Part shown: piece by piece, positions 1 to 64,000 of the stretch | Layout of the letters: each line of letters begins with the position of its first letter | Position numbering within the stretch: the stretch's first letter is position 1 | NCBI GenBank assembly: GCA_027045875.1 | Contig: JALUAG010000031.1 | Location: forward strand, 1 to 64,000 | DNA: 64,000 bases | Direction of reading: 5' to 3' | Source of the DNA: Alphaproteobacteria bacterium | GTDB lineage: Bacteria; Pseudomonadota; Alphaproteobacteria; Geminicoccales; Geminicoccaceae | Notes under the pieces: generated by a model | Databases searched by the model: none | Seen by the model: the letters and a program-made list of their open reading frames with translations, nothing else | Told to the model about the DNA's origin: nothing | Translations under genes and position numbers: made by a program

Positions 1-821
1 CCGCCCCCGTTGCCGCCCGCCCCGAGCGGCGCCTCGCCGGCGAACGGCGCGTCGGTGACGACGGCCCGATCGACCAGCAGACCGCGCAGGAAATCGGCTA
101 GGCCTTCGGGGAAATGCAGCCGCGCTTCCGCCGGTGGCGGCTTCTTGCCGGCCAGCAGCTCCGGCGGACAGCTCCAGCGGATCTCGACGCCGCGGAAGAG
201 ATAGGCCTTGCTGCGGGCCATGGCGTAGAGGAGCTCAGGCCGGAAACGGGCGTCGCCGAAGATCTCGGGATCGGGGACGAAGGTCACGGTGGTGCCGCGG
301 CGGTTGGCCACCGCCCCCACCTCCTCGAGCCCGCCCGTCGGCCGGCCGCGGCAGTAGCGCTGGCGGTAGAGGCGCCGGCCGCGTGCCACTTCCACCACCA
401 TCTCGCGGGAAAGCGCGTTGACCACCGAGACCCCCACCCCGTGCAGGCCGCCGGCGGTGCGATAGGCCTTGGAGCCGAACTTGCCGCCCGAATGGAGGGT
501 GGTCATGATCACCTCGAGGGCGCTGCGGTCGGGGTATTTCGGATGCGGCTCCACCGGGATGCCGCGCCCGTTGTCGCGCACCGTGACGCGGTTGCCGAGG
601 CGGAGCTCGAGCTCGATGCGGCCGGCATGGCCGGCCACCGCCTCGTCCATGGCGTTGTCGAGCAGTTCCGCCACCAGATGGTGCATGGCCCGTTCGTCGG
701 TGCCGCCGACGAACATGCCGGGCCGCCGGCGCACCGGCTCCAGCCCTTCCAGGATCTCGATGTCTTCGGCGGTGTAGCTTTCCTCGGTGGCGGCGGACGC
801 AAGCGTGAGCAGGTCGGTCAT
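1..821 (-). CDS. parE: DNA topoisomerase IV subunit B (C-terminus outside window)
   Basis: This is the N-terminal part of the ATPase subunit of topoisomerase IV, which decatenates daughter chromosomes. The reading frame starts at the ATG whose first base is 821 and runs off the left edge. The GHKL ATPase core is visible: EGLEPVRRRPGMFVGGTDE near residue 26, the Mg/ATP helix ELLDNAMDEAV, DNGRGIP, and the ATP-lid motif GGLHGVGVSVVNAL. The GGTDERAMHHLVAE segment looks like ParE, whereas GyrB normally has a GDTDDGSGLHH-type segment. The gene is divergent from the thioesterase gene at 949. About 273 residues are present, so the transducer and TOPRIM regions lie partly or wholly outside the window. 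Confidence 0.93.
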   Translation of the reverse strand, partial: MTDLLTLASAATEESYTAEDIEILEGLEPVRRRPGMFVGGTDERAMHHLVAELLDNAMDEAVAGHAGRIELELRLGNRVTVRDNGRGIPVEPHPKYPDRSALEVIMTTLHSGGKFGSKAYRTAGGLHGVGVSVVNALSREMVVEVARGRRLYRQRYCRGRPTGGLEEVGAVANRRGTTVTFVPDPEIFGDARFRPELLYAMARSKAYLFRGVEIRWSCPPELLAGKKPPPAEARLHFPEGLADFLRGLLVDRAVVTDAPFAGEAPLGAGGNGG

Positions 822-948
822 CGATCTCGTTCGTTTGCGGCGTGCGATCCGGGCCTTGACCCGAAGGTGGGGCACCGGCATGGGTCTTCTACCCCTGCTC
901 GCAGGCCGCTGGCAATCGCGGGGACATCGGAGGAGCGGACGGGAGGCG

Positions 949-1329
949 ATGAGCGACGGACCGAAGCGGGAGCCCGCGGTGCGCACCCTGGCGATGCCCG
1001 CCGATACCAACCCCTCGGGCGACATCTTCGGCGGCTGGCTCCTCTCGCAGATGGACATCGCCGCCGGTACCGTCGCCTTCCAGCGGGCCCGCGGCCGGGT
1101 GGCCACGGTGGCGGTGGACGCGATGAGCTTCCACAAGCCGGTCTACGTGGGCGACGTGGTCAGCACCTACGCCGAGGTGGTGCGGGTGGGCCGCACCTCC
1201 ATCACCCTGCACGTCGAGGTGTGGGTCAAACGCGGGCGCACCGGCGCCGAGATCAAGGTCACCGAGGGGCGCTTCACCTGCGTGGCGCTGGACGAGCGGG
1301 GGCGTCCGCGTCCGGTGCCGGCGGCATGA
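949..1329 (+). CDS. YciA-type acyl-CoA thioesterase
   Basis: A 126-residue hot-dog fold thioesterase that hydrolyses acyl-CoA to free acid and CoA in the cytoplasm. The start at 949 is chosen because GGGAGG sits just upstream and the protein then begins MSDGPKREPAVRTLAMPADTN, as is normal for this family. The conserved AMPADTNPSGDIFGGWLLSQMD stretch near residues 15-35 carries the catalytic Asp/Asn region, and DAMSFHKPVYVGDVV follows. The open frame extends upstream to 787, but that part is out of character. It is divergently transcribed from parE. The substrate range cannot be read from sequence. Confidence 0.88.
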   Translation: MSDGPKREPAVRTLAMPADTNPSGDIFGGWLLSQMDIAAGTVAFQRARGRVATVAVDAMSFHKPVYVGDVVSTYAEVVRVGRTSITLHVEVWVKRGRTGAEIKVTEGRFTCVALDERGRPRPVPAA

Positions 1330-1336
1330 GCGTTCT

Positions 1337-1684
1337 TCAGCCCTGCCGGGCGGCGCAGTCGACGCAGACCGGGGTGGCGGGATCGAGCGCCAGCCGGGCG
1401 GCGGCGATTTCCTCGCCGCAGACCGCGCACCAGCCGTACTCGCCCTCCGCCATCCGGGCGAGGGCGCTCTCGATGCGGGCGATCTCGCGCTGGCGGCGCT
1501 GTTCCGCCTCGCGGGCGATGGCCTGACGCTCGAGGGCGTCGGCCCGCGACAGCCGGCCCTGGCGGGCGGGGTCGAGTTCCACCGGCCTGAGATCGTCGCG
1601 GGTGGACTCGACGAGTGCCCGCAGCTCCTCCAGCCGGGCGAGGAGCCGCTTCCTGTGCCCCGCGAATCCGGGACCGTCGCTCAT
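1337..1684 (-). CDS. DksA/TraR family C4-type zinc-finger protein
   Basis: A 115-residue small DksA/TraR-like protein. It has a long helical N-terminal half with many Arg and Glu residues, suggesting a coiled coil, and a C-terminal C4 zinc finger made of CAVCGEEI and CVDC. DksA proteins bind the RNA polymerase secondary channel and tune transcription with ppGpp. Short paralogues like this one are common in alphaproteobacteria and need not do the full DksA job. The tip of the coiled coil does not obviously show the paired acidic DxxDxA motif of canonical DksA, so regulatory activity is uncertain. It converges with the thioesterase gene, with seven bases between them. Confidence 0.8.
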   Translation of the reverse strand: MSDGPGFAGHRKRLLARLEELRALVESTRDDLRPVELDPARQGRLSRADALERQAIAREAEQRRQREIARIESALARMAEGEYGWCAVCGEEIAAARLALDPATPVCVDCAARQG

Positions 1685-1723
1685 CGTCCGTTCCTTCCGC
1701 GCCGGCCGCCGGGGGCGGGGCGC

Positions 1724-2065
1724 TCAGCCGTCATCGTTTCCTCCGTAGCGCAGCACCTGCACCTTCTCCAGCGTCACGAGGCCGCTGCCCATGATCGGTT
1801 CCAGGGCGTCGAGGAAGGCGCGGATCTTCTCCTCGCTGTCCACGATCTCGACGACGATCGGCAGATCCTCCGAGAGGCGCAGGATCTTGGCGGTGTGCAG
1901 GCGGCTCGAGCGGCCGAAGCCCATCGGGCCGCGCAGCACGGTGGCGCCGGCCATGTGCATCTCGCGGGCCTCGAGGACGATGCGCTCGTAGAGGGGACGG
2001 CCGTCGCTGCGATCGCTCTCGCCGAGGAACACGCGCAGCAGCAGCGCCTCGCGGGGGATCTGCAT
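1724..2065 (-). CDS. DUF190 family protein
   Basis: A 113-residue DUF190 protein with a ferredoxin-like, PII-resembling fold. The family signature YERIVLEAREMHMAGATVLRG lies near residue 26 and is followed by the conserved GFG and the LPIVVEIVDSEEKI block. Its start codon lies one base beyond the stop of crcB, so the two genes are almost certainly cotranscribed. DUF190 proteins are repeatedly found beside crcB and are thought to modulate fluoride export or related signalling, but the biochemical role is not established. Confidence 0.85.
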   Translation of the reverse strand: MQIPREALLLRVFLGESDRSDGRPLYERIVLEAREMHMAGATVLRGPMGFGRSSRLHTAKILRLSEDLPIVVEIVDSEEKIRAFLDALEPIMGSGLVTLEKVQVLRYGGNDDG

Positions 2066-2066
2066 C

Positions 2067-2465
2067 TCACCCTCCGGGCAGGCGGTTCCAGTAGAGCCCG
2101 GCCACGGTGCCGAGCCAGACGCCGATCAGGCAGGCCACCACCGAGGCGACGACGTTGGCGGCGGCCGCCGGCCATTCCCCGTCCTGCACGAGGGCCAGGG
2201 TCTGGAGACTGAAGGAGGAGAAGGTGGTGAAGCCGCCGAACAGTCCGACCATGGTGAACTGGCGGATCGAGGGGTCCACCAGCAGGCGCCCGTCGGGGGC
2301 GGTGAGGGTGGCGAACAGGCCGATGCCGAAGGAGCCGAGGACGTTGACCGTCAGCGTGCCGTAGGGGAAGGTCTCGCCGAGCCAGCCGGCCACCAGGCCG
2401 GAGACGGCGTAGCGGGCGATGCCGCCGAGCGCGCTGCCGAGTCCCACCCAGAGATAGATGTCCAT
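2067..2465 (-). CDS. crcB: Fluoride ion exporter CrcB (Fluc family)
   Basis: A 132-residue inner-membrane protein forming dual-topology dimeric fluoride channels that lower cytoplasmic fluoride. The start at 2465 gives MDIYLWVGLGSALGGIARYAVSG, the canonical Fluc N-terminus; the open frame continues upstream to 2609 with no membrane character. Four hydrophobic segments are visible. The conserved GTLTVNVLGSFGIG contains the Asn of the pore, and GFCGGFTTFSSFS-type sequence appears as GLFGGFTTFSSFSLQ, containing the Phe-box Phe residues and polar track. DUF190 follows directly. I found no convincing fluoride riboswitch upstream. Confidence 0.95.
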   Translation of the reverse strand: MDIYLWVGLGSALGGIARYAVSGLVAGWLGETFPYGTLTVNVLGSFGIGLFATLTAPDGRLLVDPSIRQFTMVGLFGGFTTFSSFSLQTLALVQDGEWPAAAANVVASVVACLIGVWLGTVAGLYWNRLPGG

Positions 2466-2610
2466 CGCGTCCCTTCCATCCGGCGGGGTCCTAGCTTGCA
2501 CGTCCGGCCGGCCTCGACAAGCGTCCCCATGGGCGGCGGGGCGCGTCGGGCGGCGGCCGGGGACGGTCAACCGAGGGTTTTGCCGGTCCCCATCGCGCCG
2601 GGACCGCACG

Positions 2611-2637
2611 AAAAAAAGCCGCGGCCTAAGCCGCGGC
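2611..2637 (-). terminator. Strong intrinsic terminator of a small transcript
   Basis: On the minus strand an 8-bp perfect GC stem (GCCGCGGC, TTAG loop, GCCGCGGC) is followed by seven T residues. It acts only in the minus direction because the opposite strand has no T tract after the stem. There is no protein gene on this strand upstream of it before the allE stop at 2916, so it ends a short transcript, not a coding operon. Confidence 0.85.
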
Positions 2638-2725
2638 AGTGGTAGGGAGGAAACGCCTCAAGTCGGGTGTCACAGGGGAAATCCCATGAACACGGTACTC
2701 CTATGCATCATTTCTTCGATTGGCG
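2611..2725 (-). ncRNA. Putative small regulatory RNA upstream of crcB
   Basis: The minus strand between allE and crcB carries an intrinsic terminator with no gene to end. The sequence ahead of it is unusually AT-rich for this genome and contains a pyrimidine-rich UUUCCUCCCU stretch that could pair with Shine-Dalgarno sequences, as seen in some alphaproteobacterial sRNAs. The 5' end at about 2725 is a guess; a TTGCGC element about 20 bases upstream could be a -35 box but no clear -10 is seen. A five-codon frame (ATGGGATTTCCCCTGTGA) preceded by AGGAG lies inside, so a micropeptide or leader is an alternative reading. Confidence 0.4.
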
Positions 2726-2915
2726 CAATAGAAAACTTGCCTGCTGATTGAATTTCTTGAAACGATTTAGGAGAATATTGCGACAAGTTTCGTTAAAATT
2801 TTAGTCGCTTGCCATCCGTATCGGCGACACGGGGATCGTGTCTTCGGCGGAACACCGCCGCACGAGCCGGTCGCTGCGGCTCCGGGAGGTGACGGAAACG
2901 GCGATTCCCCGCCAC

Positions 2916-3782
2916 CTACGGCAGCCGCGGCCGGCCGGGCGGTTCGCCGCCCGGGGGAGTCGGGGCGAGGCGCGGATGCCGATTCGCGTCGCGGTAGAGA
3001 AGGTAGCGGAACGGTCCGGGGCCGCCGGCGTAGCAGGCCTGCGGGCAGAAGGCGCGCAACCAGAGGAAGTCCCCTGCCTCCACCTCCACCCAGTCGCGGT
3101 TGAGGCGGTAGACCGCCTTGCCCTCCAGCACATAGATCCCGTGCTCCATGACATGGGTCTCGGTGAAGGGGATCACCGCACCCGGCAGCAGGGTGACGAT
3201 GTTGACGTGCATGTCGTGGCGCATGTCGGCCGGATCGACGAAGCGGGTCGTCAGCCAGCGCCCGTCGCTGTCGGGCATCGGTTCGGGCGCCGTCTCCCGG
3301 TCGCTGGTCACCACCGGATCGGGGAGGCCCAGCCCGTCCACCGGCTCGTAGCGCTTCCGGATCCACTGCAGGCGGAGCGGCGTCTCGCCGGGGTTGCGCA
3401 GGCGCCACCTGCGGCCCGGCGGCAGATAGGCGTAGCCGCCCGCGGTCAGCTCGTGGACCGTGCCGTCGATCCGGAGCCGCATCCCGCCCTCCAGGACGAA
3501 CAGCACCCCCTCGGCCAGGGGATCCGGTTCCGGCCGGTCGCTGCCGCCGCCGGGCGCCACCTCGAGCAGGTACTGGGCGAAGGTTTCGGCGAAGCCCGAC
3601 AGAGGACGGGCCAGGATCCAGGCCCGGGTGCCCTCCCAGTGGGGCAGGTAGCTCACCACGATGTCCCGCAGGACGCCGTGCGGGATGACGGCGTAGGCGG
3701 TGGTGAAGACGCTGCGGCCGGTGAGCAGCTCCCGCTGGCCCGGATGGCCGCCGCGGGGCGCGAAGTAGCGGTGTTCGGTCAA
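2916..3782 (-). CDS. allE: (S)-ureidoglycine aminohydrolase
   Basis: A 288-residue bicupin enzyme that converts (S)-ureidoglycine to (S)-ureidoglycolate and ammonia in purine (allantoin) degradation. The C-terminal cupin holds the Mn-binding pattern expected for the family: ETHVMEHG near residue 205 supplies Glu, His and His, and FCPQACYAGG near residue 250 supplies the Gln. The N-terminal cupin has the usual LFVLEGGMRLRIDG and the proline-rich YLPPGRRWR segment. The start codon lies five bases after the stop of puuE, so the two form one operon. Length and sequence match the E. coli YlbA/AllE family well. Confidence 0.93.
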   Translation of the reverse strand: MTEHRYFAPRGGHPGQRELLTGRSVFTTAYAVIPHGVLRDIVVSYLPHWEGTRAWILARPLSGFAETFAQYLLEVAPGGGSDRPEPDPLAEGVLFVLEGGMRLRIDGTVHELTAGGYAYLPPGRRWRLRNPGETPLRLQWIRKRYEPVDGLGLPDPVVTSDRETAPEPMPDSDGRWLTTRFVDPADMRHDMHVNIVTLLPGAVIPFTETHVMEHGIYVLEGKAVYRLNRDWVEVEAGDFLWLRAFCPQACYAGGPGPFRYLLYRDANRHPRLAPTPPGGEPPGRPRLP

Positions 3783-3786
3783 GCCT

Positions 3787-4725
3787 TCAGCCCTCCGGTG
3801 CGTGGTGCGCGTGCCAGTGCCGCGCGATGTCGATGCGTCGCGCGAACCACACGCCGGCGTGATCGCGGGCGTAGTCGAGGAACCGCGCGACCGCCGCCGC
3901 CCGCCCGGGACGGCCGGCGAGCCGGCAGTGGAGACCGACGGACATCATCTTGGGTGAGCCGGCCGCCCCCTCGGCGTAGAGGAGGTCGAAACTGTCGGCG
4001 AGATAGCGGAAGAACTGATCGCCGGCGTTGAAGCCCTGGGCCGTCGCGAAGCGCATGTCGTTGGCGTCCAGGGTGTAGGGCACGATCAGGAACGGGCCGT
4101 ACGGACCGCGGACCCAGTAGGGCAGATCGTCGGCGTAGGAATCGGCGCAGTAGAGGAACCCGCCCTCCTCCATCACCAACTCGAGGGTGTGCTCCGAACA
4201 GCGGCCGGTGTACCAGCCGAGTGGCCGCTCGCCGGTGACCTCGCCGTGGATGCGGATGGCGGCCTCCATGTGACGCCGCTCCTCGGCGCGGGGGATGTCG
4301 CGGTAGTCGATCCATTTGAGGCCGTGGCTCGCGATCTCCCAACCCGCCTCCTTCATGGCCGCCACGGCCTCGGGATTGCGGGCGAGGGCGGTGGCGACAC
4401 CGTAGACGGTGACCGGGACGCCGCGGCTCGTGAGGATCCGCCAGAGGCGCCAGAAGCCGGCGCGGGCGCCGTATTCGTAGATCGATTCCATGTTGGGATG
4501 GCGCCGGCCCGGCCAGGGTTCGGCACCCACGATCTCGGAGAGAAAGGCCTCCGAGGCGGTATCCCCGTGGAGGATGCAGCGCTCGCCGCCCTCCTCGTAG
4601 TTCACCACCACCTGCACGGCGATGCGCGCCCCGCCGGGCCAGCGGGGGTCGGGCGGATAGCGACCGTAGCCGACGAGATCGCGGGGGTACGCCGCCTGCG
4701 CCGGATCTGTCGCGGGGTCGGCCAT
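3787..4725 (-). CDS. puuE: Allantoinase PuuE (polysaccharide deacetylase-like fold)
   Basis: A 312-residue NodB-fold allantoinase that opens allantoin to allantoate. The start at 4725 is chosen because AGGAG sits seven bases upstream; an in-frame ATG at 4758 has no ribosome-binding site. Family hallmarks are VVNYEEGGERCILHGD near residue 40, HPNMESIYEYGARAGFWR, SHGLKWIDY, and GWYTGRCSEHTLELV. PuuE enzymes are cofactor-independent, unlike the amidohydrolase allantoinases. With allE directly downstream this forms a two-gene ureide operon. Allantoicase or ureidoglycolate enzymes, urate oxidase and transporters are not in the window. Confidence 0.9.
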   Translation of the reverse strand: MADPATDPAQAAYPRDLVGYGRYPPDPRWPGGARIAVQVVVNYEEGGERCILHGDTASEAFLSEIVGAEPWPGRRHPNMESIYEYGARAGFWRLWRILTSRGVPVTVYGVATALARNPEAVAAMKEAGWEIASHGLKWIDYRDIPRAEERRHMEAAIRIHGEVTGERPLGWYTGRCSEHTLELVMEEGGFLYCADSYADDLPYWVRGPYGPFLIVPYTLDANDMRFATAQGFNAGDQFFRYLADSFDLLYAEGAAGSPKMMSVGLHCRLAGRPGRAAAVARFLDYARDHAGVWFARRIDIARHWHAHHAPEG

Positions 4726-5373
4726 GCGATGCTCCTGCGGACGCTGCGTGTCGGACATGATGGCTGATAGGCGCAGATCCGCCCGTCGCGCAAGCCGGCC
4801 CCTCGGACGGCGGCAGGCGGTCCCCACGAGGGCGGACCGCTCGCGGGACCGTTTCCCGGCGCTGCGGGGCGTTCGTGTGCGGATCCCGCGGGACGGGATG
4901 TCGAGAAAGACATCCGCAGATAAGCGACGGAGAACGCGGCACCCTCGAGACGCTCTTGCGGGATCTCCATGTCCCTTCCGCAAAACATGTTCTCGACGAC
5001 ATCCGCTCCGTTTCCAACGTCGAGGGAAGCCGCCGCCGCTCGGCGTCGGGCGTCCGGCGTCGATGCCGAGGTTCGGCGAACTCGCACGGGAGAACCACGT
5101 GGTGAGTTGCGACTCCCTTGGCGCATCCGGTGGTTCCGCCTCGGCCGGAGGCCGCGGGCCGTACCTCCCGCCCACCGCCAGCGAAGCAACGGAACCGGGA
5201 CGCCCGGATCTCGACGGATCCAGCACGGGACGTCGTAGCCGGGAATCCGGCGACGCTCCCCCAGGATCTCGCGGCGATTTCGGAACGAGGCGACGGGAGC
5301 CCGTGGAACGCGCGGGTCCGTACCGCTCGCCGCCGCCCGAACATTGCGTTCGTGGGAGAGCGGGGAGCCGCGC
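4726..5373. other. 648-bp stretch with no recognisable gene, left of the element
   Basis: This stretch lies between puuE and the left attachment repeat. Open frames cross it on both strands, but none has a ribosome-binding site, a family motif or a sensible start. A perfect inverted repeat (GGATGTC, 6-base loop, GACATCC) lies at 4896-4915 and could be a regulatory site. The puuE promoter should also be here. Part of it may be decayed sequence from earlier insertion events at the same attachment site. Confidence 0.6.
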
Positions 5374-5429
5374 GATTTCGTTGGAGCGGGAGACGGGATT
5401 CGAACCCGCGACCCCAACCTTGGCAAGGT
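5374..5429. repeat. attL: left 56-bp attachment-site repeat (tRNA-Gly 3' fragment)
   Basis: These 56 bp are identical to 13619-13674. After one mismatch at 5430, four more bases (GTGC) also match before the sequences diverge. Bases 5382-5429 equal nucleotides 28-75 of the tRNA, that is the anticodon loop, T arm, acceptor 3' strand and CCA. The 5' half of a tRNA is absent here, so this is the displaced 3' end left by integration and not a second tRNA gene. Confidence 0.95.
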
Positions 5430-5545
5430 CGTGCCTAGGGTTTTCACGCGCCAGCAGGGGCCATCAGCGTTCACGAATAATCGCGTGCTAACAGCCTGTT
5501 ACCTCCATCAGGTGCACGCGGCCGCCATCAGCGGCTTGCATCCGC

Positions 5546-5567
5546 GTGTTAGATATGTGTTAGATCG
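5546..5567. repeat. Tandem GTGTTAGA motifs at left end (candidate integrase arm sites)
   Basis: Two copies of GTGTTAGA at 5546-5553 and 5557-5564, spaced 11 bp start to start, are followed by TCG. The same double motif with the same spacing and flank occurs at 13558-13579 near the right end; 19 of 22 bases match. Paired direct repeats inside both ends are what arm-type binding sites of a tyrosine recombinase look like. Confidence 0.6.
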
Positions 5568-5600
5568 CGTTGTTGGGATGTGCCCTGGAGGTGTGCTCTC

Positions 5601-6830
5601 GTGGCCGAGAAAATCCGCTTCACGACGCGCCGGATCGTGGCCCTGACCTGCCCGGAGGGGCGCCGGCATATCGACCTGTTCGACGCCGACCAGGCGGGCT
5701 TGGCGCTGCGGGTGACGGGAACGGGCACCAGGACGTTCTATGCCGTCTATCGCGTCGGGGCCGGCCGTGCGGGCAAGGTGCGCTGGCAGAAGATCGGGCG
5801 CCATCCCGAGATCGGCCCCGCGGAGGCCCGCCGCCGCGCTCGCGAAATCCTCGGGCAGGTGGTCCGGGGCGTCGATCCCGCGAGCGAGGAACGCAAGGCA
5901 CGGGTCGGCCGCCTGGGTGCGGCGATCGACGCTTACGCGGCCGACTGCGAGCGGCGCCGGCTGGTGGCCGCCAAGGTGCGCGTCAACCTGCTACGCCGGG
6001 AGCTGCTGGGCCGTTTCGGTGACGTTCCGCTCGACAGCCTCGACCGGCGCTCTCTGACAATGGCGGTCGCCGAGCTCGAAGCGAAGGGGCTCAAGGGCAA
6101 GGCGCAGGAGTTCCGCACCCGCACCGCGGTTTTTCTCAATTGGTGCGTCGATCAGGGGCTCTTGCAGGCCTCGCCTTTGGCCGGCTGGCGCCGTCCGCGG
6201 AGATCCCGGGCCGAGCGTCTGGAACGCCCCGGCCGCGCCCTCGAGGATGGGGAAATCCCGCTTCTGTGGCGTGCCTTCGAGGCCTCGCCCGATCCGATTT
6301 TCACCGCTTATCTCCGCATTCTGCTCCTGCTCGGCCAGCGCCGGACCGAAACCGCCCTGATGCGCTGGCGGGATGTGAACCTGAACGCGGGCCTGTGGAC
6401 GATCCCGGCGGAAGTCACCAAGGCTGGGCGCGAGCACAAGGTGCCGTTGCCGCGGGAGGTGATCGCCATCCTCGCCACACTGCCTAGGCTCGCGGGATCG
6501 GAGCTGGTGTTTCCGGGCCGCGGCGGCGCGCCGATGACCGGCTGGAGCAAGCGCATGCGCCCCGTCCGTGCCGCATCCCGCGAGCTCGGGCTGGAGCCCT
6601 GGACACTGCACGATCTGCGCCGGACGGTGCGCACCGGGCTCGCCCGTCTCGGCGTTCGTGACGAGATCGCCGAGCGCGCCCTGAACCACAGCGTTCGCGA
6701 CGTGCTGGCCGCCGTCTACGATCGCTCCGACCGGCTGGAGGAAATGCGCGAAGCGCTGACCCTTTGGGCCGGTCACGTGCTGGGGCTCGCACATGGCGGC
6801 AATCGCGCCCTTCGAGCGGCGGGGGATTGA
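5601..6830 (+). CDS. int: P4-type site-specific tyrosine recombinase (integrase)
   Basis: A 409-residue integrase that inserts and excises the island at the tRNA-Gly 3' end. An N-terminal DUF4102-type arm-binding domain (residues about 10-85, with LRVTGTGTRTFYAVYR and KIGRHPEIGPAEAR) precedes a SAM-like core-binding domain and the catalytic domain. Catalytic residues are seen as Arg in LLGQRRTE, Lys in TKAGREHKVPLP, HDLRR, His in LNHS and Tyr in VYDRS. GTG at 5601 is chosen because GGAGG lies about ten bases upstream; an in-frame ATG at 5580 is a weaker alternative. It lies just inside attL, at the end away from the tRNA, and its stop is two bases before the next start. Confidence 0.93.
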   Translation: MAEKIRFTTRRIVALTCPEGRRHIDLFDADQAGLALRVTGTGTRTFYAVYRVGAGRAGKVRWQKIGRHPEIGPAEARRRAREILGQVVRGVDPASEERKARVGRLGAAIDAYAADCERRRLVAAKVRVNLLRRELLGRFGDVPLDSLDRRSLTMAVAELEAKGLKGKAQEFRTRTAVFLNWCVDQGLLQASPLAGWRRPRRSRAERLERPGRALEDGEIPLLWRAFEASPDPIFTAYLRILLLLGQRRTETALMRWRDVNLNAGLWTIPAEVTKAGREHKVPLPREVIAILATLPRLAGSELVFPGRGGAPMTGWSKRMRPVRAASRELGLEPWTLHDLRRTVRTGLARLGVRDEIAERALNHSVRDVLAAVYDRSDRLEEMREALTLWAGHVLGLAHGGNRALRAAGD

Positions 6831-6832
6831 AG

Positions 6833-7483
6833 ATGGCGCGGCTAGTTTGGGGGATCGATTCCCGGACCGAACATCTGGGCTGGTTCTGCGACTGCGAAAC
6901 CGGAAAGATCGACATCTACGTTAGGGATTTGCTGATTTCGGATAGCGACCTGGAGGCCGACCGAGAGGCATGGCGCCACGTTCTTGACAGGCTCCGGGAC
7001 GCGATCGCCAAATCCGAGCGCCGCGAAGACGATCGGGCGCGGATTTCGGGAGAACATGCCCGCATGTTGGTCGCTCTGATCGAAGAAGGCACCCGCGGCC
7101 GTCTGCCGGTGAGCTGGGCCGAGCGTCTTCCTTCCTATCCGGTCGGTTGGGCGTCCTACTGGAACCTTTCGCTGCCACGGAAACGAAGGGACCGGCCGAG
7201 CATCGCGTCACGACAGCTTCGCGCGGTGGCTTATGTGGCTGCCGCCGAGCAATACGGGCTGGACCCGGACCCGATGGAGCGCATGCGCAACTACCTGCAC
7301 ATCAACGAGCGGAAGCACTGGGAAGATGTCTTCACGAAATTGAAGGGCGACGCCGGGCGGTATTTGGAAAGCATCATTTGGTCGGTGCGCCCATCTCCGG
7401 CTGTCTATCGGTTTGTCGCGGCACTCAACGCCGACCCTGAAGATGCCCGGCGTGCGTTACTTGACATGCTCGAGCTCGGCTAA
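6833..7483 (+). CDS. Hypothetical protein, satellite gene 2
   Basis: A 216-residue soluble protein I do not recognise. It starts at 6833, two bases after the integrase stop, which suggests translational coupling. It opens MARLVWGIDSRTEHLGWFCD, is rich in charged helices in the middle (ESKSERREDDRAR-like), and ends in a helical segment with PSPAVYRFVAALNADPED. No membrane segment, signal peptide or metal motif is visible. Its base composition looks slightly less GC-rich than its neighbours, consistent with acquired DNA. Its position between int and the AlpA-like gene is where some satellites carry regulatory or interference genes, but nothing in the sequence shows such a role. Confidence 0.75.
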   Translation: MARLVWGIDSRTEHLGWFCDCETGKIDIYVRDLLISDSDLEADREAWRHVLDRLRDAIAKSERREDDRARISGEHARMLVALIEEGTRGRLPVSWAERLPSYPVGWASYWNLSLPRKRRDRPSIASRQLRAVAYVAAAEQYGLDPDPMERMRNYLHINERKHWEDVFTKLKGDAGRYLESIIWSVRPSPAVYRFVAALNADPEDARRALLDMLELG

Positions 7484-7538
7484 GCTACCAATAGTGCACG
7501 GAAATTTTCTGGCCATTTGATTTCCGCGACAAGCGCGG

Positions 7539-7558
7539 AGCTATGCATATGGATAGCT
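7539..7558. promoter_or_regulatory. Inverted repeat ahead of the AlpA-like gene (candidate operator)
   Basis: AGCTAT at 7539-7544 and ATAGCT at 7553-7558 form an inverted repeat around an 8-base centre, in the 105-bp gap between genes 2 and 3. The gap is relatively AT-rich, and a TTGATT element at 7517-7522 could be a weak -35 box. This is the only long gap between the first genes of the island, so the promoter of the downstream operon probably lies here. Confidence 0.35.
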
Positions 7559-7588
7559 GCGGTCTCAACCCGACGCAGGAGATCGCCA

Positions 7589-7801
7589 ATGCGAGAGCGT
7601 GTATCGCCGTTTTTGACCACTGCCGAGGCCGCGCAGTATCTGCGCGTGAGTCGGCCGACTCTCGAAAGATGGAGGGGGGAGGGCCGCGGCCCCCGTTATC
7701 TGCGGGCCGGGTGGCGCTGCCTGTACAGGCGCGAGGATCTGGATGCGTTCGCCGGCCTCGCTCCCGAAGGTGATCACGAAACGCCTCGCCCGGCGGCGTG
7801 A
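7589..7801 (+). CDS. AlpA/excisionase-like helix-turn-helix protein
   Basis: A 70-residue DNA-binding protein of the excisionase/AlpA (HTH_17, MerR-like) kind. The core is FLTTAEAAQYLRVSRPTLERWRGEGRGPRYLRAG followed by a wing CLYRREDLDAF, residues about 8-55. The start at 7589 has GGAG seven bases upstream. In P4-like satellites and PICIs a protein of this type activates the integrase gene, the replication operon, or excision. It is the only recognisable transcription factor in the island; no CI- or Stl-like repressor is seen, which makes it the likeliest control gene. Confidence 0.85.
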   Translation: MRERVSPFLTTAEAAQYLRVSRPTLERWRGEGRGPRYLRAGWRCLYRREDLDAFAGLAPEGDHETPRPAA

Positions 7802-7807
7802 CGCGCC

Positions 7808-8374
7808 ATGCTCGAAACACGAAAACGCCCGCCGCGGGCGGCGGCGGGCGGTAACTCTCTTCGCAGAAGCGCTCGCCGAGAAGATACCGCCGGCGCCGCT
7901 GGGCCGCAACGTTTAACGCCGGAAAGGCGGGCCGCGCTGGGCATCCCGGCCGGCTGCGAGATCGTCGCGGGCGCGATGGCCTGGTGGTGCCGTTGCCCGA
8001 GCTGCACCTACGGCGTCGTGCCCTTGCTGCCCGACACCACCGGCAAGTTGGTGCCGTCGCCGCTCGGCGGGTGCCAGGGGCGCGGCTGGCGGTGCTCGTC
8101 GCGGCGGATTCGCGAGGCCTGGGAGGCCCTTCGTCAGGGCGTCGAGATCGAACCGACACCGGGCGAGGCGCGCCTGACCGGCGCGCTGCTTGTTCGTCGG
8201 CTTCCTGATTTGTGGTTCGGCCGCCGCGGCCGCGATCCGAGAACGGCACTCTATGCGGTTGCCCGCGAGCTCGACGAAATCACCCTGCCGCCGAGGCTGA
8301 TCCGCCTGGCCCTCGAAGCCCTGGCCGCCCGGCGTGGCTGGCCGGCGTATCACGTTCGAGCGGTGCTCCGATGA
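7808..8374 (+). CDS. Cys-rich hypothetical protein upstream of the replication ATPase
   Basis: A 188-residue protein of unknown function. After a basic, proline-rich N-terminus (about 40 residues) it has WWCRCPSC near residue 60 and GGCQGRGWRCSS near residue 93, a Cys pattern that could bind zinc. The C-terminal part is helical (LYAVARELDEITLPPRLIRLALEAL). Its TGA overlaps the ATG of the ATPase gene, so the two are translated together. A primase-type zinc domain or a replication accessory factor would fit the position, but I see no primase catalytic motif. No clear ribosome-binding site precedes 7808, so the true start could be slightly downstream. Confidence 0.65.
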   Translation: MLETRKRPPRAAAGGNSLRRSARREDTAGAAGPQRLTPERRAALGIPAGCEIVAGAMAWWCRCPSCTYGVVPLLPDTTGKLVPSPLGGCQGRGWRCSSRRIREAWEALRQGVEIEPTPGEARLTGALLVRRLPDLWFGRRGRDPRTALYAVARELDEITLPPRLIRLALEALAARRGWPAYHVRAVLR

Positions 8375-10155
8375 CGGCGCCCGACATGACGCCGCCCGAG
8401 CACGTCAAGAACGTGCTTGAGGGGGCCGACGAAGCCGCGCCCGCCGACAAGCAGACCCGCAGCGCTCGGGCGGTGCTGATGGACATCGCCAAGAGCTCGG
8501 CCAAGTTTATTCGCACCGCAGGCGGTGAGATATACGCGGTCGTGCAGGACGATGGCCCCCGGCGCGTCTGGCCGCTACGATCGCGCGCCTTTCGTCGGCA
8601 CATCCTGCGCTTGGCAATGAAGGAAACGGGCGCTCCGCCGGCTCCCGACGCTGTTGCCGCGGCGCTCGACGGGCTCGAAGCCACGGCCGACGCCGAAGCC
8701 GAGCGCGCCGAGGTTCACCAGCGGGTTGCGCACCAGGACGGCCGCATCTTTGTGGACTTGGGCGATGACACCTGGCGCGCCGTCGAGGTTTCGCCTGCCG
8801 GTTGGCGCATCCTCGAGAATCCGCCCACCTACTTTGTCCGCCGGCAGGGCATGCGGGCACTGCCGGAGCCCGTCCGTGGTGGGGATTTGGCCGGGCTGTT
8901 CCATCATCTCCCGGCGGGGCTCGATGGGCGATCCAAGATCCTGATCATCGGCTGGCTTTTGCAAAACTACTGGGGCGGGCCATATGCGGCACTCCTGGTC
9001 GAGGGCGAGGCGGGCTCCGGCAAGTCCACATTGTGCCGGCGCTTGGTGCGGCTTGTCGATCCGCGCCGGCCGGAGCTCAAGCGTCCTCCGAGGGACGATA
9101 CGCAGATATTCGTGCAGGCCGCACACGGCTACGTACTCGCGTATGACAATCTATCGGGTCTGCCGATCTGGCTGTCGGATACCCTGTGCGCGGTCGCCAC
9201 CGGCGGAGGTGATGAAAGGCGGAAGCTCTACACGGATGACGATGTGGTTTCGGCCGACGTTTGCCGCCCGCTCCTGCTGAACGGAATCGACAGCATCGCC
9301 TCGCGGGGCGACCTGCGAGACCGCGCGCTTCGCGTCGAGCTTTCGGCCATTCGGGACGACCGACGGCAGGACGAAGCCGAGCTCGAACAGGCGTTCGAGG
9401 CCGCTCTGCCGCGTCTCCTGGGTGCGATCTTCGACGCACTGGCCGAAGGATTGCGCAACTACGCGAAAACCCACCTTAACCGTCTGCCGCGGATGGCGGA
9501 CGCAGCGCGCTTCGTGGCCGCATGCGAGCCCGCCCTGCCGGCGGATCTGCGGGGCTTCGCGGATGCGATTTTCGAGCTTCGGGACAGCTACGCAAGCGAA
9601 GCCATCGAGAGCGACATCTTCGCACGCGAGATCGTCGGACTGATCCGTGAACGGGACGCCTGGAACGGCACGGCCGGCGAGCTGTTGGACACGCTCAACG
9701 GCCGCGTCACCGAGGATGTGCGGGAACGGAAAACCTGGCCGCAGACGGCTCGCGCGGTCAGCGGTCGCGTCCGGCGGGCTGCTGGCGATCTGCGCCGCCT
9801 GGCCGAGGGGGCGGTTGAAGTCGAATTTCTCCGCGCGGGCCACGAGCGGCGCCGGACCATCACGCTGCGGGCCATCCCCAAGGTACGGAAATCATCGTCC
9901 GCATCGTCCGCACCGTCCGTAGCCTTGAAAAACAACGGCTTAGCGCGGACGCAAAACGAGGGTGCGGACGCAAACCGTCCGCATACCGTCCGCAACCGTC
10001 CGCATACCGTCCGCACCAACTCATTGAAAAACCACGAAAAGACCGATGCGGACGGTGCGGACGGTAGATTGCATACCTTGGGGGTCGAACCCGGCGACGG
10101 TGCGGTGTGCCCTCGCTGCGCCGGCGAGGGCTGCGCCTGGTGTGCTGGTCCCTAA
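8371..10155 (+). CDS. Replication ATPase/helicase, SF3/D5-like, of the satellite
   Basis: A 594-residue protein, probably the replicative helicase. The ATPase domain occupies about residues 195-380: Walker A GEAGSGKST near 212, Walker B-like YVLAYDNLSG near 255, an SF3 motif C-like PLLLNGID, and the arginine finger region RGDLRDRALRVEL. The first 190 residues are poorly recognisable and the C-terminus ends with a possible zinc knuckle, CPRCAGEGCAWC. Residues about 510-570 are low-complexity because the DNA there is an iteron array. The ATG overlaps the previous stop; an upstream in-frame extension to 8212 lies inside the previous gene and is rejected. I see no primase active site. Confidence 0.78.
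   Translation: MTAPDMTPPEHVKNVLEGADEAAPADKQTRSARAVLMDIAKSSAKFIRTAGGEIYAVVQDDGPRRVWPLRSRAFRRHILRLAMKETGAPPAPDAVAAALDGLEATADAEAERAEVHQRVAHQDGRIFVDLGDDTWRAVEVSPAGWRILENPPTYFVRRQGMRALPEPVRGGDLAGLFHHLPAGLDGRSKILIIGWLLQNYWGGPYAALLVEGEAGSGKSTLCRRLVRLVDPRRPELKRPPRDDTQIFVQAAHGYVLAYDNLSGLPIWLSDTLCAVATGGGDERRKLYTDDDVVSADVCRPLLLNGIDSIASRGDLRDRALRVELSAIRDDRRQDEAELEQAFEAALPRLLGAIFDALAEGLRNYAKTHLNRLPRMADAARFVAACEPALPADLRGFADAIFELRDSYASEAIESDIFAREIVGLIRERDAWNGTAGELLDTLNGRVTEDVRERKTWPQTARAVSGRVRRAAGDLRRLAEGAVEVEFLRAGHERRRTITLRAIPKVRKSSSASSAPSVALKNNGLARTQNEGADANRPHTVRNRPHTVRTNSLKNHEKTDADGADGRLHTLGVEPGDGAVCPRCAGEGCAWCAGP
9896..10063. repeat. Iteron-like array of CGTCCGCA in both orientations (candidate origin)
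   Basis: About eleven copies of CGTCCGCA or its complement fall within 168 bp. Forward copies start at 9896, 9905, 9914 (last base pairs vary), 9976, 9987, 9997 and 10008; inverted copies start at 9944 (one mismatch), 9963, 10047 and 10056. Spacing is regular, 9 to 11 bp, near one helical turn. Two A-rich spacers (around 9925-9935 and 10021-10040) split the clusters. The array sits in the 3' coding end of the ATPase gene, the position at which SaPI-type islands keep their replication origin relative to rep. Confidence 0.75.
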
Positions 10156-10178
10156 CATGCTGAGAATGGGAGTTTGCG

Positions 10179-10358
10179 ATGATCCCTACCTGGCCCGACC
10201 TGCTCCGCGGCTTCGCCCGCCAGGAGACCCGGCGCCCGAGCGAACGCTACACGCAGCTTCGCTTGCAGGCGGTTGTGGCCGGCATCGCCGAGCCTCGCGA
10301 CGGGCTCGAATACCTGGTTGCCGCGATGGCCGAAGCGCAGCGGCGGAAGCGGACGTGA
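10179..10358 (+). CDS. Small hypothetical protein (59 aa), satellite
   Basis: A 59-residue basic protein starting MIPTWPDLLRGFARQETRRP and ending in an Arg/Lys-rich tail. It follows the ATPase stop by 23 bases. Its TGA overlaps the GTG start of the HExxH protein, matching the coupled style of the whole operon. A weak GGGAG lies about ten bases upstream of the ATG. No family is recognised. It is too short to assign and could be a helper-interaction or regulatory peptide; that is a guess. Confidence 0.55.
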   Translation: MIPTWPDLLRGFARQETRRPSERYTQLRLQAVVAGIAEPRDGLEYLVAAMAEAQRRKRT

Positions 10359-11050
10359 CCGCTGTCGCGCGTCTTCTCGACCGGGTGGCCGAGATCGACC
10401 GGCGCGCTTCGTTCGAGACCATTTTCGCGGTGAAACTCGAACGCGCCGAGATCGACGCTGCCGCGGCGGCGCTGGCGGGCGCCACAGGACAGGATGCCGA
10501 ACCGCCTCGCGGCGCCCTCTGCAAGCGGATCGCCGCGTCGCATGAAAGCGGGCACTGCATCACCGACGCGACGTTGGGCACCGTGCCTCGCGTAGCGCTG
10601 ATCTTCTACGAGCCCGCCCGCCGGGACTGGTGCGGCCACGTCGTGCCGCGTTGTCCTGTGGCGACGGCCGCCCTCGAGACTCTGCCGCCGGCCACCCTCG
10701 CCACGTTGCTCTTGGCAGCATTCGGCGGCGCTGCCGGGGCCGTGACGGCTGTCGGCCCGGCGGGTCTTGCCGGTGCGCATCATGAGCTCTTGGCGGCGCA
10801 GCGTCTCGCGGAGCGACTACGACCGGGCGATCCGCCGGCACCGATCATGCTCGCCGCGTTCGTGATCGCCTGCGCGGTGATCGAGCGCCACCGTCGCACG
10901 TTCGACCGGCTGCGCCGGCGCCTGGAACGCCGCCACCGGCTCGACGCCGACGAACTCGCCCGATTGTTGCGCCACGTCCGGCCCGATCCGCGGGCACCGG
11001 CGCGGCTGCTTTCCTTCGTCGATAACCCCCAGCAGGAGAAAACGACATGA
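10355..11050 (+). CDS. Putative HExxH metalloprotease (M41-like), satellite
   Basis: A 231-residue protein starting at GTG 10355, which overlaps the preceding TGA. It carries AASHESGHCITDATLG near residue 65, an HExxH zinc motif with the HExGH form seen in FtsH-type M41 peptidases, followed by VALIFYEPARRDWCGHVV. A second half has Ala-rich hydrophobic segments (LATLLLAAFGGAAGAV and IMLAAFVIACAVI) and a basic tail. There is no AAA ATPase domain, so it is not a full FtsH. Stand-alone M41-like proteins occur in phages; possible roles are cleavage of a repressor, a helper protein or a phage structural protein. Activity is inferred from one motif. Confidence 0.6.
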   Translation: MTAVARLLDRVAEIDRRASFETIFAVKLERAEIDAAAAALAGATGQDAEPPRGALCKRIAASHESGHCITDATLGTVPRVALIFYEPARRDWCGHVVPRCPVATAALETLPPATLATLLLAAFGGAAGAVTAVGPAGLAGAHHELLAAQRLAERLRPGDPPAPIMLAAFVIACAVIERHRRTFDRLRRRLERRHRLDADELARLLRHVRPDPRAPARLLSFVDNPQQEKTT

Positions 11051-11643
11051 TCCTGAACCGCGATAGCGATCTGAAGCACTTGAAGGCGCTCGAAGCCGCC
11101 TATATCGAGACGGCCGGACGCCGGCGAAACCTGCTCGATCGCAAGGCCGCCCTGCTCGACAAGGCGCGGGATGCGGACGCCAAAGCGGCAAAGCTCCGAA
11201 GCCAGGCCGACGCCCTGCGCGCACGCATTGCGACCGAGATGGGCGCGGATTTGGATATCCTCGACCAGGCCGACGCGATCGAGAGCCGTGCCCGCCAGGC
11301 CGAAGCGACCGCTTCATCGCTGCGAAAGAGCGCGGCCGAGCTCGATATCGTGGCGCACGAGGCCCGCGGCTATGAGGCGATGGCGTATCTCGGCGCGCTG
11401 ATCGAGCACCGGCGCGAGAAGCTTCTCGGCCATCTTCTGAAGGACAAGACGGCCCGCTCGCTGCTGCTCGACTGGCTCGCGGCAATCCGCGCTGCCGGCT
11501 GGCGCGAGCTCCGGCAGGACGGCCACATGGATCTGCCGATCCCGCTGGCGTCGGCGCTCGGCACTGCCGAGAAGCAGGGGCTCGCCCTGCGGCAGAGTCT
11601 CGAGGATGCGGTCGAGCGAGCGCGACGGGGCGACAAGTCATGA
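11047..11643 (+). CDS. Coiled-coil hypothetical protein, satellite
   Basis: A 198-residue, strongly helical protein. Residues about 5-110 look like a continuous coiled coil (AAYIETAGRRRNLLDRKAALLDKARDADAKAAKLRSQ-type heptads), followed by a globular C-terminal part with LLDWLAAIRAAGWRELRQDGH. The ATG overlaps the preceding stop (ATGA). There is no signal peptide or membrane segment. Structure-like coiled-coil proteins next to small terminases can be scaffold or size-redirecting proteins in satellites (compare P4 Sid), but nothing here beyond the predicted coil supports that role. Confidence 0.65.
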   Translation: MILNRDSDLKHLKALEAAYIETAGRRRNLLDRKAALLDKARDADAKAAKLRSQADALRARIATEMGADLDILDQADAIESRARQAEATASSLRKSAAELDIVAHEARGYEAMAYLGALIEHRREKLLGHLLKDKTARSLLLDWLAAIRAAGWRELRQDGHMDLPIPLASALGTAEKQGLALRQSLEDAVERARRGDKS

Positions 11644-11846
11644 GCGCGCAACGGTGGCAATTGGTCGTGCACGACGAAGGCGCCCGGCTGCTGGTTCTCG
11701 TCTACGAGGGCACGCGGCTGGCGGCCGAGATCGAGCTTTCCCGGCTGGACGCCTTCCGCATCGCTTCCGAGCTCCTGGAGGCGGGATTGCGCCGGGCGCC
11801 GAGTACGACACCGCAGACCGTCAGCGGCGAGCGGAGGTTGCAGTGA
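11640..11846 (+). CDS. Small hypothetical protein (68 aa), satellite
   Basis: A 68-residue protein starting MSAQRWQLVVHDEGARLLVLVYEGTRLAAEIELSRLDA. Its N-terminal half looks like two or three beta strands and the rest like a helix. It overlaps both neighbours: its ATG lies in the stop of the coiled-coil gene and its TGA overlaps the GTG of ssb. Family unknown. The tight overlaps and intact frame argue that it is translated. Confidence 0.55.
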   Translation: MSAQRWQLVVHDEGARLLVLVYEGTRLAAEIELSRLDAFRIASELLEAGLRRAPSTTPQTVSGERRLQ

Positions 11847-12298
11847 CCGCACAACTGGCTGTTCACGGCCGCCTGGGCGATGCTCCGAAGGCGATCACCA
11901 CCAGCAGCGGCAGGGCGATGGCGACCGCGAGCCTGGCCGTCTCAATAGAGGAGCACGGCAACGCTGATCCTCCGCCCCTGTGGCTCAACGTGATCGCCTT
12001 CGCCCGGCTCGCAGAGGAGCTGCTGCGCCACCACAAGGGCGATCTGCTCTCGGTCGCCGGCAAGCTTCAACGCAAGCGCTGGGTCGGCCAGGACGGGCAG
12101 GAACGCGAGCGGTGGGAGGTGGTGGCCGATGTCATCATCTCGGCCAGGACCGTGCGCCCTGGTGGCGGCAGGAAGCGCGAGAACGAGCGATCCGGCCCGG
12201 TGGAGGCCCGTCATGCCGTCCGTGTCCAGGCGCCCGATAGCGAGGCCCACCAGCGGCAGGAAGCGGTGCCCTTCGATGACGAAATCCCGTTCGGCTGA
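11843..12298 (+). CDS. ssb: Single-stranded DNA-binding protein
   Basis: A 151-residue SSB. The OB fold covers about residues 3-100 (LAVHGRLGDAPKAIT, ASLAVSIEE, LWLNVIAFARLAEELL, KGDLLSVAGKLQRKRW, ERWEVVADVIISARTV). A linker follows, and the C-terminus ends DDEIPFG, close to the acidic DDDIPF tip that SSBs use to contact replication proteins. GTG at 11843 overlaps the previous TGA. An own SSB next to a replication ATPase and an iteron array supports autonomous replication of the island after excision. Confidence 0.88.
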   Translation: MTAQLAVHGRLGDAPKAITTSSGRAMATASLAVSIEEHGNADPPPLWLNVIAFARLAEELLRHHKGDLLSVAGKLQRKRWVGQDGQERERWEVVADVIISARTVRPGGGRKRENERSGPVEARHAVRVQAPDSEAHQRQEAVPFDDEIPFG

Positions 12299-12314
12299 GG
12301 CCCCCCCAGGGGCG

Positions 12315-12350
12315 GGTCAAATCTCTGTGGCCTATCGGGTGGCGATAGGC
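12315..12350. other. Hairpin and flanking motif upstream of terS (candidate packaging or control site)
   Basis: In the 104-bp gap between ssb and the small terminase gene, GGTCAAATCTCTG (12315-12327) is followed by an 8-bp perfect stem, GCCTATCG and CGATAGGC, around GGTGG (12330-12350). There is no T tract, so it is not a terminator. A second small palindrome, GTGAA-GTT-TTCAC, lies at 12375-12387. Terminase small subunits often bind sites beside or inside their own genes, which makes this gap a reasonable place for a pac or cos site. The 11-mer GGTGGCGATAG at 12338-12348 recurs at 12874-12884. Confidence 0.4.
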
Positions 12351-12402
12351 GAGGGCGCCCGAAATTTGCTAATCGTGAAGTTTTCACACTTGGAGACGAC
12401 GA

Positions 12403-12846
12403 ATGCGCAAGCGCGGTAGACCGAGCTCCGACGAAATCGCGACGGCGAACGTGGTGCAGCTTCGCGTGCCCGAGCGGCCGGCGCCGCCGAAATCCCTGAC
12501 CCGCGAGCAAGCGGAAGTCTGGCGCGAGATCGTGGCCTCCGTGCCCGCCGACTGGTTTCCACGCGAAACGCACCCGCTCCTCGAACAGCTTTGCCGGCAT
12601 ACCGTCGAAGCGAACCGCATCGCGAAGCTGATCGACGAAGCCACCCGGCAGATGGGAGAACGCCGCCCCGGCGCGACAGAAACCTACCTCAAGCTTCTGC
12701 AAGCCCAGCGGCGGGAGACGGCCAGCCTGAAGAGCCTCGCGGTCGCACTTCGGCTGTCGCCATCCTCGAGGATGCGTCCCGAGGTGGCGGGAAGGCGGCG
12801 CCAGGAGCCCGCAGCGGGCGATCGGCGCCCTTGGGAAGGCGATTGA
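12403..12846 (+). CDS. terS: P27-family phage terminase small subunit (orphan)
   Basis: A 147-residue small terminase that would recognise packaging DNA and recruit a large terminase. Family features are an N-terminal RKRGRPSS, the proline-rich PERPAPPKSLTREQAEVWREIVASVPADWFP near residue 25-55, and the helical segment HPLLEQLCRHTVEANRIAKLI. The start has GGAG upstream. No large terminase, portal or capsid gene follows. PICIs use precisely such lone small terminases to divert a helper phage's packaging motor. A stranded prophage remnant is the alternative, but the frame is intact and embedded among island genes. Confidence 0.85.
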   Translation: MRKRGRPSSDEIATANVVQLRVPERPAPPKSLTREQAEVWREIVASVPADWFPRETHPLLEQLCRHTVEANRIAKLIDEATRQMGERRPGATETYLKLLQAQRRETASLKSLAVALRLSPSSRMRPEVAGRRRQEPAAGDRRPWEGD

Positions 12847-12879
12847 GGGCGTTTTTGCGTGCCGGGGGGTGCCGGTGGC

Positions 12880-12900
12880 GATAGAATGGGTCATTCTATC
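12880..12900. promoter_or_regulatory. Perfect 9+3+9 palindrome ahead of gene 12914 (candidate operator)
   Basis: GATAGAATG at 12880-12888 and CATTCTATC at 12892-12900 flank GGT. The palindrome ends three bases before the GGGAGG ribosome-binding site of the next gene. There is no T tract, so a repressor or activator site, or an RNA hairpin controlling translation, is more likely than a terminator. The left arm overlaps the 11-mer GGTGGCGATAG that is also present upstream of terS. Confidence 0.6.
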
Positions 12901-12913
12901 AAGGGAGGATGTC

Positions 12914-13216
12914 ATGCGCGATAGCAAGCCCATTGCCGAGCTCCGTTTCCGCGAGGGCACCGTCTACCTGCACGACAGGGCAAAGCTCCCGGCCCGCCGC
13001 ATCCGCGGAACCGACTTGCAGGGGTTCTGGCCTGCTTCCGATGGCGGCGTTTGGTGCCAGCAATACGGCATGGTCGCTTCGCTGTCTCCGAATGCCATGC
13101 CGCCCGGTGACTGGGAGTGGTCCCGCCGTGCCGAGGCTGCGACGTTCGCCGCTCTCGCCCGGCTGATGGAGAGAGCCCGGCGGGAATGGCTGGCGGAAGG
13201 CGAACGCGCCGCCTGA
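12914..13216 (+). CDS. Hypothetical protein (100 aa), satellite
   Basis: A 100-residue protein with GGGAGG six bases before its ATG, the clearest ribosome-binding site in the island's right half. The sequence begins MRDSKPIAELRFREGTVYLHDR, has several aromatic residues in the middle (GFWPASDGGVWCQQYG) and ends in a helix with many Arg and Glu residues. No family is recognised. It is preceded by the 21-bp palindrome and overlaps the next start codon, so the two genes form a separately regulated pair after terS. Confidence 0.65.
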   Translation: MRDSKPIAELRFREGTVYLHDRAKLPARRIRGTDLQGFWPASDGGVWCQQYGMVASLSPNAMPPGDWEWSRRAEAATFAALARLMERARREWLAEGERAA

Positions 13217-13506
13217 TGCCTCGCCTGCCGGACATGACCGATCACGTCCAGCTCATCGGTTACACGGCCGACGGCGTGGCGGTGTCGGTCTGTGGGATCG
13301 ACCTTTACGTGTACCTGTGGGATCGCGATCCGGCCAATGTCGCCGGCGTTCGCCTTCACGCAGGCCCGGACATCAGCAACGAACTCGCCACCGAGCTTCT
13401 GTCGGCCCTCGGCGCTCCCTTCGAGCCCGGCCGCACTTGCAAGAGTTGGTCGGCCGTCTGGCAGCTAGAGCGGGCCTTGGAGCGCATCCTGCCGACGATC
13501 CTCTAA
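13216..13506 (+). CDS. Hypothetical protein (96 aa), last satellite gene
   Basis: A 96-residue protein that starts in the TGATG overlap with the previous gene. It has an alternating beta-like stretch (VQLIGYTADGVAVSVCGIDLYVYLW) followed by helices with DISNELATELLSALG. Family unknown. It ends 18 bases before the strong terminator at 13525. A role cannot be assigned from sequence. Confidence 0.6.
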   Translation: MPRLPDMTDHVQLIGYTADGVAVSVCGIDLYVYLWDRDPANVAGVRLHAGPDISNELATELLSALGAPFEPGRTCKSWSAVWQLERALERILPTIL

Positions 13507-13524
13507 TCGCTGCGCCCCGTCGAG

Positions 13525-13551
13525 ACGGCCCCCGCGAGGGGCCGTTTTTTT
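13525..13551 (+). terminator. Intrinsic terminator at the end of the satellite operon
   Basis: ACGGCCCC and GGGGCCGT form an 8-bp stem around a 5-base loop, followed by a run of seven T residues (13545-13551). It stops rightward transcription before the attachment site and the oppositely oriented tRNA gene. Confidence 0.9.
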
Positions 13552-13557
13552 GTCCCG

Positions 13558-13579
13558 GTGTTAGACGGGTGTTAGATCG
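13558..13579. repeat. Tandem GTGTTAGA motifs at right end (candidate integrase arm sites)
   Basis: Copies at 13558-13565 and 13569-13576 repeat the left-end arrangement (5546-5567) with the same 11-bp period and the same following TCG. Only three bases differ between the two ends. Confidence 0.6.
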
Positions 13580-13618
13580 GGCCGGTTCCCGGTGCTTTGC
13601 GGTGGCCGCTAAGCCTTT

Positions 13619-13674
13619 GATTTCGTTGGAGCGGGAGACGGGATTCGAACCCGCGACCCCAACCTTGGCAAGGT
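13619..13674. repeat. attR: right 56-bp attachment-site repeat within tRNA-Gly
   Basis: Identical to 5374-5429. It covers nucleotides 28-75 of the tRNA plus eight bases beyond the CCA. The core includes the anticodon stem-loop (CCTTGCCAAGG on the tRNA strand), a symmetrical sequence favoured by tyrosine recombinases. The element restores the tRNA 3' half, so the gene stays functional. Confidence 0.95.
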
Positions 13675-13701
13675 TGTGCTCTACCCCTGAGCTACTCCCG
13701 C
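13627..13701 (-). tRNA. tRNA-Gly(GCC)
   Basis: The minus strand folds as a complete 75-nt tRNA: acceptor GCGGGAG/CTCCCGC, D arm GCTC-AGGGGTA-GAGC, anticodon stem CAACC/GGTTG with loop TTGCCAA (anticodon GCC), variable loop GGGTC, T arm GCGGG-TTCGAAT-CCCGT, discriminator T and encoded CCA. It is the integration target of the island to its left. Confidence 0.97.
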
Positions 13702-13888
13702 GACCGCGCTGCCGGCGGGTGCCGGCCGGACGCGGCCGTATCTAGGCGATCGCCGGGGCCTTGGCAAGAGCGGCCGGGGCCCGGTCCGAGGCTTGTAACG
13801 CCGCCCGCGACTGGCCATCTTAGCGGCGACGGGAACGAGCGGTCGGCGCCTCACCGGCCGCCTCCACATGGTCGAAGGATGCCGCGCC

Positions 13889-14800
13889 ATGCAGATACTC
13901 GGTGGGACCGCCGCCAAGCCATCCGACGGCGACGAGATCATCAAGGACGGCGATATCGAGAGCTTCGCCCGCGACGTCATCTACGCCTCGCAGCAGGTGC
14001 CGGTGCTGGTCGATTTCTGGGCCCCCTGGTGCGGCCCCTGCAAGCAGCTCGCCCCGGTGCTGGAGAAGGTGGTGCGCGCCGCCAAGGGCAAGGTGCGGCT
14101 GGTCAAGATCAACATCGACGAGAACCCGGAACTCGCCCAGCAGCTCCGCATCCAGTCGGTGCCCACGGTCTACGCCTTCGTCGGCGGCCAGCCGGTGACC
14201 GGCTTCGCCGGCGCCCAGCCGGAAAGCCAGATCCGGGCGCTCGTGGAGCGGCTCATCGGAGGGCCGCTCGCGGCCGATGTCGAGGCCGAGCTCGCGGCCG
14301 GCAAGGCGGCCCTCGAGCGGGGCGAGGTGGAGACCGCCGCCGCCCATTTCAGCCGGGTGCTGGAGACGGACCCCGAGAACCCCGAGGCGCTCGGCGGCAT
14401 CGCCCGGGCGCTCCTGAGCATGGGGGAGCGCGAGGAAGCACGACGGCTGCTCGACGAGGTGCCCAAGGCGGTTGCCGGTCATGCCGCCATCGCCGGCGCA
14501 CGTGCGGCGCTGCAGCTCGCCGAGGAGGCGGGCGAGATACCCGACCCGGCCGGGCTGGAGGCGCGGATCGCCGCCGATCCGGACGATTTCGAGGCCCGTT
14601 ATCAGCTCGCCACCAGTCTCTTCCTGCGCGGCCAGTACGAAGCGGCGATGGAACATCTCCTCCACATCGTGAAGCGGGATCGCCACTGGCGGGACGAGCT
14701 CGCCCGCAAGCAGCTCCTCAGGTTCTTCGACGCTCTCGGGCCTTCCCATCCCGCTACTCTCAAGGGCCGGCGCATGCTGTCGACGGTGCTGTTCGCCTGA
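13889..14800 (+). CDS. Thioredoxin-fold TPR co-chaperone (CnoX/YbbN-like)
   Basis: A 303-residue protein with a thioredoxin domain (residues about 15-120, DFWAPWCGPCKQLAPVLEKV with a full CGPC site) followed by TPR-like helices (AAGKAALERGEVETAAAHFSRVLETDPENPEALGG). CnoX proteins hold unfolded or oxidised clients and pass them to GroEL. E. coli CnoX has lost its redox Cys pair, while alphaproteobacterial forms often keep it, as here. ATG at 13889 is chosen because GAAGGA sits upstream; an in-frame ATG at 13868 has none. Its stop overlaps the start of the LON-domain gene. Confidence 0.87.
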   Translation: MQILGGTAAKPSDGDEIIKDGDIESFARDVIYASQQVPVLVDFWAPWCGPCKQLAPVLEKVVRAAKGKVRLVKINIDENPELAQQLRIQSVPTVYAFVGGQPVTGFAGAQPESQIRALVERLIGGPLAADVEAELAAGKAALERGEVETAAAHFSRVLETDPENPEALGGIARALLSMGEREEARRLLDEVPKAVAGHAAIAGARAALQLAEEAGEIPDPAGLEARIAADPDDFEARYQLATSLFLRGQYEAAMEHLLHIVKRDRHWRDELARKQLLRFFDALGPSHPATLKGRRMLSTVLFA

Positions 14801-15444
14801 TGTCGGCGGTCGGCGAGACCCTGCCCGAGCATTTCCCGGTCTTTCCCCTCCGGGGCGCCCTGCTGCTGCCGGGTGGCAACCTGCCGCTGCGCATCTTCGA
14901 GCCCCGCTATCTCGTGATGCTTCGCGACGCGATGCGCACGGCCGAGGTGATCGGCATGGTCCAGCCGCGGTCCCACGGGGAGGATTCGGCGGTGCCCGCC
15001 CTCTACCGCACGGGCTGCCTCGGTCGCATCACCCGCGTGGAGGAGCAGGAGGACGGTCGCTACGCCATCACCCTGACCGGAATGTGCCGCTTCGACATCG
15101 TTGAGGAGGTGCCGTCCGCCACCCCCTACCGCCAGGTGCGGGCCGATTTCGGCCGCTGGCGGCACGATCTGGCTCCGGCCGGCCCCTTGAGCGGAGTGCG
15201 CGACCGGCTGATGCCACGGCTGCGCACCTATCTCGAGACCCTGGGCATCGAGGCCCGCTGGTCGGGGCTGGAGGAGGCGCCGCTGCCGGGCCTGATCACC
15301 ACCCTGGCCATGGTGCTGCCCTTCGCTCCCGACGAGAAGCAGGCTTTCGTCGAGGCCCACGGGCTCGCCGACCAGGCCGAGCTGTTGATCACTCTCCTGG
15401 AGATGGCGCTGGCCGGCGAGCCCGAGGACGGCCCGCCGCACTGA
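14800..15444 (+). CDS. LON peptidase substrate-binding domain protein
   Basis: A 214-residue protein with only the Lon N-terminal (substrate-binding) domain: [34 protein letters not shown] at residues about 12-45, then [27 protein letters not shown]. There is no AAA or protease domain. Its function in bacteria is unknown; it is probably a client-binding accessory protein. The ATG overlaps the TGA of the thioredoxin/TPR gene and the Trm112-like gene follows closely, so the run from 13889 to 16073 looks like one operon concerned with protein quality. Confidence 0.9.
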
Positions 15445-15466
15445 GACCGGAACGAGGACCGTGGCC

Positions 15467-15712
15467 ATGAGCGACACCGCGAAGGAACCCGAGATCGACC
15501 CCCGTCTTCTGGAACTCCTCGTCTGTCCGCTCACCAAGGGGCCGCTGCGCTACGACCGGATACGCAACGAGCTCGTGAGCGAGCAGGCGGGGCTCGCCTA
15601 CCCGATCCGCGACGGCATTCCGGTGATGCTGGTGGACGAGGCGCGCCGGCTGGGCGAGGACGAGGCCATTCCGCCGGAGCTGCGGGCGGGGAAGGACGAT
15701 GAAGGCGCCTGA
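15467..15712 (+). CDS. Trm112 family protein
   Basis: An 81-residue Trm112-like protein. The core is [47 protein letters not shown], residues about 13-60. In eukaryotes Trm112 activates methyltransferases; the bacterial short forms have no settled role. GAGGA lies eight bases before the ATG at 15467, which is preferred over the GTG at 15461. Its 3' end overlaps the start of the DUF971 gene by 14 bases, a pairing that is common in alphaproteobacteria. Confidence 0.9.
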
Positions 15713-16073
15713 CCGCCACGATCCCTGGCCCAGGGAGATCCGGGTCTACCGCGCCGAGAAGCGGCTCGAGATCGACTTCGACGACGGCACCACCTTCAAT
15801 CTGCCGGCGGAGCTCCTCCGGGTGGAGAGCCCCTCGGCCGAGGTGCAGGGGCACAGCCCGTCGCAGAAGGTCACGGTGCCCGGCAAGCGGGACGTGGGCA
15901 TCGTCTCGCTGGAGCCGGTGGGCAACTACGCGGTGCGCATCCTGTTCGACGACGGCCACGACACCGGCATCTACTCCTGGTCCTATCTCTACGAACTGGG
16001 GCGCGACCAGGCCGAGATCTGGGCCGCCTACCTGCGGGCGCTGGAGGAGAAGGGGCTCGCGCGGGATCCCTGA
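15699..16073 (+). CDS. DUF971 domain protein
   Basis: A 124-residue protein of the DUF971 family, homologous to the small N-terminal domain of gamma-butyrobetaine hydroxylase. The features are [40 protein letters not shown] and the C-terminal [25 protein letters not shown]. Free-standing DUF971 proteins are linked to iron-sulfur metabolism in some bacteria, but the role here is open. It overlaps the Trm112 gene and converges with the DUF599 gene, sharing 46 bases at the 3' ends. Confidence 0.9.
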
Positions 16074-16813
16074 GGCGCGACCCCCGCTACCGCCTCCGCC
16101 GGGATCACCGGCTCGCCGATGCGGCCCAGCACCCCGAGCATGTGGGAGCGGAACTCGCGGCGGTAGACGACCAGCACGACCCAGGCGCTGGCCAGGATCA
16201 GTACATAGGGATGGACGAACCAGCCGAGGGCGGCGAGGCCGAAATAGTAGGCCCGCATGCCGCGGTTGAAATGGTCGCCGGCGCGGGTCGCCACTTCGGC
16301 CGCCCGGTGGGCGAAGGCCCCGGCCCCCGGCACCGCCGGGGCGGGCGCGGCCCCCAGCACGACGGCGAGATAGTTGAACTGCCTGAGCGACCAGGTGAAC
16401 TTGAAGAAGGCATAGACGAAGACGAGCACCAGCAGCAGCACCTTGAGGTCCCAGACCAGGGGTGCCACCTGCTCGGCGAAGGGGATGTGGCGGATCACCT
16501 GCATGGCCTTCTCGCCCGCGCCCAGAATGGCGACCAGGCCGCCTACGATCAGCACGGCGCCGGAGGCGAAGAAGGAGATGTTCTGGACCAGCAGCCGGAC
16601 GATGGCGATGTCGACGATCCGGTTCTCGCGCGCCAGCATCTGCTCCATCCAGGCGAGCCGGTATTCGTGCACCCGCGCCGCCAGGGTATTGCGGCGCGCC
16701 CGCTGGCGGTCGGCGAAGCGGGCGTAGCCGATCCAGCAGAGGAAGAACCAGAGCGGTGCCAGCAGATTGGCGACGCCCAGCTCGGTCAGCAACGCACCGG
16801 TATCGACAGCCAT
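16028..16813 (-). CDS. DUF599 family membrane protein
   Basis: A 261-residue inner-membrane protein with about four transmembrane segments (near residues 10-28, 75-97, 122-143 and 200-222). It shows the family pattern of NTLAARVHEYRLAWMEQMLARENRIVDIAI and FNRGMRAYYFGLAALGWFVHP. Function unknown. The last 15 codons overlap the DUF971 gene on the other strand. Confidence 0.85.
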   Translation of the reverse strand: MAVDTGALLTELGVANLLAPLWFFLCWIGYARFADRQRARRNTLAARVHEYRLAWMEQMLARENRIVDIAIVRLLVQNISFFASGAVLIVGGLVAILGAGEKAMQVIRHIPFAEQVAPLVWDLKVLLLVLVFVYAFFKFTWSLRQFNYLAVVLGAAPAPAVPGAGAFAHRAAEVATRAGDHFNRGMRAYYFGLAALGWFVHPYVLILASAWVVLVVYRREFRSHMLGVLGRIGEPVIPAEAVAGVAPQGSRASPFSSSARR

Positions 16814-17231
16814 CGCCGCTCGTCCCTAAGAGCCCGTTCACGACGCCGTACCGTGCCTGTATGGAGGGGGGTGATCGCCGGCCGCAAGCCCAGGTCGCGG
16901 GCGTTTCGCGTGACACTTGACGAAACGATTTTTTTGTCGTCTTTGGGTTGCGGGACGTGTCGGAGGAGGGCGCTTCCCGCCAGTCGCGAAACCGGATGTC
17001 GTCGCAGGGACTTACCCACAACCTGTTGGTAAGGTTGGGGATAGTCTGACCTGCCGCACGGCCGTGTGGACAGCCCTGTGGAGGATCGGGGGAAAGCCCG
17101 GGTTGCGGCGACCGCGGGAACACGTGATATTGCGGCAAAAGGTCTTGCCTCGCTTGAGCGGGCGTGGCGCCCTGTGAGATGCAGGCGACACGCCGACGAG
17201 ACGCATGCCGCCGACTATCTGGGAGGGTGCC
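16814..17231. other. 418-bp intergenic region upstream of acs with DnaA-box-like 9-mers
   Basis: No gene is seen. A short AT-rich tract (around 16919-16945) precedes three 9-mers resembling the DnaA box TTATCCACA: TTACCCACA at 17012-17020, and the complements TGTGGACAG at 17065-17073 and TGTGGAGGA at 17077-17085. A possible acs promoter is TTGCGG (17103-17108), 17 bases, then GATATT (17126-17131). The region lies between divergent genes (DUF599 and acs), so it must hold promoters for both. Confidence 0.45.
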
Positions 17232-19178
<1,947 letters not shown>

Positions 19179-19203
19179 CCGCGCCGGGCGAGGATTCGGT
19201 GGG

Positions 19204-19227
19204 AAAGGGGCCTTCGGGCCCCTTTTC
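19204..19227 (+). terminator. Intrinsic terminator of acs
   Basis: AAAGGGGCC and GGCCCCTTT form a 9-bp stem closed by a TTCG tetraloop and continuing into a short T-rich tail (TTTTCT). It lies 26 bases after the acs stop. Confidence 0.85.
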
Positions 19228-19308
19228 TCCGTCGCCGGCCGCGGCGAAGATGGCACCGCGCGGGAGGCGCCGCTTCTCACCCCTCGAGCACCACGGGATG
19301 TCCTGATC

Positions 19309-19944
19309 ATGGAGGATCTCTTCGCGCGCAACCGGGCCTGGGCCGACCGCATGCGGGCCCGCGACCCCGAATTCTTCCGCCGGCTGGCACGCCAGCAGGC
19401 GCCGCGGCTCTTGTGGATCGGCTGCGCCGACAGTCGTGTGGCGGCCAACCAGCTCCTCGATCTCGATCCGGGCACGGTGTTCGTCCATCGCAACATCGCC
19501 AATCTCGTGGTGCACACCGACATCAATATGCTGTCGGTGCTGCAGTTCGCGGTCGAGGTGCTGGCCGTCGCGCAGGTGGTGGTCTGCGGCCACTACGGCT
19601 GCGGCGGCGTGCGGGCGGCGATGGCCGGCCGTCAGCTCGGCCTGATCGACAACTGGCTGCGGCACATCAAGGACGTCTACGATCAGCATGCCGAGGAGCT
19701 GGCCGGGATCGCCGATCCCGGCGCGCGCGAGGATCGCCTGGTCGAGCTCAACGTCCTCCACCAGACCCTCCACGTGGCGCGCAGCACGGTGGTGCAGAAC
19801 GCCTGGGCCCGCGGCCAGAAGCTCGAGGTCAGGGGCTGGGTCTACGCCATCGAGGACGGGCTCCTGCGCGATCTCGGCTACAGGGTGCGGGGTCCCGAGG
19901 AGATCGGCGCCATCTACCGCATGGTCGGGGAGGGTGTCACCTGA
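19309..19944 (+). CDS. Beta-class carbonic anhydrase
   Basis: A 211-residue zinc enzyme interconverting CO2 and bicarbonate. Zinc ligands and the catalytic dyad are seen as CADSR near residue 40 and CGHYGCGGV near residue 95. Other conserved parts are VFVHRNIANLV and YAIEDGLLRDLGY near the C-terminus. Length is typical of the E. coli Can type. It stands alone between acs and the convergent nicotinamidase-like gene. Confidence 0.94.
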   Translation: MEDLFARNRAWADRMRARDPEFFRRLARQQAPRLLWIGCADSRVAANQLLDLDPGTVFVHRNIANLVVHTDINMLSVLQFAVEVLAVAQVVVCGHYGCGGVRAAMAGRQLGLIDNWLRHIKDVYDQHAEELAGIADPGAREDRLVELNVLHQTLHVARSTVVQNAWARGQKLEVRGWVYAIEDGLLRDLGYRVRGPEEIGAIYRMVGEGVT

Positions 19945-20128
19945 CGCCGGACACGTCGGGCAGGCCGGCCCGGGCCGCGTCCTCGACCCGGATCCGCCGG
20001 GCGAGGAGCAGGACGTTGAGGCCGCCGAACAGGCGCGCCGCCGCCGCGCGGGCCGCGTCCTGGTCCAGACGATGGCTCGGCAGGGCGGCCTCGATGCCCG
20101 CGACACGCGCGGGCGCCGCGGCGGCCAC
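19937..20128 (-). pseudogene. Possible N-terminal remnant of a type III polyketide synthase
   Basis: Minus-strand codons 20128 to 19937 read VAAAAPARVAGIEAALPSHRL and continue DQDAARAAAARLFGG, which resembles the first 35 residues of chalcone-synthase-like enzymes (GIGTALPPHRLDQ type). After that the frame loses similarity and stops. No catalytic Cys-His-Asn region is nearby. The fragment lies 17 bases downstream of the nicotinamidase-like gene. It could be a decayed gene or a chance frame. Confidence 0.3.
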
Positions 20129-20145
20129 CGGCCCGCTCCCGCGCT

Positions 20146-20901
20146 TCAGACCCCTTCCAGACGTCCGGCCAGCACGGCGCCGCGGGCGGCCATGAAATAG
20201 AGCCCGCAATGGTGGGCGAGATCGCGCGGATGGGCGGCGGTGGCGGGCAGTCGCAGCTCGGCCGCGGTCTCGCGGGGCAGATCGTAGGTGGCGCAGGCGG
20301 GCTCGTAGACGACGACGTCGCGCAGGCTCGGCATCAGCCCGTGATTACGGGCGGACAGCAGGGTCAGCACGAGGTCCATGACGCAGATGTCGGTGCAGAT
20401 GCCGACTGCGACGAGGGCCGTGAGGCGCTCGCGGTTGACCCAGTCCACGAGCCGGTTGACGAAGGCGCCGTGGGTGCCGCGCACCACCGCCGGCTCGATG
20501 GCGCCGACGAAGCCGTTGATGCAGTCCTTGCGGATCAGCACCACGTCGGGATGGTCCTCAAGCCAGGCGAGGGCCGGCACCAGGTTCTCCTCGCCGGTAC
20601 CGCGGATGCAGTGCGGCGGATAGGGTGGCTCCGGCCGGTCGGGCTCGTGGGTGTCGAGAAAGGCCAGCACCGCCCGGCGCCGCTCGAGGAAGGCCCGCGC
20701 GAGGCGATCGGTTTCCTCCACCATCGCCTGGATGCGGGGATCGGGGCCGGGCGGGGCCAGATTGCCGGCCCCCGGCGTGCAGAACCCGTTGACCTCGTCG
20801 ACGATGACGAGGCCGACGCCTTCGGCGGGAAGCTCGTATGTCGCGAGGGCCACCGGCATTTCCTGCCGCAGCCCCTCCAGCAGACGTTGCCTTTCGTGCA
20901 T
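20146..20901 (-). CDS. Isochorismatase/nicotinamidase-family hydrolase
   Basis: A 251-residue cysteine hydrolase. The catalytic triad of the family is present: Asp in VIVDEVNGFC near residue 35, Lys in IRKDCINGFVG near 125, and Cys in VGICTDICVMD near 175. The DxxxGF start and the RKDCINGF region resemble plant-type nicotinamidases, which make nicotinic acid from nicotinamide. The start at 20901 has GGGAGG upstream; a longer frame to 20973 is unsupported. It could act on another amide. Confidence 0.85.
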   Translation of the reverse strand: MHERQRLLEGLRQEMPVALATYELPAEGVGLVIVDEVNGFCTPGAGNLAPPGPDPRIQAMVEETDRLARAFLERRRAVLAFLDTHEPDRPEPPYPPHCIRGTGEENLVPALAWLEDHPDVVLIRKDCINGFVGAIEPAVVRGTHGAFVNRLVDWVNRERLTALVAVGICTDICVMDLVLTLLSARNHGLMPSLRDVVVYEPACATYDLPRETAAELRLPATAAHPRDLAHHCGLYFMAARGAVLAGRLEGV

Positions 20902-21044
20902 GGCGGTTCCTCCCCGGCGGTGCCGATGACCCGTCGATCCGGGGAAACTGCGTGCGAACGCGGTCCCGATCAAGACCGTCCTCCGTGGTTGACAGGCTCT
21001 CCGCGGCGGCGCTTTGTCGGTGCCGCAGCAGGGGAGATGGGGCG

Positions 21045-21869
21045 ATGAAGGTCGGAATCGCAGGCTGTGCCGGGCGCATGGGGCGCACGAATCTCCGCGA
21101 GGTGCTGGAGACGCCGGGCGTGGAACTCGCGGGCGGTGTCGAGCGCCCCGGTCACGAGGCGGTGGGCCGCGACCTCGGGGAGCTCGCGGGCCTCGATCCG
21201 GTCGGCCTCGTCGCCGGCGAGGACTTCGCCGCCCTGGCCCGGACGAGCGAGGTGATCATCGAGTTCTCGACCCCCGAGGCGACGCTGGAGCATGCGCGGA
21301 TCTGCGCCGCTCGGGGTTGCGCGCACGTCATCGGCACCACCGGGCTCTCGCCCGCGCAGGAAGAGGAGTTGCGGCAGCTGGCGCACCGGATTCCCGTGCT
21401 CTGGGCGCCCAACATGAGCCAGGGGGTCAATCTGCTGCTGGTGCTGGCCGAGCAGGTGGCGCGGGCCCTCGATGCGGGCTTCGACATCGAGGTGCTGGAG
21501 ATGCACCATCGCCACAAGGTGGACGCGCCCTCGGGCACCGCCCTGGCGCTGGGACGCGCGGCCGCACGGGGTCGCGGGATCGCCTTCGAGGACCACCGGA
21601 TCGCGACGCGCTGGGGGCAGACGGGTCCGCGGCCGGAGGGCCCGATCGGCTTCGCGGTGCTGCGCGGCGGCGACGTGGTCGGCGATCACAGCGTGATCTT
21701 CGCCGGCGCCGGGGAGCGGATCGAGCTCACCCACCGGGCCGGCGATCGCAGGATCTACGCCCGCGGCGCGGTCCGCGCCGCACGCTGGCTCGCGGGTCGC
21801 GCGCCGGGTCTCTACGACATGGCGGACGTACTCGGTCTTCGGGGGGGCGGAGAGCGGATCAGTAGCTGA
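21045..21869 (+). CDS. dapB: 4-hydroxy-tetrahydrodipicolinate reductase
   Basis: A 274-residue enzyme of the diaminopimelate/lysine pathway, reducing HTPA to tetrahydrodipicolinate with NAD(P)H. The Rossmann motif is MKVGIAGCAGRMG at residue 1. The DapB signature EMHHRHKVDAPSGTALALG lies near residue 150 and holds the catalytic His and Lys, and FGTTGLSPAQ-like HVIGTTGLSPAQ is near 100. GGGGAG is positioned eight bases before the ATG. It overlaps the DUF4332 gene on the other strand by 11 bases. Confidence 0.96.
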   Translation: MKVGIAGCAGRMGRTNLREVLETPGVELAGGVERPGHEAVGRDLGELAGLDPVGLVAGEDFAALARTSEVIIEFSTPEATLEHARICAARGCAHVIGTTGLSPAQEEELRQLAHRIPVLWAPNMSQGVNLLLVLAEQVARALDAGFDIEVLEMHHRHKVDAPSGTALALGRAAARGRGIAFEDHRIATRWGQTGPRPEGPIGFAVLRGGDVVGDHSVIFAGAGERIELTHRAGDRRIYARGAVRAARWLAGRAPGLYDMADVLGLRGGGERISS

Positions 21870-22320
21870 CGAGGGCCGGCAGCCGGCGGGCCTCCTCGAC
21901 CCAGTCGGCGACTTCCTCCGGGGTCGGCGCCCGACGGGCCATGCGCTCGCGCATGTTGAAGGCCTTGAGGCGGGCGTGGAGCAGGGCGGGATCCTCGGCC
22001 GCCAGGGTCTGGATGTCGCGGATGCCGAGATCCTCCAGCATCATCCCGAATACTGCGCCGATGCCCTTGATGCGGGCGAGATCGGCGCGCTGCACGAGCT
22101 CAAGCAGCAGTTCGGGATCGGCGCCGATCTCGGCGGCCAGCCGCCGGCGCTGCTCGGCCCGGCCGGCGGCCCTCAGGAGCTGCTCGCAACTGGTGATCCG
22201 GCGGTGCTTGAGCAGGACGCGCAGGCGGCTGGGTACGCCGCGCAGCTTGCTCAGGGGCAGCGAGCCCTGGGACGTCTGCGTCCGTGCGCTTCGGTCGCGA
22301 GGATTGCCGAGCTTGCTCAT
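21859..22320 (-). CDS. DUF4332 (helix-hairpin-helix) protein
   Basis: A 153-residue protein with a DUF4332 domain, a HhH-like helical repeat. The characteristic segments are LLELVQRADLARIKGIGAVFGMMLEDLGIRDIQTLAAEDPALLHARL and the tail PTPEEVADWVEEARRLP. The ATG at 22320 is a compromise: upstream in-frame candidates exist at 22371 (ATG) and 22395 (TTG), and none has an ideal ribosome-binding site. The function is not established. Confidence 0.75.
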   Translation of the reverse strand: MSKLGNPRDRSARTQTSQGSLPLSKLRGVPSRLRVLLKHRRITSCEQLLRAAGRAEQRRRLAAEIGADPELLLELVQRADLARIKGIGAVFGMMLEDLGIRDIQTLAAEDPALLHARLKAFNMRERMARRAPTPEEVADWVEEARRLPALVSY

Positions 22321-22411
22321 GTTCTCACACGTCGGTAACAAATGAATGTCATCTTTCCGAGAGCGAAGCATCGACAAGAGAACATCCTCCCGCAACTACC
22401 ATTATCGTTAA

Positions 22412-22510
22412 CCCCGGTAAATGATTACCGGGGCAGGAAATCAACATACTCCGGTGCATCGAGATGGCGCGCCGACCTGTACCGGAGCGTAACTCGGTAT
22501 GTCTACCGAG
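22412..22510. repeat. Three nested inverted repeats sharing a CGGTA/TACCG core
   Basis: In the 250-bp gap between two minus-strand genes lie CCCCGGTAA-ATGA-TTACCGGGG (22412-22433), a wider pair CTCCGGT and ACCGGAG (about 22449-22488), and CTCGGTA-TGTC-TACCGAG (22493-22510). All share the CGGTA/TACCG core. None has a T tract, so they are more likely protein-binding or structured-RNA sites than terminators. Confidence 0.5.
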
Positions 22511-22617
22511 AGAGAGCCCGAAGCCCTCGCATCAACTCTCGACGACAGGGTCTAGCAGCTGGTGGCGAGGAGATCTGTGGGGCGTGCCACGCCATCACGG
22601 GACCTCCACGACGCCCC

Positions 22618-23118
22618 TCAGCCGGCCCCGGAGAGGGCGGGAAGCTCGCGATGGCGGCGCAGCGCCTGGCGCAGAGCGCGGGCGAAATCGAGCCGCTCCT
22701 CCGGGGTGAGGAAGGCGCCGATGCACAGGCGGCGACCGTGGGAAGCGAGGGTGACGAGGCTCCCGGGCCGCGGTGGCTCCTCCATCTCCACCCGCACCCA
22801 GTAGGGTTCGAAACGCCAGCAGCGGGCACGGCCGTCGGGATCGATCCGGCACACGTGCAGCCCGTCGGTATCGAGCCGCACGAGCTCCCGCCACCGCGCG
22901 GTACGGCGCGCGACGCGGAAGGCTATGTAGACGAGTAGCAGGTCGAAGGCGAAGAAGCCGCCCACCGGCCAGGCACCCATCAGGATGAAGGGCAGCGCCG
23001 CGCAGAAGGAGATCAGGGCGAAGGCCGACATGAAAAGCAGGAAGCCGCTCCGGCTCAGCGGGGGGTTGGGATAGAGTACCGCCTCGAAGGACGGCTCGCG
23101 CTGCTCGACGTCCGCCAT
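22618..23118 (-). CDS. DUF2244 membrane protein
   Basis: A 166-residue inner-membrane protein. Two hydrophobic segments near residues 27-47 and 50-68 (GFLLFMSAFALISFCAALPF and GGFFAFDLLLVYIAF) form a hairpin, followed by a soluble domain with the family pattern WRFEPYWVRVEME and GRRLCIGAFLTPEERLDFARAL. Function unknown. It is divergent from nth, 83 bases apart. Confidence 0.88.
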   Translation of the reverse strand: MADVEQREPSFEAVLYPNPPLSRSGFLLFMSAFALISFCAALPFILMGAWPVGGFFAFDLLLVYIAFRVARRTARWRELVRLDTDGLHVCRIDPDGRARCWRFEPYWVRVEMEEPPRPGSLVTLASHGRRLCIGAFLTPEERLDFARALRQALRRHRELPALSGAG

Positions 23119-23201
23119 CGGTTCCCGTAGACGTGATGGCCCGGCTTGTCTCGTGCAATGTTATACGGCTAAGAGGGCGCCTGCCAAGTGGGAGGGGCGG
23201 C

Positions 23202-23945
23202 ATGGCAGGTTCGAAAGCTCCCCGTCCGGCGCCCGGCAGCCGCCTGACGGGAAAGGAGATCACGCGCTTCTTCAAGGCCCTAGCGGCGGCCGATCCCGAG
23301 CCCCGGACCGAGCTCCGCTACCGCGATCCGTTCACCCTCTTGGTGGCGGTGGTCCTGTCCGCCCAGGCCACCGACGTCGGCGTCAACAGGGCCACCGCCG
23401 AACTGTTCGCCCACGCCCGTACGCCCGAGGATTTCCTCCGTCTGGGCGAGGAAGGGATCAGGCGCTACATCCGCTCGCTCGGTCTCTACCGCAACAAGGC
23501 GAAGAACCTCGTGGCCCTCTCCCGCATCCTGCTCGAACGCCACGGCGGCCGCGTGCCGCACGACCGCGAGGCCCTCGAACGCCTGCCGGGGGTCGGCCGC
23601 AAGACCGCCAACGTGGTGCTCAACGAGGCCTTCGGCGAACCCACCATCGCCGTCGACACCCACGTCTTCCGGGTCTGCAACCGCACCGGCCTCGCCCCCG
23701 GCCGCACGCCGCGGGAGGTGGAGGCGACGCTGCAGCGGGTCGTGCCCGACCGCTTCCGCCGCGGCGCCCACCACTGGCTCATTCTGCTCGGCCGCTACAT
23801 CTGCAAGGCCCGTCGGCCGGAATGCTGGCGCTGTCCGGTGCGGGAGATCTGCCGCTATCCGGACAAGGAGCTCAGTGCGGATCGAACCGCCCGCGCACGC
23901 CCGAAGGCGTCAGCAGCGCCCCGGAGAGCCGCCGCTCGTTCCTGA
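23202..23945 (+). CDS. nth: Endonuclease III
   Basis: A 247-residue DNA glycosylase/AP lyase for oxidised pyrimidines in base excision repair. The helix-hairpin-helix LPGVGRKTANVVLNEAFG holds the catalytic Lys near residue 130, and VDTHVFRVCNRTGLA the catalytic Asp near 150. The 4Fe-4S cluster loop is C-x6-C-x2-C-x5-C (CKARRPECWRCPVREIC). GGGAGGGG precedes the ATG at 23202. A basic, Ala-rich tail extends past the usual end and overlaps the convergent hydrolase gene by 74 bases. Confidence 0.95.
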   Translation: MAGSKAPRPAPGSRLTGKEITRFFKALAAADPEPRTELRYRDPFTLLVAVVLSAQATDVGVNRATAELFAHARTPEDFLRLGEEGIRRYIRSLGLYRNKAKNLVALSRILLERHGGRVPHDREALERLPGVGRKTANVVLNEAFGEPTIAVDTHVFRVCNRTGLAPGRTPREVEATLQRVVPDRFRRGAHHWLILLGRYICKARRPECWRCPVREICRYPDKELSADRTARARPKASAAPRRAAARS

Positions 23946-25371
23946 GCATGCGGAACGAGAGGAGCGCCTGCGCCTCCGCGATGACCTCCGCGCAGCGCGC
24001 CGGATCCCCGGCGATGTCGGTGAGCCAGGCGGGGTCCCGTTCGAGGTCGTAACAGAGGGCCGGCAGGGCGGCGAAATGCACGTAGGCGCGCTTGCGCCCG
24101 AGCCGGACCATGAGGCAGCAGGCCTCGGGCGACAGGCCCAGGCGCTGCTCGAAGCGGCCTTCCTCGAGATCGCGGAAGTCGTGCTCGTAGACCGCCGCCT
24201 CGCGCCAGTCGGCGGGCCGCTCGCCGCGCAGGAAGGGGACGAGAGAGCGGCCGTCGCACTGAAGCGGCACCTCGATCCCGAGCCGCTCGAGGATGGTGGG
24301 CATGAGATCGACGTGCTCGGTGAAGGCCTCCACGCGGACACCGCGGGCGGCCTCGGGGGAGGGATCGCGGATGATCAGGGGCACGTGGAAGGCCTGTGGA
24401 AAGAAGCCGAGCTTGTTGAGCATCCAGTGATCGCCCAGCATGTCGCCATGGTCGGAGGCGAAGACGATCAGGGTGCGGTCCATCTCGCCCCGGGCGGCGA
24501 GACGTTCGAAGATCCTTCCCAGGTGATGGTCGAGCTCGGCGACGAGCCCGTAGTAGACGGCCCGGGCGCGGGCCAGCCTGTCCCCGTCGAGATCCCGCGG
24601 CTGGCCGAGATGGCGCGCGGTCCAGCCGCCGTACCCGAGCTCGAGATGGAGGCGCAGCCAGGGATGGGCCGCCGCCTCCTCGGCGAGGCTCGGCGCGCGT
24701 ACCGGCGGGGGCACGTCCTGCGGGGACACCGCCGCATGCCAGGGGGCCGCCGCGACGTAGGGGTGATGCGGCTTGATGTAGGAGAGATGGGCGAACCAGG
24801 GGGTTCCGGCCCGCCCTTCGAGCCATTCGAGGAAGCGGTCGGTCAGGAAGGCGGTCTCGCTGTCCTCGGCGCGGAAGGGGGCGGGCTCTCCGAGCGGCCG
24901 CTCGTAGAGATCCTCCTGCGTCACCGCGCCGTAGCCGCGCCGCCGCAGATGGTCGAGCCAGGGCGCCAGATCCTCGCCCATGAAGAGTTCGGCCCGGAAG
25001 CCGGGGGCGATGCCCTCGTAGGTGCGCAGCCGCGGATCGTCGGGATCGAGCCCGCGCGGATCGGCGCTGATGTCGGTATAGCCGAACAGCACCGGATCGT
25101 AGCCGGCCCGACGGGCCAGTTCGGCCACCGTGCGGTGGCGGGCGTCCAGGGGCGTGCCGTTGCTCACCGAGCGGTGATTGAACATGTAGAGCCCCGTATA
25201 GAGGCTGGCCCGGCTGGGACCGCAGGGGGTGGCCTGGCCGTAGTGCCGCAGGAACAGCGCCCCGTCGCGCGCGAGACGGTCGAGATTGGGCGTTTTGGTG
25301 CAGGGATGGCCGACCGCCGACAGGCAGTCGCCGCGCCACTGGTCGACGGTGATGAAGAGGAGGTTGGTCAT
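23872..25371 (-). CDS. Phosphonate monoester hydrolase/sulfatase (alkaline phosphatase superfamily)
   Basis: A 499-residue metal-dependent hydrolase. DQWRGDCLSAVGHPCTKTPNLDRL at the N-terminus gives the metal-binding Asp, and ATPCGPSRASLYTGLYMFNHRSV near residue 53 contains the CxPSR signature whose Cys becomes formylglycine. SDHGDMLGDH near residue 310 supplies further metal ligands. Overall it resembles rhizobial phosphonate monoester hydrolase more than classic arylsulfatases. No signal peptide is seen, so it is cytoplasmic. It needs a formylglycine-generating enzyme from elsewhere. The start at 25371 follows GAGG. Confidence 0.85.
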   Translation of the reverse strand: MTNLLFITVDQWRGDCLSAVGHPCTKTPNLDRLARDGALFLRHYGQATPCGPSRASLYTGLYMFNHRSVSNGTPLDARHRTVAELARRAGYDPVLFGYTDISADPRGLDPDDPRLRTYEGIAPGFRAELFMGEDLAPWLDHLRRRGYGAVTQEDLYERPLGEPAPFRAEDSETAFLTDRFLEWLEGRAGTPWFAHLSYIKPHHPYVAAAPWHAAVSPQDVPPPVRAPSLAEEAAAHPWLRLHLELGYGGWTARHLGQPRDLDGDRLARARAVYYGLVAELDHHLGRIFERLAARGEMDRTLIVFASDHGDMLGDHWMLNKLGFFPQAFHVPLIIRDPSPEAARGVRVEAFTEHVDLMPTILERLGIEVPLQCDGRSLVPFLRGERPADWREAAVYEHDFRDLEEGRFEQRLGLSPEACCLMVRLGRKRAYVHFAALPALCYDLERDPAWLTDIAGDPARCAEVIAEAQALLSFRMLRNERRLSGALLTPSGVRGRFDPH

Positions 25372-25452
25372 GCGCGCCTCGCCCCGTTCCGGCGGGGCGC
25401 CTCTAGGACCGGACCGTGGCGAGCGCAATAGGGTTGTCTGCCGAGAACTAGG

Positions 25453-26481
25453 ATGATATACCTAGTCATGTCATCGCAGACTGCCGGAGAACGGGCCGTG
25501 CTGTTCGTCACCAATCGCCGCCTCGAGGAAGGTCCCCGCTCGCGGCCGGGTCGCCGGGTGCGCTTCGATCTCTCCGATTCCGAGCCGTCCCCCTCGCTCT
25601 TCTTCTGCGAGCGGCGGGATGTGGAGGACTACGTCGAACTCACCTCGACCCCGTTCTTCAACCGCCTGCGACGGGGACCGCGGTCGCAGATCCTGTTCTA
25701 TCTGCACGGTTTCAACAGCCAGCCCGAGACGGACATCTTTCCGACCGCCTTGCGGCTGCAGGACCTGCTGGACGGGCTGACCGGCGCCCGCATCGAGGTG
25801 GTGCCGCTGATCTGGCCCTGCGACGACGATTTCGGCCTCCTCAAGGACTACTGGGACGACCAGGACGCGGCCGAGATGAGCGGTTTCGCCTTCGGCCGCG
25901 CGATCGGCAAGTTCCTCGACTGGCGGGACGCGCCCTCCGAAGATCCGCCCTGCCTCAAGCACGTCAATGTTCTCGCGCATTCCATGGGCAACCGGGTGCT
26001 GCGCTTTGCGCTCGGCAAATGGTCCCGGGACCGCGGCGCACCGCCGGCGCTCTTCCGCAACCTGTTCCTGATGGCCGCCGACATCGCCAACGAGAGCCTG
26101 GAGCCGGGAGAGCCGGGGCACGCCATCACCCGCGCCGCCCGCAACGTGCTCGTCTATCACGCCGACGACGACTTCGCCCTGCGCACCAGCAAGCTCGCCA
26201 ATCTGCGCCGCAAGGTGGTGACGCGGCGGCTCGGCCACACCGGCCCCGAGAACCCGGAGCGGACGCCGCGCAACGTGGTGGCCGTCGACTGCGATGCCGT
26301 CAACAACCGCTACGATCCCCTCGGTCACACCTATTTCCTGGACGACGGCGAGGGACGGCCGGGGCTCGTGCTCGCGCATGTCGCCGAGACCCTGACGACC
26401 GGGCGTCCGGCCGGTTTCGCCCCCGGCCAGCGCAGTCTGCGCCTGGCGGAGGAGCCGTCCTCGCTGGCCGCTGCCGCCTGA
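25453..26481 (+). CDS. Alpha/beta hydrolase of the DUF900 family
   Basis: A 342-residue cytoplasmic hydrolase. FYLHGFNSQPETDIFPTALRLQDLL near residue 80 is the oxyanion region, and VLAHSMGNRVLRFAL near 180 contains the nucleophilic Ser in an AHSMG version of GxSxG. A late HTYFLDDGEG may carry the catalytic His. The substrate is unknown. The start is uncertain: ATG 25453 has poor ribosome-binding context and a second ATG at 25468 is equally possible. The start region contains a CTAGG-ATGATATA-CCTAG palindrome that might be an operator. Confidence 0.8.
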   Translation: MIYLVMSSQTAGERAVLFVTNRRLEEGPRSRPGRRVRFDLSDSEPSPSLFFCERRDVEDYVELTSTPFFNRLRRGPRSQILFYLHGFNSQPETDIFPTALRLQDLLDGLTGARIEVVPLIWPCDDDFGLLKDYWDDQDAAEMSGFAFGRAIGKFLDWRDAPSEDPPCLKHVNVLAHSMGNRVLRFALGKWSRDRGAPPALFRNLFLMAADIANESLEPGEPGHAITRAARNVLVYHADDDFALRTSKLANLRRKVVTRRLGHTGPENPERTPRNVVAVDCDAVNNRYDPLGHTYFLDDGEGRPGLVLAHVAETLTTGRPAGFAPGQRSLRLAEEPSSLAAAA

Positions 26482-26569
26482 TCCCCGAGGGCGTGACACA
26501 GGATCCTTGATCCGGGCGCACCTTCCGCGTTAGCACAAGGACCAACCATTCCACCAAGGGAGGCCAGGG

Positions 26570-27853
<1,284 letters not shown>

Positions 27854-27861
27854 CGCGGCGG

Positions 27862-27892
27862 GGGCCGTCCCGCGTCCGGGGCGGCCCTTTCT
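27862..27892 (+). terminator. Intercistronic hairpin after the binding-protein gene (attenuator/stabiliser)
   Basis: GGGCCGTCCCG and CGGGGCGGCCC form an 11-bp stem (one U-G pair) with a 4-base loop, followed by a short TTTCT tail. It sits between the binding-protein gene and the first permease. Such hairpins let the binding protein be made in excess by partial termination or by protecting the upstream mRNA. Confidence 0.6.
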
Positions 27893-27910
27893 CCCTTCTC
27901 GGGACGGGCG

Positions 27911-28849
27911 ATGGCGGCAGCCACCGAGGCCGGCACGAACGAACCCGGGCCGCCGCCCCTGCGGCGGGGCTCGGCCCTCGCCCGCCAGCGGGTGCGTGCC
28001 GCCTGGCTCTTTCTCGCGCCGATGCTGCTGGTGCTGGCGCTGGTCGCCGGCTGGCCGCTCCTGCGCACCTTCTGGTTCGCCCTCACCGATGCCAGCCTCA
28101 CCGATCTCCGCAACTACGCCTTCGTCGGCCTGCTCAACTTCCGCTATCTGCTGACCGATCCCGACTGGTGGCTGGCGGTCCGCAACACCCTCGTCTTCAC
28201 CCTCGTCTCGGTCTCCCTGGAGACGGTGCTGGGGATGCTGATCGCCCTCGCCCTCCACGCCCGTTTCCGGGGCCGCGGCCTGCTGCGGGCGGCGGTCCTC
28301 GTGCCCTGGGCCATCCCGACCGTGGTCTCGGCCAAGATGTGGGCCTGGATGTTCAACGACGTGTTCGGCATCGTCAACGAACTCTTCCTGGCCGTCGGGT
28401 TCATTGACGCGCCCGTCGCCTGGACCGCCTCGCCCGACACGGCGATGGCCGCCATCATCGCCGTCGACGTCTGGAAGACCACGCCCTTCGTGGCGCTGCT
28501 GCTGCTGGCCGGCTTGCAGATGATCCCGGAGGAGATCTACGAGGCCGCCCGCATCGACGGGGTCAACCCCGTCAAGGTCTTCTTCCGCGTCACCCTGCCC
28601 CTCATACGGCCGGCGCTGGTGGTGGCCGTCGTCTTCCGTACCCTCGACGCGATGCGCATCTTCGATCTCGTCTACGTCATGACGGGCAACAATCGCACCA
28701 CCATGTCGATGTCCATCTACGCCCGCCAGCAGCTGGTCGATTTCCAGGACGTGGGCTACGGCTCCGCCGCCGCCGCCCTCCTGTTCGCCATCATCGCCAT
28801 GATGACCGTGCTCTATCTCATGGCCATGCGGTTCGGGCGCGAGGAGTAG
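27911..28849 (+). CDS. Sugar ABC transporter permease (MalF/ThuF-like)
   Basis: A 312-residue inner-membrane permease with about six transmembrane segments, the first near residues 40-60. The cytoplasmic EAA loop that contacts the ATPase reads [30 protein letters not shown] near residue 215. It lies 58 bases after the binding-protein gene, across the hairpin, and four bases before the second permease. Confidence 0.93.
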
Positions 28850-28853
28850 GCGG

Positions 28854-29762
28854 ATGGGTCCCTGGGGATGGCTGGCGCTCGCTTCGCTGTTGCTGGCCGG
28901 TCTCCTGGCCGTCTCCGGGCGACTGCCCTGGCGCTGGCGCCGCCGGCTCGGCCGCCTCGGCTTCTGGCTGCTGCTGCTTCTCCTCTTCCTCTACACCGTG
29001 TTCCCCTTCTACTGGGCGGTGGTGTCCTCGCTGCGGACGGGATCCGCTCTCTTCTCCACCGAGCTCTGGCCGCGCGATCCCGCCTGGGACAACTATCTCT
29101 CCATCTTCCGCGAGCAGCCCTTCGCCCGTAACACCCTGAATTCGGTGCTGGTGGCGGTCTCCACCGTGGCCGTCTCCCTCGCCCTCTCGGTGGCCGCCGC
29201 CTATGCGCTGGGGCGGGTGTCCTTCCGCGGTCGCATGCCGCTTCTCTTCACCATCCTCGCGGTCTCCATGTTCCCGCAGATCGCGGTCCTCTCGGGCATG
29301 TTCGAGCTCGTGCGCGCCTTCGGTCTCTACAACCGCCTGGGATCGCTCACCCTGTCCTATCTCGTCTTCACCCTGCCGTTTTCGGTCTGGGTGCTCACGA
29401 GCTTCATGCGCGAGCTGCCGAAGGAGCTCGAGGAGGCGGCGATCGTCGACGGTGCCCGCCCGCTCGTGCTGGTGCTGCGCATCTTCCTGCCGCTCATGGC
29501 GCCGGCCATGGTGACCACCGGCCTGCTCGCCTTCATCGCCGCCTGGAACGAGTTCCTGTTCGCCCTCACCTTCACCCTCTCCACCGAGCAGCGCACGGTA
29601 CCGGTGGCGATCGCCCTCATCTCCGGCGCCAGCGCCTACGAGCTCCCCTGGGGCAACATCATGGCCGCCTCGGTGGTCGTGACCCTGCCGCTCATTCTGC
29701 TCGTGCTTATCTTCCAGCGCCGCATCGTCGCCGGTCTCACCGCCGGCGCGGTCAAGGGCTGA
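28854..29762 (+). CDS. Sugar ABC transporter permease (MalG/ThuG-like)
   Basis: A 302-residue inner-membrane permease, partner of the preceding one. It has an additional N-terminal hydrophobic segment (residues about 5-20), then six transmembrane helices. The EAA loop is [27 protein letters not shown] near residue 195. It is followed four bases later by the alpha-glucosidase gene, indicating one transcript. Confidence 0.93.
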
Positions 29763-29766
29763 AGGC

Positions 29767-31419
29767 ATGGGGGCCACCGGGCGGCTTCCCCGGGCCGAGC
29801 GGCTGCCGCCGCGGCGCGATCGCTGGTGGCGGGGTGCCGTCCTTTACCAGATCTGGCCGCGCAGCTTCGCCGACGGCAACGGCGACGGGATCGGCGATCT
29901 CCGCGGTATCGGGGAACGGCTCGATCATCTCGCCCGTCTCGGCGTGGACGCCGTCTGGATCTCGCCCTTCTACGAGAGCCCGATGCGGGATTTCGGCTAC
30001 GACATCGCCGATCACCGCGCGGTCGATCCCCAGTTCGGCACCCTCGAGGATTTCGACCGGCTCCTGGCCCGGGCGCATGCGCTCGGCCTCAGGGTGCTCG
30101 TGGATTTCGTGCCCTCCCACACCTCCGACCGCCACCCCTGGTTCCTCGAATCCCGCGAGGACCGGGGAAATCCGCGCGCCGACTGGTACGTCTGGGCGGA
30201 CCCCCGGCCCGACGGCACCCCGCCCAACAACTGGCTGTCGGTGTTCGGCGGCTCCGCCTGGCAGTGGGAACCCCGCCGCGGCCAGTACTATCTGCACAAT
30301 TTCCTGAAGGAGCAGCCGGATCTCGATCTGCACCGGCCCGAGGTGCGAGAGGCCCTTCTCGATGTCGCCCGCTTCTGGCTGGAGCGCGGGGTCGACGGCT
30401 TCCGCCTCGATGCCGTCGAGTTCGCGTTCCACGATCCGAGGCTGCGCAACAATCCGCCGCGGCGGGAAGGGCCGGCGCCGGGCGGTGCCGCCCCGGACTC
30501 CCCCTGGGCCATGCAGCGGCACCGGTTCGACAAGGGGCGGGCCGAGCTCAACGCCCTGTTCCTCCAGCCCCTGTGGCGCCTGACCGAGGCCTACGGCGGT
30601 CGGGTGCTGCTGGGCGAGGTCACCGGCGAGCATGCCCGCGCCCGCATCGCCCGCCACACCAACGGCGGCGGTCTCGACATGGCCTACGGCTTCGATCTCC
30701 TGACCGGGGAGATCACCGCGTCCCGTGTCCGCGAGGCGGTGGAGGGCATGCAGGCCCGCATCGGCGGCGGATGGATGTGCTGGGCCTTCTCCAATCACGA
30801 CGTGCGACGGGCGCCGAGCCGTCTTCCCGTCGCCGATCCGCCGGATGCCGCCCGGCTGCTGCTGCCGGTCCTCCTCTGCTGCCTTCCCGGTTCCCCCTGT
30901 CTCTACCAGGGGGACGAGCTCGGCCTCGAGGAGGCGGAGCTTTCCTTCGAGGATCTGCGGGATCCCTTCGGCATCGCCTTCTGGCCGCGTTTTCCCGGCC
31001 GCGACGGCTGCCGCATGCCGATGCCCTGGAAGGCCGGGGCGCCGCACGGCGGCTTCTCCGAAACGACGCCCTGGATTCCCTTTCACGAGCCCCATCGCCG
31101 GCGGGCCGCCGACCGGCAGTACGCGGAACCGGGGTCGATCTACCGGCGGCTCGCCGCGTTCCTCGCCTTCCGCCGCACGCAACCGGCGCTGCGCGAGGGG
31201 GACATCCGCTTTCTGGACCCCACCGGGCCGCTGCTCGCCTTCGAGCGCCGCCGGTCGGAGAGCCGGATCCTCTGCGTCTTCGATCTCGGCGGTGAGGGCG
31301 GCAGCTTCCGTCCCGCCGCGAGGCCGCGGCCGCTCCTGTCCTCGGCCGCCGGCGTCTCGGGCACCAGGATCGAGCTCGCGCCCTGGGGGTTCCTGCTGGC
31401 AGAGCCGGGGGAGGGCTGA
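29767..31419 (+). CDS. GH13 alpha-glucosidase
   Basis: A 550-residue glycoside hydrolase that splits imported alpha-glucosides in the cytoplasm; no signal peptide is present. GH13 regions are DFVPSHTSDRHPWF (region I), GFRLDAVEFAFHD with the nucleophile Asp near residue 220, LLGEVTGEH with the acid/base Glu near 285, and FSNHDVRRAP with the transition-state Asp near 345. It resembles the AglA/oligo-1,6-glucosidase group. Sandwiched between permease and ATPase genes, it links uptake directly to hydrolysis. Confidence 0.93.
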   Translation: MGATGRLPRAERLPPRRDRWWRGAVLYQIWPRSFADGNGDGIGDLRGIGERLDHLARLGVDAVWISPFYESPMRDFGYDIADHRAVDPQFGTLEDFDRLLARAHALGLRVLVDFVPSHTSDRHPWFLESREDRGNPRADWYVWADPRPDGTPPNNWLSVFGGSAWQWEPRRGQYYLHNFLKEQPDLDLHRPEVREALLDVARFWLERGVDGFRLDAVEFAFHDPRLRNNPPRREGPAPGGAAPDSPWAMQRHRFDKGRAELNALFLQPLWRLTEAYGGRVLLGEVTGEHARARIARHTNGGGLDMAYGFDLLTGEITASRVREAVEGMQARIGGGWMCWAFSNHDVRRAPSRLPVADPPDAARLLLPVLLCCLPGSPCLYQGDELGLEEAELSFEDLRDPFGIAFWPRFPGRDGCRMPMPWKAGAPHGGFSETTPWIPFHEPHRRRAADRQYAEPGSIYRRLAAFLAFRRTQPALREGDIRFLDPTGPLLAFERRRSESRILCVFDLGGEGGSFRPAARPRPLLSSAAGVSGTRIELAPWGFLLAEPGEG

Positions 31420-31423
31420 ACCC

Positions 31424-32515
31424 GTGGCCACCGTCCGTCTCGAAGGGGTGTGGAAGGCGTTCGGTACCAACATGGTGATCCGGGGCGTCGATCTCGCCGT
31501 CGAGCACGGCGAGTTCGTCGTCTTCGTCGGCCCCTCGGGCTGCGGCAAGTCCACCCTGCTGCGTCTGATCGCGGGGCTCGAGGAGGTCACCCGCGGCACC
31601 GTCCGCATCGGCGAGCGCGACGTCACCGAGCTTCCGCCCTACGAGCGCGGCATCGCCATGGTCTTCCAGTCCTACGCCCTCTATCCGCACATGACGGTCT
31701 ACGACAACATGGCCTTCGGCCTGCGCCTCGCGAAGGCGGACCGGGCCGCGGTGGATGCCCGGGTACGGGAGGCCGCCCGCATCCTCCGCATCGAGGAGCT
31801 GCTCGACCGCAAGCCCCGCCAGCTCTCGGGCGGCCAGCGCCAGCGGGTGGCCATCGGCCGCGCCATCACCCGCGATCCCGAGGTGTTTCTGTTCGACGAA
31901 CCGCTGTCCAACCTCGATGCGGCGCTCCGGGTGCAGATGCGCATCGAGATCGCGAGACTCCATCGCCAGCTCGGCGCCACCATGGTCTACGTCACCCACG
32001 ACCAGGTGGAGGCGATGACCCTCGCCGATCGCATCGCCGTGCTCGACGCCGGCATCGTGCGCCAGTTCGCGGCCCCCCTCCATCTCTACCACCACCCGGC
32101 CGACCGCTTCGTCGCCACCTTCATCGGCTCGCCCAGGATGAATCTGCTGTCCTGCCGGGTGGTCGGCGAGGGGGAGTCCGGGCTGCGGGTGGAGATTGCC
32201 GAAGGGGCGGTTCTGGCCACCACCACCCGGGTCGAAGGGAGCGCGGAGATCGTCGAGATCGGCCTGCGGCCCGAGCATCTTTCCTGCGGTGGCGGAGGCG
32301 ATGCCGAGCTCGCGGGGGAGGTGGTGGCGGTGGAGCGTCTCGGCGGCGAGAGTTTCGTCCACCTGGTCCTTCCGCAAGGGGAGAGCGTGGTGGCCAAGGC
32401 GCCCGGCGGCATCGAGGCCCGGCCGGGAAGCGGCATGCGGATCGGCATCCCGGCCGGTGCCGCCTATCTGTTCGACCGGGACGGCCGCTGCCTCCCGCGG
32501 CCGGCGTTCGAGTGA
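31424..32515 (+). CDS. Sugar ABC transporter ATP-binding protein (MalK/UgpC-like)
   Basis: A 363-residue ATPase of the CUT1 importer. It has Walker A GPSGCGKST near residue 37, Q-loop VFQSYALYPHMTV, signature LSGGQRQRVAIGRA near 133, Walker B VFLFDEPLSNLDA, and a C-terminal TOBE regulatory domain (residues about 240-363) typical of MalK. GTG at 31424 is chosen with GGGGAGGG upstream, five bases after the glucosidase gene ends. It closes the operon that starts at 26570. Confidence 0.94.
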   Translation: MATVRLEGVWKAFGTNMVIRGVDLAVEHGEFVVFVGPSGCGKSTLLRLIAGLEEVTRGTVRIGERDVTELPPYERGIAMVFQSYALYPHMTVYDNMAFGLRLAKADRAAVDARVREAARILRIEELLDRKPRQLSGGQRQRVAIGRAITRDPEVFLFDEPLSNLDAALRVQMRIEIARLHRQLGATMVYVTHDQVEAMTLADRIAVLDAGIVRQFAAPLHLYHHPADRFVATFIGSPRMNLLSCRVVGEGESGLRVEIAEGAVLATTTRVEGSAEIVEIGLRPEHLSCGGGGDAELAGEVVAVERLGGESFVHLVLPQGESVVAKAPGGIEARPGSGMRIGIPAGAAYLFDRDGRCLPRPAFE

Positions 32516-32589
32516 GGGCGGGATCGCCGCCCCTGCCGCCGGCCCGGCCGGCGTGCTAGAAGCGGGTGCACACGGCGGGGAGACGAGCG

Positions 32590-33984
32590 ATGGTGGCGGA
32601 CATCTCGGCGGTCCTGCGATGGATCGATGCCCATTTCGACGACAGCGTGGCACGGCTCCGGGACTTCCTGCGGATCCCGAGCGTGGGCGCCGATCCCGCC
32701 CATGACGCCGATACCCGGCGCGCCGCCGAATGGCTCGTGACCGAGCTCCGTGGCATCGGCATCGAGGCCGCGCTGCACGACACCCCGGGCCATCCCATGG
32801 TGGTGGGACGTGTCGAGGAGGGCAGGGGACCGCGCATTCTCTACTACGGCCACTACGACGTGCAGCCGCCGGATCCGCTGGAGCTCTGGCAATCACCGCC
32901 CTTCGAGCCGGTCGTCGTCGAGGGGCCGCACGGTCCGCGCATCGTCGCCCGCGGTGCGGTGGACGACAAGGGCCAGCTGCTGACGATCCTCGAGGCGCTG
33001 CGCGCCTGGAAGGCGGTGCACGGCGCCCTGCCGGTACCGGTGACGGTCTTCGTCGAGGGCGAGGAGGAGAGCTCCAGCACCAACCTCGAACCCTTCATGG
33101 AGGACCACCGGGGGCTGCTCGCCGCCGATGTGGTGGTGGTCTCCGACACCCTCATGCCGGGCATCGACCAGCCGGCGATCACCACCCGGCTGCGCGGCAT
33201 GGTCTACGCCGAGGTGACGGTGGGCGGTCCCGCGCAGGACCTCCATTCGGGGATGTTCGGCGGCGCGGTCGTCAATCCGATCCATGTGCTGGCGGCGCTG
33301 GTCGCGGGACTTCACGACGACCGCGGTCGGGTCACGGTCGAGGGCTTCTACGATCGCGTGCAACCCCTTCCGCCGGAGGAGCAGCGTTCCTGGCGGGAGC
33401 TCGGCCTCGACGAGGGGGCGATCCTCGCCGCCGCCGGCGTCGACCGCTCGGTGGGCGAGGAGGGCTATTCGGTGATCGAGCGCATCTGGGGTCGGCCCTG
33501 CCTCGACGTGAACGGCATCTGGGGCGGCTACACGGGCGAGGGCGCCAAGACGGTGATCCCGGCCGAGGCCCATGCGAAGCTGAGCTGCCGGCTGGTGCCC
33601 GACCAGCGCCCGGCCGAGATCTTCACCGCCCTGCGCCGGCATTTCGAGGCGCGGCTGCCCGAGGGATGCCGCATCGGCATGCGCGAGCTCGGCCGCGGCG
33701 ATCCCGTGTGCGTGCCGACCGATTCCCCCCATCTGCGGGCGGCCCGCGACGCGCTCCGGGAGGCATTCGGGCGCGAGGCGGCGCTCATCGGCTGCGGCGG
33801 CTCGATCCCGGTGGTCGCCTCCTTCCGGCGGATCCTCGGCCTCGACACCATTCTCATGGGGTTCGGCCTCGACGACGATCGCATGCACGGGCCGAACGAG
33901 AAGTTCGAGCTCCGCTGCTTCGAACGCGGCATCAAGTCCCACGCCCTGCTGCTCGCGCGGATGGCGGAGCTCGCCGGCGGCTAG
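32590..33984 (+). CDS. M20 family metallopeptidase (dipeptidase-like)
   Basis: A 464-residue zinc peptidase. Metal and catalytic residues appear in YYGHYDVQPPDPLELW (His and Asp near residue 80), ARGAVDDKGQ (bridging Asp), EGEEESSS (catalytic Glu-Glu pair near 155), and HGPNEKF at the C-terminus. The dimerisation domain includes QDLHSGMFGGAVVNP. It belongs to the carnosinase/CNDP-like group, cleaving dipeptides. The start at 32590 has GGGGAG upstream. It is convergent with ychF, ten bases apart. Confidence 0.9.
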   Translation: MVADISAVLRWIDAHFDDSVARLRDFLRIPSVGADPAHDADTRRAAEWLVTELRGIGIEAALHDTPGHPMVVGRVEEGRGPRILYYGHYDVQPPDPLELWQSPPFEPVVVEGPHGPRIVARGAVDDKGQLLTILEALRAWKAVHGALPVPVTVFVEGEEESSSTNLEPFMEDHRGLLAADVVVVSDTLMPGIDQPAITTRLRGMVYAEVTVGGPAQDLHSGMFGGAVVNPIHVLAALVAGLHDDRGRVTVEGFYDRVQPLPPEEQRSWRELGLDEGAILAAAGVDRSVGEEGYSVIERIWGRPCLDVNGIWGGYTGEGAKTVIPAEAHAKLSCRLVPDQRPAEIFTALRRHFEARLPEGCRIGMRELGRGDPVCVPTDSPHLRAARDALREAFGREAALIGCGGSIPVVASFRRILGLDTILMGFGLDDDRMHGPNEKFELRCFERGIKSHALLLARMAELAGG

Positions 33985-33994
33985 GGGCCGTCCG

Positions 33995-35092
33995 TCAGAC
34001 GTTGAAGCGGAACAGGCAGACGTCGCCGTCGCGGATCACGTAGTCGCGGCCCTCGAGGCGCATGCGCCCCCGTTCCTTGGCCCCCTGCTCGCCACCGCAG
34101 GCGACGTAGTCCTCGAAGGCGATCACCTCGACGCAGATGAAGCCGCGCTGGAAGTCGCTGTGGATGACGCCGGCCGCCTCCGGCGCGGTGGCGCCGCGCC
34201 GAACCGTCCAGGCCCGGGCCTCCTTGGGGCCGGCGGTGAAGAAGGTGAGGAGATCGAGCAGCGCGTAACCGGCCCGGATCAGCCGGTGCAGGCCCGGCTC
34301 CTCGAGACCGATCGCCCGCAGATAGTCGGCCCGCTCCTCCGCGCCCAGCTCGGCCAGCTCCGCCTCGATGCCGGCGGCCAGCACCACGCAGCCCGCCCCC
34401 TCCCGGGCCGCCATCTCGGCGACGCGGCGGCTGAGCGCATTGCCGGTGGCGGCCGAATGCTCGTCGACGTTGCAGACGTAGAGCACGGGTTTGGCGGTCA
34501 GCAGGTGGAAGCCGGCGAGGAGCGTCCGTTCCTCCGGCGACAGGGAAAGCCGTCGCGCGGGCGTGCCCTCGGCCATCGCCGGCAGCACCCGCTCCAGCAG
34601 CGCGAGGCGTCGCTTCGCCTCCTTGTCCTGGGCCCGCGCGCGCTTGACGAGTCCTTCCTTCTGCCGCTCGAGGCTGTCGATGTCGGCCAGCAGCAGCTCG
34701 GTCTCGACGAGCTCGGCATCGCGCAGGGGATCGACGCCGCCCTCGACATGGGCGATGTCGTCGTCCTCGAAGCAGCGCAGGAGATGGAGGATCGCGTCCA
34801 CCTCGCGGATGGCGGCGAGGAAGCGGTTGCCCAGCCCCTCTCCCTTGGAGGCGCCCTTCACCAGCCCCGCGATGTCGCGGATCTCGATCTGGGTCGGGAT
34901 GGTGCGGGCGGAGCCGGCGAGCGCGGCCAGCTCGGCGAGGCGGGGATCGGGCACCGGTACGCGGCCGACGTTGGGTTCGATGGTGCAGAAGGGATAGTTG
35001 GCGGCGGCCGCCGCCGCCGAGCTCGTGAGGGCGTTGAAGAGGGTGGACTTGCCGACGTTCGGCAGTCCGACGATGCCGCAACGGAAACCCAT
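33995..35092 (-). CDS. ychF: Redox-regulated ribosome-associated ATPase YchF/OLA1
   Basis: A 365-residue P-loop ATPase of the Obg group. Opening MGFRCGIVGLPNVGKSTLFNAL gives the G1 motif, IRDIAGLVKGASKGEGLGN the G3 region, and YVCNVDE replaces the GTP-specific NKxD, which explains ATP preference. A C-terminal TGS domain (FFTAGPKEARAWTVRRGATAPEAAGVIH) is complete. The start at 35092 gives the canonical N-terminus. It is divergent from ppk2, 110 bases apart. Confidence 0.96.
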   Translation of the reverse strand: MGFRCGIVGLPNVGKSTLFNALTSSAAAAAANYPFCTIEPNVGRVPVPDPRLAELAALAGSARTIPTQIEIRDIAGLVKGASKGEGLGNRFLAAIREVDAILHLLRCFEDDDIAHVEGGVDPLRDAELVETELLLADIDSLERQKEGLVKRARAQDKEAKRRLALLERVLPAMAEGTPARRLSLSPEERTLLAGFHLLTAKPVLYVCNVDEHSAATGNALSRRVAEMAAREGAGCVVLAAGIEAELAELGAEERADYLRAIGLEEPGLHRLIRAGYALLDLLTFFTAGPKEARAWTVRRGATAPEAAGVIHSDFQRGFICVEVIAFEDYVACGGEQGAKERGRMRLEGRDYVIRDGDVCLFRFNV

Positions 35093-35202
35093 GAAGCTGC
35101 CTTTTTCCCGGAAAAGTGTCGCAGCAGGCGGCGGTCTTCTGGCCAAACCGGCAGGAGTTGGCAAGATGCCGTGAACGCGGCCACAGCCCGATCGGATCGA
35201 AC

Positions 35203-36102
35203 ATGAATATAGGCGCGCTGACCCGCCCGTTCAGGGTCACCGGGGGACGCAAGTTCCGGCTCGACGACCACCCGCCCGATGCCCGCGGCGGGCTCGACAT
35301 CGGAAAGGCGGAGGCGAAAGCCCTCCTCGCGGCGGGTACGGACCGCCTCGCCGCGCTCCAGAACCTGCTCTATGCGGACGGGCGCTGGGCGCTGTTGCTC
35401 ATCTTCCAGGGCATGGACGCCTCGGGCAAGGACGGGGCGATCCGCCACGTGATGGCCGGTCTCAACCCGCTCGGCTGCCAGGCCTATTCCTTCCGGGCGC
35501 CCTCGGAGGAGGAGCGCGCCCACGACTTCCTCTGGCGCCATGCCTGCCGCCTGCCGGAGCGCGGGCGGATCGGCATCTGGAACCGCTCCGCCTACGAGGA
35601 GGTGCTGGTGGTGCGCGTCCATCCCGAGCTGCTGCGCGGCCAGAAGCTGCCGGAAAGGCTGATCGGCAAGCGCATCTGGCAGGAGCGGCTCGAGGACATC
35701 GCCGCCTTCGAGCGCCATCTCGCCCGTTCCGGGACGGTGATCCTCAAGTTCTTCCTCCACATCTCCCGCGAGGAACAGAAGCGGCGCTTCATGGAGCGGC
35801 TGGAGATGCCGCGCAAGCACTGGAAGTTCGACCGCGCCGACATCGAGGAACGTGCCCACTGGGACGCCTACATGGCGGCCTACGAGGAGGCGATCCGGGC
35901 GACCGCGGCTCCGCACGCGCCCTGGTTCGTGCTGCCGGGCGACCGCAAGTGGTTCTCGCGGGCGGTCATCCTGGCGGCGGTGGTGAAGGCCCTCGAGGGG
36001 CTGGATCTGCGCTTTCCGGAAGTTCCGGACGAGAAGATGCGGGAGATCGAGGCGGCACGGCACCGGCTCGCCGCCGAGGACGGGGAGGCGTCAGCCGCCT
36101 GA
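35203..36102 (+). CDS. Polyphosphate kinase 2 family protein
   Basis: A 299-residue PPK2-type kinase that transfers phosphate between polyphosphate and nucleotides. Walker A is IFQGMDASGKDGAIRHV near residue 70. The Walker B/lid region is GRIGIWNRSAYEEVLVVRVHPE near 125, followed by the Arg-rich lid EEQKRRFMERLEMPRKHWKF. It is a single-domain PPK2. The class, and hence whether AMP or NDP is favoured, is uncertain. Its last 12 bases overlap pth on the other strand. Confidence 0.9.
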   Translation: MNIGALTRPFRVTGGRKFRLDDHPPDARGGLDIGKAEAKALLAAGTDRLAALQNLLYADGRWALLLIFQGMDASGKDGAIRHVMAGLNPLGCQAYSFRAPSEEERAHDFLWRHACRLPERGRIGIWNRSAYEEVLVVRVHPELLRGQKLPERLIGKRIWQERLEDIAAFERHLARSGTVILKFFLHISREEQKRRFMERLEMPRKHWKFDRADIEERAHWDAYMAAYEEAIRATAAPHAPWFVLPGDRKWFSRAVILAAVVKALEGLDLRFPEVPDEKMREIEAARHRLAAEDGEASAA

Positions 36103-36732
36103 GCCCGCCTCCTTTCCCGTCGCCTCCCGGAAGAGCAGCGCCACCCGGTTCATGAAGCCCGAATCGTCGCCCGCCGCCAGCAGCGGTGCGGCCTCGGCGA
36201 TGGCCTCCAGGAGCGGCTCCAGCCACGCCGCATCGGCCTTCGCGAAATCGCTCAGCACGTAGGGCACCACCCGGTCCCTGTGACCGGGATGGCCGATGCC
36301 GATGCGGACCCGCTTGAAGTCGGGGCTGCCGAGGCAGGCGGCGAGGCTCCGGAGTCCGTTGTGCCCCGCCGTGCCGCCACCGAGCTTCACCCGCAGCTTG
36401 CCGGGCGCGAGGTCGAGCTCGTCGTGGAACACCACGAGACGGTCGAGCGGCAGCTTGTAGAAGCGCACCGCCTCCGCCACCGCGCGGCCGGATTCGTTCA
36501 TGAAGGTGCGCGGCTTCATGAGCAGCACGCGATGGCCGTCGAGATCGGCCTCCGCCACCTCGCCGCGAAAGCGCCGCCGCCAGCTCGCCGCCCGCCAGCG
36601 CTCGGCGATGGCGTCGATCGCCATGAAGCCCACGTTGTGGCGGTTGCGGGCGTGGCGTGGGCCGGGGTTGCCGAGCCCCACGAAAAGGCGCGGCGGTGCC
36701 GGTTCCCCGCTCCGCCAGAAGCGGGCCAGCAC
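36091..36732 (-). CDS. pth: Peptidyl-tRNA hydrolase
   Basis: A 213-residue enzyme that frees tRNA from drop-off peptides. LFVGLGNPGPRHARNRHNVGFMAID contains the catalytic His near residue 37, KPRTFMNESGRAV the conserved Asn, and FHDELDLAPGKLRVKLGGGTAGHNGLRSL the catalytic Asp near 110. Translation starts at GTG 36732, which shares its first base with the TAG stop of rplY, so expression is coupled to the ribosomal protein gene. Confidence 0.95.
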   Translation of the reverse strand: MLARFWRSGEPAPPRLFVGLGNPGPRHARNRHNVGFMAIDAIAERWRAASWRRRFRGEVAEADLDGHRVLLMKPRTFMNESGRAVAEAVRFYKLPLDRLVVFHDELDLAPGKLRVKLGGGTAGHNGLRSLAACLGSPDFKRVRIGIGHPGHRDRVVPYVLSDFAKADAAWLEPLLEAIAEAAPLLAAGDDSGFMNRVALLFREATGKEAGSGG

Positions 36733-37361
36733 TACTCTTCCGCCGCCTCCTCCTCGACCTCTTCGGCCTCCTCGGCGGCGGCTTCGGCGACCACGGTGGG
36801 CGGCACGATGGTGCAGATGGTGAAGTCGCGGTCGCGGATGGTCGGCACCACCCCCTCGGGTAGCTGGATGTGGCTGATGTGGACGCTGTCGCCGATGTCG
36901 AAGCCGGCCAGATCCACCTCGAGCTCGGCCGGGATGTTGTCCACCGGGCATTCAAGCTCGACTTCGCGCCGCACCACGTTGAGCACGCCGCCGCGCTTGA
37001 GGCCCGCGCAGACCTCCTCGTTGACGAACAGCACCGGCACCTCGACCTCGACCCGGGCGCCCGCCTCGGCGCGCAGGAAGTCGAGATGCAGGGGTTCGTC
37101 GGTCACCGGATGGTACTGGATCTCGCGGGGCAGCGCGCGGATGACGCGATCGCCCGCCCGCAGCTCCCAGAGCGAGCTCATGAAGCGGGGATGGCGTGCC
37201 AGCACCCGCTTGAGTTCGTTCTGCGAGAGCGCGATCTTCTCGGGTTCGTCGCTGCCGCCGTAGACGATGGCCGGCAGCTTGCCGGCACGCCTGAGCGCCC
37301 GCGCGGCGCCCTTGCCCGCCCGTTCGCGCAGTTCGATCTCGAGACTGATGACCTCGGCCAT
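36732..37361 (-). CDS. rplY: 50S ribosomal protein L25 (general stress protein Ctc type)
   Basis: A 209-residue L25 of the long Ctc/TL5 form. The 5S rRNA-binding L25 domain covers about residues 1-95 (ISLEIELRERAGKGAARALRRAGKLPAIVYGG). The TL5 C-terminal domain follows with GGVLNVVRREVELECPVDNIPAELEVDLAGFDIGDSVHI and a very acidic tail rich in Glu. GAAAGGAG lies ahead of the ATG at 37361. The rplY-pth arrangement, with prs upstream, is the common alphaproteobacterial order. Confidence 0.96.
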   Translation of the reverse strand: MAEVISLEIELRERAGKGAARALRRAGKLPAIVYGGSDEPEKIALSQNELKRVLARHPRFMSSLWELRAGDRVIRALPREIQYHPVTDEPLHLDFLRAEAGARVEVEVPVLFVNEEVCAGLKRGGVLNVVRREVELECPVDNIPAELEVDLAGFDIGDSVHISHIQLPEGVVPTIRDRDFTICTIVPPTVVAEAAAEEAEEVEEEAAEE

Positions 37362-37434
37362 GTTCCGCTCCTTTCGCCCCTCCGGTCCGGTGCCCTGCAC
37401 CCCGGACAGACCGTTCCACGAACCTCCGCCGCCG

Positions 37435-38367
37435 TCAGTCGAACAGGCTGGAGACCGAGCTCTCGGTGGAGATCCGACGGATCGCCTCGCCCATGAGCTG
37501 GGCCACCGTGAGGACCCGGATCTTGTCCGTCACCCGCACCCCTTCGCTGGGGCGGATGCTGTCGGTGATCACCAGCCGTTCCAGCGAGCTCGCGGCCACG
37601 CGGGCCACCGCCCCCGCCGACAGTACGCCGTGGCAGACGTAGGCCTGCACCGAGACGGCGCCGGCCTCCAGCAGGGCGTCGGCGGCGTTGCACAGGGTCC
37701 CGCCGCTGTCGACGATGTCGTCCACCAGCACGCAGCGCTTGCCGCGCACATCGCCGACCACGTTCATGACCTCAGAAACCCCGGCGCGCTCGCGGCGCTT
37801 ATCGATGATGGCCAGGGACACGTCAAGCCGCTTGGCGAAGCCCCGCGCCCGGGTGACGCCGCCCACGTCGGGGGAGACGATCACCAGATCCTCGGTCCCG
37901 AGATGCCTGCGGATGTCGGGCACCATCAGCGGGGTCGAAAAGAGATTGTCCACCGGAATGTCGAAGAAGCCCTGGATCTGGCCGGCATGGAGCTCCATGG
38001 TCAGCACCCGGCTGGCGCCGGCCACCGTGATCAGATTGGCGACGAGCTTCGCCGAGATGGGCGTCCTGGGGCCCGGCTTGCGGTCCTGGCGGGCGTAGCC
38101 GAAATAGGGGATGACGGCGGTGATGCGCCTCGCCGAGGCGCGCCGCAGCGCGTCGATGATGACCAGGAGCTCCATCAGATTGTCGTTGGCGGGATACGAG
38201 GTGCTCTGGATGATGAACACGTCCTCGCCGCGGACGTTCTCGTGGATCTCGACGAACACCTCCATGTCGCTGAAACGGTGCACCGTCGCCTTGGTGAGCT
38301 CGACGCGGAGCGATGCCGCAATGGCCTCGGCCAACGGCCGATTGCTGTTGCCGGCGAGCAGTTTCAT
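37435..38367 (-). CDS. prs: Ribose-phosphate pyrophosphokinase
   Basis: A 310-residue PRPP synthase feeding purine, pyrimidine, histidine and NAD synthesis. Signatures are [20 protein letters not shown] at the start, [20 protein letters not shown] near residue 95, the catalytic flexible loop, and the PRPP-binding [13 protein letters not shown] near 215. The start at 38367 gives the family N-terminus. It lies upstream of rplY in the same direction. Confidence 0.97.
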
Positions 38368-38478
38368 GGGCGATGTCCGGGTCTGGATCGGGGGGCTCGG
38401 TGGCCGCGCTTCTAGCAACATCACCGGCGCGAGTAAACGGCCGGTGAATACCCGGGTCCGACCGGAGGACGCGGACGC

Positions 38479-39633
38479 TCAGACCGGCGGTTCGAGGGTC
38501 AGCGGGGCCCTCGACAGGGGTTCCGCACCGCGTTCGGTGACGAGGCTCGTGCGCCCGAGGCTCATCGCCCGACCGCTCTCGCTGTCGGCCAGGATCATGT
38601 GCAGGAAGAACACCATGCCCGGCGCCATCTCCACCGGATTGCCGGCATAGAACATCGGCCAGTCCATCCAGGAGGGGGCGTAGGTGGCGCCCAGGGAGTA
38701 GCCGCAGGCGTTGAGCCGGTGCGGCCCGTAGCCGCGGGCATCGAAGGTGTCGGCATGGGCGGCGAACACCTCGCCCATCGTCGCCCCCGGCCGCATCCGT
38801 TCCTCGCAGGCGAGGAGCGCGTCGCGGCAGGCCTCGAACATCGCCCGGTGGGCGGGATCGATCTCGCCGAGGAGGAGGGTGCGCATCAGGCAGACGTGGT
38901 ACTGGCGGTAGGTGCCGGCGAACTCGATGGTGAGCTGGTCGGTGGGATCGAGCCGGCGCCGGCCGCTCGCATAGCGGCAGAGGAGCGCCTTCTCGCCGGA
39001 GCCGATGATGAAGGGGTTGGCCGGATAGTCGCCGCCACCCTCGAACACCGCATCGTGCATGCGGGCGAGGATCACCCCCTCGTCGGCCCCCGGCCGCGCA
39101 TGGGCGATGGCCGCCTCGAGGGCGCGATCGGCCAGTTCGGCGGCCCTGCGCACACAGGCGAGTTCGGCCGGCGACTTGACGAGCCGGAGCCGGCTCACGA
39201 GCAGCGAGGCGTCGACGGTCTCGGCAAAGCCCTCGAGGGCGGTCTCCAGCCGCTTTCCGTTGGCGGCGGTGAGCCCGTGGGTTTCCCATTCCACCCCGAG
39301 CCGTCTGCCGGCGAGGCCCTTTTCGCGCAGGAGGTCCACGAGTTCGCGCGCGGGTTCGGCGTCCACGCGATCGACCCAGATGCGGATCTCCTCGATCACC
39401 GAGGTCTGCTGCGCCTGGCGCAGGTCGGGCGAACGGGTGAACAGCACCATCTCCCCATCCGCGCGCAGCAGCAGGCACTGGAAGAAGCAGTAGCCGAAGC
39501 TGTCGAAGCCGGTGGTCCAGTACTGGCTCTCGGGCTTGAACATCAGGAGGGCGTCGAGGCCCGAATCCGCCATCGCCGTCAGCACCGCCCGCTGGCGGGC
39601 TTGGTATTCCTCGCGCGCGAAATGCAGGGCCAT
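38479..39633 (-). CDS. Creatinase-like M24 family protein
   Basis: A 384-residue pita-bread fold protein: creatinase N-terminal domain (residues about 5-130) and M24 catalytic domain (about 140-384). The usual metal-binding D-x-G...D-x-T-R block is replaced by EFAGTYRQYHVCLMRT, so two Asp ligands appear lost. HRLNACGYSLGATYAPSWMDW and AMSLGRTSLVTERGAEPLSR resemble creatinase and ectoine-hydrolase relatives. It is therefore probably a metal-independent hydrolase of a small amidino or amide substrate, not an aminopeptidase P. ATG 39633 is preferred over the frame extension to 39699. Confidence 0.75.
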   Translation of the reverse strand: MALHFAREEYQARQRAVLTAMADSGLDALLMFKPESQYWTTGFDSFGYCFFQCLLLRADGEMVLFTRSPDLRQAQQTSVIEEIRIWVDRVDAEPARELVDLLREKGLAGRRLGVEWETHGLTAANGKRLETALEGFAETVDASLLVSRLRLVKSPAELACVRRAAELADRALEAAIAHARPGADEGVILARMHDAVFEGGGDYPANPFIIGSGEKALLCRYASGRRRLDPTDQLTIEFAGTYRQYHVCLMRTLLLGEIDPAHRAMFEACRDALLACEERMRPGATMGEVFAAHADTFDARGYGPHRLNACGYSLGATYAPSWMDWPMFYAGNPVEMAPGMVFFLHMILADSESGRAMSLGRTSLVTERGAEPLSRAPLTLEPPV

Positions 39634-40403
39634 GGCCGTCCTCCCCCGATGCTTGCCGTTGCGGCGACCGGCGGCCCGCCGGCACCGCCGGTCCCCCACC
39701 GCCTATGGCGCAGCGCCGCGTCCCTGTCCATGGCCGTGGATGGCTCCGCGATGCAACCCGGGCGCCGCGCTCCGTCGGCCGTTCCTGCGGCACCGGAAGG
39801 GCATCCGCCACCGTCTCGGGCGCCGCGGCGACGACGGACACCGCGGCGATACCGACCGGCCGGGAGGTGCGACGGTCCGCACCCCTCCACCTTCGACCGG
39901 TCCCATGCGCCCGCCTGCCCGTCAACCGTTCCTTTACTTTTCCGTGCCATGCTCCGGGACGGTGGAGAAGGCGCCGCGGCGGCATCTCACGGGCGCGGAT
40001 TCCCACGCGAGCAGGATAGCGGCGGCGAGTAAACAAGGGATGAGGATCCGGACTGGCGCCGGGGTCAGGCGGGGTCTTATGGTTCTCCGTGGTAGCGGCC
40101 GGCCTGCAGCCCCTCGAGCTTTTCGAGGATCAGGGCGAGCAGCTCCATGTCCGGCTCGTGGCCTAAGGATTGGAGCAGGGATCGGTCGAATTCGATCCTC
40201 GGGTGCCCTCTCGCGCTTCTCGGCCGGCGAGACCGCCGACCACTTCGACGAAGCGGCAGCCTCGGTTGCGATGGTCGAGGTGAACGGTGCTGGCGCCGAT
40301 TGCTTCTCGTACGACGGACTCGAGGATCACCGACTGTGGCCCTTCGTACCCGATCCTCGAAGACCAGCTCCCGATCGGGCGGGGTACGACGCGGGCGGGG
40401 CGG
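39634..40403. other. 770-bp stretch without an intact gene; possible gene remnant
   Basis: No frame here has a start, a ribosome-binding site and a family match together. On the minus strand at about 40081-40205 a frame ends RIEFDRSLLQSLGHEPDMEL and then LLALILEKLEGLQAGRYHGEP before a stop, which reads like a real protein C-terminus. Upstream, another minus frame has IGYEGPQSVILESVVREAI. They lie in different frames, so this may be a frameshifted remnant of an unknown gene. Confidence 0.4.
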
Positions 40404-41360
40404 CTATCCCCGCTGCGGGCTGGCGGCGGCGCGCAAACGCGGCCAGGCGGCCTCGAAGGCGACCGCACCGCAGATGATCACGATCGCGATCCAGTCGATC
40501 ATGGTCACCGGCTGGCCGAGGATGAAGAGGGCCAGCAATGCTGCGATCACCGGCTTGAGGAAGAACAGATAGCCGGCGCGGGCGATGTCGGGGGCGGCGG
40601 CCAGCCCGCCCAGCCACAGCCACTGGGTGATGGTGGTGTTGTAGAGACCGATGGTGACCAGCGCCAGCGCCTCGCCGCCGCTGCGATCGAAGAGGGTCGT
40701 GAAATCGACCCACCGTCCGAACAGGAGGCCCACGCCCAGCCACAGGGCGACGGCGGCGATGGAGATGGAGAGGGTGGTCATCCGGAGCGCCCCGTAGCGG
40801 GCGAAATAGGGGCGCACGAGGATCATGAAGGCGCCGCCGAAGAAGGCGGTCCCCAGCGCCATCAGCATGCCGATCAGATCGTCGCCGGTGCCGGCGAGCT
40901 GCTCCAGGGCGCCGTCGGTCAGGAGCGCGGCGATGGCCAGCACGGCGGCGATCCCCGTCACCCATTTGACCGGGGTCACCTTCTCGCCGGTGCGCCACTG
41001 GTTCACGATGGCGAGGAAGATGGGCATGGTGGTGACGGTGATCGCCACCTGCGGCACGGTGGCGAAATCGAGCGACCAGTGGAAAAAGAGGTAGGCGACG
41101 CCGAACCCGAGCACCGAGATGCCGACGATCGGCCAGAAATGCCGGCGCAGCGGGGTAATGAGATCGCGCGTCGCCGGCATGGCGAGGCAGAGGACGATCA
41201 GCCCGGCGGCTCCGATGGCGAAGCGCCAGACCGAGACCTCCGGTCCGGAGACCCCGGTCAGCACCGAGACGAACTCGCTCGAGGCGTGGCCGATGACGCC
41301 CACGAAGACGGCGAGATAGGCCGCCCAGGCGTGCCGGTACCAGAGCCCCTCGCCGCTCAC
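40404..41360 (-). CDS. EamA/DMT-family transporter
   Basis: A 318-residue inner-membrane protein with about ten transmembrane helices arranged as two EamA repeats (roughly residues 8-145 and 160-300). The second repeat holds FFGGAFMILVRPYFARYGALR and YLFFLKPVIAALLALFILGQPVT, a typical EamA ending. It probably exports a small metabolite or amino acid. It starts at GTG 41360, which overlaps the TGA of the upstream hydrolase, so the two are translationally coupled. Confidence 0.87.
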   Translation of the reverse strand: MSGEGLWYRHAWAAYLAVFVGVIGHASSEFVSVLTGVSGPEVSVWRFAIGAAGLIVLCLAMPATRDLITPLRRHFWPIVGISVLGFGVAYLFFHWSLDFATVPQVAITVTTMPIFLAIVNQWRTGEKVTPVKWVTGIAAVLAIAALLTDGALEQLAGTGDDLIGMLMALGTAFFGGAFMILVRPYFARYGALRMTTLSISIAAVALWLGVGLLFGRWVDFTTLFDRSGGEALALVTIGLYNTTITQWLWLGGLAAAPDIARAGYLFFLKPVIAALLALFILGQPVTMIDWIAIVIICGAVAFEAAWPRLRAAASPQRG

Positions 41361-42178
41361 GGCAGGGGCTCCCCGATGCGCCCCGCGAGGGCGAGGCAGG
41401 CCTCGACCACCGCCTCGGGATCCTCGGCCGGAATGAGATGGCCGGCCTCGGCGAGATCGACCCGGAGCGCGTTGGGCAGGCGTGCCGCGAGGCGACGCAC
41501 CACCTCCTCGTCGTAGAACACCCGGTCCTGGCGGCCGGTCATGACGATCACCGGCAGATCCAGCTTCTCCCAGGGCAGGTTCCAGTCGGCGGTCGAGGCG
41601 CTCGCCAGCAGGCGCACGTCGGCATGGGCCGGATCGAGGGCGATGTAGGGCTCCTCGGCCAGGAACTGGTCGCGGTTGGCGGCGAGCCACCGTTCCCCGA
41701 ACAGGAGGGGCAGGTAGAGATCCCGGAGCAGCCGCAGCCCGCCCGTGCGCGCGCAGCGCGCGAGAGCCTCGTTGAGCCAGGCGAGGCGGGGGCCTTCCTC
41801 CCGCAGGGTGTTGATCAGCAGCATCGCCTTCGCGCGGGAGCCGCCCATATGGACGTTGGCGGCGAACAGCCCGCCGATCGAGAGCCCGACGTAGATGGGA
41901 CGCACCGGCGCCTCGGCCTCGATCACCGCCTTCGCGTCCTCGACGATGTGGCGGACGGTGATCTCGGCGGTCGGGGCGACCGGGCTCTCCTTCTGGCCGC
42001 GCAGGTCGAACACCAGCCAGCCGTGGCCCCGGGCCTCGAGGGCCGGCGCGATCCGCTGCAGCCACATGCCGGAATCCCCGGTCAGCGGGTTGAAGAACAC
42101 GAAGGTCGCGCCGTGCGGCTGCGGCGCGTGCGATTCGTGATGGATGACGACCCCGTCCGGGCGTGCCAGAAACGCCAT
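41357..42178 (-). CDS. Alpha/beta hydrolase (3-oxoadipate enol-lactonase-like)
   Basis: A 273-residue alpha/beta hydrolase. The nucleophile elbow is VGLSIGGLFAANVHM near residue 97, the acid Asp lies in VMTGRQDRVFYDEE near 215, and the His in AGHLIPAEDPEAV near 245. FFNPLTGDSGMWLQRIAPAL corresponds to the oxyanion loop region. The substrate is unknown. Coupling to the EamA exporter suggests that the product or substrate is the exported compound. Confidence 0.82.
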   Translation of the reverse strand: MAFLARPDGVVIHHESHAPQPHGATFVFFNPLTGDSGMWLQRIAPALEARGHGWLVFDLRGQKESPVAPTAEITVRHIVEDAKAVIEAEAPVRPIYVGLSIGGLFAANVHMGGSRAKAMLLINTLREEGPRLAWLNEALARCARTGGLRLLRDLYLPLLFGERWLAANRDQFLAEEPYIALDPAHADVRLLASASTADWNLPWEKLDLPVIVMTGRQDRVFYDEEVVRRLAARLPNALRVDLAEAGHLIPAEDPEAVVEACLALAGRIGEPLP

Positions 42179-42278
42179 CTCGGCCTCCCCCGTCGATGCC
42201 CCGGAATGTTGACGTCAGCGGCGGCGATTTGGCAAGCGGACATTGGACGTGGACGGAAACGGCCGACGGGGGAGCGGG

Positions 42279-42689
42279 ATGGCGCGCTGGCTGTTCAAGA
42301 CCGAGCCCGGCGACTACAGCTGGGAGGAGTTCGTGGCGGACGGGGAGACCGACTGGGACGGGGTGCGCAACTACCAGGCCGCGCGCAACATGCGGGCGAT
42401 GCGGAAGGGCGATCTCGCCTTCTTTTATCGCTCGGTCAAGAAGCCCGCGCTGGTGGGCGTGATGCGCGTCACCGGCGAGGCCTTCCCCGATCCCGACGAT
42501 CCCCGTTTCGTGCGCGTCCTGGTGGTGCCGGTGCGGGCGCTGCCGCGGGAGGTGCCGCTGGCCGAGATCAAGGCCGATCCGCGGCTCGCCGATCTCGCCC
42601 TCGTCCGTCAGGCACGCCTGTCGGTGATGCCCGTGTCCGACGCCCACTGGCGGATTCTCTGTGAAAAAGCCGGGCTCGATCCGCTCTGA
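42279..42689 (+). CDS. EVE domain protein
   Basis: A 136-residue single EVE (PUA-like) domain protein. MARWLFKTEPGDYSWEEF is the family start, with WDGVRNYQAARNMRAMRKGDLAFFYRS and VGVMRVTGEAFPDPDD following. EVE domains bind modified bases in DNA or RNA; alphaproteobacterial stand-alone copies are uncharacterised. GGGGAG precedes the ATG at 42279. Its 3' end overlaps the AbrB transporter gene by 29 bases. Confidence 0.92.
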   Translation: MARWLFKTEPGDYSWEEFVADGETDWDGVRNYQAARNMRAMRKGDLAFFYRSVKKPALVGVMRVTGEAFPDPDDPRFVRVLVVPVRALPREVPLAEIKADPRLADLALVRQARLSVMPVSDAHWRILCEKAGLDPL

Positions 42690-43758
42690 GACCCCGCCCC
42701 TCGATCTCCGGGCCCGGTGGGTGCCGGGCGGCCGGCTGCTCGCCGCGCTGGTCGCGGGCCTCGCGGGCGGCGCGCTCTTCGCCTGGGCCGGCCTGCCGCT
42801 CGCCTGGCTGCTGGGGGCGATGTTCGCCACCACCCTCGCCAGCCTGTCGGGGCTCTCCCTCGAGCTGCCGCCCCTCGTGCGTCTGCCGGTGATGGTGGTG
42901 CTCGGGGTGCTGATCGGCGCCTCCTTCACCCCCGATCGGCTGGCCGGGATCCTGCTCTGGATCCCGAGCGCCGCCCTCCTTCTCCTCTACGTCCCGACGG
43001 TGGGCCTCGCCTGCCTGCTCTATCTCCGCCGCATCGCACGTCTGGCCCCCGTCACCGCCTATTTCGCCGCCGCCCCCGGCGGGCTTTCGGAGATGGTGCT
43101 GCTGTCGGAGCGGAGCGGCGCCGACATGCGCACCGTGGCGCTGGTGCACACCGTGCGGGTGCTGCTGATCGTCTCCGCCGCCCCCTTCCTGGTGACGCTG
43201 CCGGGTGGCGACGGCACCGTGACCCGGGCCGTCTCGACCTCGGCGGTGGACTGGGGCGAGCTCGCGCTCCTCGGTGTGACGGGCGGTGCCGGCGCCTGGG
43301 CCGCGACCCGGCTGGGACTTCCGGCGGCCGCCTTCTTCGGCGGCATGGCGGCGAGCGCGCTCGTCCATCTCGCGGGCCTCGCCGAGGGTTCGGTGCCGGG
43401 GCCGCTGCTCGCGGTGGCCCAGATCGTGCTCGGCGCCTCGATCGGCAGCCGTTTCCGCGGCATGCGGGCGGCCACCGTGCTGCGCCACATCCTGGCCGGC
43501 TTCGGGCTCACGCTGCTGATGTTCGCGGTCACCTTCCTGTTCGCGGCCGCGGCCCACCTCCTGACCGGTCTGCCCTTCGTCGCCCTGGCCCTCGCCTACG
43601 TTCCCGGCGGGGTGACCGAGATGGGGCTGGTGGCGCTGGCCCTGGGTGTCGATCCCGCCTTCGTCGCTACCCATCATCTGGTACGTATTCTGCTGGTCGT
43701 GACCGTCGCGCCGCTGTTGCTGCCTCTCTGGCGCCGGCGCGGTGGCGCGGGCGGCTGA
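42661..43758 (+). CDS. AbrB family membrane protein
   Basis: A 365-residue membrane protein with two repeats of about five transmembrane helices (AbrB/COG3180). The conserved LPLAWLLGAMFATTLASLSG, APGGLSEMVLLSERSGADM and, in the second repeat, YVPGGVTEMGLVALALGVDPAFVATHHLVRILLV are diagnostic. Members were described as putative ammonia monooxygenases or regulators, but they look like transporters. It starts at GTG 42661, inside the EVE gene, so the two are coupled. Confidence 0.9.
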   Translation: MKKPGSIRSETPPLDLRARWVPGGRLLAALVAGLAGGALFAWAGLPLAWLLGAMFATTLASLSGLSLELPPLVRLPVMVVLGVLIGASFTPDRLAGILLWIPSAALLLLYVPTVGLACLLYLRRIARLAPVTAYFAAAPGGLSEMVLLSERSGADMRTVALVHTVRVLLIVSAAPFLVTLPGGDGTVTRAVSTSAVDWGELALLGVTGGAGAWAATRLGLPAAAFFGGMAASALVHLAGLAEGSVPGPLLAVAQIVLGASIGSRFRGMRAATVLRHILAGFGLTLLMFAVTFLFAAAAHLLTGLPFVALALAYVPGGVTEMGLVALALGVDPAFVATHHLVRILLVVTVAPLLLPLWRRRGGAGG

Positions 43759-43778
43759 CAGGAAGCGGGGGACGAGAG

Positions 43779-44273
43779 ATGGATCCGAACCGTCGCGCCT
43801 TCCTGCGCGGTGCCTTCCTCCGGGGCGGGGCCCGCAAACCCGCCCCGGCGCTGCGGCCTCCCTGGGCGGTGGAGGCGTTCCTCGAGCGCTGCACCCGCTG
43901 CGACGCCTGCATCGCCGCCTGTCCGGAAAAGGTGCTCCGCCGTGGCGACGGCGGCTTCCCCGAACTGGACGTGCGGGAGCGGGGCTGTACCTTCTGCGCC
44001 GCCTGCGTGAAGGCCTGCGAGCCGGGTGCGCTCGACAGGCGGCGCGGTGTGGAGCGACGCCATCGTGCGACCATCGGCCCCACCTGTCTCGCGAGGAGGG
44101 AAGTCACCTGCCGGTTGTGCGAGCTGGCGTGCGAGGAAGACGCGATCGGGTTTATTCTCCAGCGTGGCGGTGTTGCAACACCATTGGTTGACGCCAGTCA
44201 ATGCACGGGCTGCGGCATGTGTCTAAACGTCTGTCCGTCGCACGCGATCAGTCTCGAGGAGCGATCCGAATGA
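43779..44273 (+). CDS. napF: Ferredoxin-type protein NapF
   Basis: A 164-residue cytoplasmic iron-sulfur protein assisting NapA maturation. Three or four 4Fe-4S motifs are visible: CTRCDACIAACPEKVL near residue 38, CTFCAACVKACEP near 70, a looser CRLCELACEED, and CTGCGMCLNVCPSHAI near 140. It opens the nap operon, and its TGA overlaps the napD ATG. The preceding AbrB gene ends only 20 bases upstream, so an operon promoter is not obvious. Confidence 0.93.
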   Translation: MDPNRRAFLRGAFLRGGARKPAPALRPPWAVEAFLERCTRCDACIAACPEKVLRRGDGGFPELDVRERGCTFCAACVKACEPGALDRRRGVERRHRATIGPTCLARREVTCRLCELACEEDAIGFILQRGGVATPLVDASQCTGCGMCLNVCPSHAISLEERSE

Positions 44274-44533
44274 ACATCTGCGGGATCCTGGTCCATGCGC
44301 GGCCGGCGCACGCCGGGACCGTGCGCGCGGCCATGGACGCCATGCCCGGGGTCGAGATCCACGAGGAGACGCCGGAGGGTCGCTTCGTCGTGACCGTGGA
44401 GGACCTGCCCGGGGTCGACGTGGCCGAGACGGTGCTGGCCCTGCACCGCCTGCCCGGTGTCCTCACTGCCTCTCTCGTCTACCACCATTTCGAGCCCGAC
44501 CCGGAGAACGAGGATGCACCAGTCAAGGCGTGA
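44270..44533 (+). CDS. napD: NapA signal-peptide-binding chaperone NapD
   Basis: An 87-residue chaperone that binds the Tat signal peptide of NapA and delays export until the cofactor is inserted. [22 protein letters not shown] and [35 protein letters not shown] are typical. Its 3' end overlaps the NapA start by 20 bases. Confidence 0.93.
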
Positions 44534-47003
44534 TTTCGTCAAGTCCACAGCCGTCGCCGCCACCGCCGCGACCGCGGGCATCACCCTCGGCGAGGGCAGC
44601 GCGCGGGCGGTCGGTCCCGCCAACGACATCCGCTGGGACAAGGGCGTGTGCCGCTTCTGCGGCACGGGCTGCGGCGTGCTGATCGGGGTCAAGGACGGTC
44701 GGGTGGTGGCCACCCAGGGCGATCCCGACGCGCCGGTCAACCGCGGGCTCAACTGCATCAAGGGATATTTTCTTTCCAAGATCATGTACGGCGCGGACCG
44801 CCTCACCACACCGCTGCTGAGGAAGCGCAACGGCAGGTACGACAAGGAGGGGGAGTTCGAGCCCGTCTCCTGGGACGAGGCCTTCGACATCATGGCCGAG
44901 AAGTGGAAGAAGGTCCTGAAGGAGAAGGGGCCGACCGCGATCGGCATGTTCGGCTCCGGCCAGTGGACGGTGTGGGAGGGCTATGCCGCCGTCAAGCTGA
45001 TGAAGGCCGGCTTCCGCTCCAACAACATCGATCCCAATGCCCGTCACTGCATGGCCTCGGCCGTGGCCGCCTTCATCCGCAGTTTCGGCATCGACGAGCC
45101 GATGGGCTGCTACGACGATCTCGAATACGCCGACGCCTTCGTCCTCTGGGGCGCCAACATGTCGGAGATGCACCCCATCCTGTGGTCGCGGCTGACCGAC
45201 CGGCGGCTGACGGCCGGCCACGTCAAGGTGGCGGTGCTGAGTACCTTCGAGAACCGCAATTTCGAGCTCGCCGATCTGCCGATCGTCTTCAAGCCGCAGA
45301 CGGACCTCGCGATCCTCAACTTCATCGCCAACTACATCATCCAGAACGGCAAGGTGAACGAGGAGTTCGTCGACAGGCACGTCAACTTCCGCCGCGGTGT
45401 CACCGACATCGGCTACGGACTGCGGCCCGAGGACCCGCGGCAGAAGGCCGCCGCCAACGCCGACAAGGCGGGAGCCTCGGAACCGATGACCTTCGAGGAA
45501 TACAAGGCCTTCGTCGCCGACTACACGCTCGAGAAGGTGTCCGAGCTGTCCGGGGTGCCGCAGGACAAGCTGGTGGCGCTGGCCGAGCTCTACGCCGACC
45601 CCAAGCGGAAGGTGGTCTCCTACTGGACCATGGGCTTCAACCAGCACACCCGCGGCACCTGGGTGAACAACCTCGTCTACAACGTGCACCTGCTGGTCGG
45701 GAAAATCAGCGAACCCGGCAACGGACCGTTCTCGCTGACCGGTCAGCCTTCGGCCTGCGGCACCGCCCGCGAGGTGGGAACTTTCGCCCATCGCCTGCCG
45801 GCGGACATGGTGGTCAAGAACCCCAAGCACCGGGAGATCGCGGAGAAGATCTGGAAGCTGCCCGAGGGCACGATCCCACCGAAGCCCGGCTACCACGCCG
45901 TCCTCCACAACCGGATGCTCAAGGACGGCAAGCTCAACGCCTACTGGGTGCAATGCACCAACAACGTGCAGGCGGCCGCCAATCTCAACAACGAGACCTG
46001 GCCCGGATACCGCAATCCGGACAACTTCATCGTCGTTTCCGACGCCTATCCGACGGTCACCACCGCCGCCGCCGACCTCATCCTGCCCACCGCCATGTGG
46101 GCGGAAAAGGAGGGGGCCTACGGCAACGCCGAACGGCGCACCCAGTTCTGGCGTCAGCAGGTGCGCGCACCCGGCGAAGCACGCTCCGACCTCTGGCAGG
46201 TGATGGAGTTCTCGAAGCGCTTCAAGGTGGAGGAGGTGTGGCCCGAAGAGCTGCTCGCCAAGAAGCCCGAGTACCGGGGCAAGACGCTGTTCGACATCCT
46301 CTTCCGGAACGGTCAGGTGGACAGGTTCAGCCTCGACGAGATTCAGCCCGGCTTCGACAACGACGAAAGCTTCCATTTCGGCTTCTACGTCCAGAAAGGC
46401 CTGTACGAGGAATACCGCCGGTTCGGCCTCGGCAAGGCGCACGATCTCGCACCCTTCGACATGTACCATCAGAGTCGCGGCCTGCGCTGGCCGGTGGTCG
46501 ACGGCAAGGAGACCCTGTGGCGCTTCCGGGAGGGCTTCGATCCCTACGTGAAGAAGGGCGAGGGGATCCGCTTCTACGGCAAGGACGACGGGCGGGCGGT
46601 GGTATACGCCGTCCCCTACGAGCCGCCGGCCGAAGTGCCCGACGAGGAGTACGATCTGTGGCTCGTCACCGGGCGGGTGCTCGAGCACTGGCACTCGGGC
46701 TCCATGACGCGGCGTGTGCCCGAGCTGCACCGGGCGGTTCCCTATGCGGTGCTGTTCATGAACCCAGAGGATGCCCGCAAGCGTGGGCTGCATCGGGGCC
46801 AGGTGGCGATGGTCAGGACACGGCGCGGCGCGGTGGAGACCCGCATCGAGACCAAGGGGCGCAACCGGCCGCCGGAGGGGGTCGTGTTCTTCCCCTGGTT
46901 CGACGAGGGCCAGCTCGTCAACAAGCTGACGCTGGACGCCACCTGTCCGATCTCCAAGGAGACGGACTACAAGAAGTGCGCTTGCCGCGTCGAAGCGGTG
47001 TGA
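44514..47003 (+). CDS. napA: Periplasmic nitrate reductase catalytic subunit
   Basis: An 829-residue molybdopterin enzyme reducing nitrate to nitrite in the periplasm. A Tat signal ([20 protein letters not shown], residues about 3-22) is followed by the 4Fe-4S motif [10 protein letters not shown] with the fourth Cys in NCIKGYF near 85. The Mo ligand is Cys in [10 protein letters not shown] near residue 180. [32 protein letters not shown] is a typical NapA end. The ATG at 44514 lies within napD. Confidence 0.97.
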
Positions 47004-47025
47004 GAGTGGCTGCGGGAGTGCGGCC

Positions 47026-47790
47026 ATGGCGGCTTTCTCACCGGAACGGCGGCGCCTCCTCGAAAACGGCGCCCGGGCGGCGGCGGGAGCGGCCTGTGCG
47101 GGACTGGTGATCGGGCTCCTGGGCGAACGCGCGACGGCCCTGCCACCGACCGCTCTGCGCCCGCCCGGGGCGCTGCCGGAGGAGCTCTTCCTCGCGGCCT
47201 GCGTGCGCTGTGGTCTGTGCGTGCGGGACTGCCCCTACGACACCCTGCGGCTCGCCGATCTGACCGACGGGCCGGCTCCCGGCACCCCCTATTTCGTGGC
47301 CCGCGAGGTGCCCTGCGAGATGTGCGAGGACATCCCCTGCCGGGCCGCCTGCCCGACAGGCGCCCTCGATCCCGCACTCACCGCGATCGAGGACGCGCGC
47401 ATGGGGCTCGCCGTCCTCGTCGACCGGGAGACCTGCCTCAACTGGCAGGGGCTGCGCTGCGACGTCTGCTACCGGGTCTGCCCGCTCATCGACCGGGCGA
47501 TCACTCTCGAGATGCAGCCCAATCCGCGCACCGGCGCGCACGCGCTGTTCATTCCCACCGTGCACAGCGAAGCCTGTACCGGCTGCGGCAAATGCGAACG
47601 CGCCTGCGTGCTGGAAGAAGCCGCCATCAAGGTGTTGCCGCTGGCGGTGGCCAAGGGCAGGGTGGGGAGCCACTACCGCTGGGGCTGGCGCGAGAAGGAG
47701 AAGGCGGGCGGCCCGCTGGTGGAGGACATCGTCGATCTGCCCGATCGCGTGCCGCCCGGCGCGCTGCCCGAGCGGGGAGGGGGAAGATGA
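47026..47790 (+). CDS. napG: Quinol dehydrogenase iron-sulfur component NapG
   Basis: A 254-residue periplasmic ferredoxin-like protein with an N-terminal Tat-like or anchor segment ([27 protein letters not shown]). Four 4Fe-4S motifs follow: [13 protein letters not shown] near residue 58, [14 protein letters not shown] near 90, [10 protein letters not shown] near 142, and [12 protein letters not shown] near 175. With NapH it forms a quinol dehydrogenase feeding electrons to NapC/NapB. Its TGA overlaps the napH ATG. Confidence 0.93.
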
Positions 47791-48692
47791 CCCCCGCGCC
47801 TCCCCTGCCGGATCGTCCGGGTGCCGCGGCGGTGGCCGCCAAGGGCTGGCTCGGGGCGCATCGGTGGCTCCTGCTGCGGCGGGCGAGCCAGCTCTTCTTC
47901 CTCGCGCTGTTCCTCACCGGTCCCCTGTTCGGGATCTGGATCACCAAGGGCACCCTCGCCTCCAGCCTGACCCTGGGGGTGTTGCCCCTGTCCGATCCCT
48001 TCATCGAACTGCAGAGCCTGGTGGCCGGTCATCTGCCCGCGCTCACGGCGCTCACCGGCGCGCTCATCGTCCTCGCCGGCTATCTGCTGGTGGGCGGGCG
48101 TGTCTACTGCAGCTGGGTGTGCCCCATCAATCCGGTCACCGACGCCGCCGTCTGGCTGCACCGACGCTTCGGCATCGCCAAGGGCTGGCAGCCGCGGCGC
48201 GGCACCCGCGTCTGGCTCCTGCTGCTGGCGCTCGTCGGCTCCGCGGTCACCGGCACCGTCTTCTGGGAGCTCGTCAATCCGGTCACCATCTTCCATCGCA
48301 CGCTCGTCTACGGGCTCGCCGGCGGCTGGTTCGTGGTGCTCGCCATCTTCCTGTTCGACCTCCTCGTCAGTCGGCGCGGCTGGTGCAGCCATCTCTGTCC
48401 GGTGGGGGCCTTCTACGGACAGCTCAACCGCTTCGCCCTGCTCAAGGTGAGCGCCAGGGGGCGGGCGGCCTGCGACGACTGCATGGACTGCTTCGCCGTC
48501 TGCCCGGAACCGCACGTCATCACGCCGGCGCTGCGCGCCACCGAGCCGGACCGGAGTCCCGTCATCCGGCACCACGACTGCACCAACTGCGCCCGCTGCA
48601 TCGACGTCTGCGCCAAGGACGTGTTCGCCTTCGCCCTTCGCTCGGACCGCAGCGAGGTTTCCGCGAGACCGCATCTGGCACCGGAAAGCTGA
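47787..48692 (+). CDS. napH: Quinol dehydrogenase membrane component NapH
   Basis: A 301-residue protein with four transmembrane helices (first near residues 35-50) and cytoplasmic Cys motifs. [12 protein letters not shown] near residue 110 and [12 protein letters not shown] near 200 are the twin CxxxCP motifs of NapH. The C-terminus has two 4Fe-4S sites, [14 protein letters not shown] near 225 and [14 protein letters not shown] near 260. It passes electrons from quinol to NapG. Confidence 0.94.
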
Positions 48693-48703
48693 GGAGATTG
48701 GCC

Positions 48704-49141
48704 GTGAAAACGATCCCGCCCCTGCTTGTTGCCCTCGCCTTTGCGGCCGCCCTGCCGGTCGTCTCCGCAGCCCAGGAGGTCGCGCCGCTGCGCGGAGAAG
48801 TCGGCATCGACGAGCTCAACGAGGCGCCGCCCATCGTGCGGCTGCGCTCCGGGCGCGCCTTCCCCCGAGCCTACCGCCAGCAGCCGCCGCTCATTCCCCA
48901 CCGCATCGCCGGTTACCAGATCGATCTTCGCGTCAACAAGTGCCTCTCCTGTCACGACTGGCCCAACAACGTGGAGGAAGGGGCACCCAAGATCAGCGAG
49001 ACCCACTACGTCGATCGCAACGGCCGGCCGCTCGACAGGGTGGCGCGGACCCGCTGGTTCTGCACCCAGTGCCACGTGCCGCAGACCAACGCGCCGAGCC
49101 TGGTCAAGAACGCCTTCAAGAACGCCAAGGATCTCCGCTGA
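48704..49141 (+). CDS. napB: Periplasmic nitrate reductase cytochrome subunit NapB
   Basis: A 145-residue dihaem cytochrome c that donates electrons to NapA. A Sec signal peptide covers about residues 1-22, ending VVSAAQ. Two haem motifs, CLSCH near residue 84 and CTQCH near 120, are the expected number. GTG at 48704 is preceded by GAGGAG. It is followed by napC. Confidence 0.93.
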   Translation: MKTIPPLLVALAFAAALPVVSAAQEVAPLRGEVGIDELNEAPPIVRLRSGRAFPRAYRQQPPLIPHRIAGYQIDLRVNKCLSCHDWPNNVEEGAPKISETHYVDRNGRPLDRVARTRWFCTQCHVPQTNAPSLVKNAFKNAKDLR

Positions 49142-49159
49142 CCCGGAAAGGAGCCCACC

Positions 49160-49852
49160 ATGAGTGACGACACTCCTCCTGCCGCGGCCGCGGCCGATAC
49201 GGCAGAGAAGGGCGAGAAGCTGTCCCGCAGACGCCGGATCTGGCATTTCTTCACTCGCCCGAGCACGCGTTGGGCGGCCGGCACGCTCACCGCCTTCGGC
49301 ATCGTTCTGGGTGTGCTCTTCTGGGGCGGTTTCAACTGGGCGATGGAGCTCACCAACACCGAGAGCTTCTGCATCAGCTGTCACGAAATGGAAGCCAATG
49401 TCTATCGCGAGTACCGCGGCACCATCCACTACTCCAATCGCTCGGGTGTGCGGGCGACCTGCTCGGACTGCCACGTGCCGAGGGAGTGGGTCTACAAGGT
49501 GGTGCGCAAGGTGAAGGCGACCAAGGAGCTGTTCTACCATCTGACGGGCGAGATCAACACGGCCGAGAAGTTCGAGGCCAAGCGCATGCAGCTCGCCAAG
49601 AACGTCTGGTACCAGATGAAAACGACCGACTCGCGAGAATGTCGGAACTGTCACAACTTCACCTTCATGGATCTGGCCCTGCAGGAACCGCGGGCGGCCG
49701 AGCGCCATACCGAGGCCGCCAAGGAGGGCAAGACCTGCATCGACTGCCACCGCGGCATCGCCCACCGGCTTCCCGAGGGAGCGCTGCAGGTGGATCTCGA
49801 GCAGCTCGTGCGGGAACGCGAGGGCGGGGCCTCCGTGGTCCGGCGGGAGTGA
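49160..49852 (+). CDS. napC: NapC/NirT-type tetrahaem cytochrome c
   Basis: A 230-residue membrane-anchored cytochrome that oxidises quinol and reduces NapB. A single transmembrane segment lies near residues 38-62 (AAGTLTAFGIVLGVLFWGG). Four CxxCH motifs (CISCH near 74, CSDCH near 100, CRNCH near 165, CIDCH near 195) bind haem. It ends the napFDAGHBC operon; napE is absent. Both NapC and NapGH are present, giving two electron entry routes. Confidence 0.95.
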   Translation: MSDDTPPAAAAADTAEKGEKLSRRRRIWHFFTRPSTRWAAGTLTAFGIVLGVLFWGGFNWAMELTNTESFCISCHEMEANVYREYRGTIHYSNRSGVRATCSDCHVPREWVYKVVRKVKATKELFYHLTGEINTAEKFEAKRMQLAKNVWYQMKTTDSRECRNCHNFTFMDLALQEPRAAERHTEAAKEGKTCIDCHRGIAHRLPEGALQVDLEQLVREREGGASVVRRE

Positions 49853-49877
49853 TTCGGCGGATCGCCGGTTGCCGATC

Positions 49878-49906
49878 GGCCCGCGCTTGCCGGCGCGGGC
49901 CTTTTT
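49878..49906 (+). terminator. Intrinsic terminator of the nap operon
   Basis: GGCCCGCGC and GCGCGGGCC form a perfect 9-bp stem with a 6-base loop, followed by five T residues, 26 bases after the napC stop. Confidence 0.9.
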
Positions 49907-49941
49907 CGTGCAGATGGGGGCGGAGGCAAGGGGAGGAGAGG

Positions 49942-51213
49942 TTGTCCGAGGTACACCGCGCCTTTCTCCGCCGGCTGTTCGAGGGGGCCGTCGCCGCGGC
50001 CGATCCGCTCGAGGTGGTGCCGCCCCATCTGCCCGCGCCGCCCCGCGGGCGTACGGTCGTGGTCGGCGCCGGCAAGGCCTCGGCCAAGATGGCGAAGGCC
50101 GTGGAAGCGCACTGGCCGGGCCCTCTCGAGGGGCTGGTGGTCACCCGCTACGGTCATGCCGTGTCCTGCCGGCGGATCGAGATCGTCGAGGCGGCCCACC
50201 CCGTACCCGACGCCGCCGGTCTCGATGCCGCCCGCCGCATGCTCGATCTGGTCTCCGGGCTGGGCGAGGAGGATCTGGTGATCGCCCTGATTTCGGGGGG
50301 CGGCTCGGCGCTCCTGACCCTGCCGGCGGAGGGCCTGACCCTGGCCGACAAGCAGGCCGTCAACCGGGCGCTCCTGCGGTCGGGAGCGACCATCCTCGAG
50401 ATGAACTGCGTGCGCAAGCATCTCTCGGCCATCAAGGGCGGACGGCTGGCGGCGGCCGCCTGGCCCGCGCGCACGCACGCCCTCCTGATCTCGGACGTGC
50501 CGGGCGACGACCCGGCGGTGATCGCCTCCGGGCCCACGGTCGCAGACCCCACCACCTTCGCCGACGCGCTCGCCATCCTCGAGAAATACGGCATCCGCGA
50601 GCCGGCGGCGGTGATCCGCCATCTGCGGGCGGCCCGCGAGGAGACGCCCAAGCCCGGGGACCCGCGCCTTTCCCGCACCGAGAACGTGATCGTGGCACGG
50701 CCGCAGCAGTCCCTCGAGGCGGCAGCGGCCCGCGCCCGCGGGGAGGGGGTGACGCCGCTCCTGCTGGGGGACGCCATCGAGGGGGAGGCCCGCGAGGTGG
50801 GACGGGTGATGGCCGGCATCGCCTGGTCGGTGCGGCGCCACGGTCATCCGCTGCCGCCGCCCTGCGTCCTCCTTTCGGGCGGCGAGACCACGGTCACCCT
50901 GCGGGGTCGCGGCCGCGGCGGGCGCAATGTCGAATTCCTGCTGAGCCTCGCCATTGCCCTCGAGGGCGCGGGCCGGGTCTGGGCGGTGGCCGGCGACACC
51001 GACGGCGTGGACGGGGCGGAGGAGGTGGCCGGCGGCTTCGTCACCCCGGACAGCCTCGCGCGCGCGGCGGCGATCGGCATCGATGCGAGGGCGCGACTGG
51101 CCGACAACGACGCCCACGGCTTCTTCGAGGCCTTGGGGGATCAGCTCGTGACCGGGCCGACCCTCACCAACGTCAACGATTTCCGGGCGATCCTGATCAC
51201 CGCGACAGACTGA
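49942..51213 (+). CDS. Glycerate 2-kinase (GckA/MOFRL family)
   Basis: A 423-residue kinase that phosphorylates D-glycerate to 2-phosphoglycerate, linking hydroxypyruvate or serine-cycle and tartronate pathways to glycolysis. VVVGAGKASAKMAKAVE near residue 37, ISGGGSALLTLPAEGLTLADKQAVNRALLRSGA near 115, and LLSGGETTVTLRGRGRGGRNVEFLL near 310 are typical of the MOFRL family. The start is a TTG at 49942 placed five bases after GGGAGGAG; the nearby ATG at 49914 is out of frame. It converges with galM, overlapping by 17 bases. Confidence 0.9.
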   Translation: MSEVHRAFLRRLFEGAVAAADPLEVVPPHLPAPPRGRTVVVGAGKASAKMAKAVEAHWPGPLEGLVVTRYGHAVSCRRIEIVEAAHPVPDAAGLDAARRMLDLVSGLGEEDLVIALISGGGSALLTLPAEGLTLADKQAVNRALLRSGATILEMNCVRKHLSAIKGGRLAAAAWPARTHALLISDVPGDDPAVIASGPTVADPTTFADALAILEKYGIREPAAVIRHLRAAREETPKPGDPRLSRTENVIVARPQQSLEAAAARARGEGVTPLLLGDAIEGEAREVGRVMAGIAWSVRRHGHPLPPPCVLLSGGETTVTLRGRGRGGRNVEFLLSLAIALEGAGRVWAVAGDTDGVDGAEEVAGGFVTPDSLARAAAIGIDARARLADNDAHGFFEALGDQLVTGPTLTNVNDFRAILITATD

Positions 51214-52195
51214 AACGGTGCTCCATCACGTGCCGGTAGGTCTCGCCGGGGCGCAGGATGGCGTTCGGAAAATGTGGCATGTTGGGCGCGTTCGGGAAGT
51301 TCTCGGTCTCGAGGCACAGCCCCGCCCGCGGTCCGATGTGGCGGCCGGTGGAGGTCGTGATGTCGAGCTTGAAGCCGGTGTAGAGCTGCACCCCCGGCTG
51401 ATCGGCCCAGAGCTCCATGCAGCGGCCCGAGACCGGATCCTCGAGCCGGGCGACCCGGCGGAAGCCTTCGCCGCGCACCACGAAGCAGTTGTCGTAGTCG
51501 GGGTCGCCGGCAGCGTCGATGCGGCGGGGACTGCGGAAGTCGTAGCGGGTCCCGGCGACCTCGAGAAGGCGGCCGGTGGGGATGGTGTCGGGCCCGGCCT
51601 CCAGGTAGCGATCGGCCTCCAGGGTCAGGAGATGGCCGTCGATGGTGCCCGACCCGGCGAGGTTCCAGTAGCTGTGATGGGCGAAATTGACCGGGGTGGG
51701 GGCGTCCGTCTCCGCTTCCATCTCGATGCGCAGCACGTTCCCGTCTGTCAGCCGGTAGGTGCAGTGCGCATGGAGATTGCCGGGAAAGCCCTGGTCACCG
51801 TCGGGCGAGGCGATGGAGAAGCGGACGGCGCAGCCCTCGGGATCGGCCTCGGCCGACCAGATCCGCCGGGCCAGATTGTCGGGGCCGCCGTGCAGGGTGT
51901 GACGGCCCTTCTCGTTGCGCGGCAGCTCGTGGGTCCGGCCGTCGAGAGTGAAGCGACCCCCCGCGATACGGTTGGCGAAGCGGCCCACGGTGGCGCCGAG
52001 ATAGGCCTGCTGGGCGGGGTAGTCCGCGAAGCGTTCGAGGCCGAGCACGAGATCGACGTCGGTCCCGACCGACCGCAGCGATCGGAGCGTGGCGCCCCAG
52101 GAAATGATCTCGGCCACCAGCCCGTCTCGTGACAGGGTGAATCGCTCCACGGGCCCGCCGCGAAAACGGCCGAAGAGATCGCGTTCGACGCCCAT
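51197..52195 (-). CDS. galM: Aldose 1-epimerase
   Basis: A 332-residue mutarotase equilibrating alpha and beta anomers of aldoses. Catalytic His lies in NFAHHSYWNLAGSG near residue 173 and the Glu in CLETENFPNAPNMPHFP near 300. The N-terminal GATLRSLRS and YLGATVGRFANRIAGGRF blocks are standard. It sits three bases downstream of the SDR gene and divergent from a sugar ABC operon, suggesting a common sugar catabolic role. Confidence 0.94.
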   Translation of the reverse strand: MGVERDLFGRFRGGPVERFTLSRDGLVAEIISWGATLRSLRSVGTDVDLVLGLERFADYPAQQAYLGATVGRFANRIAGGRFTLDGRTHELPRNEKGRHTLHGGPDNLARRIWSAEADPEGCAVRFSIASPDGDQGFPGNLHAHCTYRLTDGNVLRIEMEAETDAPTPVNFAHHSYWNLAGSGTIDGHLLTLEADRYLEAGPDTIPTGRLLEVAGTRYDFRSPRRIDAAGDPDYDNCFVVRGEGFRRVARLEDPVSGRCMELWADQPGVQLYTGFKLDITTSTGRHIGPRAGLCLETENFPNAPNMPHFPNAILRPGETYRHVMEHRFSLSR

Positions 52196-52198
52196 CGT

Positions 52199-53023
52199 TC
52201 ACACCGGTCGGGGCGGATCGAGAGGAACCGGGGGCTCGTCCCAGCAGCCGTGCACCGTCTGGTCGAAATCGACGATGGAGCCGGTCATCATGCCGCTTTC
52301 CTCCGAGGCCAGGAAGGCCACCGCCCGTGCCACCTCGGCGGGTTTCAGCAGGCGTCCGAAGGGGCGGCCGGCTTCGGCCTTCGCTAGCCAGTCGTCCGGA
52401 GCGTCGTGATAGCGCTTCTGGATCGCATGTTCGCCCGGCGTGTCCATCCAGCCGATGTCGAGACCGTTCACGCGGATGCGGTAGGGCAGCAGCGAGAAGG
52501 CGATGTTGCGGGTGAGGCCCGCGAGGGCCGCCTTGGAGGCCGAATAGGGAGCGAGGAAGCTCTGCCCGCCGTGGGCCGACATGGAGAGGATGTTGACGAT
52601 CGTGCCCGCGATCTTCTGGCGCAGCATGATCCGCACCGCATGCTGCATGAGGAAGAAGGGCGCCCGGACGTTGACGGCGAAGATGCGGTCGAAGAGTTCG
52701 GGCGAGGTGTCGAGGAGGTTGCCGCGATCGGTGACGGCGGCGGCGTTGACGAGGCAGTCCACCCGTCCGAAGGTCTCCTCCGCGCGCGCCATCATCGCCC
52801 GCAGCCCGTCGAGATCCTCGAGCTCGACGGGCACGAACAGGGCGTCGGCGCCCAGGGTCCGCAGGTCTCCGGCGACCCGTTCGCCCCGTTCCCGGTTGCG
52901 TCCGCAGACGACGATGCCGGCGGCGCCGCGGGCCACGAACAGCCGGGCGATGGCCTCGCCCAGCCCCTGCGTGCTTCCCGTGACCACCGCCACCTTGCCG
53001 GCCAGTTGCTGCGGCTCGTTCAT
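52199..53023 (-). CDS. Short-chain dehydrogenase/reductase
   Basis: A 274-residue classical SDR. The cofactor motif [12 protein letters not shown] lies near residue 18, NAAAV near 95, the catalytic Ser in ILSMSAHGG near 148, and YSASK near 160. [15 protein letters not shown] is at the C-terminus. It is probably a sugar or polyol dehydrogenase, given the adjoining aldose epimerase and the divergent sugar ABC operon. The start at 53023 follows a purine-rich site. Confidence 0.87.
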
Positions 53024-53167
53024 CTCCGGCCTCCCTTCGCACCCCACTCTAGCCCGCCGCTCCCGTCCCTGTCATGGTTCCCTTGTGATCCCCCGGCGGA
53101 CGGGCTAGAGGATGCCCTCGGTCCTTCGCCGCGACGGCGGGGGAACGCCAATCAGGGAGGAACCACA

Positions 53168-54151
53168 ATGAAACGGCTGTCCGTTGTGATCGCCGGCGCG
53201 GTCGCACTCGCGACCCTGGTCGGCTCGGCGTCGACGACCGTCGCCCAGGAGAAGAAGTTCACCATCGCCCTCATTCCCGGGCTCACCACCGACGCCTTCT
53301 ACATCACCATGCGCAAGGGGGCCCAGCTCGCGGCCGACGCACTCGGCGTGGAGCTCCTCTTCCAGGGGGGTCCCGAGTTCAATCCGACGGTGCAGGTGCC
53401 GGTGCTGCAGGCGGTGATCGCCCGCGCGCCGGACGCCATTCTCATCGCTCCCACCGACAAGCAGCAGCTCATCGCGCCGCTGCAGGTGGCGCACGAGAAG
53501 GGGATCCCGGTGATCACCGTCGACACCTTCATCGACGACGGCCGGTATCAGGACGGCGAAGGGCCGGGCGACTTCCCGCTCTCCTACATCGCCTCCGACA
53601 ACGTGCTCGGCGGACGCATGGCGGCGCGGGCGCTGGCCAAGGCCATCGGCGGCAAGGGCAAGGTCTACGTCTCCAACGTCAAGCCCGGGATCTCCACCAC
53701 CGACCAGCGCGAAGAGGGCTTCAAGCTGGAGATGGCGAACTATCCCGAGATCGAGGTGCTGGAGACCCAGTTCAACGACGACGACGCCAACAAGGCGGCG
53801 GCCCAGCTGCAGGCGGTCTATGCCCGCAACCCCGATCTCAAGGGGGTGTTCGGCGCCAACCTGTTCTCGGCCATCGGTGCCGCCGACGGGGTCAAGGCGC
53901 TGGGCAAGAGCGGCGAGATCAAGGTGGTGGCCTTCGACGCCCCGCAGCGCATCGTCGACGACATCAAGTCGGGGCTGATCGACATGGCCATCGCCCAGCA
54001 TCCGGCGGAAATCGGCTACTACGGCGTGGTCACCGCCTATGCCGTGCTGGTCGGTCAGTCGGTGCCGGTGCAGATCGGCACGGGCTTCACGGTGATGGAT
54101 GCCTCCAACATCGACGATCCCGAGATCCGCAAGTTCGTCTATTCCGACTGA
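53168..54151 (+). CDS. Sugar ABC transporter substrate-binding protein (FrcB/RbsB-like)
   Basis: A 327-residue periplasmic sugar-binding protein of the CUT2 (ribose/fructose) class. It has a Sec signal over residues about 1-26 (ending TTVAQE). IALIPGLTTDAFYITMRKGAQLAADALGVELLFQGG and ILIAPTDKQQLIAPLQVAHEKGIPVITVDTF are Periplasmic-binding-protein-like segments. The gene order binding protein, permease, single-domain ATPase matches rhizobial frcBCA. The ligand is probably a monosaccharide, perhaps fructose, mannose or ribose. Confidence 0.9.
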   Translation: MKRLSVVIAGAVALATLVGSASTTVAQEKKFTIALIPGLTTDAFYITMRKGAQLAADALGVELLFQGGPEFNPTVQVPVLQAVIARAPDAILIAPTDKQQLIAPLQVAHEKGIPVITVDTFIDDGRYQDGEGPGDFPLSYIASDNVLGGRMAARALAKAIGGKGKVYVSNVKPGISTTDQREEGFKLEMANYPEIEVLETQFNDDDANKAAAQLQAVYARNPDLKGVFGANLFSAIGAADGVKALGKSGEIKVVAFDAPQRIVDDIKSGLIDMAIAQHPAEIGYYGVVTAYAVLVGQSVPVQIGTGFTVMDASNIDDPEIRKFVYSD

Positions 54152-54158
54152 GCGAGGA

Positions 54159-54184
54159 GGCGGGGCGGCCGCGGCCGTCCCGCC
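54159..54184 (+). other. Intercistronic hairpin after the binding-protein gene
   Basis: GGCGGGGCGG and CCGTCCCGCC pair as a 10-bp stem (one G-U pair) with a 6-base CCGCGG loop, between the binding-protein and permease genes. There is no T tract, so it is more likely an mRNA-protecting structure than a terminator. The other ABC operon in this window has a hairpin in the same position. Confidence 0.5.
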
Positions 54185-54195
54185 CGCATCCCCTC

Positions 54196-55236
54196 ATGGC
54201 CCAGATCCGGACCACCCTCGCGCCGCACGAGCAGGAAGCCGCCCGGCATCCCTTCCTCGTGTTTCTGGCCGTCGCCTGGCCCTGGTTCTTCCTCTTCCTG
54301 CTGCTCGTCTTCTTCGAGAGCTGGGCGCGTCTCGCCTACGGCGTCTCCTTCGTGTTCAACGGCTTCAACGCCCAGAGCATCGCCCTCTTCGCCGCCGCCC
54401 CGCTGCTCCTCGGTCTCGGCCAGACCTTCGTCATCATCGCCGGCGGGATCGATCTTTCCGTCGGCTTCGTGATGGGGCTGGCGGCGGTGGTGATGGCCCG
54501 GGTGATGCAGAGCCTGACCCCCATCGATCCGGGCTTGGCGCTGGCCGCCGGCATCCTCGTCGCCTTCCTCGTGAGCCTAGTACCGGGGTGGATCAACGGT
54601 ACCCTGGTGTCGCGGCTGCGGGTGCCCGCCTTCATCGGCACCCTCGGCATGTACGGGGTGGCCCGCGGCACGGGTTTCCTGGCCGCCGGCGGCACCACGG
54701 TGCCGGTCAACAACCCCTGGCTGTTCGAGATGGGCAACGGCAAGCTCCTGGGCGTGCCCATCCCGGTGGTGATCACGGTCGCCGTCGTGATCGCCATGCA
54801 CTATCTCCTCTCGCAGACCCGCTTCGGCCAGCACACCTACGCGATCGGCGGCAACCGGGCGGCAGCGCTGCGCTCGGGCATCAACGTGCGCCGTCACACC
54901 CTGCTGCTCTACATGATCTCGGCCGGCTGCGCCGGTATCGCCGGCATCCTCTACACCGCCCGCTTTTCCGCCGGCGCCGCCCAGGCGGGGGAACCGCTGC
55001 TGCTCGATTCCATCGCCGCGGTGGTGATCGGCGGCGCCTCCCTGTTCGGTGGCTCGGGCACCATCATCGGCACGGTGATCGGCGCCCTCATCATCGCCAT
55101 CATCCAGTACGGGCTGGTGTTCATCGACGTCGAACCGTTCTGGCAGTTCGTCGCCGTCGGCATCGTGATCATCGTCTCGGTACTGATCGACCAGTCTCGC
55201 GAACGGCTCACCGGCGAGGTCAAGGATGAAGGCTGA
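54196..55236 (+). CDS. Sugar ABC transporter permease (CUT2, FrcC/RbsC-like)
   Basis: A 346-residue membrane permease with about nine to ten hydrophobic segments. FVIIAGGIDLSVGFVMGLAAVVMARVMQ near residue 82 is the CUT2 permease hallmark, and YAIGGNRAAALRSGINVRRHTLLLYMISAGCAGIAGIL near 215 is the conserved cytoplasmic loop and helix. It overlaps the ATPase gene by 11 bases. Confidence 0.93.
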   Translation: MAQIRTTLAPHEQEAARHPFLVFLAVAWPWFFLFLLLVFFESWARLAYGVSFVFNGFNAQSIALFAAAPLLLGLGQTFVIIAGGIDLSVGFVMGLAAVVMARVMQSLTPIDPGLALAAGILVAFLVSLVPGWINGTLVSRLRVPAFIGTLGMYGVARGTGFLAAGGTTVPVNNPWLFEMGNGKLLGVPIPVVITVAVVIAMHYLLSQTRFGQHTYAIGGNRAAALRSGINVRRHTLLLYMISAGCAGIAGILYTARFSAGAAQAGEPLLLDSIAAVVIGGASLFGGSGTIIGTVIGALIIAIIQYGLVFIDVEPFWQFVAVGIVIIVSVLIDQSRERLTGEVKDEG

Positions 55237-55978
55237 GGCCCCGCTCCTCCGCTGCCGCGGCATCGGCAAGCGCTTCGGCGGCGTGCGTGCCCTCGAGGAT
55301 GTGAGCTTCGATCTCGACGGCGGCGAAGTGCTGGCGCTCGCCGGCGACAACGGTGCCGGCAAATCGACCCTGATCAAGATCATCTCCGGGGTCTATCACC
55401 CGGACGAGGGCGAGATCCTGTTCGACGGCGAGCGCATCGCGTTCGACAATCCGCGCGCCGCACGGGACGCCGGGATCGAGACCATCTACCAGGACCTGGC
55501 GCTGGCCGACAATCTCGACGTGGGAGCCAACGTCTTCCTCGGCCGCGAGCCGGCGACGCGCCTTCTGGGCCTCCTGCCCCGGGTCGATCGCCGGCGGATG
55601 CGGGAAGCGGCGCACGAGGTGCTGGAGACGCTCGAGATCGACATCCCGCCGAGCAAGCTCACCGAACCCGTGCGCAACCTCTCGGGCGGCCAGCGCCAGG
55701 CGGTGGCCATCGGCCGCGCCATCTTCTGGAAGGCGCGTCTCCTGATCATGGACGAGCCCACCGCCGCCCTCGGCGTTCCCGAACAGCGCAAGGTGCGCGA
55801 GCTCGTCCACCGGCTGCGCGGCCAGGGTGTCGCCGTGATATACATCAGTCACAATCTCCAGGACATCATGGCGGTGGCCGACCGCATCCTGGTGCTGCGG
55901 CGCGGCCGCAAGGTGGGGGAACTCGCCCGGGCCGAGGCTACCGGCGACGAGATCGTCCGTCTGATGGTGGGCGGCTGA
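55226..55978 (+). CDS. Sugar ABC transporter ATP-binding protein, single domain (FrcA-like)
   Basis: A 250-residue ATPase with one nucleotide-binding domain: Walker A GDNGAGKSTLIKIISG near residue 38, Q-loop YQDLALADNLDV, signature LSGGQRQAVAIGRA near 148, Walker B LLIMDEPTAALG. Most CUT2 importers use a fused double ATPase (about 500 residues, RbsA type); the single-domain form is characteristic of FrcA. It ends the operon. Confidence 0.93.
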   Translation: MKAEAPLLRCRGIGKRFGGVRALEDVSFDLDGGEVLALAGDNGAGKSTLIKIISGVYHPDEGEILFDGERIAFDNPRAARDAGIETIYQDLALADNLDVGANVFLGREPATRLLGLLPRVDRRRMREAAHEVLETLEIDIPPSKLTEPVRNLSGGQRQAVAIGRAIFWKARLLIMDEPTAALGVPEQRKVRELVHRLRGQGVAVIYISHNLQDIMAVADRILVLRRGRKVGELARAEATGDEIVRLMVGG

Positions 55979-56062
55979 ACGGCGCCGTACCGTCTTTGCC
56001 CTTTCAACCATCGCGTGTATACCCCTTTCCGGTACCTTCCGGAAAGGAAACGGGGGCCCGAC

Positions 56063-57037
56063 ATGCGCCATCGCTTTCCCATCGCCGCCAGGATCCTCCT
56101 GCTGTTGCTCGTTCTGGGGATGGCGGCCTCCTCCGGACCCGCGTCGGCGGGCCGCGATGCCGAGGAGGGGGGAGACGTGCCCGGCGCGAGCGACCATCCC
56201 GCGCTGGGACGCGTCCCCGGATCGGTGATCGTCCTCTACGAGCGCCGCGATTACGAGGTGCTGCGCTTTCCGCTGGCCAACGAAGGGAGTCGTGTCACCA
56301 AGGTGGGGGAGGCGGCCGGCGAGGCCTGGCGTTTCGCCTACCGGCTGCCGGCGAGCTCCGGCCCGGCGAAGGCCGTCGCGGTTTACGAGAAGCGGCTGCG
56401 GGAGATGGGTTTCCAGCTCCTCTACCGCTGCGACCGTCAGGGCTACGGCTTCTATAACTATCTCCGCCGGGAGACCGGCGAACCCAAGTGGGGCCGTGCC
56501 CTCGGCGACCTCTACTGCCGTGTCATGCGGGGCGAGCTGGAGGGGCGGCCGACGGTGGTCGCGGTCTACGGCTACGGGCTGGGGCGGCGCGAGCCCCGCG
56601 AGCCGTATCTCCGTCTGTACCTCGTATCCAAGGCGCCCCTCGACGACCGGCTCGAGGTGGTGACGGCGGAGAAGATGGCGGAGGAGATGGGAGCCAACGG
56701 CCGCGTCGCCCTCTACGGCATTCTGTTCGACACCGACAGCGCGCGGCTCGAGGAGGAATCGCGCGAGACCATCGCCGAGATCGCGCGTTTCCTCGAGGCC
56801 AATCCGGAGGTTCGCGTCTACGTGGTCGGGCATACCGACAATACCGGCGGCTATGCCTACAATGTCGATCTGTCGGAGCGCCGGGCCGCATCGGTGGTGC
56901 GCAGCCTGGTCGAGGAGCACGGGATCGCGAAGACGCGGCTGCAGGCGGTGGGCGTCGGTCCCGTGGCGCCGGTGGCCTCGAACGCGAGCGAGGAGGGACG
57001 GGCCAGGAACCGCCGGGTGGAACTGGTCGCGCGTTGA
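56063..57037 (+). CDS. OmpA-family outer-membrane protein with DUF4892-like N-domain
   Basis: A 324-residue exported protein. It has a Sec signal peptide over about residues 1-30 (IAARILLLLLVLGMAASSGPASAG). The DUF4892-like region (about 45-200) includes VIVLYERRDYEVLRFPLA and MGFQLLYRCDRQGYG. The C-terminal OmpA-like peptidoglycan-binding domain (about 215-324) has GILFDTDSARLEEES, VVGHTDNTGGYAYNVDLSERRA and ARNRRVEL, with the conserved Asp and Arg. It probably tethers the outer membrane to peptidoglycan. The start at 56063 is the ATG after a purine-rich stretch. Confidence 0.88.
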   Translation: MRHRFPIAARILLLLLVLGMAASSGPASAGRDAEEGGDVPGASDHPALGRVPGSVIVLYERRDYEVLRFPLANEGSRVTKVGEAAGEAWRFAYRLPASSGPAKAVAVYEKRLREMGFQLLYRCDRQGYGFYNYLRRETGEPKWGRALGDLYCRVMRGELEGRPTVVAVYGYGLGRREPREPYLRLYLVSKAPLDDRLEVVTAEKMAEEMGANGRVALYGILFDTDSARLEEESRETIAEIARFLEANPEVRVYVVGHTDNTGGYAYNVDLSERRAASVVRSLVEEHGIAKTRLQAVGVGPVAPVASNASEEGRARNRRVELVAR

Positions 57038-57062
57038 TGTGCCGCTCGGCCGCGGGCCGGCT

Positions 57063-58373
57063 CTAGCCCGACATCTGCCGCGGCAGCCAGGTGATGAGCT
57101 CGGGGAAGGCGAGGAACAGGCCCACGGTCACGACGTCGGCGACGAAGAAGGGACCGATGCCGCGGAACACGTCGCTCACCGGAATGTCGGGGCGCACCCC
57201 CGAGACGACGAAGCAGTTGAGGCCGATGGGCGGGGTGATGAGGCAGATCTCGGCCATCTTGACGACGATGATGCCGAACCAGATGGAATCGTAGCCGAGC
57301 GCCATCACCGCCGGATAGACGATGGGCAGCGTGAGCAGGAGCATGCCGATCGCGTCCATGAACATCCCGAGCACGGCATAGGCCAGCAGGATGCAGATCA
57401 TGATCACCACCGGCGGCAGCGGCAGCGACACCACCCATTCGGTGAAGGCCTCGGGCAGACCGGCGAAGCCCAGAAAGCGCACGAACAGCAGGACGCCCCA
57501 GATCAGCGAGAAGATCATCACCGTGAGCTTCGCCGTCTCCATCAGGGCTTCCCTGAGGGTGTTCCAGCGCATGCCCCGCTGCATGGCCATCACGAAGACG
57601 ACGAAGGCGCCCAGCGCCCCGGCTTCGGTGGGGGTCGCCCAGCCGCCGTAGATGGCGGTGAAGATGATCACCACCACCAGCACGATGGGCATGGTGCCGG
57701 GCAGCGAGCGGAACCGGTCGCCCCAGGTGAAGCCGCTGATCGGCCGTCCCAGCTCCGGCTTGACGGCGCACTGGCCGATGATCAGCAGGGCGTAGACGAG
57801 GGCCGACACCACCCCCGGGACGAAGCCCGCGAGCAAGAGCTTGCCCACCGATTCCTCGACGATGATGGCGTAGATGACGAGGATGGCGCTCGGCGGGATG
57901 AGGGAGGCGAGGGTGCCGCCGGCGGCCACCACGCCGGCCGCGAGACGGCGGTCGTAACCCCATTTCAGCATGTCCGGGATGGCCACCCGGGAGAACACCG
58001 CGGCGGTGGCGGTGCTGGCGCCGGAGACCGCGGCGAAGCCGGCGGTGGCGAACACGGTGGCCACCGCGAGGCCGCCCGGCACCCAGCCCACCCATTTGCG
58101 GGCGGCGTCGAAGATGGCCTCGGTGATGCCGGCATGGAAGGCGAGAAAGCCGATGAGGATGAACATCGGCAGCACCGAGAGGGTGTAGGTGGTGGCCTTG
58201 GAATGGGGGATCGTGCCGGCGATGCCGGCGCCGGCGTCCCAGCCGATGAGCCAGACGAGGCCGACGAGGCCGACCACCGCCGCGGCGATGTAGACCCGCA
58301 CCCCGATGAAGACGAGGAACAGCAGCGCGACGACGCCGATGAGACCGATCGTCTGGCTGTCCAGCTCAGGCAT
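57063..58373 (-). CDS. TRAP transporter large permease (DctM)
   Basis: A 436-residue membrane protein with about twelve transmembrane helices carrying out Na+-coupled solute import. PPSAILVIYAIIVEESVGKLLLAGFVPG, GWATPTEAGALGAFVVFVMA and LITPPIGLNCFVVSGVRPDIPVSDVFRG are DctM signatures. Its start overlaps the small permease gene by eight bases. The order dctP-dctQ-dctM on the minus strand forms a complete system. Confidence 0.95.
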   Translation of the reverse strand: MPELDSQTIGLIGVVALLFLVFIGVRVYIAAAVVGLVGLVWLIGWDAGAGIAGTIPHSKATTYTLSVLPMFILIGFLAFHAGITEAIFDAARKWVGWVPGGLAVATVFATAGFAAVSGASTATAAVFSRVAIPDMLKWGYDRRLAAGVVAAGGTLASLIPPSAILVIYAIIVEESVGKLLLAGFVPGVVSALVYALLIIGQCAVKPELGRPISGFTWGDRFRSLPGTMPIVLVVVIIFTAIYGGWATPTEAGALGAFVVFVMAMQRGMRWNTLREALMETAKLTVMIFSLIWGVLLFVRFLGFAGLPEAFTEWVVSLPLPPVVIMICILLAYAVLGMFMDAIGMLLLTLPIVYPAVMALGYDSIWFGIIVVKMAEICLITPPIGLNCFVVSGVRPDIPVSDVFRGIGPFFVADVVTVGLFLAFPELITWLPRQMSG

Positions 58374-59016
58374 GACCGGATCCTCCGGCCGGCGGCGCCT
58401 CCTCGCCGACCACCTCCTTGATTTCGTGACGCACGATTTCGTCCATGCCGGCGATCCTCGGCACCGCCACCGGCTGGGCCCGCGGCCTCGCGAACAGGCG
58501 GAGGTAGCCCAGGAGATGGATCAGGAGCCGCAGCCACAGCAGGCCGAAGGATACGGGAACGACGAGCTTCGAGGGCCAGATCGGATATTCGGCGTCGATG
58601 GTCGAATCGCCGAACTCGTAGGCTCGCAGGAAGTGCTCGAAACCGTAGTAGGCGAGCACTGCGACGACGAACATCGCCACCAGCGTGCCGACGATCTCGG
58701 CGAACCAGCGGAAGCGCCCCCGGGTCCGCGCCAGGAACAGGTCCATCCGCACATGGCCACCCAGGCGCTCGCACCAGGCGATGCCGAGAAAGGCGAACAC
58801 GGCCATGCTGATCTCGATGAGATCGATGTAGCCGAACACCGGCATGTTGAGGAGCTTGCGGCCGAGCACCTGGGCGACGCCGATCAGCATCAGCCCGAAG
58901 ATGAACAGTGCCGCGATCAGGTTGAAGGCGCGTTCGATCGGCGCCAGCAGACGATCGAGCCGGGCGACGAACCTCCCGAGGCCGTCGCCCGGCACGCCCT
59001 CGCTTTCCCGCATCAC
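58366..59016 (-). CDS. TRAP transporter small permease (DctQ)
   Basis: A 216-residue four-helix membrane protein. Hydrophobic segments near residues 33-52, 72-90, 120-140 and 165-185 match DctQ. VLGRKLLNMPVFGYIDLIEISMAVFAFLGIAWCERLGGHVRMDLFL is a diagnostic block. The C-terminus has a cytoplasmic tail with a run of Glu residues. It lies 31 bases after the binding-protein gene. Confidence 0.9.
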   Translation of the reverse strand: MMRESEGVPGDGLGRFVARLDRLLAPIERAFNLIAALFIFGLMLIGVAQVLGRKLLNMPVFGYIDLIEISMAVFAFLGIAWCERLGGHVRMDLFLARTRGRFRWFAEIVGTLVAMFVVAVLAYYGFEHFLRAYEFGDSTIDAEYPIWPSKLVVPVSFGLLWLRLLIHLLGYLRLFARPRAQPVAVPRIAGMDEIVRHEIKEVVGEEAPPAGGSGHA

Positions 59017-59047
59017 GCGTCCGCGATCGGTGCGCGAGGCGGTCGGA

Positions 59048-60100
59048 TCACTGGCCCTTGACCTCGGCGGCGATGGCGAAGATGCGGTCGATCAGCTCCT
59101 GGCCGTCGAACTTGTCCTTGTTGGCGGCCACCCACTCGTCCCACACGGGCTTGCCGGCCACCTCGCGGAACTTCTGGATCTGCTCGTCCGAGTACACGAT
59201 CTTCTCGAGCTTGGCCTCGAAGATCGGCAGGTTCTTCTCGTCCGCCTCCCGGTAGACCTCGATCTGGCGCTCCAGCACCGGCCCCTTGGCGTCCTCGAGC
59301 AGCTGCTTGTACTGGTCCGGCAGCCTGGCGTAGGCGTCCTTGTTGATCACCACCGGGCATTCGGAGGTGCCGGGCGACATGTTGGCGGTGAACCAGTCGG
59401 ACACCTCGTGGATCTTGTAGGCCGCGTGGGCGTAGGTGAAGGGGAAGGAGACGGCGTCGATGGTGCCGCGCTCGATCGAGGTATAGACCTCGGTCGCCGG
59501 CATCGAGGTCGGGATGGCGCCGAGCTTCTCCATCGCCTTGCCGATGCCGCCGCCGGCCCGCACCCGCATGCCCTTCCAGTCGCCGAGCTCCTTGGGCGGC
59601 TTGCCCTTGCCCAGGAACTCGTACTGCGGCAGCAGGGTGGAGACGTAGAACATGGCGTTCCAGCGATCGAGATCGGCCTTCAGCGCCGGATGCTCGGGGA
59701 GCTGCATCCGCACCGCCTTCGAGACCTCGGGATCGCCCAGCGGCAGGAAGGGCATGGTGTAGACCATCCAGGCCGGGTTCTTGCCGGGATGGTAGAAGTT
59801 GCAGAAGAACGCCATCTCGAAGGCGCCGAGCTTGATCCCGTCCAGGTTCTCGCGCGACTTGGACAGGGCGGCACCGTAGTAGAGCTTGATGTTCCAGTTG
59901 CCGTCCGTCTTTTCCGAGACGATCTCCGACAGTTTCTCGATGCCTTCGGTGAAGGCGCGCCGCTTGCCCCAGACCGAGACCTTCCATTCGAGCTTCGGCC
60001 CCTCGACCTCGGCCGCCGAAAGCCCGCCCGGGCTGGCGACGAGAATGCCGGCCGCGCCGATGGCGACCGACAGGGAAAATACCGTCCATTTCCTGTGCAC
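59048..60100 (-). CDS. TRAP transporter substrate-binding protein (DctP family)
   Basis: A 350-residue periplasmic binding protein with a Sec signal (residues about 5-30, ending GGLSAAE). The family fingerprint WKGMRVRAGGGIGKAMEKLGAIPTSMPATEVYTSIERGTIDAV near residue 160 contains the Arg that normally clamps the carboxylate of the ligand. So an organic acid is the likely substrate. GTG at 60100 is chosen with a GAGGGGG upstream, because it places the signal peptide correctly. It is divergent from murQ, so a shared regulatory region of 189 bp lies between. Confidence 0.92.
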   Translation of the reverse strand: MHRKWTVFSLSVAIGAAGILVASPGGLSAAEVEGPKLEWKVSVWGKRRAFTEGIEKLSEIVSEKTDGNWNIKLYYGAALSKSRENLDGIKLGAFEMAFFCNFYHPGKNPAWMVYTMPFLPLGDPEVSKAVRMQLPEHPALKADLDRWNAMFYVSTLLPQYEFLGKGKPPKELGDWKGMRVRAGGGIGKAMEKLGAIPTSMPATEVYTSIERGTIDAVSFPFTYAHAAYKIHEVSDWFTANMSPGTSECPVVINKDAYARLPDQYKQLLEDAKGPVLERQIEVYREADEKNLPIFEAKLEKIVYSDEQIQKFREVAGKPVWDEWVAANKDKFDGQELIDRIFAIAAEVKGQ

Positions 60101-60289
60101 GTTCTGGGCCCCCTCTGACGTCCGATGTGACACCCGCGACCGCTCCCCCCGACGGTCACGGCCGCAACCTGCCAATCCTTCGCGAAAACTTCAAGTTCGG
60201 TGGTCCCCTTCGGGCGTACTCCCGTCCGCGACCGCGCAGCGCGACAGCGGCCTTTTCCGCCCACCGCGACATCGTGCTATAGCCTCGCC

Positions 60290-61189
60290 ATGGCCGAAGA
60301 CGTTCAGGAGAGCCTCACCGAACGGCGGCTCGAACGCTATCGCGGGGCCGATCGCTGGCCGGCCGAGGAATGCCTCGCCGCCATGCTGGAAAGCCAGACC
60401 CACGCCTTCGCCGCGGTGCGCGCGGCACTGCCCGATCTCGCCCGCGCGGCGGAGGCGGCGGCGGCGCGGCTGCGTGGGGGACGTGGTCGCCTGATCTACA
60501 CCGGCGCCGGCTCTTCCGGACGCATCGCGGTGCAGGACGGGGTCGAGCTCTGGCCCACCTTCTCCTGGCCACCGGAGCGGCTGGCCTTTCTTCTGGCCGG
60601 CGGCGAGGGCGCGCTCCTGCGGGCGGCGGAGGGCGCGGAGGACGATGTGGAGGCCGCCCGCCGGGAGATCGCGGCCCTCGCACCCGAACCCCCGGACGTG
60701 CACATCGCCGTCGCCGCCTCCGGGAGCACCCCCTTCGTCCGCGAGGCCCAAGCGGAGGCGCGTCGGCGGGGTGCGCTCACCATCGCCTTCGCCTGCAACC
60801 CCGGGAGCCCGCTCCTCGAGGAAGCGGAACTTCCGGTACCGCTCGCCACCGGCCCCGAGTTCCTCGCCGGCTCCACCCGCATGACCGCCGGCACCGCCCA
60901 GAAGATCGCCCTCAACCTGCTCTCGACCCGGATCATGATCGCGCTCGGCCGGGTCTACGAGGGGCGGATGGTGGCGCTGGTGCCGGCCAACGCAAAACTC
61001 CGCGAGCGGGCGCGGCGGATGGTGGCCGAGCTCACGGGAGCCCCGCCCGAGGCGGCCGGGGAGGCGCTCGAACGGGCCGGCGGCGACGTCCGGCGCGCGG
61101 TGCTGATCCTCGACGGATTGTCGCCGGAGGAGGCCGCGCAACGGCTGGCAACGGCGGAGGGCGATCTGCGTCGCGCGCGCGGGCGCTGA
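60290..61189 (+). CDS. murQ: N-acetylmuramic acid 6-phosphate etherase
   Basis: A 299-residue SIS-domain enzyme that removes lactate from MurNAc-6-P, giving GlcNAc-6-P. IYTGAGSSGRIAVQDGVELWPTF near residue 64, AASGSTPFVREA near 142, and GPEFLAGSTRMTAGTAQKIALNLLS near 190 match MurQ, including the catalytic Glu region. The ATG at 60290 starts the usual LTERRL-type N-terminus. The C-terminal helical extension is Ala-rich. It lies beside anmK and nagA, which make and use the neighbouring metabolites. Confidence 0.95.
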   Translation: MAEDVQESLTERRLERYRGADRWPAEECLAAMLESQTHAFAAVRAALPDLARAAEAAAARLRGGRGRLIYTGAGSSGRIAVQDGVELWPTFSWPPERLAFLLAGGEGALLRAAEGAEDDVEAARREIAALAPEPPDVHIAVAASGSTPFVREAQAEARRRGALTIAFACNPGSPLLEEAELPVPLATGPEFLAGSTRMTAGTAQKIALNLLSTRIMIALGRVYEGRMVALVPANAKLRERARRMVAELTGAPPEAAGEALERAGGDVRRAVLILDGLSPEEAAQRLATAEGDLRRARGR

Positions 61190-61252
61190 CATTCCTGACT
61201 GTTCCCGGAACAGCCGTCACCGCAGTTGCGCCGCGCGGGGAGCGCCGAGCCC

Positions 61253-62335
61253 TCAGGGACGCGCGATCCGACCGCCGCAGACCGGTGTCCGGGCGCCGGT
61301 GGTGGTCGGGAAGGAGGTCGGCAGGCCCCGCAGCACCCGCACCGCCAGATAGGCGAAACACTGGGCCTCGAGCGCGTCCCCGTCGGCGCCGACGGCCTCG
61401 ATGGCGGTCACCGGCGCTTCCAGCCGTGCCGCCAGCATCGCCATCAGCACCGGATTGCGTCGGCCGCCGCCGGTCACGAGCCAGCGCCGCGGCGGCGCCG
61501 GCAGCCAGCGGCAGGCCTGCGCCACGGCGGCGGCCGCGAGGGCGGTCAGGGTCGCGGCCCCGTCGGCCGGCGCCAGACCCTCGGCGAGAGAGGCGGGGAA
61601 GTCCTGCCGGTCCAGGCTCTTCGGCGGCGGCCGCTCGAAGAAGGGGTGGGCGAGAGCGGCTTCCAGCCGTTCCTCGTCGATCCGCCCGGCCGCCGCCAGA
61701 CGGCCGTCCTCGTCGCAGGGACGGCCGAGATGGCGGGCGGCCCAGTCGTCGATCGGCGCGTTGCCCGGTCCGGTGTCGAAGGCGAGCAGTTCCCCGCCCT
61801 CACCGATCCAGGTGAGATTGGCGACACCGCCGATGTTGAGGACGGCCACGGGTCGCTCAAGGTCGCGGGTCACGCAGGCGTGGTAGATCGGGGCCAGCGG
61901 CGCGCCCTCGCCGCCGGCCGCCAGATCGGCGCTGCGGAAATCCCACGCCACGGGACATCCGAGCCGGCGGGCGAGGCGAGGCCCGTCGCCGATCTGGAGG
62001 CTCCGCCCCTCGGCGGGGCGGTGGAGGACGGTGTGGCCGTGAAAACCCACGAGATCGGGCCGCGGCAGACCGGCCTCCGCGAGCAGCGCCCGGACGGCCC
62101 GCGCGTGGAGCTCGGTGAGCGCCTCTTCCACTGCCGCTCGCTGCGCCGGATCCCGCGCACCGTCCCGGACCAGCGCGTCGAGACGGGTGCGGAAGTCCGC
62201 CGTGTAGGGAAAGCAGCGGGCGGCGAGCGGCACCGCGAGATCCTCGCCGTCGGTGTGCAGCAGCGCGGCATCGATCCCGTCCATGGAGGTGCCGCTCATC
62301 AATCCGACGGTGAGGTGGGCTCTCGAATGCGCCAT
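61253..62335 (-). CDS. anmK: Anhydro-N-acetylmuramic acid kinase
   Basis: A 360-residue kinase that phosphorylates and opens 1,6-anhydroMurNAc from peptidoglycan turnover, giving MurNAc-6-P, the MurQ substrate. GLMSGTSMDGIDAALL near residue 11, GFHGHTVLHRP near 95, VLNIGGVANLTWIG near 158 and DTGPGNAPIDDW near 180 are the AnmK blocks. It is convergent with murQ, while its 5' end overlaps the start of nagA by nine bases. Confidence 0.95.
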   Translation of the reverse strand: MAHSRAHLTVGLMSGTSMDGIDAALLHTDGEDLAVPLAARCFPYTADFRTRLDALVRDGARDPAQRAAVEEALTELHARAVRALLAEAGLPRPDLVGFHGHTVLHRPAEGRSLQIGDGPRLARRLGCPVAWDFRSADLAAGGEGAPLAPIYHACVTRDLERPVAVLNIGGVANLTWIGEGGELLAFDTGPGNAPIDDWAARHLGRPCDEDGRLAAAGRIDEERLEAALAHPFFERPPPKSLDRQDFPASLAEGLAPADGAATLTALAAAAVAQACRWLPAPPRRWLVTGGGRRNPVLMAMLAARLEAPVTAIEAVGADGDALEAQCFAYLAVRVLRGLPTSFPTTTGARTPVCGGRIARP

Positions 62336-63496
62336 CTGCCTGATCTACACAGGGAGCATCGAAAGGACGGGAGATCGGTCATCGTCGCCACGACCACGCT
62401 CAGGGGCTCGATCCTGACCCCGGACGGCTGGTACCGCGGCCGCATCGTCTTCGACGCGCGCATCCGGGCCGTCGAGGGGCAGCCCGCCGAGCCGGCTCCG
62501 CCCTATCTGCTGCCGGGTTTCGTCGATCTCCACGTGCACGGTGGCGGCGGCGCGGACGTGATGGAGGGCGAAGCGGCGGTGCGGCGGGTCGCGGCCTTCC
62601 ACGCCCGTCACGGCACCACTTCGCTGCTCGCCACCACGGTGACCGCGCCACCGGAGGCGCTCGAGGCCGCGTTCCACGGCATCGCCCGGGCGATGGCGAG
62701 CCCGGGGGAGAGGGCGGCGCGGATCCGCGGCGTGCATCTCGAAGGTCCCTTCATCAGCCGGCAGGCGCTCGGCGCACAACCGCCCCACACCCTGCCGCCG
62801 GACCCGGATCTGGTGCGGCGGCTGGCGGCGGTCGCGCCCATCCGGGTGGCCACGGTGGCGCCGGAAACGGATCCGGACGATCGGCTGCTCGCCGCCTTCA
62901 CCGAATTCGGCACGCGGCTGCAGATCGGGCATACCCGCTGTTCCTATGCCCGCGCCCGTGCGGCCCTCGCCGCCGGTTACGCCGGTTTCACGCATCTCTT
63001 CAACGCCATGAGCGGCTGTGCGCACCGCGATCCCGGGGCGGCCGCGGCCGCTCTCGCCCACGCGGAATGGGCGGAGATCATCCCCGATCTCGCCCATGTG
63101 GATCCCGGCATGATCCTCGCGGCGCGGCGCGCCGTTTCCGGCCTCTACGGGGTGACGGATGCGGTGGCCGCGGCCGGGATGCCGGACGGTCCCTACCGTC
63201 TCGGCACCCATCGCATCGAGAAGCGGGGCGGCACGGTGCGTCTCGCCGACGGTCGGCTGGCGGGCAGCGTGCTGACCATGGACCGGGCGCTGCGCAATCT
63301 CGTCGCCATCGGCCTGCCGCTCGACGAGGCGGCGCACCGCCTGTCGACCCTCCCGGCCGCGTATCTGGGGCTCGCCGATGCGGGACGGCTTGCAGCAGGC
63401 CTCGCCGCCGATCTCGTCGAGCTCGACGGCGACCTGCGTCTGCGTGCCGTCCATGTCGCCGGCCATCGCGTGGTGCCGGCCACGGACGGGGAATAG
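62327..63496 (+). CDS. nagA: N-acetylglucosamine-6-phosphate deacetylase
   Basis: A 389-residue amidohydrolase that deacetylates GlcNAc-6-P to GlcN-6-P. GFVDLHVHGGGGADVMEG near residue 65, GVHLEGPFIS near 135, GHTRCSYARA near 200, HLFNAMSG near 222, and GVTDAVAAAGMPDGPY near 275 hold metal and catalytic residues. The only suitable start in frame is ATG 62327, which lies inside the divergent anmK start region. Non-standard initiation further downstream cannot be excluded, since no other ATG, GTG or TTG precedes the conserved core. Confidence 0.9.
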   Translation: MRHLPDLHREHRKDGRSVIVATTTLRGSILTPDGWYRGRIVFDARIRAVEGQPAEPAPPYLLPGFVDLHVHGGGGADVMEGEAAVRRVAAFHARHGTTSLLATTVTAPPEALEAAFHGIARAMASPGERAARIRGVHLEGPFISRQALGAQPPHTLPPDPDLVRRLAAVAPIRVATVAPETDPDDRLLAAFTEFGTRLQIGHTRCSYARARAALAAGYAGFTHLFNAMSGCAHRDPGAAAAALAHAEWAEIIPDLAHVDPGMILAARRAVSGLYGVTDAVAAAGMPDGPYRLGTHRIEKRGGTVRLADGRLAGSVLTMDRALRNLVAIGLPLDEAAHRLSTLPAAYLGLADAGRLAAGLAADLVELDGDLRLRAVHVAGHRVVPATDGE

Positions 63497-63514
63497 CCGG
63501 CGGCCCGCCCGGTC

Positions 63515-64000
63515 TCAGGAGGGCCGCAGCTTTTCGATTCCGAGGCTCTTGAGCACGTATTTCTCGAAGATGTTCTCCGCCGTGCCCTTGCGCACCTTGC
63601 GCAGGAAGTAGCGCTCGAAGGCCACCTTGGCGTAGTGGACCCACTTGCCCTTCTTCATCCAGTTGACGTTGCGCGGCGGCATCTCGGGCATGGCGACGAA
63701 GGCGATGCCGGTGTCCCCCATGTCGGCGAGACAGATGGCGTTCCAGCTCGCCACCGCCTCGGGCTGGCGCCCATCGATGGCGGCCCGGATGTTGAGGGCG
63801 GAGGCGTGGGCCATGGTTTCGATCATGTAACCGGTCTTGGGGACGCCGGTGGGCACGGGCGTGGGTTCGATGGGCGGAATGGCGACGCAGACGCCGACCC
63901 CGTACACGTTGGGATAGGTGGGGTTGCGCTGGAACTCGTCGATCAGCACGAAGCCGCGGGGGTTGAGGAGCCCCTCGTTGCCGGCCAGCGCGTCGATGCC
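63515..64000 (-). CDS. Sulfide:quinone oxidoreductase-like flavoprotein (N-terminus outside window)
   Basis: The C-terminal 160 or so residues of an FAD-dependent sulfide:quinone oxidoreductase-family enzyme. PRGFVLIDEFQRNPTYPNVYGVGVCVAIPP and TPVPTGVPKTGYMIETMAHASALNIRAAI are typical. The Cys in VGVCVAIPP sits where SQR enzymes have a redox Cys region, and the C-terminal basic/aromatic helix (WVHYAKVAFERYFLRKVRKG) could bind the membrane. The FAD-binding half is beyond the right edge, so the exact SQR type cannot be assigned. Confidence 0.85.
   Translation of the reverse strand, partial: GIDALAGNEGLLNPRGFVLIDEFQRNPTYPNVYGVGVCVAIPPIEPTPVPTGVPKTGYMIETMAHASALNIRAAIDGRQPEAVASWNAICLADMGDTGIAFVAMPEMPPRNVNWMKKGKWVHYAKVAFERYFLRKVRKGTAENIFEKYVLKSLGIEKLRPS

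Follow-up and report, generated by a model that had tools for sequence, protein, structure and literature searches.

Several mobile elements carry initiator-binding repeats in or next to the initiator gene. In PICIs the origin lies on the 3' side of rep, where two sets of iterons bracket an AT-rich stretch; it was proven by plasmid maintenance, and stands in the gene order int, xis, pri, rep, ori, terS (PMC6092414). SaPI Rep and SCCmec Cch2 each use the C-terminal domain to bind short repeats located downstream of the gene (PMC7581432). In phage lambda, iterons and an AT-rich stretch lie within the initiator gene O (PMC7466680). The pRN1 helicase is an SF3 enzyme that has a winged helix at its C-terminus, and a stem-loop of 100 nt downstream of the gene is described as the origin (PMC4234260). 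For the Streptomyces theta plasmids pFP1 and pFP11, the pWTY27 paper reports that RepA of each binds its iterons and that pFP11 replicates bidirectionally (PMC3583192).

We analysed an alphaproteobacterial stretch of 64,000 nucleotides (the window) in which a D5/SaPI-Rep-like helicase gene, rep, carries an array of short repeats in its 3' coding region. We computed the array, its conserved position, its conservation at the DNA level, its covariation with the winged helix of rep, and the fold of the protein. It is very likely that the array is both the initiator-binding site and the replication origin of the island that carries it, embedded in the 3' coding part of the island's initiator gene.

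An island with a PICI-like gene order

The gene lies on an 8.2-kb island integrated in tRNA-Gly and bounded by exact 56-bp direct repeats. In a congener, G002, the corresponding tRNA locus lacks this island and the two flanks lie close together. The main island features are as follows.

5374-5429, no strand: left att repeat, exact 56-bp copy of the 3' part of tRNA-Gly
5580-6830, plus strand: tyrosine integrase (Phage_integrase 2.6e-16, Arm-DNA-bind_3 1.5e-14)
7589-7801, plus strand: HTH_17 protein, excisionase/regulator-like (HTH_17 2.2e-12; phrog_66, excisionase and transcriptional regulator, 2.3e-9)
7808-8374, plus strand: cysteine-containing protein upstream of rep (ORF; position of the primase/partner gene)
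8371-10155, plus strand: rep, D5/SaPI-Rep-like AAA+ helicase, initiator candidate (ORF, AF2 model, structure matches)
11843-12298, plus strand: single-stranded DNA-binding protein, SSB (SSB 1.5e-14; phrog_44 9.4e-22)
12403-12846, plus strand: phage terminase small subunit, TerS (phrog_12559 1.1e-26; Terminase_4 0.0018, below its curated cut-off)
13619-13674, no strand: right att repeat, within or at the tRNA-Gly gene
13627-13701, minus strand: tRNA-Gly(gcc), integration target

The genes run integrase, unknown, HTH_17 protein, cysteine-containing protein, ATPase with array, several small unknowns, SSB and small terminase. Like PICIs, the island is small and has an integrase and a specific att site, and a search of its ORFs turned up no capsid or tail gene. 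The order also resembles that of the SaPI/PICI module (SaPIbov1, SaPI5, EcCICFT073), with int, xis-like HTH, rep, candidate ori and TerS in succession. The primase position is taken by the gene at 7808, which encodes 188 amino acids including WWCRCPSC, overlaps rep by ATGA and had no family match in profile searches. Since other family members carry Toprim or primase-polymerase genes, or fusions, directly upstream of rep, this protein may be primase-like or a loader partner. The island is PICI-like in gene order and TerS and has its own SSB; it could be a phage satellite from a high-GC host. Elsewhere in the window, positions 44000-47000 have a GC content of 0.65 against about 0.69, and an AT skew opposite to that of the left neighbour.

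The helicase and the array in its coding sequence

The rep ORF opens with ATG 8371, which shares bases with the stop codon of the gene before it, and ATG 8386 is an alternative start. We located the following features within the gene.

9004-9027, plus strand: Walker A motif GEAGSGKS, aa 207-214 counted from 8386 (G207, G210 and K213 invariant in 70 homologues)
9658-9876, plus strand: C-terminal winged-helix domain, aa 425-497, proposed iteron reader (model secondary structure, covariation)
9896-10066, no strand: iteron array inside the rep ORF, proposed replication origin
9896-9921, plus strand: forward cluster 1, three iterons at 9-bp spacing (9896, 9905, 9914)
9922-9944, no strand: A-rich spacer 1, CCTTGAAAAACAACGGCTTAG (TTGAAA-type and AACGGCTT motifs recur in relatives)
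9944-9971, minus strand: reverse iterons 9946 and 9965, 19 bp apart
9974-10017, plus strand: forward cluster 2, four iterons at 10-11 bp spacing (9976, 9987, 9997, 10008)
10018-10046, no strand: A-rich spacer 2, CAACTCATTGAAAAACCACGAAAAGACCG, candidate melting site
10047-10066, minus strand: reverse cluster, two iterons at 9-bp spacing (10049, 10058)
10097-10155, plus strand: rep C-terminal tail CPRCAGEGCAWC, zinc-knuckle-like (sequence)

No Pfam, NCBIfam or PHROG model matched the window protein above its cut-off, and the 70 homologues gave only weak matches to AAA (AAA_16, AAA_22), VapE-like and primase families. A sequence search against solved structures returned generic P-loop matches only. 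An AlphaFold2 model built with the 70 homologues had a mean pLDDT of 85.7 and was confident up to about residue 500. Foldseek placed SCCmec Cch as its top hit; the solved SaPI5 primase-helicase (7ola_C) matched with Z 19.4 over 380 residues, the vaccinia D5/MPXV E5 structures with Z about 17, and the African swine fever PrimPol (AsfvPrimPol) was also among the best solved folds. Several of the D5, SaPI5 and AsfvPrimPol alignments reached residue about 485-498 of the model. On its modelled fold, rep is a member of the D5/SaPI-Rep-type hexameric AAA+ helicases, a membership that rests on fold because matches to curated families were only weak. The class predicts that rep would form hexamers and unwind DNA 3'-5'. 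The modelled winged helix has the order helix-helix-beta hairpin (helices 430-438 and 455-471, strands 477-484 and 489-496; hairpin 477-496), with the wing residues RAGHERRR at aa 483-490.

The CGTCCG/CGGACG core occurs 11 times in 168 bp (9896-10063), seven times forward and four times reverse. The exact 8-mer CGTCCGCA was found nine times in the array (six forward, three reverse) against six times in the remaining ~63.8 kb, and the 7-mer CGTCCGC ten times in a 400-bp test region, a count matched by none of 300 dinucleotide shuffles. Across the 3.5-Mb genome the 10-mer ACCGTCCGCA is present 25 times; six copies are in the array and the others are scattered singly, so that it is clustered only here. 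Iterons within clusters are spaced by 9 and 9, by 11, 10 and 11, and by 9 bp, with ~19 bp separating the two middle reverse copies (starting at 9946 and 9965). The A-rich spacers TTGAAAAACAACG (9925) and CATTGAAAAACCACGAAAAG (about 10022) stand between forward and reverse clusters.

A first-pass annotation of this DNA had described about eleven repeats with 9-11 bp periodicity, in both orientations around A-rich spacers, and both the count and the coordinates agree with it. It had also placed a low-complexity peptide in the C-terminal region of the ATPase. The array does encode such a stretch, about aa 504-560, which is predicted to be disordered (pLDDT <50 at residues 510-571, essentially the array-encoded part), but this tail lies beyond the winged-helix domain and is not a domain of the ATPase. 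The analogy it drew with SaPI elements is borne out structurally by SaPI5 primase-helicase and SCCmec Cch among the top structure matches. SaPI Rep reads its iterons through its C-terminal domain (PMC7581432), as we propose for the winged helix here. The rep protein nevertheless differs from the SaPI/PICI proteins in being ~10% identical to them in structure alignments and in lacking a curated-family match; its candidate origin lies within coding sequence, and most of its relatives are not evident PICIs.

The inverted clusters could instead form a large stem-loop or cruciform that is itself the functional element, as proposed for pRN1, rather than iterons in double-stranded DNA. The array strand folded much better than shuffled sequences (z -6.0); since inverted iterons yield a stem regardless, this score does not discriminate and we counted it neither way. 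pRN1 ORF904 is similar: it is an archaeal SF3 helicase, its C-terminal domain is a winged helix, and the origin directly follows its gene on the 3' side (PMC4234260). The authors of the pWTY27 paper suggest a folded iteron (PMC3583192). The ORF904 origin, however, is described as a stem-loop without iterons, and its prim-pol domain is fused. Here, same-orientation copies are kept alike at 9-bp spacing, which a stem would not need, and the repeat unit shifts between lineages in all copies together, tracking the winged helix (see below). We therefore regard a stem-loop element as very improbable.

Conservation of the array and its covariation with the winged helix

We collected about 180 homologous loci from whole genomes, GTDB contigs, IMG/VR and plasmids. 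IMG/VR and GTDB scans with the single protein as query gave no match; a nine-sequence alignment was too divergent for pattern scans, and a five-sequence alignment succeeded. An array was called significant when its best 7-mer reached p<=0.01 against shuffles. By this measure, 83 of 157 non-redundant loci had a significant array just after the winged-helix domain of the helicase. The proportion fell with identity to rep: 31/34 at >=40%, 32/42 at 37-40%, 15/34 at 34-37%, 3/11 at 31-34% and 2/36 below 31%. Control regions averaged 2.1-2.8 copies in the same 7-mer test. Some nearer relatives, the Methylobacterium plasmid homologues among them, also had no array near the gene, and nearly all distant homologues on IMG/VR viral contigs (L150-L202, <33% identity) were without an array after the gene. 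Array-bearing loci came from Alpha- and Gammaproteobacteria, delta-proteobacterial groups, Bacillota, Chloroflexota, Planctomycetota, Acidobacteriota, Actinomycetota, Cyanobacteria, Hydrogenedentota and two methanogenic archaea; some were on plasmids, one of them archaeal.

When any 8-mer with at least four copies per 250 bp was scored over 6 kb either side in 500-bp bins, 80 arrays fell in the 0-500 bp bin past the end of the C-terminal domain (CTD), against 0-9 in every other bin. Iteron density was 18/kb in the array region versus 0.35/kb elsewhere. In a further explanation, the repeats bind the initiator mainly for control, by autorepression or by handcuffing and copy number, and strand opening takes place elsewhere in the island. 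Iterons of plasmid replicons often serve control besides initiation, and the array lies within a transcribed gene, both of which fit such a role. On the other hand, relatives showed no comparable repeat enrichment elsewhere within 6 kb, and head-to-head clusters around A-rich spacers directly after rep match the proven PICI origins (PMC6092414). A role mainly in control is, in our judgement, very improbable.

The layout supports an origin in several other respects. Same-orientation iterons showed a sharp spacing peak at 9 bp (185 gaps), and most arrays opened with forward pairs and closed with reverse pairs, usually as head-to-head clusters. Spacers between opposed copies had a GC content about 8 points below that of the gene and were enriched in TTGAAA/CATTGA. 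Twelve alphaproteobacterial arrays aligned well, with the iterons and the TTGAAA element conserved and the remainder variable. Spacer elements TTGAAATCCAA and AACGGCTTCG-like (e.g. window 9925-9937 and 10022-10041) were conserved among the alphaproteobacterial arrays, and may be a melting or primase start site.

Another reading gives the repeats no function at the DNA level and explains them as a side effect of a low-complexity protein tail. Tails beyond the winged helix are indeed low-complexity and disordered. A single DNA unit is, however, read in 3-5 strand/frame combinations within most arrays (56 of 71). Third codon positions in 15 alphaproteobacterial genes were conserved at 0.91 in the iterons, a value inflated because iteron columns were chosen by motif match, versus 0.59 across the winged-helix region and 0.52 across the remaining tail. 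Of the 83 arrays, 67 lie wholly in the helicase ORF, six straddle its end and ten lie outside, where 9-bp spacing is again the commonest. Frame use and codon positions led us to reject a protein-only origin of the repeats, which has almost no likelihood. The first-pass annotation had the array overlapping the gene itself; this is so in the window and for the 67 arrays inside their ORFs, while in some relatives the array sits just downstream. In the nearest relative, from G002 (about 80% identical), the array persists and the helicase ORF stops inside it, which may reflect decay. Its locus (L016) encodes the tail peptide CPRCAGEGCAWC near the helicase stop, out of frame with its helicase; with the ORF stop in the array, this marks the helicase copy as truncated.

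To find which protein goes with the array, we compared gene content in the 59 array loci longer than 9 kb. Of these, the window alone had its TerS, and six had the HTH gene. The common partner of the array, on gene content, is the helicase and not the terminase or the HTH gene. Co-occurrence led us to reject the array as an operator of the HTH gene (6/59), and likewise as a TerS/pac site (TerS in 0/58 other loci). A packaging (pac/cos) site for the island's own TerS had been conceivable with that gene encoded 2.3 kb downstream, but arrays are also found on plasmids, including the archaeal one, and we consider such a site exceedingly unlikely.

The pFP11 plasmid encodes a homologue of rep (33% identity over 495 columns, E 6e-59), which we take to be RepA from the place of its gene beside the iterons. 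Its array of TGCGTCCC iterons (L203:5045-5292) lies ~0.55 kb downstream of the gene. It thus shares with the window a homologous protein and an iteron array, and differs in that the array is downstream of the gene and not inside it, that a separate primase-polymerase gene lies upstream, and that it is a plasmid and not an island.

If the winged helix reads the iterons, both should change together. Iteron types differed by lineage (CGTCCGCA, CGTCACC, AGCGTTCC, CGCCTCC, ACTGTCAG, GTGGCAGA and others). Iteron distance correlated with winged-helix distance when the core was controlled (partial Mantel r 0.28, p 0.0005), but not clearly with the ATPase core when the winged helix was controlled (r 0.09, p 0.09). 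In a sliding window, covariation was maximal at aa 451-495, the recognition helix and wing. The wing motif [RK]xG[RHKS]x[RK]xR, picked after seeing the data, was present in 20 of 21 CGTCCGC members; among the 50 others it was seen twice. Seven changes of iteron label map onto the core tree, at least three of them on supported branches, and in independent pairs the wing changed with the iteron in nearly all cases and never the opposite way; supported branches hold only three independent pairs, with no disagreement among them, and this number puts 0.05 out of reach for a sign test. Part of the covariation is phylogenetic. A distance-matched CTD contrast was set aside, as it had only 10 pairs with different iterons. 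Two methanogen elements, L024 (pH6Ac) and L103 (Methanocrinis), have the helicase family and the iteron CGCCTCC in common, and their wings carry the KxGH motif as well, although this iteron differs from CGTCCGC. These data bear out two expectations of the first-pass annotation: in relatives with similar ATPases a matching array occupies the corresponding position (63 of 76 loci at >=37% identity), and the iteron follows the C-terminal domain more closely than the core.

Proposed mechanism and significance

We infer the steps of binding by rep, melting, loading and directionality as follows. The C-terminal winged helix of hexameric rep would recognise ~9-bp iterons of the form (A)NCGTCNNNN; such specific binding is suggested by homology to RepA of pFP1 and pFP11, reported to bind their iterons (PMC3583192), and by the covariation. 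Because oppositely oriented iteron clusters flank the A-rich spacers, we propose that two rep oligomers assemble head-to-head on them. They would then open the A-rich spacer and load on the two strands, and bidirectional theta replication would begin once the island is excised or induced, with the island SSB in support. Since the encoded tail is disordered and variable, selection for binding could reshape the array DNA without much harm to the protein, and a single inherited piece would carry both initiator and origin.

Parts of this arrangement have precedents: lambda for an origin within the initiator gene, and PICIs for two iteron sets around an AT-rich stretch. The lambda origin is likewise inside the initiator coding sequence, but it is mid-gene, and O is no helicase and recruits that of the host; rep, itself a helicase by fold, would work differently. 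In SCCmec Cch2, also a D5-type helicase, the C-terminal domain binds short direct repeats that immediately follow the gene (PMC7581432), though these are three intergenic AAGTG iterons, and Cch2 has an associated CCPol-MP primase. What is new is the combination of an unnamed, widespread helicase family, an origin in the sequence for a disordered tail, and an iteron evolving with the wing of the winged helix.

Homologues of the helicase sit on islands, plasmids and viral contigs. We think it likely that they form an unnamed family of self-loading initiator-helicases in about ten bacterial phyla and in methanogens, with the origin in the coding sequence of their own tail and with wing and iteron rewritten together several times. 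This predicts the location of the origin and its reader protein for many uncharacterised islands and plasmids. With origin and initiator fused, recombination would rarely part them. If true, the repeated joint rewriting of wing and iteron would constitute a natural recognition code, and about 70 initiator/binding-site pairs are ready for deriving such a code for winged helices.

Follow-up and report, generated by a model that had tools for sequence, protein, structure and literature searches.

Genes and boundaries of the element

The window analyzed here, 64,000 nucleotides of an alphaproteobacterial contig (JALUAG010000031.1, family Geminicoccaceae), contains an 8.3-kb element at positions 5374-13679 that is integrated in a tRNA-Gly gene and flanked by 61-bp direct repeats with 98% identity. 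The left copy, attL (5374-5434), is a truncated copy of the tRNA-Gly end, and the right copy, attR (13619-13679), overlaps the intact tRNA-Gly gene predicted at 13627-13701. The locus is unoccupied in G017, a second genome from this genus, where about 0.3 kb separates the counterparts of the flanks (window 4-2812 and 13616-17819) and the repeat is present once. Since window 2813-5372, in which we read two host-type genes, likewise has no counterpart in G017, the left edge of the element rests on the repeat. A third genome of the genus (G016) matched the right flank only.

All of the genes lie on the forward strand. The tyrosine integrase (5580-6830; PF00589, E 2.6e-16, and PF13356; phrog_1, E 4.3e-53) is followed by a protein without assignment (6833-7483; no family at E <0.1), an AlpA-like helix-turn-helix regulator or excisionase (7589-7801; HTH_17, E 1.1e-12; phrog_66, E 7.4e-9), a protein with Cys pairs and no family (7808-8374), and a P-loop replication ATPase/primase-like protein (8371-10155; AAA_22, E 5.8e-5). 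Beyond these lie a protein with an HExxH-type motif, HESGH, visible in its sequence (10355-11050; no family), a probable coiled coil protein, so read by eye (11047-11643; no family), a small ORF without assignment (11640-11846), and a single-strand DNA-binding protein, SSB (11843-12298; PF00436, E 6.2e-15; phrog_44, E 2.7e-22). A candidate packaging site on the same strand (12308-12391) precedes terS (12403-12846), which encodes a small terminase. As the original prediction had it, this full-length gene is followed by two small ORFs (12914-13216 and 13216-13506), for both of which family searches were blank, a terminator-like hairpin with a T-run on the forward strand (about 13522-13548) and attR. 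The hairpin, tested individually, had a fold z of -2.9; it is absent from the list produced by a pattern scan for terminators, and that scan gave no excess over shuffled sequences.

Repeated CCGTCCGCA-type words occur in the 3' portion of the replication gene (9863-10096). One stretch (9973-10014) is a perfect tandem repeat of 21 bp, and the region also contains an imperfect inverted repeat of 53 nt. We regard these repeats as a candidate replication origin.

The integrase with a specific att site and the AlpA-type regulator by which PICIs are recognized are thus both present. Structural and lysis gene families were absent from the element proteins scanned, several of which belong to no family at all, and none of the genes that mark cf-PICIs (portal, protease, TerL, and a capsid of their own) was recognized in the element.

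An orphan small terminase with an HK97-like fold

The TerS ORF is intact, encodes 147 amino acids and is the third-last gene of the element. Residues 1-146 match phrog_12559, annotated as terminase small subunit, with an E value of 1.1e-26, and phrog_83 is matched at E 2.7e-9. A structure model built on 32 aligned sequences (pLDDT 79, pTM 0.64) has an HK97-like fold: the top five Foldseek rows were all the HK97 small terminase, at modest E values of 0.1-0.95, and a second structural comparison placed HK97 TerS first with a Z score of 12.8 (rmsd 2.0 over 99 residues), the next unrelated row scoring 8.3. A sequence search of the PDB with TerS gave no match. The protein had been called a P27 TerS, and that label is right at the level of fold and superfamily, where HK97 TerS is the best structural match, but not as a curated-family call, as both curated P27-type models remained below their cut-offs (PF05119, 19.1 of 24.7 bits; TIGR01558, 19.1 of 45.6 bits). 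The conserved core block (residues 47-66) has 0.75 identity to phages, and in every region the window TerS is more distant from phages than phages are from one another.

There is no TerL inside the element, and none of the type paired with this TerS in its own 3.5-Mb genome, which bears out the claim of a TerS without its large subunit. This is not the normal state for the family, because a TerL, identified with a profile made from 14 phages, adjoins TerS in 64 of 64 viral loci and in 9 of 11 genome loci. The two remaining genome loci, L067 (Propylenella binzhouense) and L075 (Consotaella salsifontis), are both tRNA-Lys elements with TerS and without TerL, so the orphan state recurs. In L067 the integrase lies at 3643-4872 and the repeat, 52 bp long, copies the tRNA-Lys end; L075 has an integrase and a 48-bp repeat at tRNA-Lys. 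Their backbones are unlike that of the window element, they too keep the orphan terS towards the tRNA end, and in each a capsid-like protein (phrog_617; E 5.9e-18 in L067 and 3e-17 in L075) is encoded upstream of terS.

Within 385 genomes of the class, the TerS profile matched three, one of them the element's own; of the others, G256 has a TerL and G121 appears to be a broken prophage. The L075 capsid also matched three of these 385 genomes, and TerL matching our profile A1 (A1-type TerL) was found in none of the three loci from that scan. In two of the three, L119 and L120, the capsid gene has a TerS-like neighbor (phrog_83, E 3.3e-7 and 0.0088). An HK97-type capsid gene (phrog_617) with no A1-type TerL is present in five loci (L067 8077-9225, L075 8246-9295, L119 8518-9573, L120 9607-10773, and L121 9104-10213), and a TerS match lies near the capsid in four of the five, two of these matches being moderate or weak.

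A more distant TerS-like ORF, also without A1-type TerL, occurs in L094, from genome G004 of the same host family. A protein with a HEAGH motif (L094 8396-8974) adjoins this orphan ORF, its counterpart in the window being the HESGH protein; the two share a short alike stretch only, with E 8e-4 for one pair.

A lone terS could be the leftover of a degraded prophage that has lost its TerL and structural genes, and remnants of this kind do seem to exist. Locus L112, for example, has HNH-like and TerS ORFs, no A1-type TerL and a lysozyme-like ORF nearby (HNH and lysozyme labels read by eye). For the window element we consider such an origin improbable, given that no structural remnants were recognized in 8.3 kb, that the genes stand in a compact, operon-like order with replication gene and SSB intact, and that both att copies are kept at near identity.

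A candidate packaging site before terS

Across 24 phage sequences, the DNA upstream of terS has in common a G-run, an ACCG core, a CTAA box, and an A-tract. We built a profile of this DNA from 33 non-redundant stretches, excluding the window; they remained after dereplication of 43 phage stretches in which terS is preceded by 110 nt or more. The profile matched the window at one place, 12308-12379 (E 0.0016; next best 7.9). The best score among 60 simulated windows was 5.8 against 13.4 in the window, a value that none of the 60 reached. In leave-one-out tests 26 of the 33 phage sites scored at least 13.4, and the window site is at the weak end of the phage sites. A sequence-only covariance model of 24 phages gave its best score in the entire genome of 3.5 Mb to 12308-12391, at E 2.8e-4 against 0.078 for the next place. 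The same model recognized phage KpF5, which had been held out of it (E 6.9e-9), and L067 (E 9.3e-5), and gave no score before the terS of L075. The window site keeps the G-rich run and the CTAA-box region, and its ACCG core and A-tract are altered. A further match to the model (R1), of 16.5 bits, in L094 (1372-1449, reverse strand) lies 8 kb from any terS and is either model background or a relic.

The ends of viral sequences point to the stretch before terS as a possible starting place for packaging. Of 64 viral contigs, 29 have their first nucleotide no more than 130 nt upstream of terS, where 0.9 would be expected. The linear sequence record of PAJU2, a Pseudomonas phage, stops inside the ACCG core, 50 nt short of terS, and has the G-run at its other end. 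HK97 TerS is described as binding DNA downstream of the cos cut, at a distance of 15 to 29 bp (available text of PMC11331095). The window site could be of the cos or the pac type: an alphaproteobacterial phage, of Brucella, has a terminase resembling that of phage D3 and those of phages with cohesive ends, yet no cohesive ends were detected for it according to the part of PMC4729917 that we could draw on. Ten letters common to window 12355-12364 and the PAJU2 end lie 48 nt before the ATG in the window and 49 nt in PAJU2; we discounted this word as evidence, as it was picked post hoc and occurs in 33 of 100 shuffles. We treat 12308-12391 as a candidate cos-like packaging site, apparently the one that matches TerS.

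Known satellites interfere with phages through TerS-related proteins, one of which, Rpp, binds phage TerS (PMC6739421, in its available portion). The window TerS might on this precedent serve defense only, competing with the TerS of an incoming phage for TerL or for the site and so blocking packaging. We hold this to be highly improbable, as none of the eight other element proteins tested had a convincing defense family, and a site of the element's own points to packaging.

The C-terminal tail of TerS

A C-terminal motif, RPExA, occurs in 3 of 81 TerS proteins, these being the three putative satellite proteins of the window, L067, and L075. Over the last 29 residues, L067 and L075 are 43-45% identical to the window TerS, and phages 22% on average. 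The tail is evidently not the sole divergent part of the protein. In the TerS model RPExA sits where the predicted last helix (residues 126-134) begins. For HK97 TerS, PMC11331095 reports, in the text accessible to us, that DNA is read by N- and C-terminal segments and that the site is read by the arginine with which the C-terminal helix begins; by analogy, the motif suggests a satellite-specific reading of DNA by the tail.

The three proteins did not come together in the TerS tree, and two label changes are required. L067 and L075 group together (100/94), and the window TerS is a long branch elsewhere with weak support; their common RPExA tail could accordingly reflect convergence or recombination.

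A later IMG/VR scan with an alignment of satellite TerS (A6) returned 80 loci. All 57 with new identifiers, many of them the same contigs re-fetched, have a TerL and none has an RPExA tail; a packaged satellite of this kind was thus not among them.

The replication backbone and its relatives

Relatives of the replication protein were found in 14 other genomes, seven in a first scan and seven more in a later one. Neither an A1-type TerL nor this TerS was detected at any of the 14 loci, several of which are on short contigs. The original prediction would have been undermined by relatives that encode TerL, and none was seen at these loci or in L067 and L075. Other TerS types were scanned for in the proteins of four of the 14 loci, and a TerS was seen at one, L092, from the same host family. 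It is a 6.2-kb element (L092 7293-13595) between 69-bp repeats at tRNA-Lys, and its last sizeable gene encodes an orphan TerS (phrog_57, E 3.1e-9) that is also a phage TerS by tblastn and belongs to what we take to be the Nu1 type. Judging from these loci, the TerS type varies between backbones.

Another relative, L088 from G017, encodes a replication protein 82% identical to that of the window and a stretch related to the Cys-pair protein. It stands beside a tRNA-Thr gene, has an internal stop and no terS, and by its sequence is a decayed cousin of the element. Searches of IMG/VR through the replication protein, the integrase and the L075 and L067 capsids confirmed no relatives, with a peptide-pattern method that finds close relatives only.

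Plasmids, often small ones and for the most part non-mobilizable, also carry this replication protein (28 records, with Streptomyces, Methylobacterium, and Methanothrix among the hosts), and the backbone is therefore not peculiar to satellites. The matches comprised small plasmids and one actinophage, with no PICI record identified among them. Two Methylobacterium plasmids list no terminase, most of their products being called merely "hypothetical".

These plasmid relatives, together with the single TerS among 14 related loci and the loss of the core and A-tract of the site, are what would be expected if a plasmid-like or other integrative element had acquired terS, together with the DNA before it, by recombining with a phage, and carried them as passengers, without packaging. 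We think this unlikely, because terS is open over its full length with its core block conserved, site and gene are retained together, and L067 and L075, on other backbones, also keep an orphan terS towards the tRNA end.

The helper phage

A helper using a P27-type TerS had been expected in the host lineage, and a prophage with a P27 TerS/TerL pair in the same genome had been proposed as the place to look. Such a helper was not supported: no PF03354 TerL was detected in the 31 genomes of the host family, the element's own included (controls were positive in 3 of 14 genomes), and the TerL profile A1, in a search without a positive control, found nothing in the host-family genomes, again including its own. 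We therefore rejected a prophage resident in the genomes examined as the helper. That the host lineage lacks any P27-type phage had been named in advance as a finding against the proposal; it holds for resident prophages in these 31 genomes, and a visiting phage that enters from outside may still act as the helper.

A probable satellite that would redirect a helper's TerL

Our favored interpretation, to which we give a probability of roughly 0.7, is that of an integrated phage satellite that uses a TerS-cos cassette of its own to recruit the TerL of a helper. The redirection of a helper TerL by a lone TerS, as originally proposed, is the best reading because TerS is a genuine orphan, the arrangement recurs in L067 and L075, and a phage-type site lies before the gene; strict membership in the PICIs is not established, the replication protein resembling one of small plasmids. 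Counting against the satellite interpretation are the lack of PF03354 and A1 TerL in the 31 host-family genomes, the altered core and A-tract, the low rank of the site among phage sites, the silent L075 site, the L094 match, the Brucella phage for which no cohesive ends were detected, and the plasmid-like replication protein.

In the scheme that we envisage, the element would excise upon entry or induction of a helper phage, and would replicate with its own ATPase and SSB. A ring of TerS would then bind the site before its own gene and recruit the helper TerL, which would cut at this site and fill procapsids of the helper with satellite DNA. The C-terminal segment peculiar to the satellite TerS, whose counterpart in HK97 helps to form the sequence-reading part, would give the satellite a site specificity of its own.

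More tentatively, and with somewhat less than even confidence, we suggest that the element represents an undescribed group of alphaproteobacterial satellites. Its members would carry a portable cassette of site and orphan TerS distal to the integrase, with the RPExA segment telling satellite from helper DNA while the same TerL is used, and the cassettes would be swapped between replication backbones. Examples of such exchange would be an HK97-type cassette in the window element, a Nu1-type cassette in L092, and an HK97-type cassette with a capsid gene in L067 and L075.

Comparison with known systems

If correct, the satellite interpretation would extend TerS-redirecting satellites to the Alphaproteobacteria and to HK97-type terminases, for which DNA recognition is known at atomic level. 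It would allow a direct test of the joint change of TerS and site by which a satellite seizes the motor, and the combination of site, TerS tail and missing TerL could serve to search for satellites that may escape current finders. The candidate phage-like site just upstream of the orphan terS is an addition to the original prediction. No TerS satellites were found described in Alphaproteobacteria in a limited literature search, in which absence is no proof.

The element resembles phages of the HK97/PAJU2 type in the fold and family of its TerS and in the site before terS (as seen in PAJU2 and KpF5), but such phages have a TerL and a virion, and the element has neither. Like the PICMIs of Vibrionaceae, it would be a minimal satellite without recognized capsid genes; unlike PICMI115, for which the available text of PMC10803314 identifies no TerS or packaging site, it has a TerS and a candidate site. 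The relatives L067, L075, L119, and L120 recall the cf-PICIs in pairing a capsid-like gene with TerS, whereas cf-PICIs, as far as PMC10690885 could be drawn upon, also encode TerL, portal, protease, and connectors, and A1-type TerL was not found in these four loci. With cos PICIs of the EcCICFT073 type the element shares a satellite-borne cos-like site that differs in part from the phage site. However, those satellites are described, in the portions of PMC6092414 and PMC6739421 at hand, as having no TerS and using Rpp with the helper TerS, whereas the window element encodes a complete TerS.

The element would work most like a TerS-encoding PICI, the packaging itself being inferred. It has in common with TerS-encoding PICIs and SaPIs a small size, an integrase at one end, an AlpA-type regulator, replication genes, and the absence of recognized phage structural and lytic genes, and an orphan TerS is sometimes present in PICIs (PMC6092414, from its available part). 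It differs from them in having an HK97-type TerS beside a phage-type site and a replication protein related to those of small plasmids, and in its alphaproteobacterial host, PICIs being listed in Firmicutes and Gammaproteobacteria in the accessible text of PMC10803314.
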